Part shown: one piece after another, positions 1-34,069 of the stretch | Numbering within the stretch: position 1 is the stretch's first letter | How the letters are laid out: every line of letters begins with the position of its first letter | Source: a virus | Strand: one strand, 5' to 3' | Length of the DNA stretch: 34,069 nucleotides | IMG/VR virus record: IMGVR_UViG_3300042896_001364 | Span: 1-34,069 of that record | The notes under the pieces: generated by a model | What the model saw: only the letters and a program-made list of their open reading frames with translations | Told to the model about the DNA's origin: nothing | The model's database searches: none | Program-made: the position numbers and the translations under genes

Positions 1-1257
1 ATGGTCAACAGGCTGAAACTGAATGAGAAAACCGTCCGGGAGGCCGAGAACCTGGGGCGGGACTACCAGATTTTCGACACCGATGTGCGCGGGTTTTCGA
101 TCACCATCTATCCCTCTGGCAACCGGGCCTTTACCCTCGACTACCGGGTCGGCGGGCGGCAGCGGCGGATGACCATCGGGCGCTGGCCGGAATGGACCAC
201 GGTGGCCGCGCGCGAACGGGCAAAGGATCTGCGGCGCGAGATCGATGAAGGAATCGACCCGCTCAACCAGCGGGAAAACGCCCGCGAAGCCCCGAGGGTG
301 AGTGATATGACCAAGCGCTATCTGGAGGAGCACACGCCGCACCTCGCCGCCCGCAACGCCGCCGACCAGCATGCCATAATGGCCAAGCTGGTCGAGCCGG
401 ATTGGGGCAGGAAGCTGGTGACGGAGATCACCAAGGCCGATGTGGAAAAGTTGCTGACCAAGATCGCGGCGGGTCGAGCGCGACCGTCAAAGGTCAAGCC
501 CAACAATCGCGCCAAAAAACTTCAGGGGGTGAAGCCAACGCCAGTGCGCGCAAACCGGGTCGGGGAGGTGCTGCGCAAGATGTTCACATTGGCGGTCGGC
601 TGGGGCTGGCGTGAGGACAACCCTGCCAGCGCCTTTCGCCGCCGCATCGAGAATGAACGCGAACGTTTCCTGACGCCTGAGGAAATAGGCAGACTGGCCA
701 AGGCGCTGGATGGGGCGAATGATCAGCGCGCAGCGGGAATCATCCGGCTCTGCATGCTGACCGGCGCGCGGTCAGGCGAGGTGCGCCAAGCGCGGTTTGA
801 ACAGTTCAACCTCGATCTTGCCAGCTGGTCGAAACCCGCCGCGACCACCAAGCAGCGCAAGATCCACCGCATCCCGATCTCCGGCGATGTGGCGGCCATC
901 GTGCGCCAGCGCGGGTTGCTGGTGCCAAAGGGCAGTCCGTGGCTGTTCCCCGGCGACACGCCCGGCCAGCCGGTCAAGGAAATGCGCCGCTTCTGGGTGG
1001 CTATCCAGAAGGAGGCCAACCTGCCAGAGGTCCGGATCCACGATCTGCGCCACACCTTTGCATCGCTCTTGGTCAGCGGCGGGGCCTCGCTCGAGATGAT
1101 CGGCAAACTGCTGGGCCATACGCAGATGCAGACGACCCAGCGCTATGCTCACCTGATGGACTCGCCCCTGCGAGATGGGGTCAATGCTGTGGCTAGCATC
1201 TTCCGGCCCCGACCACAGCTTGTCCATGATGCCGACCAAGAGAAGAAGATAGCGTGA
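1..1257 (+). CDS. int: Tyrosine recombinase (P4-like phage integrase), element 1
   Basis: This is a site-specific recombinase that would integrate and excise element 1. The N-terminal part (about residues 5-95) is the DUF4102-type arm-binding domain with the typical GRQRRMTIG stretch. A core-binding region follows, then the catalytic domain. Visible catalytic residues are Arg257 (TGARSGE), Lys284, His347 and Arg350 (HDLRH), His373 (LGH) and the nucleophile Tyr382 (RYAHL). The length of 418 aa is normal for the family. The ATG is the first base of the window, so its ribosome site and any earlier start cannot be seen. It is clearly homologous to the integrase at 23445-24716, including the shared PVRANRVGEVLRKMF segment, but it faces the opposite way relative to the genes beside it. 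It converges with the next gene, leaving 42 nt between them. Confidence 0.95.
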   Translation: MVNRLKLNEKTVREAENLGRDYQIFDTDVRGFSITIYPSGNRAFTLDYRVGGRQRRMTIGRWPEWTTVAARERAKDLRREIDEGIDPLNQRENAREAPRVSDMTKRYLEEHTPHLAARNAADQHAIMAKLVEPDWGRKLVTEITKADVEKLLTKIAAGRARPSKVKPNNRAKKLQGVKPTPVRANRVGEVLRKMFTLAVGWGWREDNPASAFRRRIENERERFLTPEEIGRLAKALDGANDQRAAGIIRLCMLTGARSGEVRQARFEQFNLDLASWSKPAATTKQRKIHRIPISGDVAAIVRQRGLLVPKGSPWLFPGDTPGQPVKEMRRFWVAIQKEANLPEVRIHDLRHTFASLLVSGGASLEMIGKLLGHTQMQTTQRYAHLMDSPLRDGVNAVASIFRPRPQLVHDADQEKKIA

Positions 1258-1299
1258 GGCGGTAAAACTCGCCCCGCACTACCCCTGCCCTGTCGCCGT

Positions 1300-1896
1300 T
1301 CAAGCGGTTTCCCGCAGCGCCCGCCATATCGGCGCGATCTTCTTGCGCGTCGTGCTCTCCTCCGGAATTTCTCCGGTGGGGGAGTTCTGGGCAAACCAGT
1401 CCTGAACCTCGGCAATCAGTTCGACCTGCGTCGCGGGTATTCCACGGTCGTTGAACCTGCAAAACAGCATAATGATTGCCCCGTCCCAGTCGTAGCGCGA
1501 CGCAGCACCTAATGGGGGTGCCGGGCGACGGCGACGGTCTGGGTCATCATCAACCTTCCGCAAGTCGTCCGCCATCAGCAACAAGTCAGCCAGTTTGATG
1601 ACGACGCCCCCTGCTGGCTCAGTGATGTGAAGCCATTCGGCACTGCCCTCCGGCCGAATGCGGATCACCCGGCATTCCTCGTCGCAATGCCCATGGCGGC
1701 GGAACATCTTCATCATATCAGCGGCGTTGACAGCGACGATCCCTGCGACGGGCTGCAGGCCGCAGAGCACCGGGGAGATGCCGGTGAAAATAGCGAAAAG
1801 GCCGACAATCGACCACGCAGCGACATCGGCATGGGAACAGTCCAGGCGGTCGCAAAATTCGTTCAGTGAAAAGAAGGCTCTTGGTGGCAGAGTCAT
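1300..1896 (-). CDS. Hypothetical regulator-like protein, paralogue of the gene at 24893-25486
   Basis: I recognise no named family. The 198-residue product has an N-terminal stretch (about residues 8-40, FSLNEFCDRLDCSHADVAAW) that could form a MerR/HTH_17-like helix-turn-helix. The C-terminal 70 residues closely match the protein at 24893-25486: both contain YDWDG, PATQ, an LI.E.Q.WF segment, an ES-T-R-K/Q core and a final IW.AL..A. Both genes lie on the minus strand between the integrase and a plus-strand excisionase-type gene. The context suggests a regulator of the integration/excision decision or an element-specific accessory gene; that is inference. The ATG at 1896 is followed by an open frame with no better internal start. 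Confidence 0.75.
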   Translation of the reverse strand: MTLPPRAFFSLNEFCDRLDCSHADVAAWSIVGLFAIFTGISPVLCGLQPVAGIVAVNAADMMKMFRRHGHCDEECRVIRIRPEGSAEWLHITEPAGGVVIKLADLLLMADDLRKVDDDPDRRRRPAPPLGAASRYDWDGAIIMLFCRFNDRGIPATQVELIAEVQDWFAQNSPTGEIPEESTTRKKIAPIWRALRETA

Positions 1897-2005
1897 CGGA
1901 TGTGCGTCCTCTCAACAATTGGCAATACCCGTGTCAGCGCCGGGCGTCGCGGGATCGTGTTCTTAAACAGTCACTTGCACTTAAGCAGTCGGTCCAAAAA
2001 TACGC

Positions 2006-2036
2006 CTCAAGGTATGGCAATCGGCCATGCCTTGAG
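2006..2036. promoter_or_regulatory. 13-bp stem hairpin, possible leftward terminator or attenuator
   Basis: The arms CTCAAGGTATGGC (2006-2018) and GCCATGCCTTGAG (2024-2036) pair at 12 of 13 positions around a 5-nt loop. The one mismatch would be a G-U pair in one of the two possible RNAs. Read leftward, the stem is followed after 3 nt by TATTTTT, which gives it a terminator look ahead of the gene starting at 1896. A protein-binding site is equally possible. Confidence 0.45.
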
Positions 2037-2439
2037 AACCCGGTGCCGGTGGCGCCGATGCCCTGAAACCATGACTGATAGAATCGCCTTGAGCTGACTT
2101 GATGACGCTACTCGCCATTTAGGAGAATTTGCACTAGCCATCCTGGTCGCAGGGTAAAACGTGAACAAAAAGCTTCTGGGAGGCTTTGGCACGGTACGTT
2201 TGGCCGTCACGGCCGGTGACCGGACTTTAGCGCTGGCAGGTGATATTCCTACGGATCATGGGCGCGGGCGGCGTGCACTTGCCATTCGCTACTGGCTGAA
2301 GCCCAAAGCTGTCACGCACAGACCGTCACCCCTGCCGAGCGAATATTTCTGGCCATCAGCACCGGAAAAGGCGGAACGGCGCTGGGCGGTAGTCCCATTC
2401 CGCATTCCGGAGTTCATGGCTAAATCCCAATGAAACAAG

Positions 2440-2473
2440 GACCGGAATTGAATCCGGCCTTTCAATTCCGGTC
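2440..2473. promoter_or_regulatory. Perfect 13-bp inverted repeat, candidate operator of element 1
   Basis: GACCGGAATTGAA (2440-2452) and its exact complement TTCAATTCCGGTC (2461-2473) are separated by 8 nt. The centre lies about 100 nt upstream of the ATG at 2554. The core AATTCCGGTC also occurs in the repeat at 25671-25724 in front of the homologous gene of element 2, which supports a role as an operator or recombination-factor site. Confidence 0.65.
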
Positions 2474-2553
2474 TCCGCCTAGGTTCCGGTACCTTGTGTC
2501 TGCTTCTCTCTCCCCGTCCCCGGCAATCGCCGGGATCTGGATGGGAGATCGAA

Positions 2554-2802
2554 ATGCAAAACACTGCCCCTGCCTCGCAGGAACAACCGCTGCACCTGCT
2601 GGCGGAATGGATCAGCCGCGAGCAGCTTGCCGGTGAACTTGGGCTCGCCAGCGACACCTTGGCGCGCTGGGAGGCGCGACAGCTTGGCCCGCCCTGCACC
2701 CGGATTGGCCGGAAGGTCCTCTATCGCCGCACCTCGGTCCAAGAGTGGATAAACGCCCAAGAACAAGTCCGCCCGGCCAAAACACGGCGGGGTCGGAAAT
2801 GA
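2554..2802 (+). CDS. Excisionase-type helix-turn-helix DNA-binding protein
   Basis: This is a small 82-residue DNA-binding protein of the MerR-like HTH_17/excisionase type. The core runs over about residues 19-68: a first helix around WISREQLAGEL, then TLARWEARQLGPPC, and the wing R-GRKVLYR, followed by a helix around VQEWI. In phages such proteins bend DNA for excision or repress early promoters. The start at 2554 is chosen because GGGAG lies 6 nt upstream and the sequence before it has no homology. It overlaps the next gene by ATGA (2799-2802). It is homologous to the protein at 25794-26063 (shared SDTL/VDTL, GPPC and GRKVLYR). Confidence 0.85.
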   Translation: MQNTAPASQEQPLHLLAEWISREQLAGELGLASDTLARWEARQLGPPCTRIGRKVLYRRTSVQEWINAQEQVRPAKTRRGRK

Positions 2803-3062
2803 ACCGACCTCTTTCTCACCCGATCACAGTTTTGCCAGGCATCTGCGGCTGGATGCAGAACCGCCTGACGGAAGCGCGCGGCATCTTGGCGGACATCCCG
2901 CAACACCCGGACTCGCTGGTCATCCTCGCAGCACGTGTCGTCGCGGGGCAAACTGATAACGCCCGCGAATGCGCTTACGCCATTGACCTGTTGTGCCAAC
3001 TGGATCATCGCCCGTTGCGCGCCATCGCGGCGGCTGCTTTTCCGAACGGAGGCGCCGCATGA
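2799..3062 (+). CDS. Small hypothetical protein of the early operon
   Basis: This is an 87-residue product that I do not recognise. It contains a predicted helical stretch rich in Ala, Leu and Arg (LTEARGILADI and CAYAIDLLCQLDHRPLRAIAAA) and no membrane segment or metal motif. The reason to call it a gene is its position: its ATG overlaps the stop of the HTH gene (ATGA at 2799) and its stop overlaps the ATG of the nuclease gene (ATGA at 3059), so it is probably translated by coupling within one operon. The equivalent position in element 2 is held by the 64-residue gene at 26074-26268, which is not obviously similar. Confidence 0.7.
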   Translation: MNRPLSHPITVLPGICGWMQNRLTEARGILADIPQHPDSLVILAARVVAGQTDNARECAYAIDLLCQLDHRPLRAIAAAAFPNGGAA

Positions 3063-3451
3063 ACCGACGCAGCACCCCCGAAGCCGATGCCCAACGCGCC
3101 ATCGTCCAAGCGTTGCGCTTCGCCCTTCCCCGCGATGCCATCGTCCATCATTGCGCCAACGAGGTGACCGAGTCTGGTTCCCGCGGCCAGACCCGGCAAT
3201 CGATCCTCGTCGGCATGGGCGTGCATACGGGCTTTGCCGATCTGATCGTGATCTCCGGCGGCCGGGTCTTATTCCTCGAGGTCAAAAGTCCGAGCGGCCG
3301 GTTGCGCAAATCGCAGGAGGTTTTCCGTGACAACATGTGCGCCCAAGGCTTCGGCTGGGCGCTCGTCCGGTCTGTTGATGACGCGCTGGGCGCCTTGGCA
3401 GACAATGGTTTCACCAGCCGCGTCTGCCCAGCGCGACGGGTGGCACCATGA
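3059..3451 (+). CDS. VRR-NUC domain nuclease
   Basis: This is a 130-residue protein that is almost entirely one VRR-NUC domain, a PD-(D/E)XK-type nuclease fold known from phage replication and recombination genes. The visible pattern is HHCANE (residues 30-35), GMGVHTGFADL with Asp61, then FLEVK with Glu74 and Lys76, and a downstream Gln86 in KSQEVF. Phage versions act on branched or flapped DNA during replication; the substrate here is inferred from the family. The ATG at 3059 overlaps the previous stop, and the gene overlaps the replication initiator gene by ATGA at 3448. There is no counterpart in the visible part of element 2. Confidence 0.85.
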   Translation: MNRRSTPEADAQRAIVQALRFALPRDAIVHHCANEVTESGSRGQTRQSILVGMGVHTGFADLIVISGGRVLFLEVKSPSGRLRKSQEVFRDNMCAQGFGWALVRSVDDALGALADNGFTSRVCPARRVAP

Positions 3452-4416
3452 GCCACAAGGCGACCGTCTGGGCGCTCGACCAGCGCAGCATCAAGGGCAC
3501 AACCAAGATCGTGCTTTGGCACCTTTGCGACCGCTACAACCCCGAGCATGGCTGTTTTCCGTCGCAGGAACTGCTGGCCTATGACTCTCAGGTCAGCCGC
3601 TCCGGCCTGAACAACCATCTCAGCCATCTGGAAAAATGCGGTCTGATGCGACGCGAACGGCGCATCGATCCGATCACCAAGCGCCAGATGTCGACGCGGT
3701 ACATCCTCGGCTTTGAGGAGGGGTTTACGCCTGCACCTGCGGCTGCGACCGCCGAAAGGCCGGAAGAAATCTCATCCTCGGGGGAAAAGCCGTGTCCAGA
3801 TTTTGCACACGGAGCCGAGTCCAAAAAACAGGCCGCCCCGTGTCCAGAAAATGGCCCGAGCCGTGTCCAGAATTTGGACACTAACCTTGTAAGAGAACCC
3901 CTAAGAGAACCTGTAAAGGAGGAGGAGGAGGAAGACGCTGCGCGCGACGCTGATTTTGATCGGTTCTTCGTGGAGTTGCTGACCGCGCTGGGCTTCGCCG
4001 CAAACGCCGCCCTTCCCGCTTGGTGGCAGGGCTGGCCTGCACGGGTGCATATTCGGCGCTGGCGGCATGACCTCGGACTGTCGGAGGCCCGGATCATTCA
4101 GACCGCGAGGGAAACTCGCAGTGATCATCCCAATCCGCCTGACGGTCCCAAGGCCCTCGATAGGTTCATGGAACGCGCAGCCCAGCGCGATGCCCAAAAG
4201 GCGGCGACCTCGACCAGTTCCGGCAAAGCCAAGCGCCGCCGCAAGGCGGAAACCCAAGCGCCGAACAACGATGATGAAGTGGCGGTCTACTACGCCGCAA
4301 TCGTGAACTCGGACGATTATTTTCCCCGCGATTTGTTCGGCAGCCGCACCTGCGGATTGATGTTAGCGCGTGGCCTCGTCACGCCGGAACGCCTGCGCCA
4401 GCGGATGGGACAGTGA
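3448..4416 (+). CDS. Phage replication initiator, lambda-O-like, with winged helix N-terminus
   Basis: The 322-residue protein begins with a winged helix-turn-helix of the HTH_36 type (about residues 1-92; recognition region around CFPSQELLAYDSQVSRSGLNNHL). Then comes a low-complexity linker, an acidic run EEEEEDAAR near residue 155, and a C-terminal domain that may contact a helicase loader. The DNA encoding the linker carries four iterons (3790-3881). The origin-within-initiator-gene layout is known from lambda O. The start overlaps the stop of the nuclease gene, and the stop overlaps the GTG start of the methyltransferase. The N-terminal domain is similar to that of the product of 26265-27125, while the C-terminal parts differ. 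The assignment as initiator rests on domain, position and iterons together. Confidence 0.8.
   Translation: MSHKATVWALDQRSIKGTTKIVLWHLCDRYNPEHGCFPSQELLAYDSQVSRSGLNNHLSHLEKCGLMRRERRIDPITKRQMSTRYILGFEEGFTPAPAAATAERPEEISSSGEKPCPDFAHGAESKKQAAPCPENGPSRVQNLDTNLVREPLREPVKEEEEEDAARDADFDRFFVELLTALGFAANAALPAWWQGWPARVHIRRWRHDLGLSEARIIQTARETRSDHPNPPDGPKALDRFMERAAQRDAQKAATSTSSGKAKRRRKAETQAPNNDDEVAVYYAAIVNSDDYFPRDLFGSRTCGLMLARGLVTPERLRQRMGQ
3790..3881 (+). repeat. Iteron array inside the initiator gene, putative replication origin of element 1
   Basis: There are four copies of a CCGTGTCCA-type unit starting at 3790, 3815, 3838 and 3861, with spacings of 25, 23 and 23 nt. The best copy is a palindrome, TGTCCA-N5-TGGACA. 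The first and third copies are slightly imperfect and the second is degenerate. Two direct repeats of TAAGAGAACC (3890-3899 and 3902-3911) lie just downstream in a stretch of lower G+C that could serve as the unwinding element. Confidence 0.7.
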
Positions 4417-5663
4417 ATGGCATGGTGTCACGTCCCCGGCGTGGATTGTCCCTCTGCGCAGGCGGCGGAGGCTTGGATCTGGGCGTCATGCTCGCTGAAC
4501 CCGGCTATCACACCCGCGCATTTGTGGAATGGGAAGACTGGCCCCGCACAGTTCTCATCGCCGCCCAGCGCGCCCGGTATTTCGCCCCCGCGCCAATCTG
4601 GGATGATCTGCGGACATTCGATGCCCGACCCTTCTGCGGTGCCTTCGACACCGTCACCGCCGGATATCCTTGCCAGCCCTTCAGCGCCGCCGGTAAGCGT
4701 GGCGGTGCTGACGACCCTCGGCACCTCTGGCCAGAGGTGGCCCGCGTCATCGGCGAGTGCCAGCCCGAATGGGTGTTTCTCGAAAACGTCGCAGGTCATG
4801 TCACCCTCGGCCTTGAATCCGTGCTGCGAGAGCTTTGGGACTTGGGCTACACGCCTGCGGCGGGCCTGTTCTCTGCGGCAGAGGTTGGCGCGCCGCACCA
4901 GCGGTTGCGCATCTTCATCCTGGCCCACACCGATGAGCCTGCATCCCGGCACAGCGAACTACAGCCCGGCCGGAAACAGCGACTTCACCCGCAAGGCCGA
5001 GGCGCTGGCGCTGGGCATCAGCAACTGGTCGACGCCGAAGGCGACCGATGGCGCGAAAGGTGGGCCGGGGCAGAGCTATGGCTCGGGCGGGATACCACCG
5101 TTGCCAGCGCAGGCGGCACAGTGGCAAACACCTGTGGCCGACGACCAGGCCGACCGTCTTCGCGGCAAGATCAACAGCCGGGGCGAGCCGAAACTGAGCG
5201 CGCAGGCGATCCAGTGGCCGACCCCGGCGGCGCAGAACTGGAAGGGCAGCAGCCCGGCCAGCGTGACCCGGGCCGATGGCAAGTCGAGGATGGATATCCT
5301 GCACTACCGGGCGGAACAGGGCTTCATCCACCCGGCCCCGGTGATCGCGCCGCATGGGCTGCAACCCTCGCATCACGCCCCGATCTCGCGCCCGCTGTGG
5401 GCTTCGATGATTGCCTCGCATGGGCGCGTCGTCTCGCGGCGGATTCTGAAGGGTCGGGCGCGGCGGCGGCTGAACCCGCTGTTCGTCGGCTGGTTGATGG
5501 GCTGGCCCATCGGTCACGCGCTCTGCGCCTGCTCGGCAATGGAGTTCACCCTCTGGCAGCAGCGCATGCGTGGCGCGCTCTCACGGCTGCCCACGGCCTC
5601 CGGCCCGTGGATCTGGCGCCCGGCGGAGGAGCCGGAGGGCCCAGCGCAGATGAACCTCTTTGA
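4413..5663 (+). CDS. C5 cytosine-specific DNA methyltransferase
   Basis: This enzyme transfers a methyl group from S-adenosylmethionine to carbon 5 of cytosine in DNA. In 416 residues the family motifs are: I, GLSLCAGGGGLDLG (11-24); IV, GYPCQPFS with catalytic Cys87; VI, ENV (124-126); VIII, QRLR (163-166); and X, LLGNGVHPLAAAHAW (about 372-386). The GTG start at 4413 overlaps the preceding stop (GTGA); the ATG at 4422 is an alternative. No cognate endonuclease lies next to it, so it may protect phage DNA from host restriction. The oddity is that codon bias moves to the +1 frame from about 4933 and a second family-like product is encoded there (4933-5679), yet motif X stays in this frame. 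Confidence 0.85.
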   Translation: MNGMVSRPRRGLSLCAGGGGLDLGVMLAEPGYHTRAFVEWEDWPRTVLIAAQRARYFAPAPIWDDLRTFDARPFCGAFDTVTAGYPCQPFSAAGKRGGADDPRHLWPEVARVIGECQPEWVFLENVAGHVTLGLESVLRELWDLGYTPAAGLFSAAEVGAPHQRLRIFILAHTDEPASRHSELQPGRKQRLHPQGRGAGAGHQQLVDAEGDRWRERWAGAELWLGRDTTVASAGGTVANTCGRRPGRPSSRQDQQPGRAETERAGDPVADPGGAELEGQQPGQRDPGRWQVEDGYPALPGGTGLHPPGPGDRAAWAATLASRPDLAPAVGFDDCLAWARRLAADSEGSGAAAAEPAVRRLVDGLAHRSRALRLLGNGVHPLAAAHAWRALTAAHGLRPVDLAPGGGAGGPSADEPL

Positions 5664-5679
5664 AGGAATGCTGCCATGA
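4933..5679 (+). CDS. Overlapping +1-frame product with phage-methyltransferase-like tail
   Basis: From ATG 4933 this frame encodes 248 residues, almost wholly inside the methyltransferase gene. It has features recalled from C-terminal parts of phage cytosine methyltransferases: WSTPKATDGAKGG (about residue 34), WPTPAAQNWKG (about 95), and LNPLFVGWLMGWPIG (about 180-193) followed by a TLWQQRMRGAL helix. Third codon positions are strongly G/C in this frame from 4933 on, and its stop forms an ATGA overlap with the next gene (5676-5679), as at most other junctions of this operon. No ribosome site is visible before 4933, so it may be made by +1 frameshifting from the methyltransferase rather than by independent initiation. 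A frameshift-scarred pseudogene is the other explanation. Confidence 0.65.
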   Translation: MSLHPGTANYSPAGNSDFTRKAEALALGISNWSTPKATDGAKGGPGQSYGSGGIPPLPAQAAQWQTPVADDQADRLRGKINSRGEPKLSAQAIQWPTPAAQNWKGSSPASVTRADGKSRMDILHYRAEQGFIHPAPVIAPHGLQPSHHAPISRPLWASMIASHGRVVSRRILKGRARRRLNPLFVGWLMGWPIGHALCACSAMEFTLWQQRMRGALSRLPTASGPWIWRPAEEPEGPAQMNLFEGMLP

Positions 5680-6359
5680 GCATGCAGGGACGGATCGGGC
5701 GCGCAGGCGGCGCACGGGTGAAACGTGCGCTGGGCGTTCAGGCCATTCTAGAATGGGCGTTTCGGGTGGAAAAAGCCCAGCTGGAGCTGCCACAGCGGCG
5801 AGACATTGATGAGGAAGGGTTCGGGTTTGGCATGGAATACGTGTTGATCCAGCGGGCGCTCCTTGGGTGCAAGGTGGACGGCGGCGGCCATAGTTCCCAG
5901 TCTTACACCCATCAGGATGCCGAGATCGTGGCCGCCACCCTTGCGGGGATGCCCAACAACTTGGGCGGCAAACGCATGGCGATCTACGTCGCCGAACTGG
6001 CGCGGGCCGGCATGACGCCCGACTGGCTGCCCGGCGTCGTCCCGCGTTGCGTACCCCTCGAGACCAAATGCAACCAGCATGGCGAGCGCTCTAGCACCAT
6101 CGTGGTTGGCACCGAACGCGTGCTGTCGCGTGGCAAGTGGCGCACCGTCGAGGTTCTGGCATGTCCCGTCACCTGGCGACCGCACCCAGAGCAGATCGCC
6201 TCCGCTCGGCGCGGCTATGAGGATTGGTGGCTGGCGCTGGATTGGGTGCGGGATGGGCTGTTGGCGGGTAATATGCTTCGTGAGGTGCAGGTGACGACGG
6301 CGATGCCTAAAGTCCAGCCGTGGCACGAAAAACATGCCGAGAACTTTAATCGCATGTGA
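5676..6359 (+). CDS. Conserved phage-type hypothetical protein
   Basis: This is a 227-residue protein whose general pattern I recall from Rhodobacteraceae prophages (ALGVQAILEWAFRVEKAQLELP near the N-terminus; FGMEYVL; AELARAGMTPDWLPG; CPVTW), but for which I know no function. It has no membrane segment or signal peptide and several Trp residues in the C-terminal third. The ATG overlaps the stop of the +1-frame product at 5679, so it belongs to the early operon. It is the last phage-like gene before the R-M cargo. Confidence 0.75.
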   Translation: MSMQGRIGRAGGARVKRALGVQAILEWAFRVEKAQLELPQRRDIDEEGFGFGMEYVLIQRALLGCKVDGGGHSSQSYTHQDAEIVAATLAGMPNNLGGKRMAIYVAELARAGMTPDWLPGVVPRCVPLETKCNQHGERSSTIVVGTERVLSRGKWRTVEVLACPVTWRPHPEQIASARRGYEDWWLALDWVRDGLLAGNMLREVQVTTAMPKVQPWHEKHAENFNRM

Positions 6360-6439
6360 AAGCCCCCAATGGCGATTTTATTGGTCGCATGCCGTCTTCT
6401 TCATCGCTAGGTTGACGAAAAATATTGTCTGGGGTGCAT

Positions 6440-9400
6440 ATGACGGCCATCGATAGAATCCTTCAATCCTACCGCGATGCTGCTGTCACCGAACGCGAAA
6501 AGGGCACCTACTTTGAACGCCTCGGGCTGGCTTTCTTCCTAAACGACCCGGTTCAGTCTGAGGAGTACGAGGCGGTCTGGACATGGTCTGAATGGGCAAA
6601 GGCCAATGGTCGTGATGGCAAGGATGTCGGCATCGATCTGGTCGCAAAACTGCGCAATGAGGATGGTTTTGCTGCGATTCAAGCCAAATTCTATGCCGCT
6701 GATACACGAATCCAGAAAGCCAATATCGACAGCTTCATCTCCGCCTCGGGCAAGGAGCCTTTCCGCAGGCGCGTCGTTCTCGACACGACCGAAAGGGAAT
6801 GGGGCTCCAACGCCGAGGAAATGATCCGCGATCAGGCCATCCCGGTCGTTCGTATCGGGCTGACCGACCTTCGCGAAAGCCGGATCAACTGGACCATTTT
6901 TGAGGCGCGCGGTGAGATCGTGCTCAGCGCCAAGAAGACCTTGATGCCGCACCAGCGGGACGCGCTGGCGGACGTCAGCAAGGGCCTCGCTGCGGCTGAT
7001 CGCGGCAAGATGATTATGGCTTGCGGCACGGGCAAGACCTTCACCTCGCTGAAAATCGCCGAAGCCATCGCGGGCAAAGGCAAGCGCGTTCTGTTTATGG
7101 TGCCATCACTGGCGCTGATGTCCCAGACTGTGCGTGAATGGACCAATGACACCGAAACGCCGATCCGCGCCTTCGCGGTATGCTCTGACGCCCATGTCGG
7201 CAAGCGCCGTAAAAGCACGGACGACATCGCGGAAATCGAAATCCACGATCTGGCGTTTCCGGCCACCACAGACCCGGTCAAAGTTGCCGAAAAGGCGGGT
7301 GCGGACGATCCGGAACGGATGACGGTCATCTTCTCGACCTATCAGTCCATCGTCACACTGACCCGTGCTCAGGAAGCAGGTCTGCCCGATTTTGACCTGA
7401 TCATCTGCGATGAGGCGCACCGCACCACCGGTGCCACCCTCGACGGCGATGAGGAATCAAATTTCGTCAAGATCCACAGCAATGACAATGTGAGGGCCCG
7501 CAAGCGCCTTTACATGACCGCCACGCCCCGGATCTTTGGTGATAATGTTCGCAGCAAGGCGGAAGAAGTCGGTGCCGACCTTGTTTCTATGGACGACTCC
7601 GCGCTGTTTGGCGAAATATTGTTTCACCGTGGCTTTGGCTGGGCGGTGCAGAACGGCCTGCTCACCGATTACAAGGTCATCGTGCTGGCGATGGACGAGG
7701 GTTTGGTCAGCGCGGCGGTGCAAAAACGGCTCGGCGACGCGGGCAGTGAACTGGTGTTGGATGATGCAACCAAGATCATCGGTTGTTACAAGGCGCTGAC
7801 CAAGATCGACCTAAAAATCGACGTCGCCGCGGATCCTCGCCCGATGCATCGCGCCATCGCGTTTGCTAAGGACATCCGCAGCTCCAAACTGATCCGCGAC
7901 GAATTTGCCGCCGTGGTGGATGAATATCTCGGCCAGGACAGTCTGATCGAGAGCGACGAACCTACCAGCCACCTCCAGTGCGAAATCGAACATGTTGACG
8001 GCACTTTCAACGCCAAGACCCGCGGCGCACTGCTGGATTGGCTGAAGGCCGATGCGGGAGATAATACCTGCCGTATCCTGACGAACGCCCGCTGTCTGTC
8101 CGAAGGCGTCGATGTTCCAGCCCTTGACGCCATCATGTTCCTGCACCCCCGCAAGAGTCAGATCGATGTCGTCCAGTCGGTCGGTCGAGTAATGCGGACG
8201 TCCGAAGCCACGGGCAAGAAAATGGGCTATGTTATCCTCCCGGTCGGCGTGCCCGCCGGGGTTCCAGCCGAACAGGCACTGGCCGACAACGAACGCTACC
8301 GCGTCGTCTGGCAGATCCTGAACGCCCTGCGCGCCCATGACGAACGCTTCGACAGCACCATCAACAAAATGTCGCTTGGCCAAGACATCAGCGATACCAT
8401 TGAAATCGTCGGCATCACCGCCGAGTCCGAAGAGCTGAAATCTGTCACCGCGGTCGTCCAGAACTTGCCGAACAAAACCAAGGCAGCCGGTTCCGGTATC
8501 GGCTCGGGCGGTGGCGGAAATGGCGATGATGTCATCGAGGGGCCTGAACCAACCCAAACCGAGATGACCTTCTCGATCGACGAATTCTCCCGCGCCATTA
8601 TGGCCAAGATCGTCAAGAAATGCGGCACCCGCGATTATTGGGAGGACTGGTCAGCCTCCATCGCAGAGATCGCCAAGAACCACATCACTCGCCTGACCGC
8701 CCTGCTGAAAGACCCCGACACCGAAGCGCGCCGCGCCTTCGATGCCTTCCTTGGCGAACTGCGTGACGATCTGAACGACACCATCTCTGAGAGCGACGCC
8801 ATCGAGATGCTGGCGCAGCACATCATCACCCGGCCCGTGTTCGAAACCCTCTTCGAAGGCCACAAGTTCACCGCCGAAAACCCTGTCTCCCGCGCCATGC
8901 AGCGCGTGCTGGATGTGCTGAACGAGGCCAACCTCGACAAGGAATCCCGAGACCTCGAAAAGTTCTACGCCAGCGTCAAGCTGCGGTCACAGGGAATCAC
9001 CGACCCCCAGGCCAAGCAGAAACTGATCGTCGAGCTTTACGACAAGTTCTTCCGCCGCGCCTTCCCCCGCACCACCGAAAAGCTGGGCATCGTCTACACC
9101 CCGGTCGAGATCGTCGATTTCATCATCCATTCGGTGAACGAGGTGCTGCAATCCGAATTCGGCCAGACCCTCGGCTCCCCCGGCGTCCACATCATCGACC
9201 CCTTCACCGGCACCGGCACCTTCATCACCCGTCTGCTGCAATCCGGCCTGATCGCGCCCGAAGAGATGGAGCACAAGTTCCGCCACGAAATCCACGCCAA
9301 CGAGATCGTGCTGCTGGCCTATTACATCGCCGCGATCAACATCGAGGCGGTTTATAACGGGCTGCAGGGCGGCGACTATGTGCCGTTCGAGGGCATCTGC

Positions 9401-11314
9401 CTGACCGACACCTTCCAGATGTATGAAAGCGACGACCTGATCTCGCACTACATGCCCGACAACTCGGAACGGCGGAAGCGGCAGAAGGCTACGGATATCC
9501 GCGTGATCGTGGGCAACCCACCCTATTCGGCGGGGCAAGATAGCGCAAACGACAACAATGCCAATGTGAGCTATGCGACTCTTGATGGGCGCATCCGAGA
9601 TACTTATGCAGCGCGTTCAACAGCAACCCTCAAGAGCGCGCTTTACGACAGCTATATCAGGTCGATCCGCTGGGCGTCGGATCGGATTGGCGATGCTGGT
9701 GTTGTGGGGTATGTTACCAACGCTGGCTGGGTCGATGGAAATGCGGCAGATGGCCTGCGCGCATGTTTGGCGGAAGAGTTCAGCAACCTTTACATTTTTC
9801 ATTTGCGTGGAAACCAACGCACTAGCGGGGAGCTATCTCGTCGTGAGGGAGGCAAGATATTTGGCTCAGGTAGCCGCGCACCGATCGCCATCAGCATTTT
9901 CGTCAAGAACCCCAATGCCACCGAGTATGGTCGTATCCACTTTCATGATATCGGAGACTACCTCGATCAGAAACAGAAGCTTGCGATCGTTCGAGATTTC
10001 GCAAGCATCGGAGGAATATCTAGAGCCCAAGGTTGGTCGCAAATCACTCCTGATGAGCGCAACGATTGGCTAAATCAGAGAGACTCGTCTTTTGACCGCT
10101 ATTTACCAATGGGAGATCGGTCTGGTTCTCCGGCCATTTTCTCCGCATTTTCTCGCGGATTTCTTACGAGTCGAGATGCTTGGTGCTATAATTCCTCCAA
10201 AATTCAACTTTGCGAAAAACTGATTTCGATGATTGCGGAATACAATAGGCAGCTTGTAAAGGTCGGTTCAGGTGACATCGAGTATATTGCAGACTCTGAT
10301 CCAACCAAAATTTCTTGGTCGGCCGATTTAAAACGACGTCTTGGAGCCCGGCAGAAGATCGAATTCAACGGCGCTGCAATAGCACTTTCAGTTTACCGGC
10401 CGTTCACAAAACAATTAGTCTGTACAGATAAGAACTTGATCGAACGCCCTGGCAAACTATTGGATATGTTTCCCACCCAACAGATAGAAAATCGCGTGAT
10501 TTCTATTAAGGGAAATTGGAGGAAAGACGGTCAGATCGCGTTAATGTTGGACGGCATATATGCGGATCAAACTGACACAGGGGCGCAGTGCTTCCCTCTA
10601 TACCTTTATAATCAGCAGCACGAGGAACCCAGTGGCCTCTTCGGTGGCCAAACGTCCGACAATCAACGTCGCGACGGGATCACTGACGCTGGCCTGAAGC
10701 ACTTCCAGGACGCTTATCCCGGCGAGACGATCAACAAGGAAGACCTCTTCTACTACGTCTACGGCCTGCTGCATTCCGAGGATTACCGCGCGAAATACGC
10801 CGACAACCTGTCCAAGGAACTGCCCCGCATCCCCCGCGTGAAAACCGCCGCCGACTTCTGGGCCTTCAGCCGCGCGGGCCGCGAGCTCGGCGACCTGCAT
10901 GTGAACTATGAAACGGTCGAACCCTACCCCGTCACGATCAAGCAAGGCGACCTGCGCCTGGCCGACATCAAGAACCCCGAGGCCTTCTACCGCGTCACCA
11001 AATGGGCCTTCGGCAAGACCGGCAAGGAAAAGAACAAGACCACCGTCATCTACAACGCCAACATCACCATGCAGGACATCCCGTTGGAAGCCTATGACTA
11101 CGTCGTCAATGGCAAGCCCGCGCTGGAATGGGTGATGGAACGCCAGGTGGTCAAGACCGACAAGGATAGCGGCATCGAAAACGACGCTAACCGCTACGCC
11201 ACCGAAACCGTCGGCAACCCCGCCTACCCGCTGGAACTGTTCCAACGCGTCATCACCGTCAGCCTGCGAACCATCGAAATCGTGCGCGGCTTGCCGAAGC
11301 TGGAGGTAATGTGA
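6440..11314 (+). CDS. Type ISP restriction-modification enzyme (nuclease-helicase-methyltransferase)
   Basis: This single polypeptide of 1624 residues both restricts and methylates DNA, like LlaGI and LlaBIII (about 1570-1580 aa). Domain order: Mrr-like nuclease with Asp66 and QAK (81-83); SF2 translocase with Walker A ACGTGKT (about 195), ICDEAH (about 320), MTATP (about 360) and QSVGRVMR (about 580); a helical coupler; an N6-adenine methyltransferase with motif I DPFTGTGTF (about 920) and NPPY (about 1028); then a C-terminal target-recognition region. The recognition part (about 9530-10640) has visibly lower G+C than its flanks, as expected for an exchanged specificity domain. ATG 6440 is preferred (GGGG 5 nt upstream); TTG 6425 is possible. 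No separate specificity subunit is needed. Confidence 0.9.
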   Translation: MTAIDRILQSYRDAAVTEREKGTYFERLGLAFFLNDPVQSEEYEAVWTWSEWAKANGRDGKDVGIDLVAKLRNEDGFAAIQAKFYAADTRIQKANIDSFISASGKEPFRRRVVLDTTEREWGSNAEEMIRDQAIPVVRIGLTDLRESRINWTIFEARGEIVLSAKKTLMPHQRDALADVSKGLAAADRGKMIMACGTGKTFTSLKIAEAIAGKGKRVLFMVPSLALMSQTVREWTNDTETPIRAFAVCSDAHVGKRRKSTDDIAEIEIHDLAFPATTDPVKVAEKAGADDPERMTVIFSTYQSIVTLTRAQEAGLPDFDLIICDEAHRTTGATLDGDEESNFVKIHSNDNVRARKRLYMTATPRIFGDNVRSKAEEVGADLVSMDDSALFGEILFHRGFGWAVQNGLLTDYKVIVLAMDEGLVSAAVQKRLGDAGSELVLDDATKIIGCYKALTKIDLKIDVAADPRPMHRAIAFAKDIRSSKLIRDEFAAVVDEYLGQDSLIESDEPTSHLQCEIEHVDGTFNAKTRGALLDWLKADAGDNTCRILTNARCLSEGVDVPALDAIMFLHPRKSQIDVVQSVGRVMRTSEATGKKMGYVILPVGVPAGVPAEQALADNERYRVVWQILNALRAHDERFDSTINKMSLGQDISDTIEIVGITAESEELKSVTAVVQNLPNKTKAAGSGIGSGGGGNGDDVIEGPEPTQTEMTFSIDEFSRAIMAKIVKKCGTRDYWEDWSASIAEIAKNHITRLTALLKDPDTEARRAFDAFLGELRDDLNDTISESDAIEMLAQHIITRPVFETLFEGHKFTAENPVSRAMQRVLDVLNEANLDKESRDLEKFYASVKLRSQGITDPQAKQKLIVELYDKFFRRAFPRTTEKLGIVYTPVEIVDFIIHSVNEVLQSEFGQTLGSPGVHIIDPFTGTGTFITRLLQSGLIAPEEMEHKFRHEIHANEIVLLAYYIAAINIEAVYNGLQGGDYVPFEGICLTDTFQMYESDDLISHYMPDNSERRKRQKATDIRVIVGNPPYSAGQDSANDNNANVSYATLDGRIRDTYAARSTATLKSALYDSYIRSIRWASDRIGDAGVVGYVTNAGWVDGNAADGLRACLAEEFSNLYIFHLRGNQRTSGELSRREGGKIFGSGSRAPIAISIFVKNPNATEYGRIHFHDIGDYLDQKQKLAIVRDFASIGGISRAQGWSQITPDERNDWLNQRDSSFDRYLPMGDRSGSPAIFSAFSRGFLTSRDAWCYNSSKIQLCEKLISMIAEYNRQLVKVGSGDIEYIADSDPTKISWSADLKRRLGARQKIEFNGAAIALSVYRPFTKQLVCTDKNLIERPGKLLDMFPTQQIENRVISIKGNWRKDGQIALMLDGIYADQTDTGAQCFPLYLYNQQHEEPSGLFGGQTSDNQRRDGITDAGLKHFQDAYPGETINKEDLFYYVYGLLHSEDYRAKYADNLSKELPRIPRVKTAADFWAFSRAGRELGDLHVNYETVEPYPVTIKQGDLRLADIKNPEAFYRVTKWAFGKTGKEKNKTTVIYNANITMQDIPLEAYDYVVNGKPALEWVMERQVVKTDKDSGIENDANRYATETVGNPAYPLELFQRVITVSLRTIEIVRGLPKLEVM

Positions 11315-11345
11315 TGCGCGTGGGCAACTTAAAAAGGGTCGGTGC

Positions 11346-12980
11346 ATGAGCAAAGAAGGCCAACTGCTCGACAAAAAATCACTTCGGGCTGTAAGCGGCA
11401 AAACCGCTGATTGGTCTGAGTTGATAAAGGATTGCATCGCCTTTGCCAACGCAACCGGCGGGCGTCTTTTGATCGGCATCGAGGACGACGACGACGCACC
11501 GCCTTCAGGCCAAGTTGTCCTTGCCAGCCTTGCCGACACGGTCAGAAAGAAGATTGGAGAAAAGACCGTTGGCGTTGTATTGCTTCCCCAGATTCTGACG
11601 GCCGAGAATGGTGGTCAGTATCTTGAACTCACCATCGCAAGATCGACGGGTGTCGCGTCGACCAGCGACGGCAGATATTTCCTTCGGGTGATCGATCAGA
11701 GCAAGCCCGTGACGGGTGATGATGTCCTGCGTCTTGCGAACGAACGCTCAGCGTTGCCGTGGGAGACGCAGACGACGCTTGCTGTTTTGCGGGAAAGTGC
11801 CGACGCTGAAAAGTTGGGCAAGCTCATTGCCGACCTGCGTGCTTCTGATCGGGTGAAGCCGTCCGTCAAGGAAAAAACCCAAAATGAACTGCTGGACCAC
11901 TACCAGCTGGCAGAAGGTTCAAGCCTTACTAATCTAGGTGTGCTCTGCGTGGGCAGACAGCGGGATCGTGCAAAACTCAGCACGGCGCCGGTGGTTCAAT
12001 TCATCAAACAAGATGAGTTAGGGCAAAAGGTGAACAAGATCGTTTGGGACGATCACACGGTAAGTCCAATGGAATTGATCGAAGCGATTTGGCGTGACAT
12101 TCCAGATTTTCGAGAGCGATACGAGCTGCCCGACGGGCTATTCCGACAGCACGTTCCGGCGTTTGACGAGGTTGTCGTTCGTGAGCTTTTGGTGAACGCA
12201 TTGGTGCACCGCCCTTACACGCAACGCGGAGACATCTTCCTGAATCTGCATCCAGATCGACTCGAAATCGTGAACCCCGGCCAACTCCCGCTCGGTGTCA
12301 CACCGCAAAACGTTCTGCACACTACCGTTCGCAGAAATGAGCATCTGGCACGCCTGTTTCATGACCTGAAATTGATGGAACGGGAGGGAAGCGGCTTTGA
12401 TCGAGTCTATGAAGTTTTGCTTTCACAGGGCCGCCCTGCCCCCGAAATTATAGAGGGTGCAGACAGCGTGACGGTTATAGTCCGCCGCCGGATCCTGAAG
12501 CCTGAAGTCATCGATTTTATCGCAAAGGCTGACGAGACCTACCACCTTACGCAGCGCGAACGAATTTCTCTGGGACTGTTGGCTCAGCACGATGCACTGA
12601 CGGCGCGTGAACTTATTGGCAGTCTCGAGCTGGGATCAATTGAAAATTTGCAGCCGTGGATCCGGCGACTGGTAGACTGGGGTCTGGTAAAGAGCGTAGG
12701 GCGCACGCAGGCCACCAAGTATTTTGTTGATCCTCAGCTGTTGCGAAGTCTCCAGTTCGCGGGTGAAACTACATTGAAGCGCATTGAACCGCACCGCTTG
12801 GCTGCCCTCATCGTCGAGGATGTTGGCCGCTACCCACTTTCCCAGATCAGTGATATCCAAGGTCGTATCGGTAGTGAGATCCCGAGGACGCAGATCAAGC
12901 GCGGTCTTGCTGATCTGATACAGTCCGGCCGACTAGTGTCGGAAGGCGTAAAGCGAGGCACCCGCTACAGGCTTCCCTGA
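11346..12980 (+). CDS. AlbA_2 / RecG-like ATP-binding transcriptional regulator family protein
   Basis: This 544-residue protein has an N-terminal AlbA_2 (Schlafen-type) DNA-binding domain (about residues 10-130, with the ELIKDCIAFANATGGRLLIGI hallmark), a central GHKL-like ATPase segment (about 275-350: VRELLVNALVHRPY, then IVNPGQLP and NEHLARLFHDL), and C-terminal winged helices. Such COG2865 proteins are annotated as RecG-like helicases or regulators, and their biochemical role is poorly known. They often accompany restriction systems. It follows the type ISP gene by 31 nt on the same strand, suggesting co-transcription and a regulatory or accessory defence role; that is inference. Confidence 0.8.
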   Translation: MSKEGQLLDKKSLRAVSGKTADWSELIKDCIAFANATGGRLLIGIEDDDDAPPSGQVVLASLADTVRKKIGEKTVGVVLLPQILTAENGGQYLELTIARSTGVASTSDGRYFLRVIDQSKPVTGDDVLRLANERSALPWETQTTLAVLRESADAEKLGKLIADLRASDRVKPSVKEKTQNELLDHYQLAEGSSLTNLGVLCVGRQRDRAKLSTAPVVQFIKQDELGQKVNKIVWDDHTVSPMELIEAIWRDIPDFRERYELPDGLFRQHVPAFDEVVVRELLVNALVHRPYTQRGDIFLNLHPDRLEIVNPGQLPLGVTPQNVLHTTVRRNEHLARLFHDLKLMEREGSGFDRVYEVLLSQGRPAPEIIEGADSVTVIVRRRILKPEVIDFIAKADETYHLTQRERISLGLLAQHDALTARELIGSLELGSIENLQPWIRRLVDWGLVKSVGRTQATKYFVDPQLLRSLQFAGETTLKRIEPHRLAALIVEDVGRYPLSQISDIQGRIGSEIPRTQIKRGLADLIQSGRLVSEGVKRGTRYRLP

Positions 12981-13262
12981 TTTGGCTCAAGAGCCAGCCT
13001 ATCTGTCCGTATGAACCAAACGCCCGATCCAAATAGCTGTGACACGTCAAGCAAACCTTTGACATAACGAAGCTTCCCATTTGGATCAGGCACCTACGTT
13101 GGTCCAAACTACGAGCCAAACATACGTCTCGCGACCATAACCCTTTGACAAACCCTCCCCCTCTTGGCCCACTTCTTGAACATCGAAGACTTGCGTCCGA
13201 AGGCGGCCCCTCCGGGCGCTTTCGCTTGTGCCCCCTGGCATGGTTCCTCCCCGGGCCCGATT

Positions 13263-13310
13263 GTATGCGGGGGGGCGCAGCGCGGCATTTCGCTAGCGAC
13301 TGGCTTTTTC
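13263..13310 (+). promoter_or_regulatory. Conserved non-coding block shared with element 2 (copy A)
   Basis: GTATGCGGGGGG, GCGCGG and CTAGCG occur here at offsets 0, 17 and 30, exactly as at 28127 in element 2, followed by a T-run. About 28 of 36 ungapped positions are identical. In element 2 the block precedes the ParB/methylase/terminase half of the phage, so a cis-acting phage site (packaging site, origin or late promoter) is a reasonable guess. Confidence 0.55.
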
Positions 13311-13413
13311 ACCGGGGAATCCAGGCGGAAGCCACTTGGCGGAAATTCGTCGGGTAAACCTAAATATATCAGCGGCTTAGATAATCACGACTTTGGCCTG
13401 CTGGATTCTTTTG

Positions 13414-13473
13414 CCAAATCCACCAAATCCAGTTTGCCAAATCCACTTGGCCAAATCCACCTCACCAAATCCA
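13414..13473 (+). repeat. Five CCAAATCCA direct repeats
   Basis: The 9-mer CCAAATCCA starts at 13414, 13423, 13437, 13451 and 13465: one 9-nt step, then three 14-nt steps. The regular spacing resembles protein-binding iterons, but slipped-strand expansion is also possible. No initiator gene is adjacent. Confidence 0.7.
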
Positions 13474-13825
13474 GCATGCCATGCGCTTTCAAAACTTTGG
13501 TTGGACCCGAAACCAGGAGGCATTCGCACTTCGTCAGATCTGGTCTTCACCGGTCCGTTGGCTGCGATCCCAGGTCAACGGCGCGCACCGCGTGTGGCGC
13601 GCGAGGGGTCAGCCGCGGCTTCCGCGCCCGACTGCCATGGGCGGGAAAAGGGAATGCTTGTCAACGGCGGAGTAAAAGCCGGCCATTGGGCGGCGCAAAA
13701 GTAGGCCACTTTGGGTTTGGGCATGACGCGCGCCACGAGGCGGCGGCCAGTCAGCCGCGCTCCCCAGATAGCTGGCGGTTGACTGGCCGCCTTGGCCCTC
13801 AAGGGCCAAGCCAGCGCGGGTCGGC

Positions 13826-14590
13826 TCAGGCAGTTTCGGTGGATTTTCGGGTGCGGCTTTGCGCCAGACGATAGCTCTCGCCGTTCATCTCGAGGATGTT
13901 GACGTGGTGCGTCAGCCGGTCGAGCAGCGCGCCGGTCAGGCGTTCGGTGCCGAAGGTTTCGGTCCATTCATCGAACGGCAGGTTGCTGGTGATCAGCGTG
14001 GCCCCGCGCTCGTAGCGCTGCGAGATCATCTCGAACAGCAGTTCGGCGCCGGTTTTGGAGAGGGGCACGAAGCCCAACTCATCGATGATGAGCAGCTTGA
14101 CTGCGGCCATCTGTTTCTGGACGCGAAGTAGCCGGCGCTCATCGCGGGCCTCCATCAGTTCATTGACCAGCGCGGCGGCGGTGGTGAAGCTGACCGACAT
14201 CCCCTTCTGGCAGGCGGCCAGACCCAGGCCGAGGGCGATATGGGTCTTGCCGGTTCCACTCGGCCCGAGGGCGATGACGTTCTCCCGCCGATCGATCCAT
14301 TCGCAGCGGGCCAGTTCCAGCACCTGCATCTTGTTGAGTTTGGGGATCGCCTTGAAGTCGAAGCTGTCAAGACTCTTGGTGGCCGGGAACTTCGCCGCCT
14401 TGATGCGGCGCTCCACCATCCGCCGCTCACGGTCGATCAGTTCCAGCTCGACCAGGCGCGCCAGGAACTGGACATGGTCCCGCCCCTCGGCCGCGCATTG
14501 GCGCGCCAGCTTCTCGTATTCCCGCAGGAAGGTCGGCAGCTTCAGGGTCTTCAGATGATGGACAAGCAGGATCTTCGGGGCCTCGGTCAT
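13826..14590 (-). CDS. istB: IS21 helper ATPase IstB
   Basis: This AAA+ ATPase of 254 residues is related to DnaC and helps the IstA transposase choose and capture target DNA. Walker A is GPSGTGKT (109-116) and Walker B is LLIIDELG (166-173). The N-terminal helical region is the usual IstB lead-in. The start overlaps the istA stop by ATGA at 14587-14590, the classical translational coupling of IS21 elements. The length is normal and no disruption is seen. Confidence 0.95.
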   Translation of the reverse strand: MTEAPKILLVHHLKTLKLPTFLREYEKLARQCAAEGRDHVQFLARLVELELIDRERRMVERRIKAAKFPATKSLDSFDFKAIPKLNKMQVLELARCEWIDRRENVIALGPSGTGKTHIALGLGLAACQKGMSVSFTTAAALVNELMEARDERRLLRVQKQMAAVKLLIIDELGFVPLSKTGAELLFEMISQRYERGATLITSNLPFDEWTETFGTERLTGALLDRLTHHVNILEMNGESYRLAQSRTRKSTETA

Positions 14591-16098
14591 TCCGCCGCCT
14601 CCGACATCAGCGCCATGTAGCTGGCGGTCGAGGTCGCCTCCACATTCGCGCGCGGCAGATAGGGATAGCTTGCAAGGTCGAGCTTCGGCGGTCGGCTTTC
14701 GATCCGACAGAGCAGCAGGTGCTTGACCGCGTCGAAGCCCACCGCACGCAGTCGAAGGGCATCCTTGATCGCTCCGTGCAGATCATTGAGGCCAAAGGTC
14801 TCGAGCAGGCGCAGAACCTGGACATACTCGCGCCGCCCCATCTTGAGCATGCGCGCCTCCATGAGGCGACGCAGGGTATGAAACTCTTCGGGCAGGTTCC
14901 ATTCTGCCAAGGGTGCCGCTTGATCCAAGGCATTGATCTTGCGCTCGATCAGGGGAAGGTAATGGACCGGATCGAAGACGGCGTCCTCGCGCGCGTAGCA
15001 GCGTGGGTGCCGGGCAATCACCTCCCCGCGGCAGCCGATCACGACCTGGTCGACATAGCCCCGCACCCACACATCCTGATGGCCATAGGCAACCGGCACC
15101 GAGTAGTCGTTGGTGTCATAGCGCACAAGCGACTGTGAACTGACCTTGCCGTTGGCCTGGTCGCAGGCCTCGAATGGCGCGCCAGGCAGGTGCTTCATCG
15201 CGGTCAGATCACGCTGCAGCCGATCGCCGATCGGCTCCTTGTGACTGCGCAGAATGTCGTGCTGGCGCTTGCGGCACTGGGCTTCGAGGTCGGCGTTGAA
15301 CTCCACCCAACTGGCAAAGCGGGGGATGGGCACCATGAAGTTGCGCCGTGCGTAACCCACCAGCCCCTCGACGCTGCCCTTGTCGTTGCCCTTGCCCGGC
15401 CGCCCATACCGATCCCGGAACAGGTAATGCGACTGCAGGGCGCTGAACAGCGTGGCGCGCTTGCGCGTCCCGTCCGGCAGGATCTTCGACACAAGGCAGC
15501 GGTCGTTGTCATAAAGCGCCGTTTGCGGCACCCTGCCGAAGAAGGCAAAGGCATGGACATGGCCATCCATCCAGGCCTCCGCCGTCGCCGCAGGATACGT
15601 CCGCACGAAACAGCTATCGCTGTGCGGCAGGTCCATGACGAAGAAATGGGCCTTCTGCTCGACGCCGCCGATGATCACAACGGCTTCGCCAAAATCCGCC
15701 TGCGCATGCCCCGGCGGGTGGACGAGCGGCACGAACATCTCCCGGCCCCGCAGCTCCCGATCCCGAACGTAATCCTTGATGATCGTGTATCCGCCGGTGA
15801 AACCATGCTCTGCCCGTAAACGGTCGAATACACGCTTGGCGGTATGATGCTGCTTGCGATGAACATCCTTGTCGCCGTCGAGCCAGCTGTCGATGATCTC
15901 GGTGAACCCATCCAGCTTCGGCCGCTTGACAGGAGACGTCCGCCGGTAGCCGGGGGGGATCGAAAACGCCATGGCCTTGTCGACAGTGTCGCGCGAAATG
16001 TTGAAATGGCGCGCCGCAGCGCGCTTGCTCATGCCGTCGGCACAGGCCAGACGAACCTTCAGGTAAAGTTCCACGGTGTAGATCTCCAAACCCTCCAT
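14587..16098 (-). CDS. istA: IS21 transposase IstA
   Basis: This 503-residue transposase has an N-terminal helix-turn-helix (about residues 8-45) that would bind the terminal repeats. The DDE catalytic core has Asp135 in AQADFGEA, an Asp in YDNDR (197 or 199), and Glu244 in KGSVEG. A C-terminal beta-barrel-type region follows. It appears full length and intact, so the IS could still be active. Transcription runs leftward away from hsdR, starting about 95 nt inside the right end. Confidence 0.95.
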   Translation of the reverse strand: MEGLEIYTVELYLKVRLACADGMSKRAAARHFNISRDTVDKAMAFSIPPGYRRTSPVKRPKLDGFTEIIDSWLDGDKDVHRKQHHTAKRVFDRLRAEHGFTGGYTIIKDYVRDRELRGREMFVPLVHPPGHAQADFGEAVVIIGGVEQKAHFFVMDLPHSDSCFVRTYPAATAEAWMDGHVHAFAFFGRVPQTALYDNDRCLVSKILPDGTRKRATLFSALQSHYLFRDRYGRPGKGNDKGSVEGLVGYARRNFMVPIPRFASWVEFNADLEAQCRKRQHDILRSHKEPIGDRLQRDLTAMKHLPGAPFEACDQANGKVSSQSLVRYDTNDYSVPVAYGHQDVWVRGYVDQVVIGCRGEVIARHPRCYAREDAVFDPVHYLPLIERKINALDQAAPLAEWNLPEEFHTLRRLMEARMLKMGRREYVQVLRLLETFGLNDLHGAIKDALRLRAVGFDAVKHLLLCRIESRPPKLDLASYPYLPRANVEATSTASYMALMSEAAE

Positions 16099-16149
16099 AC
16101 AGCTGCATGAAGAGCAAAGTGGCCGGTTTTTACGCCGCCCGCAGCAGGA

Positions 16150-18801
16150 CTATCCCGCCGCTACCGTGGCCGAGTTTTGCACCGCCGTTCTCAGGATCAG
16201 CGACAGATCATCGAACTTGGAAATGACATCGCTTTCCTCGGCCCGAATATAGGTGTCGATCAAATGTCGCATCGCAGGCTCGTACATCTTGAGATCGATG
16301 TAATCGCCGCTTGCCAGCTTGACCTCGTTTCGCACCTTTTCGAAGTGATCGACGTCCGCCTTGATGGCTGCGGCTTCAATTTCGGAATAGCCTGCCTCAG
16401 CCATTTCATTCGCAACATCGGCGTAGGCCCGCAAAAGCGCGGCCGCCAACCGATAAAGGGCGAGACGCTTCGGCTCATTCTCTTTCAACGCGTCTTTGTC
16501 GGCCGTATCTTCGGCGCAGAAGAACCGCAGATAGGCGTGGGTGTCGCGCGGCGCATCGACCGGCTCGCACAGGGCCCTGACCGCCTCAAGCGCATCGTCG
16601 AGGCGTTCCCGAGCCATCTTCAGGCGATCGGTCAGCAGCCCGGCTACATCTTCCTTGTCATAGCCGTCGAAAGCCTCGGTCGTGTAATCCTTGATCGAGG
16701 TCTCAAGGCTTTTGAACAAGTCCTTGTAGTCAATGACATAGCCATATTCCTTGTCGTCGCCGTCCAGCCGGTTGACCCGGCAGATCGCCTGGAACAGGCC
16801 ATGATCCTGCATCTTCTTGTCGATGTAGAGGTAAGTTGCCGACGGCGCATCGAATCCAGTGAGAAGCTTGTCCACCACGATCAGCAGCTTCATCTGCCCG
16901 GGCTCGTCGATGAACTTCTTCTTGGCCTGTTTCTCGAATGCCTCGGCCTCCTGACCGCCCAGCATCTTGGTGTAGATGTCGTACTGGCGCAGCCGTTCGG
17001 TCAGCCCCTCACCGCTTTCTTCGCCTTTGATATCGCTGGCCGACGGCTTGTAAGACGTCACAATCGCGCATTTACCTGCCAAATCGGTCTTGTCGAACAG
17101 CTCGTAGAACTTGCAAGCCTGATAGATGCTTGACGACACCAGCATCGCATTGCCGTGGCCGCTTTTCAGCCGGTCCTTCAACTCCATATCCATCAGGATA
17201 TCGCCGACGATCTTTTCCAGCCGCGATTGGCTCGACAGCACCTTTTGCATGGTGCCCCAGCGCTGCTTCAGCTGCGCCTTGGCCAAATCGTTCAGGCCTT
17301 TGGTTTTCAATTCGAACCATTGATCGATCTTCGCCTGCGACGTCACGTTCTGGTCGATATCCCGCGCCTCATAGCGCAGATCAAGCACGACGCCGTCCGC
17401 GACCGCCTCGTTGAATTTGTAGGTGTGGATGTAGGGGCCAAACACTTCGAGGCTGGTTTGCTTGTCCTCTTTCAGCAGCGGCGTTCCGGTGAAACCGATG
17501 AACATCGCATTCGGCAGGATCGCCTTCATCGCCTTGTGCAGATCGCCACTTTGCGAGCGGTGGCATTCGTCGACAAAGACGTAAACGTCGCCCTTGGCGC
17601 GAAAATCCTTCGGCAGCGCCTGGCGCACCTCTTCGATGTAGCCGCTGACATCAGCGTCAGACTCTTCCTTGCCACCGAACTTGTGGATCAGCGAACACAG
17701 CAGCCATGGGGCCTCTGCATTCAACTGCGCTATAAGTTCGGCGCCGCTTTTGCTGCGCAGGATGTCCTCGTTGACGCCCTTGAAAACCTTCTCGATCTGT
17801 TCGTCCAATTCTGTGCGGTCGGTGATGACAAGCACCCGCGCGCCCTTCACATTCTCCCGTATCCACTTGGCCAGCCAAACCATTGTCAGGCTTTTGCCGG
17901 ACCCTTGGGTGTGCCAGATGATCCCGCCCTCGCGCCGCCTGATCTGCTCCTGGGCCGCATGCACCCCAAAATACTGGTTGTGACGGCAGGTCTTCTTGAC
18001 GCCCGCGTCATACACCAAGAAATTATGGATCATGTCGAGGAAGCGATCCTTGGCGCACAGGCGCAGCAACGCGGTGTCCAATCGCGAAACGCCCGGCACG
18101 TCGGCCAGATAACGCTGGTCACGCTTGTCGATGCCCTCGCGGTAAGCCGGGTTCTCTTCGCGCCAGGCCAGCCAATACTTCTCCTTCGTCTCGATCACGC
18201 CATAGCGCAGCCCCTCGGTGTCATTCCCCGCCATGATCATCTGCATGGTGGTGAAGAACCGCTGGATGAACATCGGCTTTTGGTTGTCGAGGTTCTGGCG
18301 GATGCCTTCCGATACCGAAACGGTCGAACGCTTCAGTTCCAGCACGCCCAGCGCGATGCCGTTGACATAGATCACCACATCCGGCCGCTTGCCGAAGGTT
18401 TTGCCATCCGAGGTCGCGGCCTTGATCGCCACCTCTTCGGCAATGGCAAAATGGTTGGCCTCTGGGTCTTTCCAGTCGATCAGCCAGACGGTCTGGGTCT
18501 GCTCGCCCACATCCGCCTTCACCTTCACCCCATAGCGCAGCAGGTCGTAAACGTCGCGATTGATGTCATAAAGGCTGCGCGATTGGTCCGTCGCCACCTT
18601 GGTCAGATGCGCGATGGCCTTGGTGATTAGCGCGGGGGCGTAGCCCATGGCCTCAAGGAACGGGCGCAGGTAGGTGGGCTCAATATTCGCGTTGCCCACC
18701 CGGTCGATCCAGTTGCCCAGATGGTCATAACCAAGCTGGTCCTGAAACAGCTGCACGACCCGCGCCTGTGTCCGCTTTTCGATCTGGCCCACGGTGCTCA
18801 T
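16150..18801 (-). CDS. hsdR: Type I restriction subunit HsdR, C-terminally truncated by IS21
   Basis: This is the endonuclease/translocase subunit of a type I R-M complex. In 883 residues: PD-ExK nuclease with Asp141, Glu155 and Lys157 (LELK); Walker A TQGSGKS (298-304); DECH box (411-414); FTGTP (438-441); later helicase motifs GFDAPSATYLYIDKK and QAICRVNR; then the start of the DUF3387-type C-terminal domain. Family members usually have 1000 or more residues. Here homology stops at KFDDLSLI; the last 14 residues and the TAG are encoded by the IS21 right terminal repeat (16150-16193). The missing part normally helps dock HsdR on the methylase core, so restriction may be lost while modification continues. 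The start overlaps the previous stop (ATGA at 18798). Confidence 0.9.
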   Translation of the reverse strand: MSTVGQIEKRTQARVVQLFQDQLGYDHLGNWIDRVGNANIEPTYLRPFLEAMGYAPALITKAIAHLTKVATDQSRSLYDINRDVYDLLRYGVKVKADVGEQTQTVWLIDWKDPEANHFAIAEEVAIKAATSDGKTFGKRPDVVIYVNGIALGVLELKRSTVSVSEGIRQNLDNQKPMFIQRFFTTMQMIMAGNDTEGLRYGVIETKEKYWLAWREENPAYREGIDKRDQRYLADVPGVSRLDTALLRLCAKDRFLDMIHNFLVYDAGVKKTCRHNQYFGVHAAQEQIRRREGGIIWHTQGSGKSLTMVWLAKWIRENVKGARVLVITDRTELDEQIEKVFKGVNEDILRSKSGAELIAQLNAEAPWLLCSLIHKFGGKEESDADVSGYIEEVRQALPKDFRAKGDVYVFVDECHRSQSGDLHKAMKAILPNAMFIGFTGTPLLKEDKQTSLEVFGPYIHTYKFNEAVADGVVLDLRYEARDIDQNVTSQAKIDQWFELKTKGLNDLAKAQLKQRWGTMQKVLSSQSRLEKIVGDILMDMELKDRLKSGHGNAMLVSSSIYQACKFYELFDKTDLAGKCAIVTSYKPSASDIKGEESGEGLTERLRQYDIYTKMLGGQEAEAFEKQAKKKFIDEPGQMKLLIVVDKLLTGFDAPSATYLYIDKKMQDHGLFQAICRVNRLDGDDKEYGYVIDYKDLFKSLETSIKDYTTEAFDGYDKEDVAGLLTDRLKMARERLDDALEAVRALCEPVDAPRDTHAYLRFFCAEDTADKDALKENEPKRLALYRLAAALLRAYADVANEMAEAGYSEIEAAAIKADVDHFEKVRNEVKLASGDYIDLKMYEPAMRHLIDTYIRAEESDVISKFDDLSLILRTAVQNSATVAAG

Positions 18802-19541
18802 GACGGAACCTGCTTCCTGTTAACTTGCGGCAGCGGCGCCCATATCCAGCCCTCGGACACCGGGGCATCTGCGGGCGGTGCTTCCAGCCAGTCGCGCCGC
18901 AGCACAAAGGCATGGGCGATATAGGCACAGACCTCGGCGTCCATGATATCCGCCTTTGGGCCGTTGATGGGCTTGTCGAGTTCGGGAAACACACCCCGCG
19001 CCCGCGCCCGGCAGAGCGCGGGATAGGTTTCGATCAGGGTCATCTGCGCGCCATCCGACCAGACGCCCGGCGCGATCATCTGGGTGAAGCGGGCGACGGC
19101 GTGCATGGCCTTGGTCGACTGGCTGCCGATCATGTCCTTGACGGCCGACAGCGAGGTCAGGCCTTCCTCGTCAAGGCGCCGTTCAGTGAAGCGGTAAAGA
19201 TAGGGGTTCTCATAAGACCGGCCGATCTGGTCCAGCGGTACGCCGCCGGTGATCAACTGGGCGAAAGCGGCCGGAAAGCCGAGCGGGGCGTCGATGGCGA
19301 TTGTGGCTTTGGCTGTGCTTGCAAGCGGGGGCAGCTTGCACAGGGCGAGGATCGCCGTCAGGAAATCGGTGCCTGTGGTTGAGGCGTTGATGGTCAGACG
19401 CAGGTTGCCGCGCCAGGGCTGGCCGATCCGCGCGCCCGCGCCATCCAGCACCACCAGCGCATCGCGGCTGGTGGGGTTCTTGTCGCAGTTCCAGCCGCCG
19501 ACATCCCAGCCGATGAACACCTGATCTCCGCTCGCCGTCAT
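18798..19541 (-). CDS. DUF429 (RNase H-fold) protein embedded in the hsd operon
   Basis: The 247-residue product fits DUF429, a family predicted to have an RNase H-like fold and possibly nuclease activity. Visible landmarks are GWDVGG (11-16), IDAPLGFP (83-90), ETYPA (171-175) and an Asp-rich helix around Asp198-Asp201, spaced like an acidic active site. It overlaps hsdS (ATGA at 19538) and hsdR (ATGA at 18798), so all three are almost certainly co-translated, which implies a job linked to the restriction system. The biochemical function of DUF429 is not established. Confidence 0.75.
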   Translation of the reverse strand: MTASGDQVFIGWDVGGWNCDKNPTSRDALVVLDGAGARIGQPWRGNLRLTINASTTGTDFLTAILALCKLPPLASTAKATIAIDAPLGFPAAFAQLITGGVPLDQIGRSYENPYLYRFTERRLDEEGLTSLSAVKDMIGSQSTKAMHAVARFTQMIAPGVWSDGAQMTLIETYPALCRARARGVFPELDKPINGPKADIMDAEVCAYIAHAFVLRRDWLEAPPADAPVSEGWIWAPLPQVNRKQVPS

Positions 19542-20731
19542 ATCAGCCGCACCCGTCCGGTCAGCAGTTCCTGCATCATGCCCTGCTTGACCGCGCGAGC
19601 CTTGGCGGCCTGCGCCTCAAGCGCGGCGAGGTCGGCGTCCATGTCGGAAAGGACTTCGGCGATAGCGGTTTGTTCAGAGAGAGATGGGAAAGGAATAACA
19701 GTCTTCTTTGCCCCAGAAATCGTGTAAGTTCCAACGGTACTGCCACCCGCGGAGTCTCTGATTTGCCTCATGATTTCTTCGGTCAAGAAAAGCTGACGAA
19801 GAAAACTCGCAGACATTTTGCCACGAATCTTGAACCAAATAATATTGCCATCTTTGAAATAGAACTCTTGGTCACTCTCAACCACGAAAACGCGCCCAAG
19901 AGTCCCGACTCCCGTTACAAGCATATCTCCAACTTCCGGAACCCCAGAGTTGGCTTTGTGGGACTCATATAGATCGCGCGAGACAAACAGCTGATTTTCG
20001 ATAGCCTCATTGTCAGCCAGCAGGACAATCTCACGCGCTCGATAAAACGGCACGCCTTGGGTTTTCCATTCGCTCTGAAACACTCGCTTGCTTGAACCAA
20101 TATCAAAAATCTCGCCCAACCGCTTCACCTCCCACTCCCCCGAGAACCCCGGCAGGCGGGTTTTGCCGGTGAGGAGGTGTTGCATGGCGGCCTGCTTGAG
20201 GTCGCGCTTCTTAGCGATCATCCCCTCCAACGCCGCAATCAACCCATCCGCATCCGCCAACGCCGCCGCAATGGCGCGTTGTTCCTCCGGAGGTGGAGAT
20301 AGAAAATCTCTTTCCTTCAGAAACTTAAAGTGCCGATTGTATCCCGTTGCCTCAATTCCCCTGTGCTCCAATGCGAAGCTGTGAAAGGTTGCTGAGTGGC
20401 CTGATTTTGGGACAAGGATTTGCGTCCCATCAGCGCCAACAACGAAATCATGCAGCACTAACTTTACGATGCACGTGTGATCCCCGAAGATGATTACTCC
20501 GCCTTCAGGGACCGCAAATAGCTTTTCGGCGAAGTCAGAGTATCCTACGATGCGCTTCTGACCTTGATCCACAATCGGGAAAAGTCCCATTTCACGGTAT
20601 TCTGACGTCTGTATCTGATATGCCTTACTCGGAACCTTCCTGAAGACACTTTCGAAGTGCTGAACATCCCAATCTTCCGGAACAACCCCCACCTCAGTCT
20701 GCTTATACCCCGGCCTGATCTCCCCCTGCAT
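19538..20731 (-). CDS. hsdS: Type I specificity subunit HsdS
   Basis: The 397-residue specificity subunit recognises a bipartite target. Two target-recognition domains (about residues 15-150 and 200-345) are each followed by a conserved helical spacer. The repeats are EEQRAIAAALADADGLI...LLTGKTRLPGF and SEQTAIAEVLSDMDADL...LLTGRVRL. The ATG at 20731 is chosen because it lies just past the hsdM stop (20734) and begins with the family-typical GYKQTEVGVVPEDW; the open frame before it lies inside hsdM. Both recognition domains are visibly more AT-rich than the spacers, consistent with exchange of specificity domains. Confidence 0.92.
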   Translation of the reverse strand: MQGEIRPGYKQTEVGVVPEDWDVQHFESVFRKVPSKAYQIQTSEYREMGLFPIVDQGQKRIVGYSDFAEKLFAVPEGGVIIFGDHTCIVKLVLHDFVVGADGTQILVPKSGHSATFHSFALEHRGIEATGYNRHFKFLKERDFLSPPPEEQRAIAAALADADGLIAALEGMIAKKRDLKQAAMQHLLTGKTRLPGFSGEWEVKRLGEIFDIGSSKRVFQSEWKTQGVPFYRAREIVLLADNEAIENQLFVSRDLYESHKANSGVPEVGDMLVTGVGTLGRVFVVESDQEFYFKDGNIIWFKIRGKMSASFLRQLFLTEEIMRQIRDSAGGSTVGTYTISGAKKTVIPFPSLSEQTAIAEVLSDMDADLAALEAQAAKARAVKQGMMQELLTGRVRLI

Positions 20732-20733
20732 CG

Positions 20734-23175
20734 TCACGCCGCGAACCCCATCCGCTTCAGATGCGCCGCCACCTTGGCACTCAGCGCGTCCAGATCCTCG
20801 GCCAGTTTCGGCAGTGGCGTGGCATAGCGTTCCGCCAGCATCTTGACCCGCCGCGCCAGAGCCTGGCTCACGCGGTCCACCTCGGCCGCCACATCCGACC
20901 GCACCTTCGTGAGCCATTTGCCCTGTACCAGCAGCGCTTTGACCTGTTCCTCGGTCAGCTTGGCATATTGCGCCACCACCGCCGCATCCAATGCCGCCTG
21001 CGCCGCCTTGACCGCCGCATCGGCATCCGCCGCCGCTTCGATCAGCGACAGGCAGGTTTTCAACATCGCCCGCTCTTCGCCCGCCTCCTTGTCCAGACGT
21101 ATGTCGCGGGTCCGGTCCTTGACAGATTTCGCGGTCAGCTTGCCCTTGTCGGTCTTGGCCTCGAACAGCAACCCATCCTCGCCGCCATGTTCCTCGTCCA
21201 ACTCCTCCACCGCCCGCGCGGCCTCTTCGGCCTTGGCCTCCAACGCCTCCAGCGCGGCCTGTTCGGTGGCGAAGAACCGCGCCACGATCAGCGCGGGCGG
21301 GATCAGTTCCGCCTTCAGCTTTCGCCGCCCCAGCGTGATGTCGGGGGTTTCGGTGAACTTGCCCTCGGCATTCTTGACCAGTTCACGGATCACGCGCCCC
21401 GCCGCCCAGCCATCCTGCACAAGGATATAGGTGTCGTCCTGCATCACCTCGGCCCAATAGGTCATCAGGTGCTGATAGACGTCGTAGCCATCAATCAGCG
21501 GCACGGGTTTGAAGCGATCCAGCAGGTCTTCGGACAGGGTGGCGATCAGGGCCTTGGGATGGTCGCCAATGGCAATGCCGCGCAGCCGGTCGATATGGGC
21601 GGCTGACCAGGCATCGAACACCTCGGTCACGCGGGCGGTGAAGGCGGCAAACTCGGGGTGGTTCAGGATCGCGCCCTTGACCTCGGCCGCATCGACCAGC
21701 GGCGTCAGATAGCCCGGCCGATCCCCTGGGCCAAAGAGCGTGGCCCGAACGGCAGGCAGAACATCCCAGAACTCGGCCAGCGCATCGACATCGCGCACCG
21801 GGATGCCGCCCTTCAGATGCGCCTCGATGTCCTGCAGGTCTTCGGGTTCGGAACTGTCGATGTAACGCGGGATGTTCAGGTTGAAGCCGTGCTTTTCGAT
21901 CTCGGCCAGCGGCACCATGCGGGAATATTTGTCGATCTCGATCTGCTTGGTGAAGGCGTCGACGATCTTGTGCAGGTCCTGCGACCGCAGCCGGTTCTTG
22001 TTGCCGTCCTTCACGAAGCCCTTGGAGGCGTCGATCATGAAGATGCCAGTGCGGGCGTGGGCGTTTTCCTTGTCGATCACCACGATGCAAGCTGGGATGC
22101 CGGTGCCATAGAACAGGTTGGCAGGCAGGCCGATGATCCCCTTGATGTAGCCCTTCTTGATGATCTTCTCACGGATTTCGCTTTCGGCATTGCCGCGGAA
22201 GAGAACACCGTGCGGCAGAATGACTGCGCCTTTGCCGGTAGTTTTCAGCGAGGCGATGATATGGAGCAGATAGGCAAAGTCGCCGTTCTTGGCAGGGGGA
22301 ACACCGTAGTCAAAACGATCGTAGATGTCGTTTGCCGGATCAAGCCCGGTTCCCCAGGCTTTGTCCGAGAATGGCGGGTTGGCGACCACGAAGTCGAAGG
22401 TTTTCAGGGTGCCGTTGGGGTTCTTGAAATGCGGATTGGCCAACGTGTTGTCCCGCCAGATTTCCGCGGTCGGGCAGTCGTGCAGCACCATGTTCATTTT
22501 GGCGAGGGCGCGGGTGGCGACGTCTTTTTCCTGGCCGTAGATTGTGATGCCCGCTGGGGCTTCGTCGCGCGCCTTCAAGAGAAGTGAGCCGGAGCCGCAT
22601 GTTGGGTCGTAGATTGTCTGGTCCGGGCGGTTGGAAGCGCTGATGGCGATGGCCTTCGCCATGATTTTCGACACTTCGGATGGCGTGTAGAACTGTCCCT
22701 TGCTCTTGCCCGACTCAGTTGCAAAGTGGCGCATCAGGTATTCATAGGCATCGCCGAGGATGTCGTCGCCCTCGGCCCGGTTCTTGCGGAAATCAAGCTC
22801 AGGGCGGTTGAAAATCGCCACTAGGTTTGACAACCGATCGACCATTTCCTTACCAGTGCCGAGCTTCTCTTCCTCGTTGAAATCGGCAACGTCGATCACG
22901 CCCTTCAGGTCGTTCGCCTCGGCCAGCTTCGCAATAATGATGTTAATCTTCTCGCCGATTTCTTTGTCACCTTTCAGGGCAACCATATCGGCAAAGCTAC
23001 CACCCTCAGGGATTTCGATCAGACCGTCCGGATCGCCTGCATATTTGTCGGAGACGTATTTCACGAACAGCAAGACGAGGACGTAATCTTTGTATTGCGA
23101 GGCATCCATCCCGCCCCGAAGCGCGTCACAACTTGCCCAAAGCGAACTGTAGATTTCTGATTTCTTAACTGCCAC
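20734..23175 (-). CDS. hsdM: Type I N6-adenine methyltransferase subunit HsdM
   Basis: This is the methylase subunit of the HsdM2S complex. Motif I is DPTCGSGS (190-197), the catalytic motif is NPPF (266-269), and QFYTPSEVSKIM (161-172) is the usual pre-motif. The GTG at 23175 is chosen as start because family members begin AVKKSE-YSSLWASCD at this point; the ATG at 23229 has no ribosome site. With 813 residues it is longer than the classical 500-residue HsdM. The extra C-terminal 300 residues contain an Ala/Glu-rich coiled-coil-like stretch (around EALEAKAEEAARAVEELDEE). It is the first gene of the hsdM-hsdS-DUF429-hsdR operon. Confidence 0.93.
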   Translation of the reverse strand: MAVKKSEIYSSLWASCDALRGGMDASQYKDYVLVLLFVKYVSDKYAGDPDGLIEIPEGGSFADMVALKGDKEIGEKINIIIAKLAEANDLKGVIDVADFNEEEKLGTGKEMVDRLSNLVAIFNRPELDFRKNRAEGDDILGDAYEYLMRHFATESGKSKGQFYTPSEVSKIMAKAIAISASNRPDQTIYDPTCGSGSLLLKARDEAPAGITIYGQEKDVATRALAKMNMVLHDCPTAEIWRDNTLANPHFKNPNGTLKTFDFVVANPPFSDKAWGTGLDPANDIYDRFDYGVPPAKNGDFAYLLHIIASLKTTGKGAVILPHGVLFRGNAESEIREKIIKKGYIKGIIGLPANLFYGTGIPACIVVIDKENAHARTGIFMIDASKGFVKDGNKNRLRSQDLHKIVDAFTKQIEIDKYSRMVPLAEIEKHGFNLNIPRYIDSSEPEDLQDIEAHLKGGIPVRDVDALAEFWDVLPAVRATLFGPGDRPGYLTPLVDAAEVKGAILNHPEFAAFTARVTEVFDAWSAAHIDRLRGIAIGDHPKALIATLSEDLLDRFKPVPLIDGYDVYQHLMTYWAEVMQDDTYILVQDGWAAGRVIRELVKNAEGKFTETPDITLGRRKLKAELIPPALIVARFFATEQAALEALEAKAEEAARAVEELDEEHGGEDGLLFEAKTDKGKLTAKSVKDRTRDIRLDKEAGEERAMLKTCLSLIEAAADADAAVKAAQAALDAAVVAQYAKLTEEQVKALLVQGKWLTKVRSDVAAEVDRVSQALARRVKMLAERYATPLPKLAEDLDALSAKVAAHLKRMGFAA

Positions 23176-23444
23176 GAGGCCCCCGACTATTTTATTGACA
23201 CTACAGCCTGATGATTGGCCTTGATGCATTTGTTTTTCGACAGCAAGGCAGGTATCGCCAAGTCTTTGTGGCCCGGCCCAGCGTCAACCAGACCTCCCAA
23301 CCGACTGTTCTGCCTTCCGCATGCATCGTCGGCCTAGGCGTGGAGCGCCCTGCCGGAGATGCCCGGCCATTTGCAGTCAGATTGCCCGGTTGTGCAAGCC
23401 GCGGTTGACCTCGAAAGTCGCTTCATTGGCCCTTTTGGGCTGGA
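23176..23444. other. Junction between hsdM and element 2, likely attachment-site region
   Basis: The hsdM promoter must lie at the left of this 269-nt gap; a TAAAAT hexamer sits 12 nt before the GTG, but I see no matching -35. The end of the element 2 integrase lies on the right, so an att core would be expected here. No tRNA gene or tRNA 3' end and no repeat of another window segment was found. Confidence 0.4.
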
Positions 23445-24716
23445 TTATCCGGCCCCGCCCACAACCTTGAGCCTCGGCTTCAGCATTTCCCCCACCGCGT
23501 TCACCCCGGCCCGCAGAGGCGAGTCGATCAGATGGGCATAGCGCTGGGTGGTGCCGATTTGGGTATGCCCCAGCAGCCGCCCGATCATTTCCAGCGAGGC
23601 CCCGCCAGAAACCAGCAACGAGGCGAAGGTGTGGCGCAGGTCATGGATGCGGACGTCGGGGATCTCGGCCTGCACGCGCATCCGTTCCCAAAACCGCTTG
23701 AGGTCCACCACCGGCTGGCCGGGCACATCGCCGGGGAAGAGGAAGCGGCAGCCTTTCGGCACGGCATCCCCGCGCAGCCGGATCAGAGCGACCGCCTCAT
23801 GCGAGATCGGGACGCGGTGCACGCGGCGCTGCTTCGTGTAGGCCGCTTGCTTGGTCCAAATGGCCAGATCGAGGTTGAACTGGTCGAAGGTGGCAGTGCG
23901 GGCCTCGCCGCAGCGGGCGCCGGTCAGCATACACAGGCGAATGATCCCGGCAGCGCGCTGATCGGGATCGGCGCAGAGGGCGTCAGCGAGGCGCTGGATT
24001 TCCTCGAAGGAGAGGAACCGCTCCCGGGCGGTCTCGGGGCGCTTGCGAAAGCTGGTGGCGGGATTGTCTGTGCGCATTTTCCATGTGACCGCGAGGCTGA
24101 ACATCTTGCGCAGCACCTCCCCCACCCGGTTGGCACGCACGGGCGTTGGCTTGAAGGTCTTCGGCGGCGTCTTGGGTTTAGGCTGCTTTGCCTTGAACGC
24201 CCGGGGAGCCGGGACTGGCTTGACGGTTTTCTTCCAGACCCGCGGCCGCCCTGCCGCGACCTTGGTCAGCAACCGGTCGACATCGGTCGGCGTGATGTCG
24301 GTGACCTTGCGTGACCGCCACTCGGGCAGGACCAGCGTTCTGACCATGCTGGCCTGATCCTTGCCACTGGATGCGGACAGTTTCGGCAGATGTTCGTCGA
24401 TGTACCGATCGATCAGTTCGTCAACGGTGGGCGCGTGTCGCGCGTTGGTCCGCGTGTCCATCGGGTCTTCACCCCGATCGATGTCGCGCTTCAGGCGCTT
24501 GGCTTCCTCCCGAGCGGCGACCACCGACCAGCTAGGCCATGTGCCGATCGTCATGCGGCGCTGCCGCCCGGCGGCGCGGTAGATCAGGATGAACCCCTTG
24601 CGGCCCGACAGGAAAACGCAAAGGCAGAAGCCCGCGCAATCCTCGTCAAAAACCACGTACTTGCGCGTACCGATTTCGGCAGCCTTTACAAATCGTTCAG
24701 TCAAATGCGTTCCCAT
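23445..24716 (-). CDS. int: Tyrosine recombinase (P4-like phage integrase), element 2
   Basis: This 423-residue integrase has the same architecture as the one at position 1: DUF4102-type N-terminus, core-binding region with a Pro/Lys-rich insertion (about 160-190), and catalytic domain. Catalytic residues are Arg268 (TGARCGE), His358 and Arg361 (HDLRH), His384 (LGH) and Tyr393 (RYAHL). ATG 24716 is chosen: AAGGGGAG lies 5 nt upstream and the alignment with the other integrase begins here; a TTG at 24767 would add 17 unrelated residues. A 53-bp regulatory repeat (24782-24834) lies 65 nt upstream of the ATG. Confidence 0.95.
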   Translation of the reverse strand: MGTHLTERFVKAAEIGTRKYVVFDEDCAGFCLCVFLSGRKGFILIYRAAGRQRRMTIGTWPSWSVVAAREEAKRLKRDIDRGEDPMDTRTNARHAPTVDELIDRYIDEHLPKLSASSGKDQASMVRTLVLPEWRSRKVTDITPTDVDRLLTKVAAGRPRVWKKTVKPVPAPRAFKAKQPKPKTPPKTFKPTPVRANRVGEVLRKMFSLAVTWKMRTDNPATSFRKRPETARERFLSFEEIQRLADALCADPDQRAAGIIRLCMLTGARCGEARTATFDQFNLDLAIWTKQAAYTKQRRVHRVPISHEAVALIRLRGDAVPKGCRFLFPGDVPGQPVVDLKRFWERMRVQAEIPDVRIHDLRHTFASLLVSGGASLEMIGRLLGHTQIGTTQRYAHLIDSPLRAGVNAVGEMLKPRLKVVGGAG

Positions 24717-24781
24717 GCGGGCTCCCCTTGTCGCACCGACTGAGCAAAGAGAATCGGCAAAGAGCAACCTGCTCTACACGA

Positions 24782-24834
24782 GGGACCGGAATTTAGGGGG
24801 AAACCGGGGGAAACAAAAAGGCAATTAATCCGGT
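24782..24834 (-). promoter_or_regulatory. Regulatory repeat upstream of int (left copy of inverted pair)
   Basis: This 53-nt sequence is an inverted copy of 25671-25724, with 49 of 54 aligned positions identical and 33 of the first 34. It contains GACCGGAATT and two GGGGGAAAC units spaced 10 bp apart (one helical turn). Relative to the integrase it lies 65 nt before the start codon, in the same orientation as the other copy has to its own gene. The reading as a common promoter/operator is inference. Confidence 0.8.
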
Positions 24835-24892
24835 ACTTTTTGCGGCCCAATGCGGTTGTTTGCGGCCTCGCGCAGATTCGAGACCAACTGCG

Positions 24893-25486
24893 TCAGGCTG
24901 CCTTCAGGGCGTGCCAAATCACCTTGATCCGCTGCCGGATGGTGCTTTCGTCCGGCGCGGAACCGTGCGTGGAATTGGCGATAAACCACTCCTGCATCTC
25001 GACGATCAGCGCCGTCTGGGTGGCGGGGAGACCGTGATTGTGGATGCGCTTCATCACGGCGATGTGGAAGCCGTCCCAGTCATACTTTCCCGGTGCGCCG
25101 GGCCCAGCGCTGCGGGTCCGGTTGATCTCGTGAGCTTGCTCGAAGCGTTCTATTTCGTCGGCGGTGATCATGATGTCGGCGGCGGTGAACCGGACGCCGC
25201 GCTCGGGGTCCGTGATCGTCAACCAAACCGTGGTACTGGGACGACGGGCTTGTTTTACATAGACTTTCTTTGCAGCTTCGCCGAACGGGCGGAACAGCGG
25301 GCGGACCTCGCTCCCCGGCACGCTGAGCAAACCAGCGGCGGATTGGTCGCCAAATCGCACCTCCCTGAACGCCGCGACGAGATCGATTTCATCCGAAATC
25401 GCCCAGTCCACGATCTGTGTCGGACTGCACGTCCAGCGCCCAGAAGCCTCAAGAATCGTAAACAAACACCGCGCCGGAAACGCCAT
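24893..25486 (-). CDS. Hypothetical regulator-like protein, paralogue of the gene at 1300-1896
   Basis: This is a 197-residue protein of unknown function. The N-terminal region (WTCSPTQIVDWAISDEIDL, about residues 18-37) could be a helix-turn-helix. The C-terminal 70 residues match the element 1 paralogue (YDWDG, LPATQ, EMQEWF, DESTIRQRIKVIWHAL). It lies exactly between the two copies of the 54-bp regulatory repeat, so it is a good candidate for the protein that binds them or is controlled with them. A GAGGTAGGG run before the ATG at 25486 supports the start. Gene identity is firm; the regulatory role is inference. Confidence 0.75.
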   Translation of the reverse strand: MAFPARCLFTILEASGRWTCSPTQIVDWAISDEIDLVAAFREVRFGDQSAAGLLSVPGSEVRPLFRPFGEAAKKVYVKQARRPSTTVWLTITDPERGVRFTAADIMITADEIERFEQAHEINRTRSAGPGAPGKYDWDGFHIAVMKRIHNHGLPATQTALIVEMQEWFIANSTHGSAPDESTIRQRIKVIWHALKAA

Positions 25487-25670
25487 CCCTACCTCTTTTC
25501 GACCCCCAGTCTGACCGAGATTTCGCGACGTACGAAACCGGACCCCAGCCTCGCGGTGGGGTGATCATCTGGCGATTCTATTTGTGAACTGCTCTCCCCG
25601 AAGCTGTCAGAAGTCCCGGTTTGTTCCTATCAAAATCCGCAGCGGCGGTTCCGATTTCGGGGGATAAAAG

Positions 25671-25724
25671 ACCGGATTAATTACCCGGTTTGTTTCCCCC
25701 GGTTTCCCCCTGAATTCCGGTCCC
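25671..25724 (+). promoter_or_regulatory. Regulatory repeat upstream of the excisionase-type gene (right copy)
   Basis: This is the inverted partner of 24782-24834. It ends 69 nt before the ATG at 25794, compared with 65 nt at the integrase. It reads ACCGGATTAATTA, then two GTTTCCCCC units (25692 and 25702), then GAATTCCGGTCCC. The AATTCCGGTC core recurs in the element 1 palindrome at 2440-2473. Confidence 0.8.
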
Positions 25725-25793
25725 ATGTCCGTGCTTGTCTGCCCGCACTGATTTGGCCGCGCCGTTCAAGGCCGCCAAACTTGGAGGAAAGAC

Positions 25794-26063
25794 ATGAAAA
25801 ACATTGGCTTGAAGGCACCAGACGATACCGTGCCCGAGGTGGATACCGGCCTTCTGACCGGCTGGCTGGACCGCACCGACCTTGCCCGGGAACTGACCCT
25901 GTCGGTCGACACTCTGCAGCGCTGGGAGACCCGCCGGGTCGGACCGCCCTGCGTAAGGGTAGGCCGCAAGGTGCTTTACCGCATGGAGGCTGTCAGGGAC
26001 TGGCTGCGCGAACAGGAAGTCCGCAAGGCAGGCGTCAGCCGTGCCGTCGCCGGTCGGCGCTGA
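25794..26063 (+). CDS. Excisionase-type helix-turn-helix DNA-binding protein
   Basis: This 89-residue HTH_17/MerR-like protein is homologous to the product of 2554-2802. The core is WLDRTDLARELTLSVDTLQRW (about residues 23-43, two helices), then TRRVGPPC and the wing VGRKVLYR, followed by a helix around AVRDWLREQE. It has a strong ribosome site, GGAGG, 7 nt upstream of ATG 25794. The likely roles are directionality factor for the integrase or early repressor; the sequence cannot decide between them. It is first in a plus-strand operon running into the replication genes. Confidence 0.85.
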   Translation: MKNIGLKAPDDTVPEVDTGLLTGWLDRTDLARELTLSVDTLQRWETRRVGPPCVRVGRKVLYRMEAVRDWLREQEVRKAGVSRAVAGRR

Positions 26064-26073
26064 GGGGGTGGCC

Positions 26074-26268
26074 ATGGCAAACCTTACCCCCAACGGCGCG
26101 ATCCCGATCACAGCGCTGATCGCCGAGGCCCAGCGCGAGTTGGACATGCGCAAGCAGGTCTACTGGTCCCGCGTTCGGGCGGGTCAGATGCGCCAAGCTG
26201 ATGCCGACAAGCGCATCGCACTGATGGCGGCCATTGTCCGGCGCCTGACCGTCACGGCTGCGCTATGA
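26074..26268 (+). CDS. Small hypothetical protein
   Basis: The 64-residue product is mostly one amphipathic helix (ITALIAEAQRELDMRKQVYW...ADADKRIALMAAIVRRL). I recall similar short proteins in phage early operons but know no function. ATG 26074 has a GGGGGTGG stretch upstream, and the stop overlaps the ATG of the initiator gene (ATGA at 26265). It occupies the same operon slot as 2799-3062 in element 1. Confidence 0.75.
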   Translation: MANLTPNGAIPITALIAEAQRELDMRKQVYWSRVRAGQMRQADADKRIALMAAIVRRLTVTAAL

Positions 26269-27125
26269 GCGTCCAGGCGATCACATGGGCGCTGGATTAT
26301 CCGGCAGGCAGCGTCACCGAAAAGGTGATCCTCCTCGTACTGGCGAATTATGCAAACGAATACGGCATCAGCTGGCCGTCGCAAAAGACCCTCGCCGATC
26401 AATCGGCCTGCACGGACCGGACCGTGCGCACGATCCTGAGCCGCCTCGAGGGGCAAGGCGTCGTGCAGCGGGTGACGCGCCGTCGCGATAACGGCTCGCG
26501 CCGCTCCGACATCATCCTGCTTTCCGCCTTCGAAGGGCGAAAACCAGCACCGCCGGGCATGTTCGACGGAGATCCCAATGACCCCTGCGAACAGGCGGAA
26601 AGGCGTTCCGCCAGCAGCCCCAACCGGAAGGAATTTCCGGGGGGCAACCGGAAAGGCTTTCCGCACCCCCCGGAAACAGCTTCCGCCCTTGATACCTCAA
26701 AGATACTAAAAAGCGCTTCGCTTCGTCAGCAGCCAGAGTCTCGCAGGGCCTGCCTTGCCGTAGCGGGCCCGGGTCTGGACCGGGAAGCAGAGGCCAGCAG
26801 CATTTCGGCATTCGAGATCGCCCGCTGGATTGAGGCGGGGTGCGACCTTGCGCTCGACATCCTGCCGGTGATCGCCGCGAAAACCCGCGATGCCCGCTCT
26901 GCCCCGATCCGGGGCTGGTCGTTCTTCACCCCCGCCATTCTGGAAGCCAAAGCCCGCCGCCAAATGCCCCTGCCCCAACCAAAGGAAGTTGCTGATGAAC
27001 ACCCAAGCCCCCCACGAAAAGCCAAGCACCACAAATCCACTGCCCGCGATAGCAGCAATGCCTGGAACGCCGCTGTTGAAAAAGCTGATCGGGCACGGGC
27101 CGCGCAGACCGACCCCGACGCCTGA
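26265..27125 (+). CDS. Phage replication initiator, lambda-O-like, element 2
   Basis: The 286-residue protein has an HTH_36 winged helix at residues 1-90 (WPSQKTLADQSACTDRTVRTILSRLEGQGVV). Then comes a linker encoded by a palindromic iteron array (26596-26685), then a region with an FEIARWIEAGCDL...RSWSFF-like helical domain, and a basic tail. It is similar to the element 1 initiator in the N-terminal domain and layout, while linker and C-terminus have diverged. The ATG overlaps the preceding stop. Its last 131 nt are overlapped by the next gene in another frame. Confidence 0.8.
   Translation: MSVQAITWALDYPAGSVTEKVILLVLANYANEYGISWPSQKTLADQSACTDRTVRTILSRLEGQGVVQRVTRRRDNGSRRSDIILLSAFEGRKPAPPGMFDGDPNDPCEQAERRSASSPNRKEFPGGNRKGFPHPPETASALDTSKILKSASLRQQPESRRACLAVAGPGLDREAEASSISAFEIARWIEAGCDLALDILPVIAAKTRDARSAPIRGWSFFTPAILEAKARRQMPLPQPKEVADEHPSPPRKAKHHKSTARDSSNAWNAAVEKADRARAAQTDPDA
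26596..26685 (+). repeat. Palindromic iteron array inside the initiator gene, putative origin of element 2
   Basis: Four copies of CGGAA-N5-TTCCG occur at 26596-26610, 26625-26639, 26649-26663 and 26671-26685 (steps of 29, 24 and 22 nt). Every copy keeps both arms exactly while the 5-nt centre varies. An AT-richer stretch (about 26690-26715) follows directly, as expected for an unwinding element. Confidence 0.8.
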
Positions 27126-27501
27126 GGAGATCGCGCTGATCCAGCCTGTGACCAAGCTGCTGGCGGCCTCCCTGATCCCCGCCAAGCCCGCACGCGCGGC
27201 GCAACTGATCACCCGGCTGATCGGGCATTACCCGCAGCAGGCGATGGCAGACGATATCCGTGCCGGGATCGCCGAAGACTGGCTGGAGGATCTGGCGCAT
27301 CTGCCCGAGGACGTGATCGACGCGGCCTGCGCAGGTTGGCGAAGGGCCGAGAACAAATTCGCACCGACGCCCGGCCAGTTTCTGGCCATCGCCAACCCGA
27401 TCGTCACAATCCGCCGGTTTCTGGCCCAGCAAGGGGCGCAGATCACGGGCTTGACCGATGCCAAGGCTGCACAACCAGTGGTCCGGAGGGAGGCGCTATG
27501 A
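26995..27501 (+). CDS. Hypothetical protein in the helicase-loader position
   Basis: This is a 168-residue protein with a Pro-rich N-terminus and a helical body (PEEIALIQPVTKLL, DWLEDLAHLPEDVIDAACAGW, FAPTPGQFLAIA). I recognise no named family. Its place directly after the O-like initiator corresponds to lambda P, so a helicase loader or other replisome factor is a reasonable guess. ATG 26995 has a GGAAG site upstream but makes the gene overlap the initiator by 131 nt; ATG 27058 would reduce this to 68 nt. The stop overlaps the next ATG (27498). Confidence 0.65.
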   Translation: MNTQAPHEKPSTTNPLPAIAAMPGTPLLKKLIGHGPRRPTPTPEEIALIQPVTKLLAASLIPAKPARAAQLITRLIGHYPQQAMADDIRAGIAEDWLEDLAHLPEDVIDAACAGWRRAENKFAPTPGQFLAIANPIVTIRRFLAQQGAQITGLTDAKAAQPVVRREAL

Positions 27502-28007
27502 CCCTAACGGCCCGCGACATCGAAGATCGCTTCGAGGAAGCCGCCTACACCCTGCGGCGCCTGCCCGAGAAAGACCGGCCCCGTGGCTATGGCGGGTCGT
27601 GGCCCCCGGTCGTGCAAGAGGCCAAGCATGCCTACGGCTACACGCCCGAGGCCCCGATGCGGGTGATCCCCAGCGCTGCCGCGATCACCCGGATGGAGGA
27701 ATGCTTTGACTGGCTGATGCTGATCCATCCCGAGGATGCACGCATCGTCTGGCTGCGGGCAGACGGCATGCGCTGGCGGCAGGTCTGCATCCGTGCCGGT
27801 GTCGTGCGATCAAACGCCTGGCGGCGCTGGGCTGCCGCCCTTTTGACGATTGCAAAGAAGCTGAATTCCCAAACAAAAACAAAGCGTAAGCCGAGGGTGC
27901 CGGATGAACCCCGCGCAATCCCGCGTGAAAGCGTGGTCAACACGCAGGATAACCCGCAGAACACGTTGAACTTCAGGCGAGACATTTCTTCCGGTTCTGA
28001 GGCATAA
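27498..28007 (+). CDS. DUF6362 family protein
   Basis: The 169-residue product matches what I recall of DUF6362: ARDIEDRFEEAAYTLRRLP near the start, SWPPVVQEAKHAYGY, then RMEECFDWLMLIHPEDARIVWLRADG and a final helix-turn-helix-like MRWRQVCIRAGVVRSNAWRRW. This last part resembles sigma-factor region 4 or a phage late-gene activator, so a role in switching on the genes downstream of 28317 is possible but unproven. It is the last gene before the conserved non-coding block. Confidence 0.7.
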   Translation: MTLTARDIEDRFEEAAYTLRRLPEKDRPRGYGGSWPPVVQEAKHAYGYTPEAPMRVIPSAAAITRMEECFDWLMLIHPEDARIVWLRADGMRWRQVCIRAGVVRSNAWRRWAAALLTIAKKLNSQTKTKRKPRVPDEPRAIPRESVVNTQDNPQNTLNFRRDISSGSEA

Positions 28008-28126
28008 AAGCGATAGGCTGGTGGAACATATGGGCGACAGATCGCTTGGCTCCGCCACCGTTTCGGGCACTGCCCCGCGCCCCTCGCGATGCCCCCCGGG
28101 CCCCCGGTTCCACCCGGGCTTGAGGT

Positions 28127-28176
28127 GTATGCGGGGGGCAGAGGCGCGGTAAGTCTCTAGCGTCAAACATTTTTTC
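28127..28176 (+). promoter_or_regulatory. Conserved non-coding block shared with element 1 (copy B)
   Basis: GTATGCGGGGGG (28127), GCGCGG (28144), CTAGCG (28157) and TTTTTTC (28170) match the order and, for the first three, the exact spacing of the block at 13263. The frame through this copy contains stop codons, so conservation is not coding. A phage cis-site (packaging site, late promoter or secondary origin) is the best guess. Confidence 0.55.
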
Positions 28177-28226
28177 TGGGTTCGCGCCTTGGGTGCGCAC
28201 TCTTGGGTTCGCAGGTACGCACCCAA
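28177..28226. repeat. Direct and inverted repeats downstream of the conserved block
   Basis: TGGGTTCGC occurs directly repeated at 28177-28185 and 28204-28212. TTGGGTGCG (28189-28197) is exactly inverted at 28218-28226. The interleaved arrangement suggests sites for a DNA-binding protein. Confidence 0.6.
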
Positions 28227-28316
28227 CCTTTCGACCACCGTTTCTTCCTCCCTGCCCCGCCTCAACTGGCCCGGTGTTCATCACCGGGCCGTTCTTTTTT
28301 TCAGGAGATCGCCCCC

Positions 28317-29108
28317 TTGCAGATCGACATGATGCAAACCACCCGGCTGGTGCCCTACATCCGCAACGCCCGCACCCATTCCACCGATCAGGTGGCCCAG
28401 ATCGCGGCGTCCATCGCCGAGTTCGGCTTCACCAACCCGATCCTGATCGGCGAGGACGACGTGATCATCGCCGGGCACGGGCGGCTGATGGCGGCGCAAT
28501 CCCTCGGCCTGGCACAGGTGCCGGTGATCGTCCTGGATCATCTGTCCGAGGCCCAACGCCGCGCCCTGATCCTCGCCGACAACCGGATTGCCGAAAACGC
28601 CGGGTGGGACAACGCGATGTTGGCCTCGGAACTGGCGGCGCTGCGCGATGAAAACTTCGATCTGGACATGATCGGCTTCGACGAGGCTGAACTCGAGGAA
28701 TTGCTGGCGGGGTTTGAATTTGGCGACGCGGGTGCGCTGGGCGGCGAAGGGCAAGGCGGCGGGGTTGGCGAAAGCGATCACCAACCGGCCGCCTCGTCCT
28801 CCGGCAGCCTCGCCGCGCGCTTCGGCATCCCGCCCTTCTCGATCCTCGATGCCCGCAAGGGCTGGTGGCAGGATCGCAAGCGCGCCTGGCTGGACATGGG
28901 CATTCGCTCCGAACTCGGCCGCGGCGAAGGCGACCGCGCCTGCCCCGGCGGCAGCCCGATGCCCGGCAACGGATCGCGCAAGGATTACAAACCCGGCGCG
29001 GCCAAGGAGTTCAACGACGGCGCGGTCCTCGGTGGCGGTGGTCTGGCCGATCAGGTTGCCAAAGCTGCCACCGCCCGCCGCCAGAAAAAGGAGGCCGCGC
29101 ATGGCTAA
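28317..29108 (+). CDS. ParB/Srx-domain protein, partner of a DNA methylase
   Basis: This 263-residue protein starts with a ParB N-terminal-like domain (residues 5-95: LVPYIRNARTHS, IAEFGFTNPILIG, and the GHGR motif at 53-56, then ALILADNRIAENAGWD). The C-terminal part contains PPFSILDARKGWWQDRKRAWLDMGI, which in the phage proteins I recall lies between a ParB domain and a methylase in one chain. Here the two are separate genes overlapping by 8 nt. TTG 28317 is taken as start because homologues begin MQI at this point and AGGAG lies 10 nt upstream; ATG 28329 is the alternative. ParB-like phage proteins may bind DNA or nucleotides; the role here is unproven. Confidence 0.8.
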   Translation: MQIDMMQTTRLVPYIRNARTHSTDQVAQIAASIAEFGFTNPILIGEDDVIIAGHGRLMAAQSLGLAQVPVIVLDHLSEAQRRALILADNRIAENAGWDNAMLASELAALRDENFDLDMIGFDEAELEELLAGFEFGDAGALGGEGQGGGVGESDHQPAASSSGSLAARFGIPPFSILDARKGWWQDRKRAWLDMGIRSELGRGEGDRACPGGSPMPGNGSRKDYKPGAAKEFNDGAVLGGGGLADQVAKAATARRQKKEAAHG

Positions 29109-30054
29109 ATCCCTCGCCCGCACTTTCGGCCAAGATCTGATGCGCGGCGAGCATGTTGTCGGCGCCGACAAGACCAACGGCGGTGTGCTGATGCCGTCGC
29201 ATTCATCGGGCGATCCCAGCTTCTACGCGAAAAAGCGCGCCAAGGAGGCTGAACTGGGCCACGAGTTGACCACCGAAGCCTTTCTCGCCGATCATTACCA
29301 AGCCTCAGATGCCGCCACCGCCTCCGGCACATCGATCTTCGACCCCGTCCTGTGCGAAATCGCCTATCGCTGGTTCTGTCCGCAAGGCGGCACAGTGCTT
29401 GATCCCTTCGCGGGCGGATCGGTGCGCGGCATCGTCGCCTCCCAGCTTGGCCGGGATTACGTCGGCATCGAACTTCGCGCCGAACAGGTTGCTGCCAATC
29501 AAGCGCAGGCGGCGCTGGGCGCGGGCCCTGCCCCACAGTGGATCACCGGCGACAGCCGGGACATCGCCACGCTTGCCAAAGGCGTCGACGCCGATCTGAT
29601 CTTCAGCTGCCCGCCCTATTGGAACCTCGAGGTCTATTCCGACGATCCAGCGGATCTCTCCACCCTAGGCAAGGAGGCGTTCTTCGATGCTTATGCCCGG
29701 ATCATCGCCGGGGCCCTGTCCCGCCTGCGCGACGATCGGTTTGCGGTCTGGGTGATCGGCGATGTCCGCGATGCGGGCGGGTTCTTCGTCAACCTGCCAG
29801 GCAAAACGGTCGAAGCTTTCGAGGCTGCGGGCGCCCGGTTCTACAACGACGCGATCCTTGTCACCGCTGTCGGATCGCTCCCAATCCGCGCCGGGCGGCA
29901 GTTCGAGGCATCACGCAAGCTCGGCCGCACCCACCAGAACGTGCTGGTGTTCTGCAAGGGCGATCCCAAGCGCGCAACCGAGGCAATCGGGCAGGTGGAA
30001 TTCGGCGAGATCGACGAGGCTGACGGCACCAGCGACGAGGCACCCCAAGAATGA
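29101..30054 (+). CDS. DNA methylase (N4-cytosine/N6-adenine class)
   Basis: The 317-residue methyltransferase has the SAM-binding motif DPFAGGSVRG (101-110) and the catalytic motif SCPPYW (169-174). The order (SAM motif first) follows an early GDPSFYAKK and TSIFDPVLCEIAYRWFCP stretch typical of phage N4/N6 methylases. The C-terminal segment SRKLGRTHQNVLVFCKGDP is also a family hallmark. A strong ribosome site, AGGAGG, precedes ATG 29101. It probably modifies phage DNA to avoid restriction, together with the ParB-domain protein. Target base and site cannot be read from sequence. Confidence 0.88.
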   Translation: MAKSLARTFGQDLMRGEHVVGADKTNGGVLMPSHSSGDPSFYAKKRAKEAELGHELTTEAFLADHYQASDAATASGTSIFDPVLCEIAYRWFCPQGGTVLDPFAGGSVRGIVASQLGRDYVGIELRAEQVAANQAQAALGAGPAPQWITGDSRDIATLAKGVDADLIFSCPPYWNLEVYSDDPADLSTLGKEAFFDAYARIIAGALSRLRDDRFAVWVIGDVRDAGGFFVNLPGKTVEAFEAAGARFYNDAILVTAVGSLPIRAGRQFEASRKLGRTHQNVLVFCKGDPKRATEAIGQVEFGEIDEADGTSDEAPQE

Positions 30055-30755
30055 CCACCCCGATCGTGCAAACCCATGCGGGGATCTGGGTGGTCCGGGA
30101 CGATATGCACCCCGGTGGCACCAAGGCGCGGTTCATCGGGCAGGTGTTCGACGACGTGCAGGAAGCCGTCTATGCCAGCCCGCCCGAGGGTGGTGCGCAA
30201 ACCGCCTTGGCCCATGTCGCCCGGGCGCTGGGCAAGAAGGCCACGATCTTCGTGGCGCAACGAGCAAAGCCGCACGCCCGAACGCTGGAAGCAGCCCGGC
30301 TTGGGGCCAAGGTTGTGCCGGTGTCGCCCGGATACCTCACCGTCGTTCAAAGCCGGGCGCGCCAGTATTGCCGCGACAGTGGAGCATCGCTGATCCCGTT
30401 TGGCGCCGACATCCCTGGCGCGGTCGAGGCGCTCGCGGCGGCGGCACTTGCGACAGGGCTTGAGCCGGACGAGGTGTGGTGTGCCGCAGGATCGGGCGTA
30501 CTGGCGCGAGGCCTGGCGCTAGCTTGGCCGAAAGCCCGACGGCATGTCGTGCAGATCGGGCGGGAACTGGCGCCGAAGGATGTCGCCGGGGCACGCATCC
30601 ACGTCTATCCGCGGGCCTTCGGGCAGGTGGCCATAAAGGGCGCGCCGTTCCCGGCTGACCCACACTATGATGCGAAGGCGTGGGAGTTGTGCGTGGCGAT
30701 GCGCGGGCCGGGACAGGTGTTGTTCTGGAACGTGGCGCCGCTGCCTCGGGGATAG
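30051..30755 (+). CDS. PLP-dependent (fold type II)-like protein
   Basis: The 234-residue product resembles the small pyridoxal-phosphate fold-II proteins related to D-cysteine desulfhydrase and ACC deaminase. Features: RDDMHPGGTKARF with candidate Schiff-base Lys25, then PPEGGAQTALAHVARALGKKATIFV (residues 45-68), and a phosphate-binding-like AAGSGVLARG (145-154). At this length it would be a reduced version of the fold. It overlaps the methylase by ATGA (30051), so it acts in the same module. A role in DNA or nucleotide modification is conceivable because PLP enzymes take part in some phage hypermodification pathways; that is speculation. A phosphoribosyltransferase-like function is not excluded. 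Confidence 0.6.
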   Translation: MTTPIVQTHAGIWVVRDDMHPGGTKARFIGQVFDDVQEAVYASPPEGGAQTALAHVARALGKKATIFVAQRAKPHARTLEAARLGAKVVPVSPGYLTVVQSRARQYCRDSGASLIPFGADIPGAVEALAAAALATGLEPDEVWCAAGSGVLARGLALAWPKARRHVVQIGRELAPKDVAGARIHVYPRAFGQVAIKGAPFPADPHYDAKAWELCVAMRGPGQVLFWNVAPLPRG

Positions 30756-30862
30756 GACCACCCATATCAAACGCTGTGTCGCTGTGCATTTATCCTTTCA
30801 GTGGAGACGGCCTCCACTCTATCATCTAGACTAGGACGAACCGCCTTTTTTGGAGCCTATCC

Positions 30863-31429
30863 ATGCAGCCCATGCAAATGCTCGTATACCTTCAGGAGGT
30901 TTCAACAGCTGCAGACATGGGAGTGGCTCTTAGGAACAATTTCCTCAGGCTCGTCGCGGATGAGAAAGAACGGCAAAACATCACTGTTTGGCTGATGCTC
31001 CAAGCTGCACTGCTGCACTATGGCATGGTATCCAAGTTCATTTTTCCGGTAGCGCAGGCTGGCAAGACGGGAATGGATCGAGGGGCGGCCTTGCGAGCCG
31101 AACTCGGAATTCTGGATGCCAGCCCACTAAACAATCGTGACGCTAGAAACGCGCTCGAACATTTCGACGAGCGCATCGATCAGTGTATTGAGCGGCCCGA
31201 GGCCGGAATTCTTCAAATGGTTTTCGACGATCGAGCAGGTTACGAATTTCTGGCCGCAGATCGCTGGGTCGTACGACGGGCGTATATAGTCGACGAAGAT
31301 GTTTTCGTGACCGAGGGCCCGAAGGGAAAAGGGCGGGTGGAAATGCCTCTTTCCGAAATCTTTGGCGAACTCGAGAAGATCGCAGCTTTCGCGGAACACC
31401 GGCTGGATGGAAAATTCAAACTCTACTGA
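30863..31429 (+). CDS. HEPN-like hypothetical protein, probable moron
   Basis: This 188-residue protein of unknown family is mostly helical in its first 110 residues. It contains RNALEH (Arg95 to His100) within NNRDARNALEHFDERID, which fits the R-x4-6-H signature of HEPN RNases. It stands alone between operons, with its own leader containing an inverted repeat GTGGAG/CTCCAC (30801-30817), a GGAG ribosome site, and visibly lower G+C than its neighbours. These are features of a moron acquired by a prophage, perhaps a toxin or anti-phage effector. The HEPN call rests on one motif and predicted helicity, so it is tentative. ATG 30875 is a possible alternative start. Confidence 0.6.
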   Translation: MQPMQMLVYLQEVSTAADMGVALRNNFLRLVADEKERQNITVWLMLQAALLHYGMVSKFIFPVAQAGKTGMDRGAALRAELGILDASPLNNRDARNALEHFDERIDQCIERPEAGILQMVFDDRAGYEFLAADRWVVRRAYIVDEDVFVTEGPKGKGRVEMPLSEIFGELEKIAAFAEHRLDGKFKLY

Positions 31430-31476
31430 AAAGCAGACGCATAAATGAAATTGAACCGGATTACGTCCTTGCAAAA

Positions 31477-31812
31477 TCAGTGAAGCATATCAGAAAGTCC
31501 CAGCCTTTCGAACGCCGCTTTCATTGCCCGATCAAACCCCGGATCGATCCGCCCCGGACCATATCCATGTGCCCGGTTCCAAGCATCGATCTCGCGCAGC
31601 TCAGCGGCAAACTCTTCGGGCGACTCGGCCTCCTTCAAGGTCGTGTCGCCCTCGCAATAGTTGAAGATCATCAACCGGGTCGGGTTGGCCCATGTGCCGA
31701 AATAGGACGCATCCTGCGCCGTATCGACCTGCGCCCAGCCCTTCTCGTAGCTGCAGAGCCCAAAATCGTAAGTGTAGCGATCAGCGGGGCAGAATTCGCG
31801 GGTGATCTTCAT
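31477..31812 (-). CDS. Hypothetical phage protein
   Basis: The 111-residue protein is rich in aromatic residues (REFCPADRYTYDFGLCSYEKGWAQVDT, YFGTWANPTRLMIFNYCEGD). I recall similar unnamed proteins from Rhodobacteraceae phages and know no function. The ATG at 31812 overlaps the stop of the upstream gene (31809), so the three leftward genes form one operon running against the flanking phage genes. Confidence 0.7.
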   Translation of the reverse strand: MKITREFCPADRYTYDFGLCSYEKGWAQVDTAQDASYFGTWANPTRLMIFNYCEGDTTLKEAESPEEFAAELREIDAWNRAHGYGPGRIDPGFDRAMKAAFERLGLSDMLH

Positions 31813-32375
31813 GCCGCCACCTGCGCGCGGGCTGTGATGGCGATGACGCAAAGGTCGCGGTAGCGGGCCATGGCCTTGGGGCTCGATGAGACCGGGTTGA
31901 TTTCGAAAGCTTGCAGAGCCGCGATATCGCCCGCTTCCGCCAAGGCAACGATCTGCGCCAGCTTGGCGCGGAACCGGGCATGGGTCGGTTTGGAGAAATC
32001 CGGTGCAATCGGAAGGGTGCCGCTCTGCGCAAGATCGACGATGGCTTTGCGCTTGCCGATGACCGGGGCGACTGTGGCCTTTGGCTGGTCAATTGGTGTC
32101 GGTTCGTCGACCGGCGCCGAGATCGGCTCACCCGCTGGATCGGGGTTGCCGTAGTCCAGCACCAAGGTCAGCCGAGCTTCGGATTGATCGAAGGTCTCGG
32201 CGGTCATGATTGAGGTGAAGGCGAGGGCCGCGCGCTCGGCGCCGATCCTTGCCGCCAGCAAGCGGGCGAAGTTGTCGCCCGCCCTCTTGGCGCTGGTGGC
32301 CGGTTCGATCGGGGTTTCGGAAAGGCGCTGGGCGAGCGTGTCGATCTGCGCGGCGGTGAGGGCTTTGGTTTTCAT
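31809..32375 (-). CDS. Hypothetical phage protein
   Basis: This 188-residue protein has two helical segments separated by a Pro-rich linker (about residues 80-110). The N-terminal segment begins KTKALTAAQIDTLAQRLSETP, and the C-terminal one contains FRAKLAQIVALAEAGDIAALQAFEINPVSSSPKAMARYRDL. No named family is recognised. GAAGGAA lies about 8 nt before ATG 32375. It is the middle gene of the small leftward operon 32609-31477. Confidence 0.7.
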   Translation of the reverse strand: MKTKALTAAQIDTLAQRLSETPIEPATSAKRAGDNFARLLAARIGAERAALAFTSIMTAETFDQSEARLTLVLDYGNPDPAGEPISAPVDEPTPIDQPKATVAPVIGKRKAIVDLAQSGTLPIAPDFSKPTHARFRAKLAQIVALAEAGDIAALQAFEINPVSSSPKAMARYRDLCVIAITARAQVAA

Positions 32376-32387
32376 GGCCGGGTTCCT

Positions 32388-32609
32388 TCAAGCGTTGGTG
32401 ATGTGGGCGGAATGCCCGAGGGTGGTGACCGCGTAGATCATCGTGCGTCCGTCGCCGATCGCCGCGCCAAAGGCCTGCGCCTCGGGCAGGGTCGCGAATT
32501 GCTGCCGCGTGCGGGTCGCGGGCGTGCGGCCCCGGGCGGCGACAAAGTGCGCGGCGTTCTTCAAGCAGAATTCTTCGTGGGTTGTCAGGGGCTTGATAGC
32601 GGTTTTCAT
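32388..32609 (-). CDS. Small hypothetical phage protein
   Basis: This 73-residue protein is unrecognised. Its core is EEFCLKNAAHFVAARGRTPATR followed by a small alpha/beta stretch ending in AVTTLGHSAHITNA. ATG 32609 is chosen because GGAG lies 6 nt upstream; a longer frame to 32657 has no support. It is first in the leftward operon, 12 nt before the next gene, and diverges from the terminase genes. Confidence 0.65.
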   Translation of the reverse strand: MKTAIKPLTTHEEFCLKNAAHFVAARGRTPATRTRQQFATLPEAQAFGAAIGDGRTMIYAVTTLGHSAHITNA

Positions 32610-32703
32610 GGCGGTCTCCGTTGCGTTGCGATGGCTGCAGACAGCGCACGACGTCAAAAGAGAGCAACTCCTAAGTCACTGAATAGATGAGGTTTCGGTC
32701 AGA

Positions 32704-33312
32704 ATGGGAGTATCCCGGCGAAGCTATGCCGCGCAGCGCGGGGTCTCAGAAGCGGCGGTGCGAAAAGCCATCGCCACCGGCCGGATCACCACCCTGGCCG
32801 ACGGCACGATCGATCCGGCGCGGGCGGATTCCGAGTGGGGCGCCCAGACTGATCCGGCCAAGCAGCGCGGCCAGCATGCCAAACAGATGGGCGCGGAAAC
32901 AGCCGCAGGAACGGCGCGGGCAGCGGCCACCAAGCCGGTGCCGCAGGCAGCGATCAGGGCGGTGGCGGACACGTTGCGCGATGCCGGAACCGATCCGGGC
33001 AGCGCGGAGGCAACCGGCGGTGAGGTGTCCTTCCTGCGCGCCCGGATGGCCAACGAGGTGCTGAAGGCGCAGACCGCCAAGGTCCGGCTGGAAAAGATGA
33101 AGGCCGAGGTGATCGACCGCGCCCGGGCAACGGCGATGGTGTTCGATCTGGCACGGCGCGAACGCGATGCCTGGCTGAACTGGCCGCCGCGGGTTGCGGC
33201 CAACATGGCCGCGGAACTGGGCGTCGATGCCCATCGGATGGAGCAGGTTCTGGACATGTATCTGCGCCAGCACCTGACGGAGATGGCGGAGGTGAAAATT
33301 GAGCTCCGCTGA
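32704..33312 (+). CDS. Phage terminase small subunit, Nu1-like
   Basis: The small terminase subunit binds the packaging site and recruits the large subunit. In 202 residues it has an N-terminal helix-turn-helix-like region (SRRSYAAQRGVSEAAVRKAI, residues 4-23), a linker, and a C-terminal helical oligomerisation part (FLRARMANEVLKAQTAKVRLEKMKAEVIDR and RRERDAWLNWPPRVAANMAAELG). Its coupling to a GpA-type large subunit supports the call. The ribosome site for ATG 32704 is weak; the coding frame is firm. Its last 14 nt overlap the large-subunit start. Confidence 0.85.
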   Translation: MGVSRRSYAAQRGVSEAAVRKAIATGRITTLADGTIDPARADSEWGAQTDPAKQRGQHAKQMGAETAAGTARAAATKPVPQAAIRAVADTLRDAGTDPGSAEATGGEVSFLRARMANEVLKAQTAKVRLEKMKAEVIDRARATAMVFDLARRERDAWLNWPPRVAANMAAELGVDAHRMEQVLDMYLRQHLTEMAEVKIELR

Positions 33313-34069
33313 CACCTTTGACGGAGCAGAAGAGGTCCGCCGCGCATGGATGGCCGGTCTTGCGCCCGATCCGTCGCTGACCGTGTCGCAATGGGCCGAC
33401 CGGCACCGGGTCTTGTCGTCGCGGGCGGCGTCAGAAGCCGGGCCCTATCGCACCGCCCGCACGCCTTACATGAAGGCCGTGATGGATGCGCTGTCGCCCC
33501 GCCACCCGGCGCAGCGGGTCGTGTTCATGAAGGCGGCGCAGGTGGGCGCGACCGAGGCCGGAAATAACTGGATCGGGTTCTGCATGCACCGCGCGCCAGG
33601 CCCGTTTCTGGCGGTGCAGCCAACGGTGGATCTGGCAAAACGCCTGTCGCAGCAGCGGATTGACCCACTGATCGAGGAAAGCCCCGATCTGCGGGCGCTG
33701 GTGCTGCCGTCCCGCTCGCGGGATGCCGGAAACACGATCCTCGGCAAGCGATTTCCCGGCGGGCAGTTGATCCTGACCGGGGCCAACAGCGCCGTCGGGC
33801 TCCGATCGATGCCCGCGCGCTGGGTATTTCTGGATGAGGTCGACGCCTATCCGGGCGATGTCGACGGCGAGGGCGATCCGATCGCCCTGGCCGAGGCCCG
33901 GACCATCAGTTTCGGGCATCGCAGCAAGGTGTTTCTGGCCTCGACGCCGACCCTGAAGGGCCTGAGCCGGATCGAACGGGAGTGGGAATTGTCCGATCAG
34001 CAGCGCTATCACGTGCCCTGCCCGCATTGCGGCGGGCTGCAATGGCTGCAATTCGAGCGGCTGCGCTGG
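33299..34069 (+). CDS. Phage terminase large subunit, GpA family (partial at window end)
   Basis: This is the packaging motor and nuclease, of which the first 257 residues are visible. It shows a Walker-A-like KAAQVGATEAG (78-88), Walker B VFLDEVD (176-182), STPTLKG, and the start of a CPHCGG cysteine cluster, all typical of phage terminase GpA. The TTG at 33299 is chosen as start: GGAGG lies 6 nt upstream and an in-frame stop at 33293 excludes earlier starts. The next start would be ATG 33350, which lacks such a site. The gene continues beyond the window. Confidence 0.9.
   Translation, partial: MSSADTFDGAEEVRRAWMAGLAPDPSLTVSQWADRHRVLSSRAASEAGPYRTARTPYMKAVMDALSPRHPAQRVVFMKAAQVGATEAGNNWIGFCMHRAPGPFLAVQPTVDLAKRLSQQRIDPLIEESPDLRALVLPSRSRDAGNTILGKRFPGGQLILTGANSAVGLRSMPARWVFLDEVDAYPGDVDGEGDPIALAEARTISFGHRSKVFLASTPTLKGLSRIEREWELSDQQRYHVPCPHCGGLQWLQFERLRW

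Follow-up and report, generated by a model that had tools for sequence, protein, structure and literature searches.

Where does the first prophage in this stretch of DNA begin to replicate, and could its origin lie inside the very gene that encodes its initiator? The window, by which we mean the whole stretch that was analysed, comprises 34,069 bases of a virus record, and the host of the integrated virus appears to be a marine-type bacterium. Our answer, drawn from sequence comparison, is that positions 3790-3924 very probably form the replication origin of a lambda-like prophage, set within its own initiator gene. We favour a lambda-type origin because the position of the repeats, the order of the parts (DNA-binding part, iterons, easily melted DNA, C-terminal part) and their conservation in relatives all fit one. 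The features on which the argument turns are collected in Table 1.

Table 1. Coordinates of the features discussed, by position in the window
Feature	Position	Strand	Basis
Tyrosine integrase, element 1	1-1257	+	Pfam and PHROG matches, locus order
VRR-NUC nuclease gene	3060-3451	+	4-nt overlap with the initiator start; conserved neighbour
O-like replication initiator gene, 322 aa (HTH_36 winged helix, disordered linker, helical C-terminal part)	3448-4416	+	Profile matches, AlphaFold2 model
DNA-binding winged-helix part, codons 1-95	3448-3732	+	Pfam HTH_36 at residues 15-66, AlphaFold2 model, fold matches over 1-93
Recognition-helix region of the window's initiator	codons 47-60
Iteron 1, imperfect palindrome CCGTGTCCAGATTTTGCACACGG	3790-3812	+	CCGTGTCCA at 3790; GTGTCCA...TGCACAC at 3792-3810
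Iteron 2, half-site CCGAGTCCA	3815-3823	+	Direct reading, word search
Iteron 3, half-site CCGTGTCCA	3838-3846	+	Direct reading, word search
Iteron 4, near-perfect palindrome CCGTGTCCAGAATTTGGACAC	3861-3881	+	CCGTGTCCA at 3861
Predicted unwinding element	3869-3924	+	Least stable 40 bp of the gene from 3869; DNA-conserved AACCTTGTAAGAGAACC repeats, codons 146-159 = 3883-3924
C-terminal helical part, codons 158-322	3919-4413	+	AlphaFold2 model; inheritance independent of iteron class
DNA methyltransferase-like gene	4417-5679	+	Directly downstream of the initiator; in 75 loci
Conserved gene, PHROG match of unknown function	5676-6359	+	Follows the initiator directly, overlapping it slightly, where the methyltransferase is missing
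Palindromes of the second element	26594-26612, 26624-26640, 26648-26664, 26670-26685

What kind of protein does the gene encode?

The protein matches Pfam HTH_36 (PF13730) at 44.7 bits, against a curated cut-off of 25, and among the PHROGs it matches phrog_345 and phrog_391 ('replication initiation O-like') and the replication initiation family phrog_1032 (E 4.7e-21, 1.1e-17 and 4e-20); phrog_391 and phrog_345 are matched by lambda O too. Lambda O also matches Pfam Phage_rep_O (PF04492) with an E value of 5.7e-36, whereas the window's initiator is not listed for that model at E values up to 10, and we therefore take it to act as lambda O does while lying outside that family. Comparison of profiles with lambda O alone gave no match, no NCBIfam model reached its cut-off, and a PDB sequence search with the initiator profile returned nothing significant.

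In the AlphaFold2 model residues 100-152 are disordered, which covers the iteron-coded codons 115-145, and the C-terminal part is helical, with no significant match in a fold search. A fold search that tested mainly residues 1-93 found that the winged helix resembles many regulators (MarR/SlyA-like), and also RepA, RctB and initiators of the Geobacillus DnaB kind, a likeness that is in itself no proof of function. The initial annotation had assigned replication initiation to a gene otherwise taken for a mere helix-turn-helix protein. It is true that phage records label related initiators only 'helix-turn-helix', but the PHROGs already carry the name 'replication initiation O-like', and with HTH_36 proteins well established as initiators of Paracoccus plasmids (PMC3832669), the assignment is not new as such.

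What lies in the middle of the gene?

Four units of the CCGTGTCCA type, starting at 3790, 3815, 3838 and 3861, can be read directly in the window, just as had been claimed, and these are the four iterons of gene 3448-4416, placed between its winged-helix part and its C-terminal part. Their steps of 25, 23 and 23 nt agree with the 23-25 nt first given and are not multiples of three, so one DNA word passes through three reading frames and repetition at the protein level is no explanation for it. The palindromic form ascribed to the units stands for the outer two, near-perfect at 3861-3881 (GTGTCCA-GAATT-TGGACAC, 3863-3881) and imperfect at 3790-3812, but not for the middle two, which are only half-sites; the repeat search also recovered the outer two as an inverted pair of 21 nt (3792-3812/3861-3881, 86% complementary). 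Exact CCGTGTCCA has three copies on the two strands of the 34-kb window, all within the iterons of the initiator gene, and with at most one mismatch there are 14 matches in the window against 8.85 expected, five of the 14 falling inside 3790-3869. Behind the iterons the repeat search found the AT-richer repeats that had been noticed earlier (TAAGAGAACCCC/TAAGAGAACCTG, 3890-3913), which are two 12-nt repeats, TAAGAGAACC.

The site is also the same as in lambda, as the initial annotation held: codons 115-145 of 322 here, and in the lambda record codons 117-145 of 299 (iterons 39034-39118 in O 38686-39585), with the same order of parts. GC skew, which had been put forward as a check, showed no clear switch at 3.8 kb in a scan that was uninformative.

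Is it the DNA or the peptide that is repeated?

To see the locus in its family we drew on 80 loci from genomes, 32 from virus contigs and the two window copies (L001, L002), 114 genes in all, and left out L002, L008, L074, L080, L113 and L114 as partial or too distant before counting; this gives 108 usable genes and 97 distinct coding sequences, the window's included. The null was a shuffle of synonymous codons within each gene, which keeps the protein and the codon usage. Homologues without repeats in the linker had been named as grounds for abandoning the idea, and what we found is that linker 8-mer pairs, direct and inverted, exceed all 200 shuffles in 96 of the 97 distinct coding sequences (mean 51 against 3.3), the sole exception, L026, being marginal, with one shuffle in 200 reaching its score. 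For the window's gene the best 150-nt stretch, codons 113-163, has a repeat score of 38 against a null mean of 9.9, and 0 of 200 shuffles reach 38.

The picture is much the same when each gene is scanned blind for its best 150-nt stretch, with 100 shuffles: 95 of 97 initiator genes beat all shuffles, and of 97 control ORFs taken at those loci a single one does. Abnormally high null scores, due we think to masked bases, mark L051, which is among the two failing initiator genes and is also the source of the single passing control. With lambda O as positive control the scan picks codons 109-159, where its four annotated iterons lie, with 0 of 200 shuffles, and Rhodobacter phage RcOceanus, Labrenzia phage LagS-V1, Rhizobium phage PPF1 and the Roseicitreum plasmid prophage each give 0 of 200 as well.

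Could selection nevertheless be acting on the linker peptide, with its PCPE..GHG-type motifs, and not on the DNA? PCPExGHG-like motifs do recur in frame, with EP-type repeats (LVREPLREP) after them, but in each class the iteron word falls in every one of the three codon phases, the choice among synonymous codons is fixed far more than in the remaining gene, the signal is lost in protein-preserving shuffles and the linker is predicted to be disordered, all of which leaves a peptide-level explanation scarcely credible to us.

Where might the DNA open?

In nearest-neighbour calculations the 40 bp of lowest stability in the coding sequence lie at the border of the iterons and the AT-rich DNA in 96 of 97 genes. 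In the relatives the stretch behind the last palindrome, from AACCTTGTAAGAGAACC to GTAAAGGAGGAG, is conserved at the DNA level and is kept by rare codons: valine in the AT-rich motif is written GTA in 194 of 194 cases, against 36 of 1135 elsewhere, and arginine AGA or AGG in 131 of 133, against 171 of 2993 elsewhere, while the GC content of the motif is 0.42 compared with 0.62 for the gene. The excess of same-codon use is +0.17 at codons 114-134, +0.32 at 135-144 and +0.28 at 145-158, and in the C-terminal part it is mostly about zero, but for a weaker +0.15 at codons 159-180. Pairs of RAACC spaced 12 bp apart are present in 94 of 97 family genes. We also considered a 12-bp AT-rich repeat common to unrelated O-like families, and rejected it, as only 4 of 19 others have one (null mean 1.4, maximum 4), which gives the idea no support beyond the family and its near relatives.

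This stretch bears on a second question, which is whether the repeats are instead operators through which the initiator autoregulates its operon, with no origin involved. The winged helix of the initiator is MarR/SlyA-like, and intragenic sites could block elongation. Set against that, the sites lie some 340-430 nt inside the coding sequence, with no sigma-70-like promoter near the iterons in a promoter and terminator scan that was itself uninformative; the conserved, low-stability, rare-codon stretch behind the sites in 96 of 97 genes is something that an origin needs; and the named PHROG matches are replication proteins. We consider operators an unlikely account.

How might a lambda-type origin work here, and how does it compare with known ones?

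If the lambda-type origin is the right reading, initiator dimers would attach to the iterons by their N-terminal winged helix, and several such dimers would wrap the four sites. The A-rich, easily melted stretch just downstream, for which low stability and DNA-level conservation were computed, would then open, and the C-terminal part may help to recruit the host's replicative helicase. The iteron-coding stretch is predicted to encode a disordered linker, so the protein could tolerate it.

Iterons in the middle of O next to an AT-rich region are textbook knowledge for lambdoid origins, and Stx phages have an origin with six iterons (PMC7466680). The present locus is like lambda and the lambdoid O genes in having dyad-symmetric iterons at 20-25 nt steps in mid-gene, an AT-rich stretch after them and N- and C-terminal parts on either side, and its prophage relatives carry lambda-type terminase and portal genes. 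It is unlike lambda in its iteron sequences, which are unrelated, in matching HTH_36 and not Phage_rep_O, in the failure to recognise an adjacent P-type loader, and in its GC-rich genes, within which rare codons keep the stretch AT-rich.

Paracoccus plasmids are known to encode HTH_36 replication proteins (PMC3832669 and PMC6209633). The rep genes of pAES1, pAES7, pMARC3 and pMOS2 share with ours the Pfam HTH_36 match, a related host group and iteron-type origins, but according to PMC3832669 the plasmid repeats lie in oriV regions, whereas here they lie inside the gene. In pAES7 an inverted partial iteron lies over the rep start codon, in the pAES1-type pKL1 the oriV is upstream, and the plasmid section of that paper describes no repeats in the middle of rep. 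HTH_36 proteins are also found in the replication regions of Stx phages (PMC8951638). The RcC phages of Rhodobacter capsulatus, RcOceanus being one, have a related initiator gene with in-gene repeats of its own and a AACCTTGTAAGAGAA stretch. The initiator of RcOceanus, however, is annotated only as a helix-turn-helix protein, and the terms 'iteron' and 'origin of replication' are absent from the main text of PMC8601537, which deals with the RcC phages.

Are origin types exchanged between phages?

The last palindrome, iteron 4 in the window, was the unit by which the relatives' genes were classed, and it sorts them into four classes: A, GTGTCCA (9 genes, including the window's); B, GTGTCCG (42); C, GTGTCTC (8); and D, ATCTCC (38). 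The arms of the palindrome co-vary between classes (GTGTCC...GGACAC against ATCTCC...GGAGAT), steps of 23 and 25 nt are dominant, and all three codon phases occur in each of the four classes. The first residue of the four-residue recognition-helix stretch that we compared is Arg throughout classes A-C (57 of 57 parsed genes) and Ile or Val throughout class D (38 of 38), two of the 97 genes, both of class A, not having been parsed. The four iteron classes thus match recognition-helix types, through few independent changes, D against the rest having changed once on the N-terminal tree. LagS-V1, from outside the gene set, has class-C iterons with a helix close to that of class C, and RcOceanus has GACTCC-type sites with Val in its recognition helix.

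The two ends of the protein have different histories. On an N-terminal tree from which the recognition helix was left out, the iteron classes can be accounted for by 5 changes (mean 41, minimum 34 when the labels are shuffled), and on the C-terminal tree by 35 (mean 43, minimum 36), both being quick trees without bootstraps. Among the 97 genes, 45 have a closest C-terminal relative from a different iteron class; the highest C-terminal identity among such cross-class neighbours is the 96% between L019 (class B) and L073 (class D), whose N-terminal identity is 54%. Over 103 different-class pairs, which involve 48 genes and are not mutually independent, median DNA identity stays at 0.57-0.64 over codons 47-136, rises to 0.85 at the last iteron and to 0.93 at codons 146-159, and lies at 0.83-0.89 further on; the left border of the exchanged block is less sharp than the right one. 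When L088 is compared with L040 the upstream DNA is 0.91 identical, the downstream DNA is alike too, and the middle is the main difference.

From such comparisons the DNA-binding domain and the iterons appear to be exchanged between phages as one block, and this mosaicism is stronger evidence than the pairing of helix and iteron on which part reads the sites. A bolder proposal, on which we are evenly divided, is that the domain and its cognate iterons make up an exchangeable origin-specificity cassette, swapped as a block of about 300 bp that leaves the unwinding stretch and the C-terminal part in place. With the origin inside the initiator gene, on one piece of DNA, the domain and its cognate sites would travel together. 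In laboratory lambdoid hybrids the N-terminal half of O reportedly goes with the origin type and the C-terminal half with the P type; the exchange here is of a like kind, but in natural sequences (the 35 class changes on the C-terminal tree).

The sharp jump in DNA identity in those 103 pairs might also be expected of a mere recombination hot spot, or of a site for some other DNA-binding protein such as a repressor or nuclease, with replication starting elsewhere, and there are indeed a nuclease gene and a methyltransferase gene flanking the initiator. That the iteron class tracks the initiator's own DNA-binding domain and not its C-terminal part, and that the position and order of the parts equal those of the annotated lambda origin, makes us think such a hot spot or foreign site very unlikely. 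If the origin-specificity cassette is real, a single crossover would be enough for a phage to switch origin type, which might help it, for instance, to avoid having its initiator titrated by the iterons of a resident prophage. Ectopic or plasmid-borne lambda origins have been reported to block lambda (PMC4488673 and PMC3349717). The related idea of incompatibility, in which co-resident prophages avoid sharing a class, found no support: among 15 assemblies with two or more loci each, grouped by accession and with L080 left out, 11 of 32 pairs are of the same class, against 11.3 expected (P of at most 11, 0.55).

What surrounds the initiator?

The gene order is conserved, running from integrase (92 loci), excisionase-like gene (102) and VRR-NUC gene (97) through the initiator to the methyltransferase (75) and the gene at 5676-6359 (105). 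This last gene, with a median identity of 76% across its 105 loci, occupies the place of lambda P: it comes immediately after the initiator in 32 loci (with a 4-nt overlap in those listed) and after the methyltransferase in 66. It has no Pfam, NCBIfam or PDB sequence match, its only match being to a PHROG of unknown function, and we regard its product as a candidate partner protein of the initiator. Profile and PDB sequence searches of the neighbours recognised no lambda P-type helicase loader adjoining the initiator.

Further along in relatives, defence genes come first and are followed by terminase, portal, S49 protease and tape-measure genes of the lambda type; GpA terminase is present in 28 of 31 virus records, the window's included, and the records that were scanned for them also have the lambda portal, the S49 protease and the tape measure. 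The prophage of pRA03 has terminase and capsid genes and a relative of the type ISP enzyme. Satellite elements without structural genes had been a candidate explanation (none of 30 records has the PF04860 portal or the PF03237 terminase), rejected for the family on the strength of the GpA terminase in 28 of 31 records and the lambda portal, which showed the family to be ordinary lambda-like prophages. Within element 1 of the window we recognised no structural genes, and no terminase turned up ahead of the second integrase at 23445.

Two restriction systems are found in element 1, a type ISP/IIG enzyme and a type I set (6425-11314 and 16150-23229), separated by an IS21-type transposon at 13826-16098, and relatives have other defence genes at this position. 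One relative of element 1, represented by L118 and L140, is a largely complete prophage at 53902-83542 of the repABC plasmid pRA03 of Roseicitreum antarcticum, in which the type ISP enzyme is 85% identical. Prophages of this Rhodobacterales type are also borne by MAG contigs labelled Burkholderiaceae or Acidovorax (L005, L017, L018, L043 and L081), for which binning contamination seems likelier than transfer. A tRNA scan of the window found none.

How far does the arrangement reach, and what is new?

Beyond the family we looked at 40 of the 64 loci L141-L204, which are alphaproteobacterial matches to O-like PHROGs (the rest being weaker matches or repeats of the same genes); 10 were without a usable ORF, which leaves 30. 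Seventeen of these 30 beat all 200 shuffles and 13 do not, so in-gene repeats, though common, are not universal in the wider family. After the removal of 7 genes that came from three hand-picked genomes the figure is 11 of 23, so the lambda arrangement possibly extends much wider than the textbook phages. The in-gene repeats of the wider set are mostly unrelated to those of the window, and in many cases AT-rich DNA comes next. Strong examples of such repeats, mostly unrelated and many with AT-rich DNA behind them, are L148, L156, L157, L162, L169/L199, L172/L198, L187 and L194, and there could be separate origin types among them.

Among the titles and abstracts listed in our searches of the open-access literature we found neither an in-gene origin in Rhodobacterales prophages nor a natural exchange of a cassette of DNA-binding domain plus iterons. 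The kind of origin is known; what appears to be new is the HTH_36 initiator, the four matched classes of site and helix, the cassette exchange and the unwinding stretch written in rare codons. A large group of Rhodobacterales prophages gains a predicted location for its origin and, with it, a testable minimal replicon, and the four iteron classes offer a label of replication type that can be read from sequence. The natural sequences suggest that, through the DNA that they share, a DNA-binding domain and its sites can be passed on together as a single cassette, and the matched sets of helix and site (Arg with GTGTC, Ile or Val with ATCTC) are a resource for understanding how an HTH_36 initiator chooses its sites.

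The window may hold a second case. A further phage element starts with the integrase at 23445-24767; it has an O-like gene of its own and a lambda-type terminase, and the GpA match at 33431-34069 belongs to this element. Its O-like HTH_36 gene, at 26265-27125, has in-gene palindromes of the CCGGAA...TTCCGG type and then AT-rich GATACCTCAAAGATACTAAAA, with a weak signal in the scan (2 of 200 shuffles). In L120, a 58% identical relative of this second initiator, the scan finds no significant repeats (85 of 200 shuffles), and by eye its linker has palindromes that differ from those of the second element.

Follow-up and report, generated by a model that had tools for sequence, protein, structure and literature searches.

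Positions 4413–5679 of the viral DNA analysed here (34,069 nt, the whole stretch being called the window; IMG/VR record IMGVR_UViG_3300042896_001364) are best explained as an almost fully overlapping gene pair whose products would be the two complementary chains of a split C5-cytosine DNA methyltransferase, a reading to which we assign a probability of about 0.85. The evidence computed for it consists of conservation and stop purging in both frames, conservation of ATG 4417, motif content and single-chain relatives. Direct reading of the plus strand gave two long frames. Frame 0, hereafter alpha, is open from GTG 4413 to 5663 (416 aa) and encodes a putative catalytic subunit with motifs I–VIII and X, as indicated by PF00145, phrog_363, AF2 and Foldseek. 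The +1 frame, hereafter beta, is open from ATG 4417 to TGA 5679 and encodes a putative partner subunit of 420 aa, a length that presupposes a start at ATG 4417; this stop-free frame, matched by phrog_1008 and phrog_27243, is composed of a filler N-terminus, a WPTP region, motif IX and a tail. The two start codons form a double start, GTGAATG (4413–4419, plus strand), with the stop codon of the upstream gene (TGA, 4414–4416) lying between them, and the stop codon of beta is shared with the start of the next gene at 5676 in an ATGA overlap (5676–5679, plus strand). This reading confirmed two statements of a preliminary description of the DNA, namely that frame 0 stays open to 5663 and encodes motif X, which we place at about 5529–5582, and that the +1 frame ends in an ATGA overlap. 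An overlapping gene pair was one of three causes offered there, and it is the one that agrees with relatives, in which both frames are kept and their stops are purged.

Alpha was matched by PF00145 at 9e-32 and by phrog_363 at 1e-54, and the hallmarks of C5 methyltransferases are all present in it: PCQ in motif IV, ENV in motif VI, RxR in motif VIII and the AdoMet fold. Across 60 diverse homologues, invariant residues were G84, P86, C87 and Q88 of motif IV (GYPCQPFS, 4662–4685), E124 and N125 of motif VI (ENV, 4782–4790), and R164 and R166 of motif VIII (GAPHQRLRIF, 4887–4916), all on the plus strand. Motif X (GNxxxP; LLGNGVHPLAAAHAWRAL, 5529–5582, plus strand) follows after a variable region, with G375 and N376 invariant and GNG invariant or nearly so. 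The AF2 model of alpha showed a confident catalytic domain (residues 10–180, mostly pLDDT 79–97) and a motif X helix (380–393, pLDDT about 92), separated by a disordered linker (186–302) with pLDDT below 50. Foldseek placed the model on the large domains of M.HhaI (~177 residues) and M.HaeIII. A canonical motif IX and a constrained target-recognition domain (TRD) region are absent from alpha; motif IX sits in the +1 frame instead.

The conserved core of beta consists of W-P-T-P modules followed by R-x-L-N-P-x-F-V-E-W-L-M-G-W-P-x-G, and catalytic motifs are absent. By alignment, the LMGWP-type signature of beta (RRLNPLFVGWLMGWPIG, 5464–5514, plus strand) is the canonical C5 motif IX that alpha is missing: M361, G362 and P364 were invariant in 85 beta sequences, and beta aligned to motif IX of single-chain methyltransferases (hhalign, E 9e-10). 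The preliminary description had noted that two motifs lie here in the order found in single chains elsewhere; they are IX and then X, as in single-chain mycobacteriophage methyltransferases. The part of beta that follows ATG 4933 (residues 173–420) was matched by phrog_27243 (unknown function, 248 aa) at 1e-141 to 2e-142, and residues 80–375 were matched at 2.6e-19 by phrog_1008 ('DNA methyltransferase', 329 aa), a family that takes in beta as well as the C-terminal halves of single chains. When beta was compared with the single-chain set by hhalign, the motif IX stretch alone was aligned and the WPTP region was not; the bridge from the WPTP region to single chains is phrog_1008. We infer from its position and from the single-chain relatives that the WPTP-repeat region (4921–5312, plus strand), which overlies a filler linker in alpha, is the putative TRD. 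No Pfam family matched beta, its profile found no match among PDB sequences with hmmsearch, and Foldseek returned no match for its model. AF2 modelled full-length beta poorly (overall pLDDT 58), being confident mainly in helices around motif IX and having very low confidence over most of the first 135 residues.

Homologue searches collected 77 viral loci by beta and 78 by alpha. Both frames were intact, with ends within 25 nt of each other, in 66 of 73 usable loci, the ends being exactly 16 nt apart in 62. For 63 non-redundant loci, aligned by codon, variability was followed at each codon position. Position 3 of alpha was the variable one for 4458–4907, up to about 4910; variability moved to alpha position 1, the wobble position of beta, over 4953–5312, was back at alpha position 3 over 5313–5402, and was nearly gone at all positions over 5493–5537. 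A shift of the coding signal to the +1 frame near 4933, proposed earlier from the window itself, is thus seen among its relatives.

Substitutions were then classed by their effect in each frame, relative to opportunity, in 30 disjoint pairs. Over 4440–4900, changes synonymous in alpha and missense in beta occurred at 2.70x and alpha-synonymous changes creating a beta stop at 0.06x. Over 4960–5312, the enriched class was beta-synonymous/alpha-missense (2.89x), with beta-synonymous/alpha-stop changes at 0.14x; in the WPTP region (4921–5312) the reverse class, alpha-synonymous/beta-nonsynonymous, was at 0.31x. Judged by these substitution classes, the alpha linker over 4960–5312, disordered in AF2, is under constraint only via beta. 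Constraint in alpha reappears in the segment HPPGPGDRAAWAATLASRPDLAPAVG (5313–5402, plus strand), with alpha-synonymous/beta-nonsynonymous changes at 1.60x. Changes missense in both frames were strongly avoided, at 0.18x in the motif IX DNA, whose frame-0 reading is RRLVDGLAHR (5484–5513, plus strand), and at 0.07x in motif X. Where one protein accepts missense changes, its stops were still purged about 20- to 45-fold; each protein therefore forms an open, residue-variable filler across the functional stretch of the other. Both frames are coding, in alternation: alpha dominates over 4440–4900 and beta over 4960–5312, and both are constrained over 5484–5590. Purifying selection was found by homologue substitutions in both of the frames that had looked functional from the letters of the window. 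LMGWP in the +1 frame and ADG/VDG in frame 0 are partly linked, as the ATG of the Met forces a Gly in frame 0, and because of this mechanical link the co-occurrence of the motifs was never taken by itself as evidence. The possibility that LMGWP is a mechanical by-product of frame-0 ADG/VDG was ruled out by the WPTP repeats, the substitution classes and stop purging.

The position of the beta start was examined through stop codons, whose expected numbers were obtained by shuffling synonymous codons. Upstream of motif VIII, the +1 frame contained 0 stops in the family of the window (63 loci, 91.7 expected) and 0 in a distant family (48 loci, 116.4 expected); five representatives less than 50% identical also had 0 (11.1 expected). 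The +2 frame was without a deficit in either family (172 vs 173 and 406 vs 290, respectively). Control counts were at or near expectation in neighbouring genes (330 vs 312 and 156 vs 171 stops) and stood at 10 stops vs 14.4 expected in single-chain methyltransferases. Rather than beginning at 4933, the +1 frame is stop-free already from the start of alpha. Codon 2 of alpha was AAT in all loci keeping the start motif (59/59 in the window family and 60/60 in the distant family), the share of AAT among other alpha Asn codons being 24% and 37%, respectively, with AAC the commoner codon there. This indicates that the ATG of beta is preserved within (G/A)TGAATG, 4 nt after the start of alpha. Five loci of the distant family have no alpha start codon at this place and still keep the ATG of beta; alpha in these loci stays open further upstream and, in most, has an ATG there. 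A Shine-Dalgarno site with at least 4 matching bases was present in 21 of 59 loci of the window family, a strong site being missing in most. Another family, that of locus L209, has a beta that starts inside alpha near codon 55–65: 122 stops vs 125 expected were counted before the beta start and 5 vs 63 within beta, +1 stops in the first 50 codons were at or near expectation, and an AGGAG-like site was often present at the beta start among the examples listed. In E. coli, start codons lying close together, as in AUGUG and GUGUG, have been shown to give translation in both frames (PMC9841429). For the pair in the window, the simplest reading, and very likely the correct one, is that two start codons 4 nt apart would be served by one ribosome landing site.

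Because the upstream +1 frame accepts no stops, a beta start at ATG 4933 is disfavoured. Such a start would give a shorter protein of 249 aa and would make the open upstream +1 frame a by-product; phrog_27243 begins at this ATG, the RefSeq entry of a Roseicitreum plasmid has precisely this ORF annotated, and amino-acid conservation of beta begins near 4908. However, 0 upstream beta-frame stops stand against 92 expected, upstream beta-stop mutations were 45-fold rarer than beta-missense ones, and adding upstream residues raises the phrog_1008 match from 48 to 71 bits. Moreover, ATG 4933 is missing in two relatives (L066 and L068) and ATG 4417 is conserved. We consider an exclusive start at 4933 unlikely; internal initiation there in addition to 4417 is possible. 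The stop deficit bears equally on programmed +1 frameshifting, a second cause offered earlier, by which an alpha chain and an alpha–beta fusion with a second C-terminus would provide two target specificities. A shift near 4910–4930 would be in the right phase, with +1 as the conserved frame after 4908, and would suit a beta without catalytic motifs of its own, yet it needs no +1 frame open from codon 1, and the frame is open there. In addition, beta of the L209 family starts inside alpha with stops tolerated just upstream, and the partner is a separate ORF in a Gordonia relative. With the open +1 frame, the conserved ATG and the L209 start taken together, frameshifting to two C-termini is not supported and seems highly improbable. 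Two target specificities of one enzyme are likewise not supported, since motif IX and a constrained TRD are missing from alpha, and catalytic motifs from beta; by their motif content, alpha and beta look like complementary subunits.

That beta is an independent translated protein, such as a regulator or an anti-restriction factor, and no methyltransferase subunit would fit its lack of a matching Pfam family or PDB sequence and the abundance of restriction-modification genes in the neighbourhood. We give this little credence, as beta has the motif IX that is missing in alpha, the order in the DNA is that of a single-chain methyltransferase, and in single-chain relatives the region found in beta lies between motifs VIII and X. 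A single methyltransferase gene affected by compensating indels, pseudogene decay or sequencing error would also show ordered motifs in two frames of one sequence, and compensating indels had been the third cause offered. This explanation is refuted by the homologues and has a negligible probability: both frames are kept in 66/73 relatives with ends no more than 25 nt apart (exactly 16 nt in 62), the arrangement recurs in about 310 distinct loci across phyla, and purifying selection acts in both frames.

Hundreds of loci, from phages and bacteria alike, show the arrangement. In a genome scan with the alpha profile only, which carries no +1 information, motif IX lay within alpha but in the +1 frame at 57 of 80 loci and in frame 0 at 2; the scanned loci include Rhodobacterales, Rhizobiales, sphingomonads, Phycisphaerae, Chloroflexi, Verrucomicrobia, Firmicutes, Bacteroidota and Nitrospirae. 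Of 353 distinct loci from several phyla, 309 combined a +1-frame motif IX with a frame-0 motif X; most of the loci counted had been found with overlapping members as queries. Annotation covers just one gene of the pair in most of the records examined: alpha alone in E. coli PT62 and Salmonella phage S9-5, and beta alone in Roseicitreum plasmid pRA03. The beta frame is annotated as the methyltransferase in Acidovorax phage Alfacinha3, and both frames are annotated in Paenibacillus phage Tadhana.

In the proposed split methyltransferase, alpha would contribute the large AdoMet-binding and catalytic domain (motifs I–VIII) plus motif X, and beta would supply motif IX and, with its WPTP repeats, the region for target recognition. 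The disordered linker of alpha would span the WPTP region of beta, and the poorly conserved, low-confidence N-terminus of beta would span the catalytic domain of alpha. GTGAATG is the probable common ribosome landing site, with GTG 4413 used for alpha and ATG 4417 for beta, and the two chains would assemble into one active methyltransferase. We infer on these grounds that both products are translated, that beta is initiated at 4417, and that the chains form a heterodimer that methylates a DNA target. The full picture is one that we hold to be probable, with less assurance than the gene pair itself: a single heterodimeric enzyme is made from two frames whose starts lie 4 nt and whose ends lie 16 nt apart, with interlocking functional and filler segments; ambiguous initiation at (G/A)TGAATG couples production of the subunits; ADGL/VDGL and similar C-terminal motifs are motif IX read in a shifted frame; and the whole is a common and mostly unannotated phage form of cytosine methyltransferase.

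To our knowledge, long overlaps on one strand between two ancient proteins that are each under constraint have rarely been demonstrated outside small viral genomes. The overlap described here is supported by hundreds of distinct loci, and in parts of it a single frame is under constraint while its counterpart is only held open. If the reading is true, the annotation of many cytosine methyltransferases in phages and prophages covers just half of the enzyme, and cloning of one annotated ORF could therefore fail or mislead. The pair would also be a natural test bed for ambiguous initiation, as T4418C is silent in alpha and removes the start of beta. No description of an overlap of this kind in phages was found in the open-licence literature, and the passages retrieved from the GeneTack survey of conserved frame transitions (PMC3711429) make no mention of DNA cytosine methyltransferases. 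An out-of-frame HNH endonuclease insertion in a phage methylase, reported for ShiLan (PMC11855218), likewise hides a second protein out of frame; it differs in that the insertion is a homing element whose product is unrelated, whereas the hidden frame here would be the missing part of the enzyme itself. Beta-type proteins have apparently been filed in both phrog_1008 and phrog_27243, whose descriptions mention neither an out-of-frame methyltransferase overlap nor a partner-subunit role.

Among known systems, the single-chain C5 methyltransferases of mycobacteriophages Madiba and prophiGD91-2 have the same order of parts, that is, motifs I–VIII, an LLPTP region, motif IX (EWMMGWPAGW) and motif X, but in one continuous frame without overlap. 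The same parts were found in one chain, with motif X read as GNGV, at two mycobacteriophage loci (L160 and L162), and in a profile comparison alpha aligned to motifs I–VIII of the single chains at 2e-51. In M.AquI (CYCGRG), the small subunit has half of the variable region plus motifs IX and X (PMC3404938), so that catalytic motifs and motif IX are on different chains as they are here; unlike in M.AquI, motif X stays on alpha in the window and the genes are fully overlapping. Genes 62 and 61 of Gordonia phage Float294 (L158) resemble AquI: the split comes right after motif VIII, and the partner, in the +1 frame with a 14-nt overlap, has a TPEA region, motif IX and motif X.

The best reading is of a pair that would work in the manner of M.EcoHK31I (YGGCCR), to which it is likened by description and not by sequence. 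Lee et al. reportedly found in 1995 that the EcoHK31I genes overlap out of frame, and beta is similarly encoded out of frame in the first gene. The large chain of M.EcoHK31I has motifs I–VIII and X and a smaller, separate polypeptide has motif IX (PMC3404938), the same division as between alpha and beta. The predicted TRD of M.EcoHK31I was reported in its larger subunit (PMC3404938), whereas the TRD candidate here is in beta, opposite a linker without alpha-frame constraint, and the overlap of the frames here runs from a common start nearly to a common end. On our reading, the features that would set this pair apart from known split methyltransferases are the TRD candidate in beta, the near-total overlap that begins at a common start and the wide occurrence of the arrangement in phages and prophages.

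In the loci L209, L214 and L243 and their relatives (Firmicutes, Bacteroidota), a further conserved +1-frame segment was found over motifs IV–VIII of alpha, the frame-0 C5-cytosine methyltransferase, and reads EQLTLFxEDTLASL..KMTxTSGxKCLELLKKSGPLGxLxKMLL..LTWK. Judging from this sequence conservation, the catalytic core of these loci seems to be dual-coding in its own right.

In the window, the overlapping alpha/beta pair is followed by one gene and then by a plus-strand gene at 6425–11314 for a Type ISP restriction-modification enzyme of 1629 aa (PF18135, PF22240, Mrr_cat_2, helicase and N6_Mtase). Next on the plus strand lies a Schlafen AlbA_2/HATPase_c_4 protein with a RecG-like C-terminal part (11346–12980); defence genes are frequent neighbours of proteins of this type. 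The minus strand carries a Type I restriction-modification locus (16150–23229) comprising HsdR (16150–18801), HsdS (19538–20917) and HsdM (20734–23229); by these coordinates, 184 nt are shared between the reading frames of HsdM and HsdS. Given two tyrosine integrases (1–1257, plus strand; 23445–24767, minus strand) and a Mu-type transposase (14587–16098, minus strand), several mobile elements may be combined in this record.

RefSeq or GenBank records annotate beta, the +1-frame partner, alone in the Roseicitreum plasmid pRA03 (NZ_CP061501.1, 59727–60476) and alpha alone in E. coli PT62, while in Acidovorax phage Alfacinha3 the methyltransferase label is given to the beta frame. Gordonia phage Float294 (genes 62/61) has an intermediate architecture: alpha stops past motif VIII, and a +1-frame gene overlapping it by 14 nt contains the TPEA region and motifs IX and X.

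Follow-up and report, generated by a model that had tools for sequence, protein, structure and literature searches.

A matched pair of sequence elements upstream of integrase and excisionase genes in Rhodobacterales integrative elements: evidence for a probable shared operator and a candidate regulator

To our knowledge, the balance between integrase and excisionase in integrative elements is known in detail for few systems. The DNA investigated here, a stretch of 34069 bases from a virus record (the window), contains two elements, each with an integrase gene (int), a gene for a protein termed Reg and an excisionase-type gene (xis). In element 2, a sequence of about 54 bp is present in two copies, one upstream of int and one upstream of xis (Table 1). 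This raises the question of whether the copies are a control site shared by the two genes and, if so, which protein reads them. The xis gene was assigned by its HTH_17 match (PF12728, 7.1e-07, above the family cut-off) together with its location near int.

Table 1. Genes and putative operator copies of the two elements in the window
Feature	Position	Strand	Evidence or remarks
int1, element 1	1..1257	+	59% identical to int
Reg paralogue, element 1	1300..1896	-	34% identity to Reg
Diverged xis1 operator, same geometry	2440..2493	+	GACCGGA-N20-TCCGG..GCC..TCCGG; 60 nt before likely xis1 ATG
xis1, element 1	2554..2802	+	ORF opens at 2494; likely ATG 2554
int, tyrosine integrase with N-terminal Arm-DNA-bind_3 domain	23445..24716	-	Pfam PF00589, PF13356
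Int-side operator copy	24782..24834	-	Reads toward int on - strand; 65 nt before int ATG
Reg, PHROG 13283 protein	24893..25486	-	PHROG 8.6e-71; AF2 pLDDT 87.8; VIA-align BldC Z 5.0, 4.8
xis-side operator copy	25671..25724	+	Ends 69 nt before xis ATG
xis, HTH_17 excisionase-type protein	25794..26063	+	Pfam HTH_17 7.1e-07; PHROG 66

The copies at 24782-24834 and 25671-25724 were confirmed to be near-identical (49 of 54 positions, with five differences in 54 columns including one 1-nt gap). As the initial annotation had described, both are oriented alike toward their gene, ending 65 nt upstream of the int ATG (24716) and 69 nt upstream of the xis ATG (25794). Alignment of one copy against the other gave a score of 84, compared with a maximum of 24 across 50 shuffles, and the 18-mer GTTTCCCCCGGTTTCCCC had exactly two occurrences, with 0.06 expected at ≤3 mismatches. 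The two 9-bp units reported earlier were found to begin at 25692 and 25702, one helical turn apart. Comparison with relatives indicated that the true unit is larger, comprising a left inverted half-site, an interval of ~20 bp and GCC-type half-sites at 0, +10 and +18. For element 1, the region upstream of int1 falls beyond the window edge and only the xis1 side is readable; the right half of the diverged operator on that side aligned to the int site with a score of 34 (shuffled maximum 32).

To place the pair in a wider context, 10 viral and 80 genome loci were gathered, of which 78, window element 2 among them, hold int, xis and Reg; a few of these 78 are one element present in both the viral and the genome collections. 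Three gene orders were distinguished. The commonest, order B (reg-> <-int xis->), has int and xis divergent and was found in 53 loci, while order A (xis<- reg-> int->), which includes window element 2, accounted for 20 loci and order C (xis<- reg-> <-int) for five, plus window element 1. A matched pair stands before int and xis in 74 of the 78 Rhodobacterales loci, with pair scores of 42-113 against shuffled maxima of 22-35. Two of the four loci without a clear pair have a broken int, and in the other two the copies are weak but look alike. The distance from the int site to the int ATG had medians of 66 nt in order A and 70 nt in order B, with a narrow spread, and was 69 nt in one well-aligned order C locus. 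The proposal that the repeat is a cis-element shared by int and xis is well supported. The initial annotation had named absence or variable spacing in relatives as grounds for refuting it, and the repeat is instead present and position-conserved in related elements.

The inverted arrangement in the window, with Reg between the copies, had also suggested a DNA inversion switch for the regulator gene. In order B, however, the pair encloses only non-coding DNA and flanks no gene, in order C the copies are direct, and an inverted Reg arrangement was seen in 0 of 78 loci. Because the pair flanks Reg only in the gene order of the window, it is almost certainly not an inversion device and this part of the initial annotation is not supported. 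By the same observation, since order A alone has Reg enclosed by the copies, the repeat goes with int and xis rather than with the segment that it happens to flank.

The association of the site with these modules was close. Among 296 genomes of the family, all matches to the B site with 0-1 mismatch were in Reg-bearing genomes and all but one lay beside int or xis; the site was kept without Reg only in relics with a truncated int (L144, L145). The exact window 18-mer had no match in viral contigs, because the letters of the site are element-specific. Two further observations concern additional copies. A B-type site core with one mismatch lies at L147:2236-2259, inside a predicted frame and 10 kb from the matched pair of that contig, and may be due to chance. 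One order C locus (L146) has three site cores in the same orientation, at 6732 (before xis), 7091 (between xis and reg) and 9427 (before int).

Reg itself was detected in 29 of the 296 Rhodobacteraceae-family genomes sampled, about one tenth, with four of the matches borderline, and was hardly present elsewhere in the class. It was present on three plasmids and in no cultured phage, and a single-sequence search of viral contigs confirmed nothing. Members of the family are not all clear phages, with terminase-like genes in window element 2 and mainly restriction-modification cargo in some relatives. The terminase-like frames of the window (32704-34069), resembling small and large subunits, were recognised by eye and are cut by the window end. 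Restriction-modification genes lie beside the modules at 6425-11314 (type IIG, in element 1) and 16150-23229 (type I, between the elements), and the cargo beside the module of L153 (L153:4889-14233) includes a type III system with a DrmD-like helicase. An IS21-type istA/istB pair (13826-16098) is also located between the two elements.

Conserved distances bear on a further alternative, that the repeats are arm-type sites for the N-terminal domain of Int and form part of attP rather than operators. Int does carry an Arm-DNA-bind_3 domain, and arm sites typically take the form of direct repeats of about 10 bp. Element edges were inferred from the points where similarity ends, which are the int stop in order A and about 250 bp before Reg in order B. 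Measured from these inferred edges, the site does not occupy a fixed place, being ~1.3 kb away in order A, >2 kb away in order B and near the edge itself in order C, so that the distance ranges from near zero to >2 kb. A copy also stands before xis. Arm-type sites are very unlikely, given that it is the spacing to the int start codon, and not that to the element edges, which is conserved. A search for an att core did not locate one: a tRNA-Ser gene stands beyond int in L020, but its end was not found directly duplicated close to the element, and no tRNA gene was found in the window.

Several features of the flanking sequence were observed alongside. Downstream of int (at 23444 in the window, and in L004-L018), elements whose int genes are >90% identical have nothing in common immediately after the int stop, a pattern suggestive of an element edge or a hot spot for cargo. 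A DnaA-box-like TTATCCACAG is conserved near the point, ~245 nt before reg, at which similarity ends in order B loci (L034, L036 and L045 among them). Between the operator and the int start (24717-24781 in the window and the same place in relatives, L003-L086) there is a second conserved block, present in all three gene orders and not seen before xis. Examples are TTGATAG..GGCGAAACCACGCC..ATGTCGG in order B and TTGCTC..GCTCAGTCGG in order A, and part of the block resembles a short inverted repeat changed on both sides.

The sites were well described by a common template, GRSYGGC-N20-GCCRSYY-N3-GCC-N5-GCCRSYC, matching on average 22.5 and 22.9 of its 24 positions, whereas shuffled int-upstream regions averaged 16.4 and reached at most 20. 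The left half-site is displaced by a base or two in some elements. Half-site letters were GCCGG in group A and mostly GCCACCC in group B, with some elements mixing both. The two copies of an element changed together, with a mean copy distance of 0.39 within loci versus 0.71 between loci, and the partner copy from the same locus ranked a median of 2nd of 67. The same motif is thus found before each target gene in a form that is element-specific and co-varies between the copies. The genome of L014 contains three elements with three different matched pairs. As one host carries three different pairs, the reader of the site is most simply encoded by the element, which argues against a host factor.

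Window element 2 is informative about which protein this reader may be. In both of its copies the direct half-sites begin with C, C and T instead of the G, G and G of almost every other A or B site, and its inverted half-site also lacks the matching C. Compared with L013-L016, which carry the standard site, the window has an Int and an Xis HTH at about 90% identity or more and a Reg at only about 63%. Q185, in the predicted last helix, is unique to the window Reg (n=75); the others have R (62) or K (12). The coincidence of Q185 with the half-site change is a single event and is only suggestive of a link to site reading. Counter to such a link, group C elements with K185 likewise carry TCC half-sites.

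The main alternative, and a serious one, is that the HTH_17 protein Xis itself binds both sites, regulating its own promoter and int, while Reg does something else. It is serious because RdfS and Apl show that excisionases can bind promoters and direct repeats. RdfS binds attP, DNA upstream of intS and the promoter of its own gene, with the effect that PintS is activated and RdfS expression falls (PMC11963761), and Apl recognises directly repeated sites spaced by one helix turn (PMC7498355). The Xis HTH had a partial correlation of 0.25 with the site across all 66 loci. However, the Xis HTH is largely conserved across group A, and that of the window is almost identical to those of L013-L016, yet the direct half-sites of both window copies have changed in concert. 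Xis also had the lowest weight in whole-protein regressions (0.11-0.15). Moreover, RdfS sites lack a consensus motif and one lies within attP, whereas the int and xis sites here are strongly conserved in sequence and lie off the inferred edge in two of the three gene orders (A and B). We consider Xis unlikely to be the binder.

Reg was the best candidate for the operator-binding protein when variation in site and protein was compared. With Int divergence removed, no other domain had a partial correlation with the site as high as that of its C-terminal domain in group A (0.38) or group B (0.40). Across all 66 loci, the Int arm domain and the Xis HTH scored about equally to it. Int core and catalytic parts alone correlated at about 0.6-0.85. 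These co-variation statistics are confounded because Int, Xis and Reg share one phylogeny.

Reg matched the profile of PHROG 13283, a family of unknown function, over its full length (residues 1-195 of 197). The initial annotation had credited the gene between the copies with a putative HTH and with a paralogue at the same place in element 1. The paralogue exists, but the gene order differs there, with int1 reversed and pointing the other way from int in element 2; as for the HTH, DNA-binding-like domains were predicted, with weak fold matches. In the AlphaFold2 model, an HTH accompanied by strands forms the N-terminal part and three helices make up the C-terminal domain, and the protein is predicted to have an HTH or winged N-terminus and a homeodomain-like C-terminus. 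In VIA-align comparisons of the N-terminal part, BldC-DNA complexes came first, all as weak matches (6ama, Z 5.0, rmsd 3.2, 56 aligned; 6amk, Z 4.8, rmsd 2.1, 52 aligned), with alignments spanning the whole BldC chains. For the C-terminal domain, the top row was a designed protein, and homeodomains and parts of transposases were among the weak matches, with Z up to 5.7. Foldseek searches with whole Reg and with the C-terminal domain gave nothing significant (all E > 0.05). Given weak VIA-align and non-significant Foldseek matches, DNA binding by Reg is put forward as a prediction.

In order B, a third operator, consisting of the inverted pair only, was found between the int and xis operators. 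Three inverted half-site pairs were present in 43 of 53 order B intergenic regions, compared with one pair in 53 shuffles. Centre-to-centre distances fell into five classes per interval, drawn from related elements and grouped by eye after the data were seen: near 152.5, 162, 174, 184 and 194 bp from the int to the middle operator and near 181, 192, 201, 210 and 222 bp from the middle to the xis operator. Both sets were phased at 10.5 bp, with R = 0.97 (P < 1e-4 versus random classes) and R = 0.84 (P = 0.005 versus random classes), respectively, while the distance from the xis site to the start codon, used as a control, was not phased (R = 0.21). This is good, though not final, evidence that the operators of order B may be bridged on one face of the helix, because the independent classes are few and were grouped by eye. 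Spacing in whole helical turns was confined to order B; in order A, the order of the window itself, there was no middle operator and no evident phasing, and the sites are mostly 843-948 bp apart.

The same spacings argue against an RNA-level role, in which the repeats would form leader hairpins in the int and xis mRNAs. In its favour, the inverted half-sites can pair and the distance from the int site to the start codon is fixed. However, the operator spacings track the helical repeat of DNA, the direct half-sites at +10 and +18 fall outside any hairpin, the middle operator precedes the xis site by about 180 bp or more, and an Rfam search gave no match. A role in RNA is extremely unlikely.

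Sequence comparison documents a pair of fixed geometry and place across three gene orders, matched change of its copies and, in order B, helical phase. The explanation that we regard as probable is a twin operator, both copies of which would be read by one element-encoded protein, most likely Reg, with int and xis controlled as a unit. One copy would overlap or adjoin the int promoter region, the other the xis promoter region, so that recognition of both by a single DNA-binding protein would place integrase and excisionase under common control. Reg would be the binder, perhaps through its C-terminal helix on the GCC half-sites, the operators may be bridged by DNA looping, and the outcome of binding would be transcriptional. 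As to the sign of control, we lean slightly to repression, since auxiliary operators joined by looping are characteristic of repressed systems and since Reg seems independent of an operator of its own, no further copy above threshold having been found near Reg or its start in order B loci. Under repression, both genes would be silent in the integrated element and then released together. Close behind is a class II-type activator acting at a promoter without sigma-70 hexamers; a sigma-70 promoter scan of 24600-25900 gave no match.

A search of the literature available to the analysis found no description of a shared int/xis operator of this kind, although partial likenesses exist. In the lambda CII regulon, direct repeats (TTGC-N6-TTGC) are located at pI and pRE, so that, as here, the same direct-repeat operator with one helical turn between its units precedes int and another gene. 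The sites described here differ from those of CII in having four half-sites including an inverted one, int and xis as the target pair and a phased third operator, and no homology was seen. The RdfS circuit of ICEMlSymR7A (PMC11963761) is similar in that the expression of integrase and excisionase in an alphaproteobacterial integrative element is coordinated by one small HTH protein which the element encodes; in the present case, by contrast, the best candidate is Reg, a separate regulator. The present case shares with Apl of phage 186 and Cox of P2-like phages (PMC7498355) direct-repeat sites one helical turn apart and, on the reading proposed here, the action of a single protein at several promoters of one element. 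Apl, however, acts at att and the pR-pL switch region, whereas the sites here precede int and xis themselves and, unlike those of Apl, include inverted half-sites at a fixed distance. BldC, a MerR-like regulator of Streptomyces, binds direct repeats head to tail (PMC5859096), and it is to its DNA complexes that the N-terminal HTH and wing of Reg align best, if weakly; unlike BldC, Reg has an inserted beta domain and a second DNA-binding-like domain.

A more specific proposal can be made tentatively. Reg may be the first of a new family of two-headed regulators, which would hold int and xis of Rhodobacterales elements in one looped nucleoprotein complex on phased operators. Operator and regulator would co-evolve separately in each element, and co-resident elements would thereby be insulated from one another. 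Dozens of natural operator/regulator variants are available, including three co-resident in one genome, so specificity, cross-talk and looping are directly testable. If the reading of Reg as the binder is true, it would give PHROG 13283 a function.

Follow-up and report, generated by a model that had tools for sequence, protein, structure and literature searches.

The window analysed here is the whole 34,069-nt stretch of an IMG/VR virus record. It carries two elements, each with its own replication initiator gene (Table 1). The protein of element 2 matched the HTH_36 family (PF13730) over residues 18–65, with an E-value of 1.2e-11 and 44.6 bits against a curated cut-off of 25. It also matched the PHROG replication initiation or O-like families PHROG_1032 (1e-22), 270 (2e-18) and 391 (4e-18). 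No match to PF04492 (Phage_rep_O) was obtained at E ≤ 1, while lambda O, used as the control, gave 5.7e-36. Searches of PDB sequences found no solved homologue. As judged from these domain and family matches, the element 2 protein is an HTH_36 winged-helix "O-like" replication initiator.

An AlphaFold2 model of the protein, built with 24 relatives, consists of a winged-helix DNA-binding domain (residues 1–90), a disordered linker (residues 104–155, pLDDT below 50) and a helical C-terminal domain. The recognition helix, residues 51–63, was predicted in both AlphaFold2 models. For the ORF downstream of the initiator gene (26890–27501, start perhaps at 26995), Pfam gave no match and PHROG only a weak one (PHROG_34007), and no helicase-loader domain was recognised in it by either.

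Some other features of the window may be noted. In both elements, the initiator is preceded, at a distance of a few hundred bases, by an AlpA/excisionase-like HTH_17 gene (2554–2802 and 25794–26063), in a similar order. Two restriction-modification systems are present in element 1 (in 6425–11314 and 16150–23229), one being a single-chain Type ISP enzyme and the other a type I HsdM/S/R set, along with an IS21 transposase at 14587–16098. A 74-nt imperfect inverted repeat (24782–24855 and 25651–25724; 74% complementary, core GGGACCGGAATTTAGGGGGAAACCGGGGGAAAC) brackets a minus-strand ORF at 24893–25486, whose function is unassigned.

Table 1. Initiator genes, palindromes and A+T-rich stretches of the two elements (positions in the window)
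Feature	Position	Strand	Basis or remark
Element 1 replication initiator, 322 aa	3448..4416	+	PF13730, E 1.2e-11; PHROG O-like
Element 1 putative iteron a, GTGTCCA-GATTT-TGCACAC	3792..3810	.	
Element 1 degenerate copy, GAGTCCA-AAAAA-CAGGCCG	3817..3835	.	inner 15 bases: 3 mismatches
Element 1 putative iteron c, GTGTCCA-GAAAA-TGGCCCG	3840..3858	.	
Element 1 putative iteron d, GTGTCCA-GAATT-TGGACAC	3863..3881	.	
Element 1 A+T-rich stretch beside array	3888..3917	.	60% A+T, top 2.6% of 30-nt windows
Element 2 replication initiator, 286 aa	26265..27125	+	PF13730 HTH_36, PHROG, AlphaFold2 model
Predicted recognition-helix codons 51–63 (D51 R52 T53 V54 R55 T56...)	26415..26453	+	AlphaFold2 helix, arm covariation
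Thr56 codon	26430..26432	+	within recognition-helix codons
Element 2 putative iteron 1, CGGAA-AGGCG-TTCCG	26596..26610	.	exact pattern search
Element 2 putative iteron 2, CGGAA-GGAAT-TTCCG	26625..26639	.	exact pattern search
Element 2 putative iteron 3, CGGAA-AGGCT-TTCCG	26649..26663	.	exact pattern search
Element 2 putative iteron 4, CGGAA-ACAGC-TTCCG	26671..26685	.	exact pattern search
Element 2 A+T-rich stretch, candidate unwinding element	26689..26718	.	67% A+T in 30 nt

The whole window was searched for clusters of perfect palindromes with arms of 5–7, spacers of 2–11 and at least three copies within 250 bases. The array in the element 2 initiator gene was the sole same-arm cluster with three or more copies in the 34 kb. 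All four occurrences of the exact motif CGGAANNNNNTTCCG in the window belong to this array. The expected number of CGGAA-N5-TTCCG palindromes was 0.11, and none of 100 dinucleotide shuffles reached four. The palindrome-array score of the gene was 42, compared to 25 for the best of 300 gene shuffles. The earlier note had described four such palindromes with identical arms and varying centres in the linker of the initiator gene, and this was borne out: they occupy codons 111–140 (gene nt 331–420), inside the low-confidence linker of the model. The extent that it gave, 26596–26715, was right at the start but too long at the end, since the fourth copy stops at 26685.

Two reading frames are represented among the copies, and the peptides that they encode differ (AERRSA, RKEFP, RKGFP and PETASA). 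Hence, it is the DNA that is conserved and not the peptide, and selection acts on the DNA. The A+T-rich stretch adjoining the array belongs to the top 0.5% of 30-nt windows (window mean, 39% A+T); it is short, and its enrichment is modest.

The DNA-binding domains of the element 1 and element 2 proteins are about 31–34% identical (blastp, ungapped identity). The element 1 gene also contains an array, GTGTCCA-N5-TGGACAC, with a score of 24 that no shuffle reached. The two arrays had been thought to be equal in copy number. Three copies are clear in element 1 (a, c and d), but the fourth is decayed and amounts mostly to one half-site.

A scan of viral contigs with a single protein as the query (P0002) yielded only two relatives. 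Scans of viral contigs and genomes together gave several hundred loci, 143 of them with distinct binding domains. In-gene palindromic arrays were present in almost all close relatives, and the arm sequence tracked the recognition helix. Helices of the TDRTVRT type went with CGGAA arms (element 2, L038, L052, L063 and L064), as did that of the distant L046 (LTDRAVRN). Other pairs were GERTVRR with CGGCC, SERKLRN with CGGCA, K[ST]VER with CCGAC or CAGAC, SRSTLN[DE] with GTCCG, SRSGLNN (element 1 and L005) with GTCCA, SRATLNR with GTCTC, and SISALN[DE] with CTCCG. L038, which is 62% identical to element 2, has the same array spacing of 29/24/22 nt. Among the relatives of element 2, the 24- and 22-nt spacings were retained while the letters changed in all copies together.

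When plain mutual information was calculated between all domain columns and the arm bases, family structure dominated the result. Consequently, a tree-based test was used instead. Among the 98 initiators whose arrays were strong, arginine at residue 56 coincided with C at arm position −3 in 27 of 27, against 0 of 71 of those with any other residue. When the helix was left out of tree building, the eight gains or losses of this pair all proved concordant (p = 2.3e-14; 7028 residue–base pairs tested), with branches treated as independent and one clade, the element-1 type, making up more than half of the sequences. Concordance was complete on four trees (8/8 or 13/13 changes, 45 distinct helix motifs), and no violation was seen at any array-score cut-off of 14 or above. 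Scoring covered proteins with arrays; HTH_36 proteins that lack them, such as L397, L402 and L405, lay outside it. The statistics excluded L048 and L049, whose best arrays have even spacers, and L360, whose reading is unreliable. L048 and L049 are actinobacterial, and their in-gene palindromic arrays are strong with an even (4-nt) centre, which suggests a different dimer spacing.

The rule was then applied to new data. All 10 new phage genes with strong arrays obeyed it (one of them with Arg), as did all 23 new genes from genomes of two bacterial orders (seven with Arg; L407 duplicates L047), giving a total of 32 further initiators. Asn, Thr or Ser at residue 56 went with A at −3, and this is the base found in element 2, which has Thr56, and in element 1, which has Asn56, as the rule expects. 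Asp or Glu went with G at −3 in element-1-type proteins and with A in two others. Contact between arginine and the G of the other strand would be usual chemistry for the major groove.

The signal was weaker at other positions. In the tree test, A at −4 with T50 and D51 ranked next (p = 6e-6), and then G at −6 with R55. Arm positions besides −3 were context-dependent; at −4, for instance, A, T and C were all seen with D51. When co-change of any residue with any base was scored, the signal was weaker, yet helix columns 53, 51, 49 and 52 ranked first. For domains less than 35% identical, arm bases were predicted correctly in 61% of cases from the nearest helix, 45% from the nearest rest-of-domain and 33% at random; at −3 alone, the values were 74%, 44% and 25%. 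Partial Mantel coefficients were 0.34 for the helix and 0.41 for the rest of the domain (both p = 0.0005), so that both carry signal. The comparison of helix and arm across homologues that the earlier note had proposed thus gave a clear correlation, and its suggestion that initiator and origin co-vary is strongly supported by these sequence comparisons. Specific binding of an initiator dimer to the iterons and origin activity are putative, as suggested by the covariation.

Chimeric genes were found among the homologues. L358–L362 and L365 combine element-1-type binding domains (57–64% identical) with element-2-type C-terminal domains (39–51%), and where the arms were readable, in L358, L359, L361 and L365, they were the element-1-type GTCCA. 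Binding domain and origin would thus travel together, because the chimeras carry the element-1-type domain with element-1-type arms. In this way, the chimeras show that a 5′ cassette of binding domain and putative iterons moves independently of the C-terminal domain.

The four palindromes are very probably the iterons of an element 2 replication origin that lies inside its own initiator gene. It is highly likely that the locus as a whole is best explained by an in-gene, lambda-like origin with helix-read iterons and cassette swaps; within this explanation, we infer the binding, the dimer geometry, the unwinding and the helicase recruitment. One initiator dimer would sit on each palindrome, with one recognition helix (residues 51–63) in each half-site, and four dimers would lie side by side on the array. 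The resulting nucleoprotein would melt the adjacent A+T-rich stretch, and the C-terminal domain would then recruit the helicase or its loader. Specificity would reside in a few helix positions: residue 56 would read −3, where Arg would require C (that is, G on the other strand), while residues 50/51 may influence −4, and residue 55 may influence −6. Since the binding domain and the iterons are contiguous, recombination would swap both together.

The earlier note had proposed that the arms of the two elements differ so that neighbouring elements do not cross-initiate, which implies that selection makes the iterons of co-resident elements diverge. This is not supported and does not hold in general. 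The arms were identical in 9 of 17 co-resident pairs, a small sample that is not matched for relatedness; these include L021/L339, which share one contig, and L357/L363, which are element-2-type and come from genome G389. The arms of each element also recur in relatives from other records, CGGAA in L038, L052 and L061–L064, and GTGTCCA in L005. Both arms and helix do differ between the two elements of the window, and some co-resident pairs elsewhere differ as well (L006/L030, L034/L340), but the differing pairs are simply those with diverged binding domains. The arms in this window differ because the two binding domains share so little identity, and divergence by selection for insulation is improbable. 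It may be noted that genome G389, from a set belonging to the family of Paracoccus, has at least four such initiators (L357, L363, L364 and L365), two of them with the same arms.

Covariation shows that the protein recognises the DNA, not what comes after binding. The protein could therefore bind the palindromes mainly as operators for its own transcription, with replication starting elsewhere; the likely promoter lies upstream of the array, where a bound complex could block RNA polymerase. However, the family is annotated as acting in replication initiation, the geometry matches that of the proven lambda origin, and an A+T-rich stretch adjoins the array. A mainly autoregulatory role is somewhat less probable still than the insulation just discussed.

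Shared ancestry, and not recognition, might also produce a residue–base correlation, and family does confound most of the correlations seen between protein columns and the arm. For R56 and C(−3), the concordant changes on the helix-free tree and on the other trees argue against this, as does the fact that the rule holds inside the element-1 family, inside the element-2 family and in unrelated new phages. We therefore consider ancestry alone very improbable as an explanation. The idea that the palindromes act in RNA, or reflect the amino acid composition of the linker, is barely credible: CGGAA-N5-UUCCG could form short (5-bp) transcript hairpins and the linker is compositionally biased, but the copies lie in two frames with different peptides, and across 45 different helix motifs and no fewer than eight changes the arm letters follow the DNA-reading helix, a pattern that RNA folding and peptide bias both leave unexplained.

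We think it fairly probable that HTH_36/O-like initiators follow a simple residue-to-base code, in which Arg56 requires C at −3 and residues 50/51 and 55 set other positions, across phages of many bacterial groups, and that 5′ cassettes spread it. If so, the helix sequence by itself could suffice for reading origin specificity and for re-assigning it. Each gene holds a protein and its target site a few hundred bases apart, and genomes therefore supply many natural protein–DNA pairs, in which the arrays keep their spacing while the letters of all copies change together with the helix. A rule that about 130 clear pairs obey without exception would make the origin specificity of phages and small plasmids predictable from sequence and open to bench tests. 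In the literature searched, with most subscription journals outside the coverage, no description of this residue–base rule was found, nor of in-gene iterons or an iteron recognition rule for HTH_36 initiators.

Among known systems, Foldseek matched the winged-helix N-domain to RepA_N initiators (PDB 4pql and 4pt7) and the DnaD N-domain (2v79), among others, with E-values of 0.008–0.05; the PDB sequence search gave no sequence-level match of element 2 to any of these three. We take 4pql and 4pt7 to be staphylococcal RepA_N plasmid RepA proteins. In the staphylococcal pSK41 repA, the iterons lie inside the gene. In the PLE satellite of Vibrio cholerae, swaps of RepA and origin replicated only with the cognate pair (PMC8263062). 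Like the present cassettes, PLE RepA has its binding domain and origin as a matched pair; unlike element 2, it belongs to the RepA_N family and its origin is intergenic. The pressure proposed for the PLE swaps is an origin-targeting nuclease and not insulation from neighbours (PMC8263062). HTH_36 initiators of phages and plasmids (PHROG 1032, 270 and 391; Paracoccus yeei pYEE7/8, PMC6209633) share the Pfam domain and the annotated role with element 2.

The closest parallel is ori-lambda, where gene O carries, midway along its length, four 19-bp iterons that are inverted repeats, bound by O dimers and next to an A+T-rich flank (PMC3985674, PMC7466680). Applied to lambda gene O, the same algorithm recovered all four annotated iterons at gene nt 348–434, each with arms of 7 nt and an N5 centre. 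Lambda and element 2 thus have in common an origin, putative in element 2, midway through the initiator gene, four inverted-repeat iterons with N5 centres, an A+T-rich neighbour and an N-terminal binding domain. Lambda O places one dimer on each iteron, and the element 2 protein would do the same. PHROG_391 joins an element-2-like N-half to a lambda-O-like C-half. The two systems differ in that the binding domain of element 2 is HTH_36 and not PF04492, its CGGAA arms are shorter, and lambda has the P loader, whereas no P-like loader was recognised next to the element 2 initiator. A hand alignment suggests that lambda O does not follow the R56 rule. By this analogy, the element 2 array would work like ori-lambda in a sister family and is ordinary in kind: the in-gene, lambda-type origin is already known, and the new part is the residue–base rule, which is testable.
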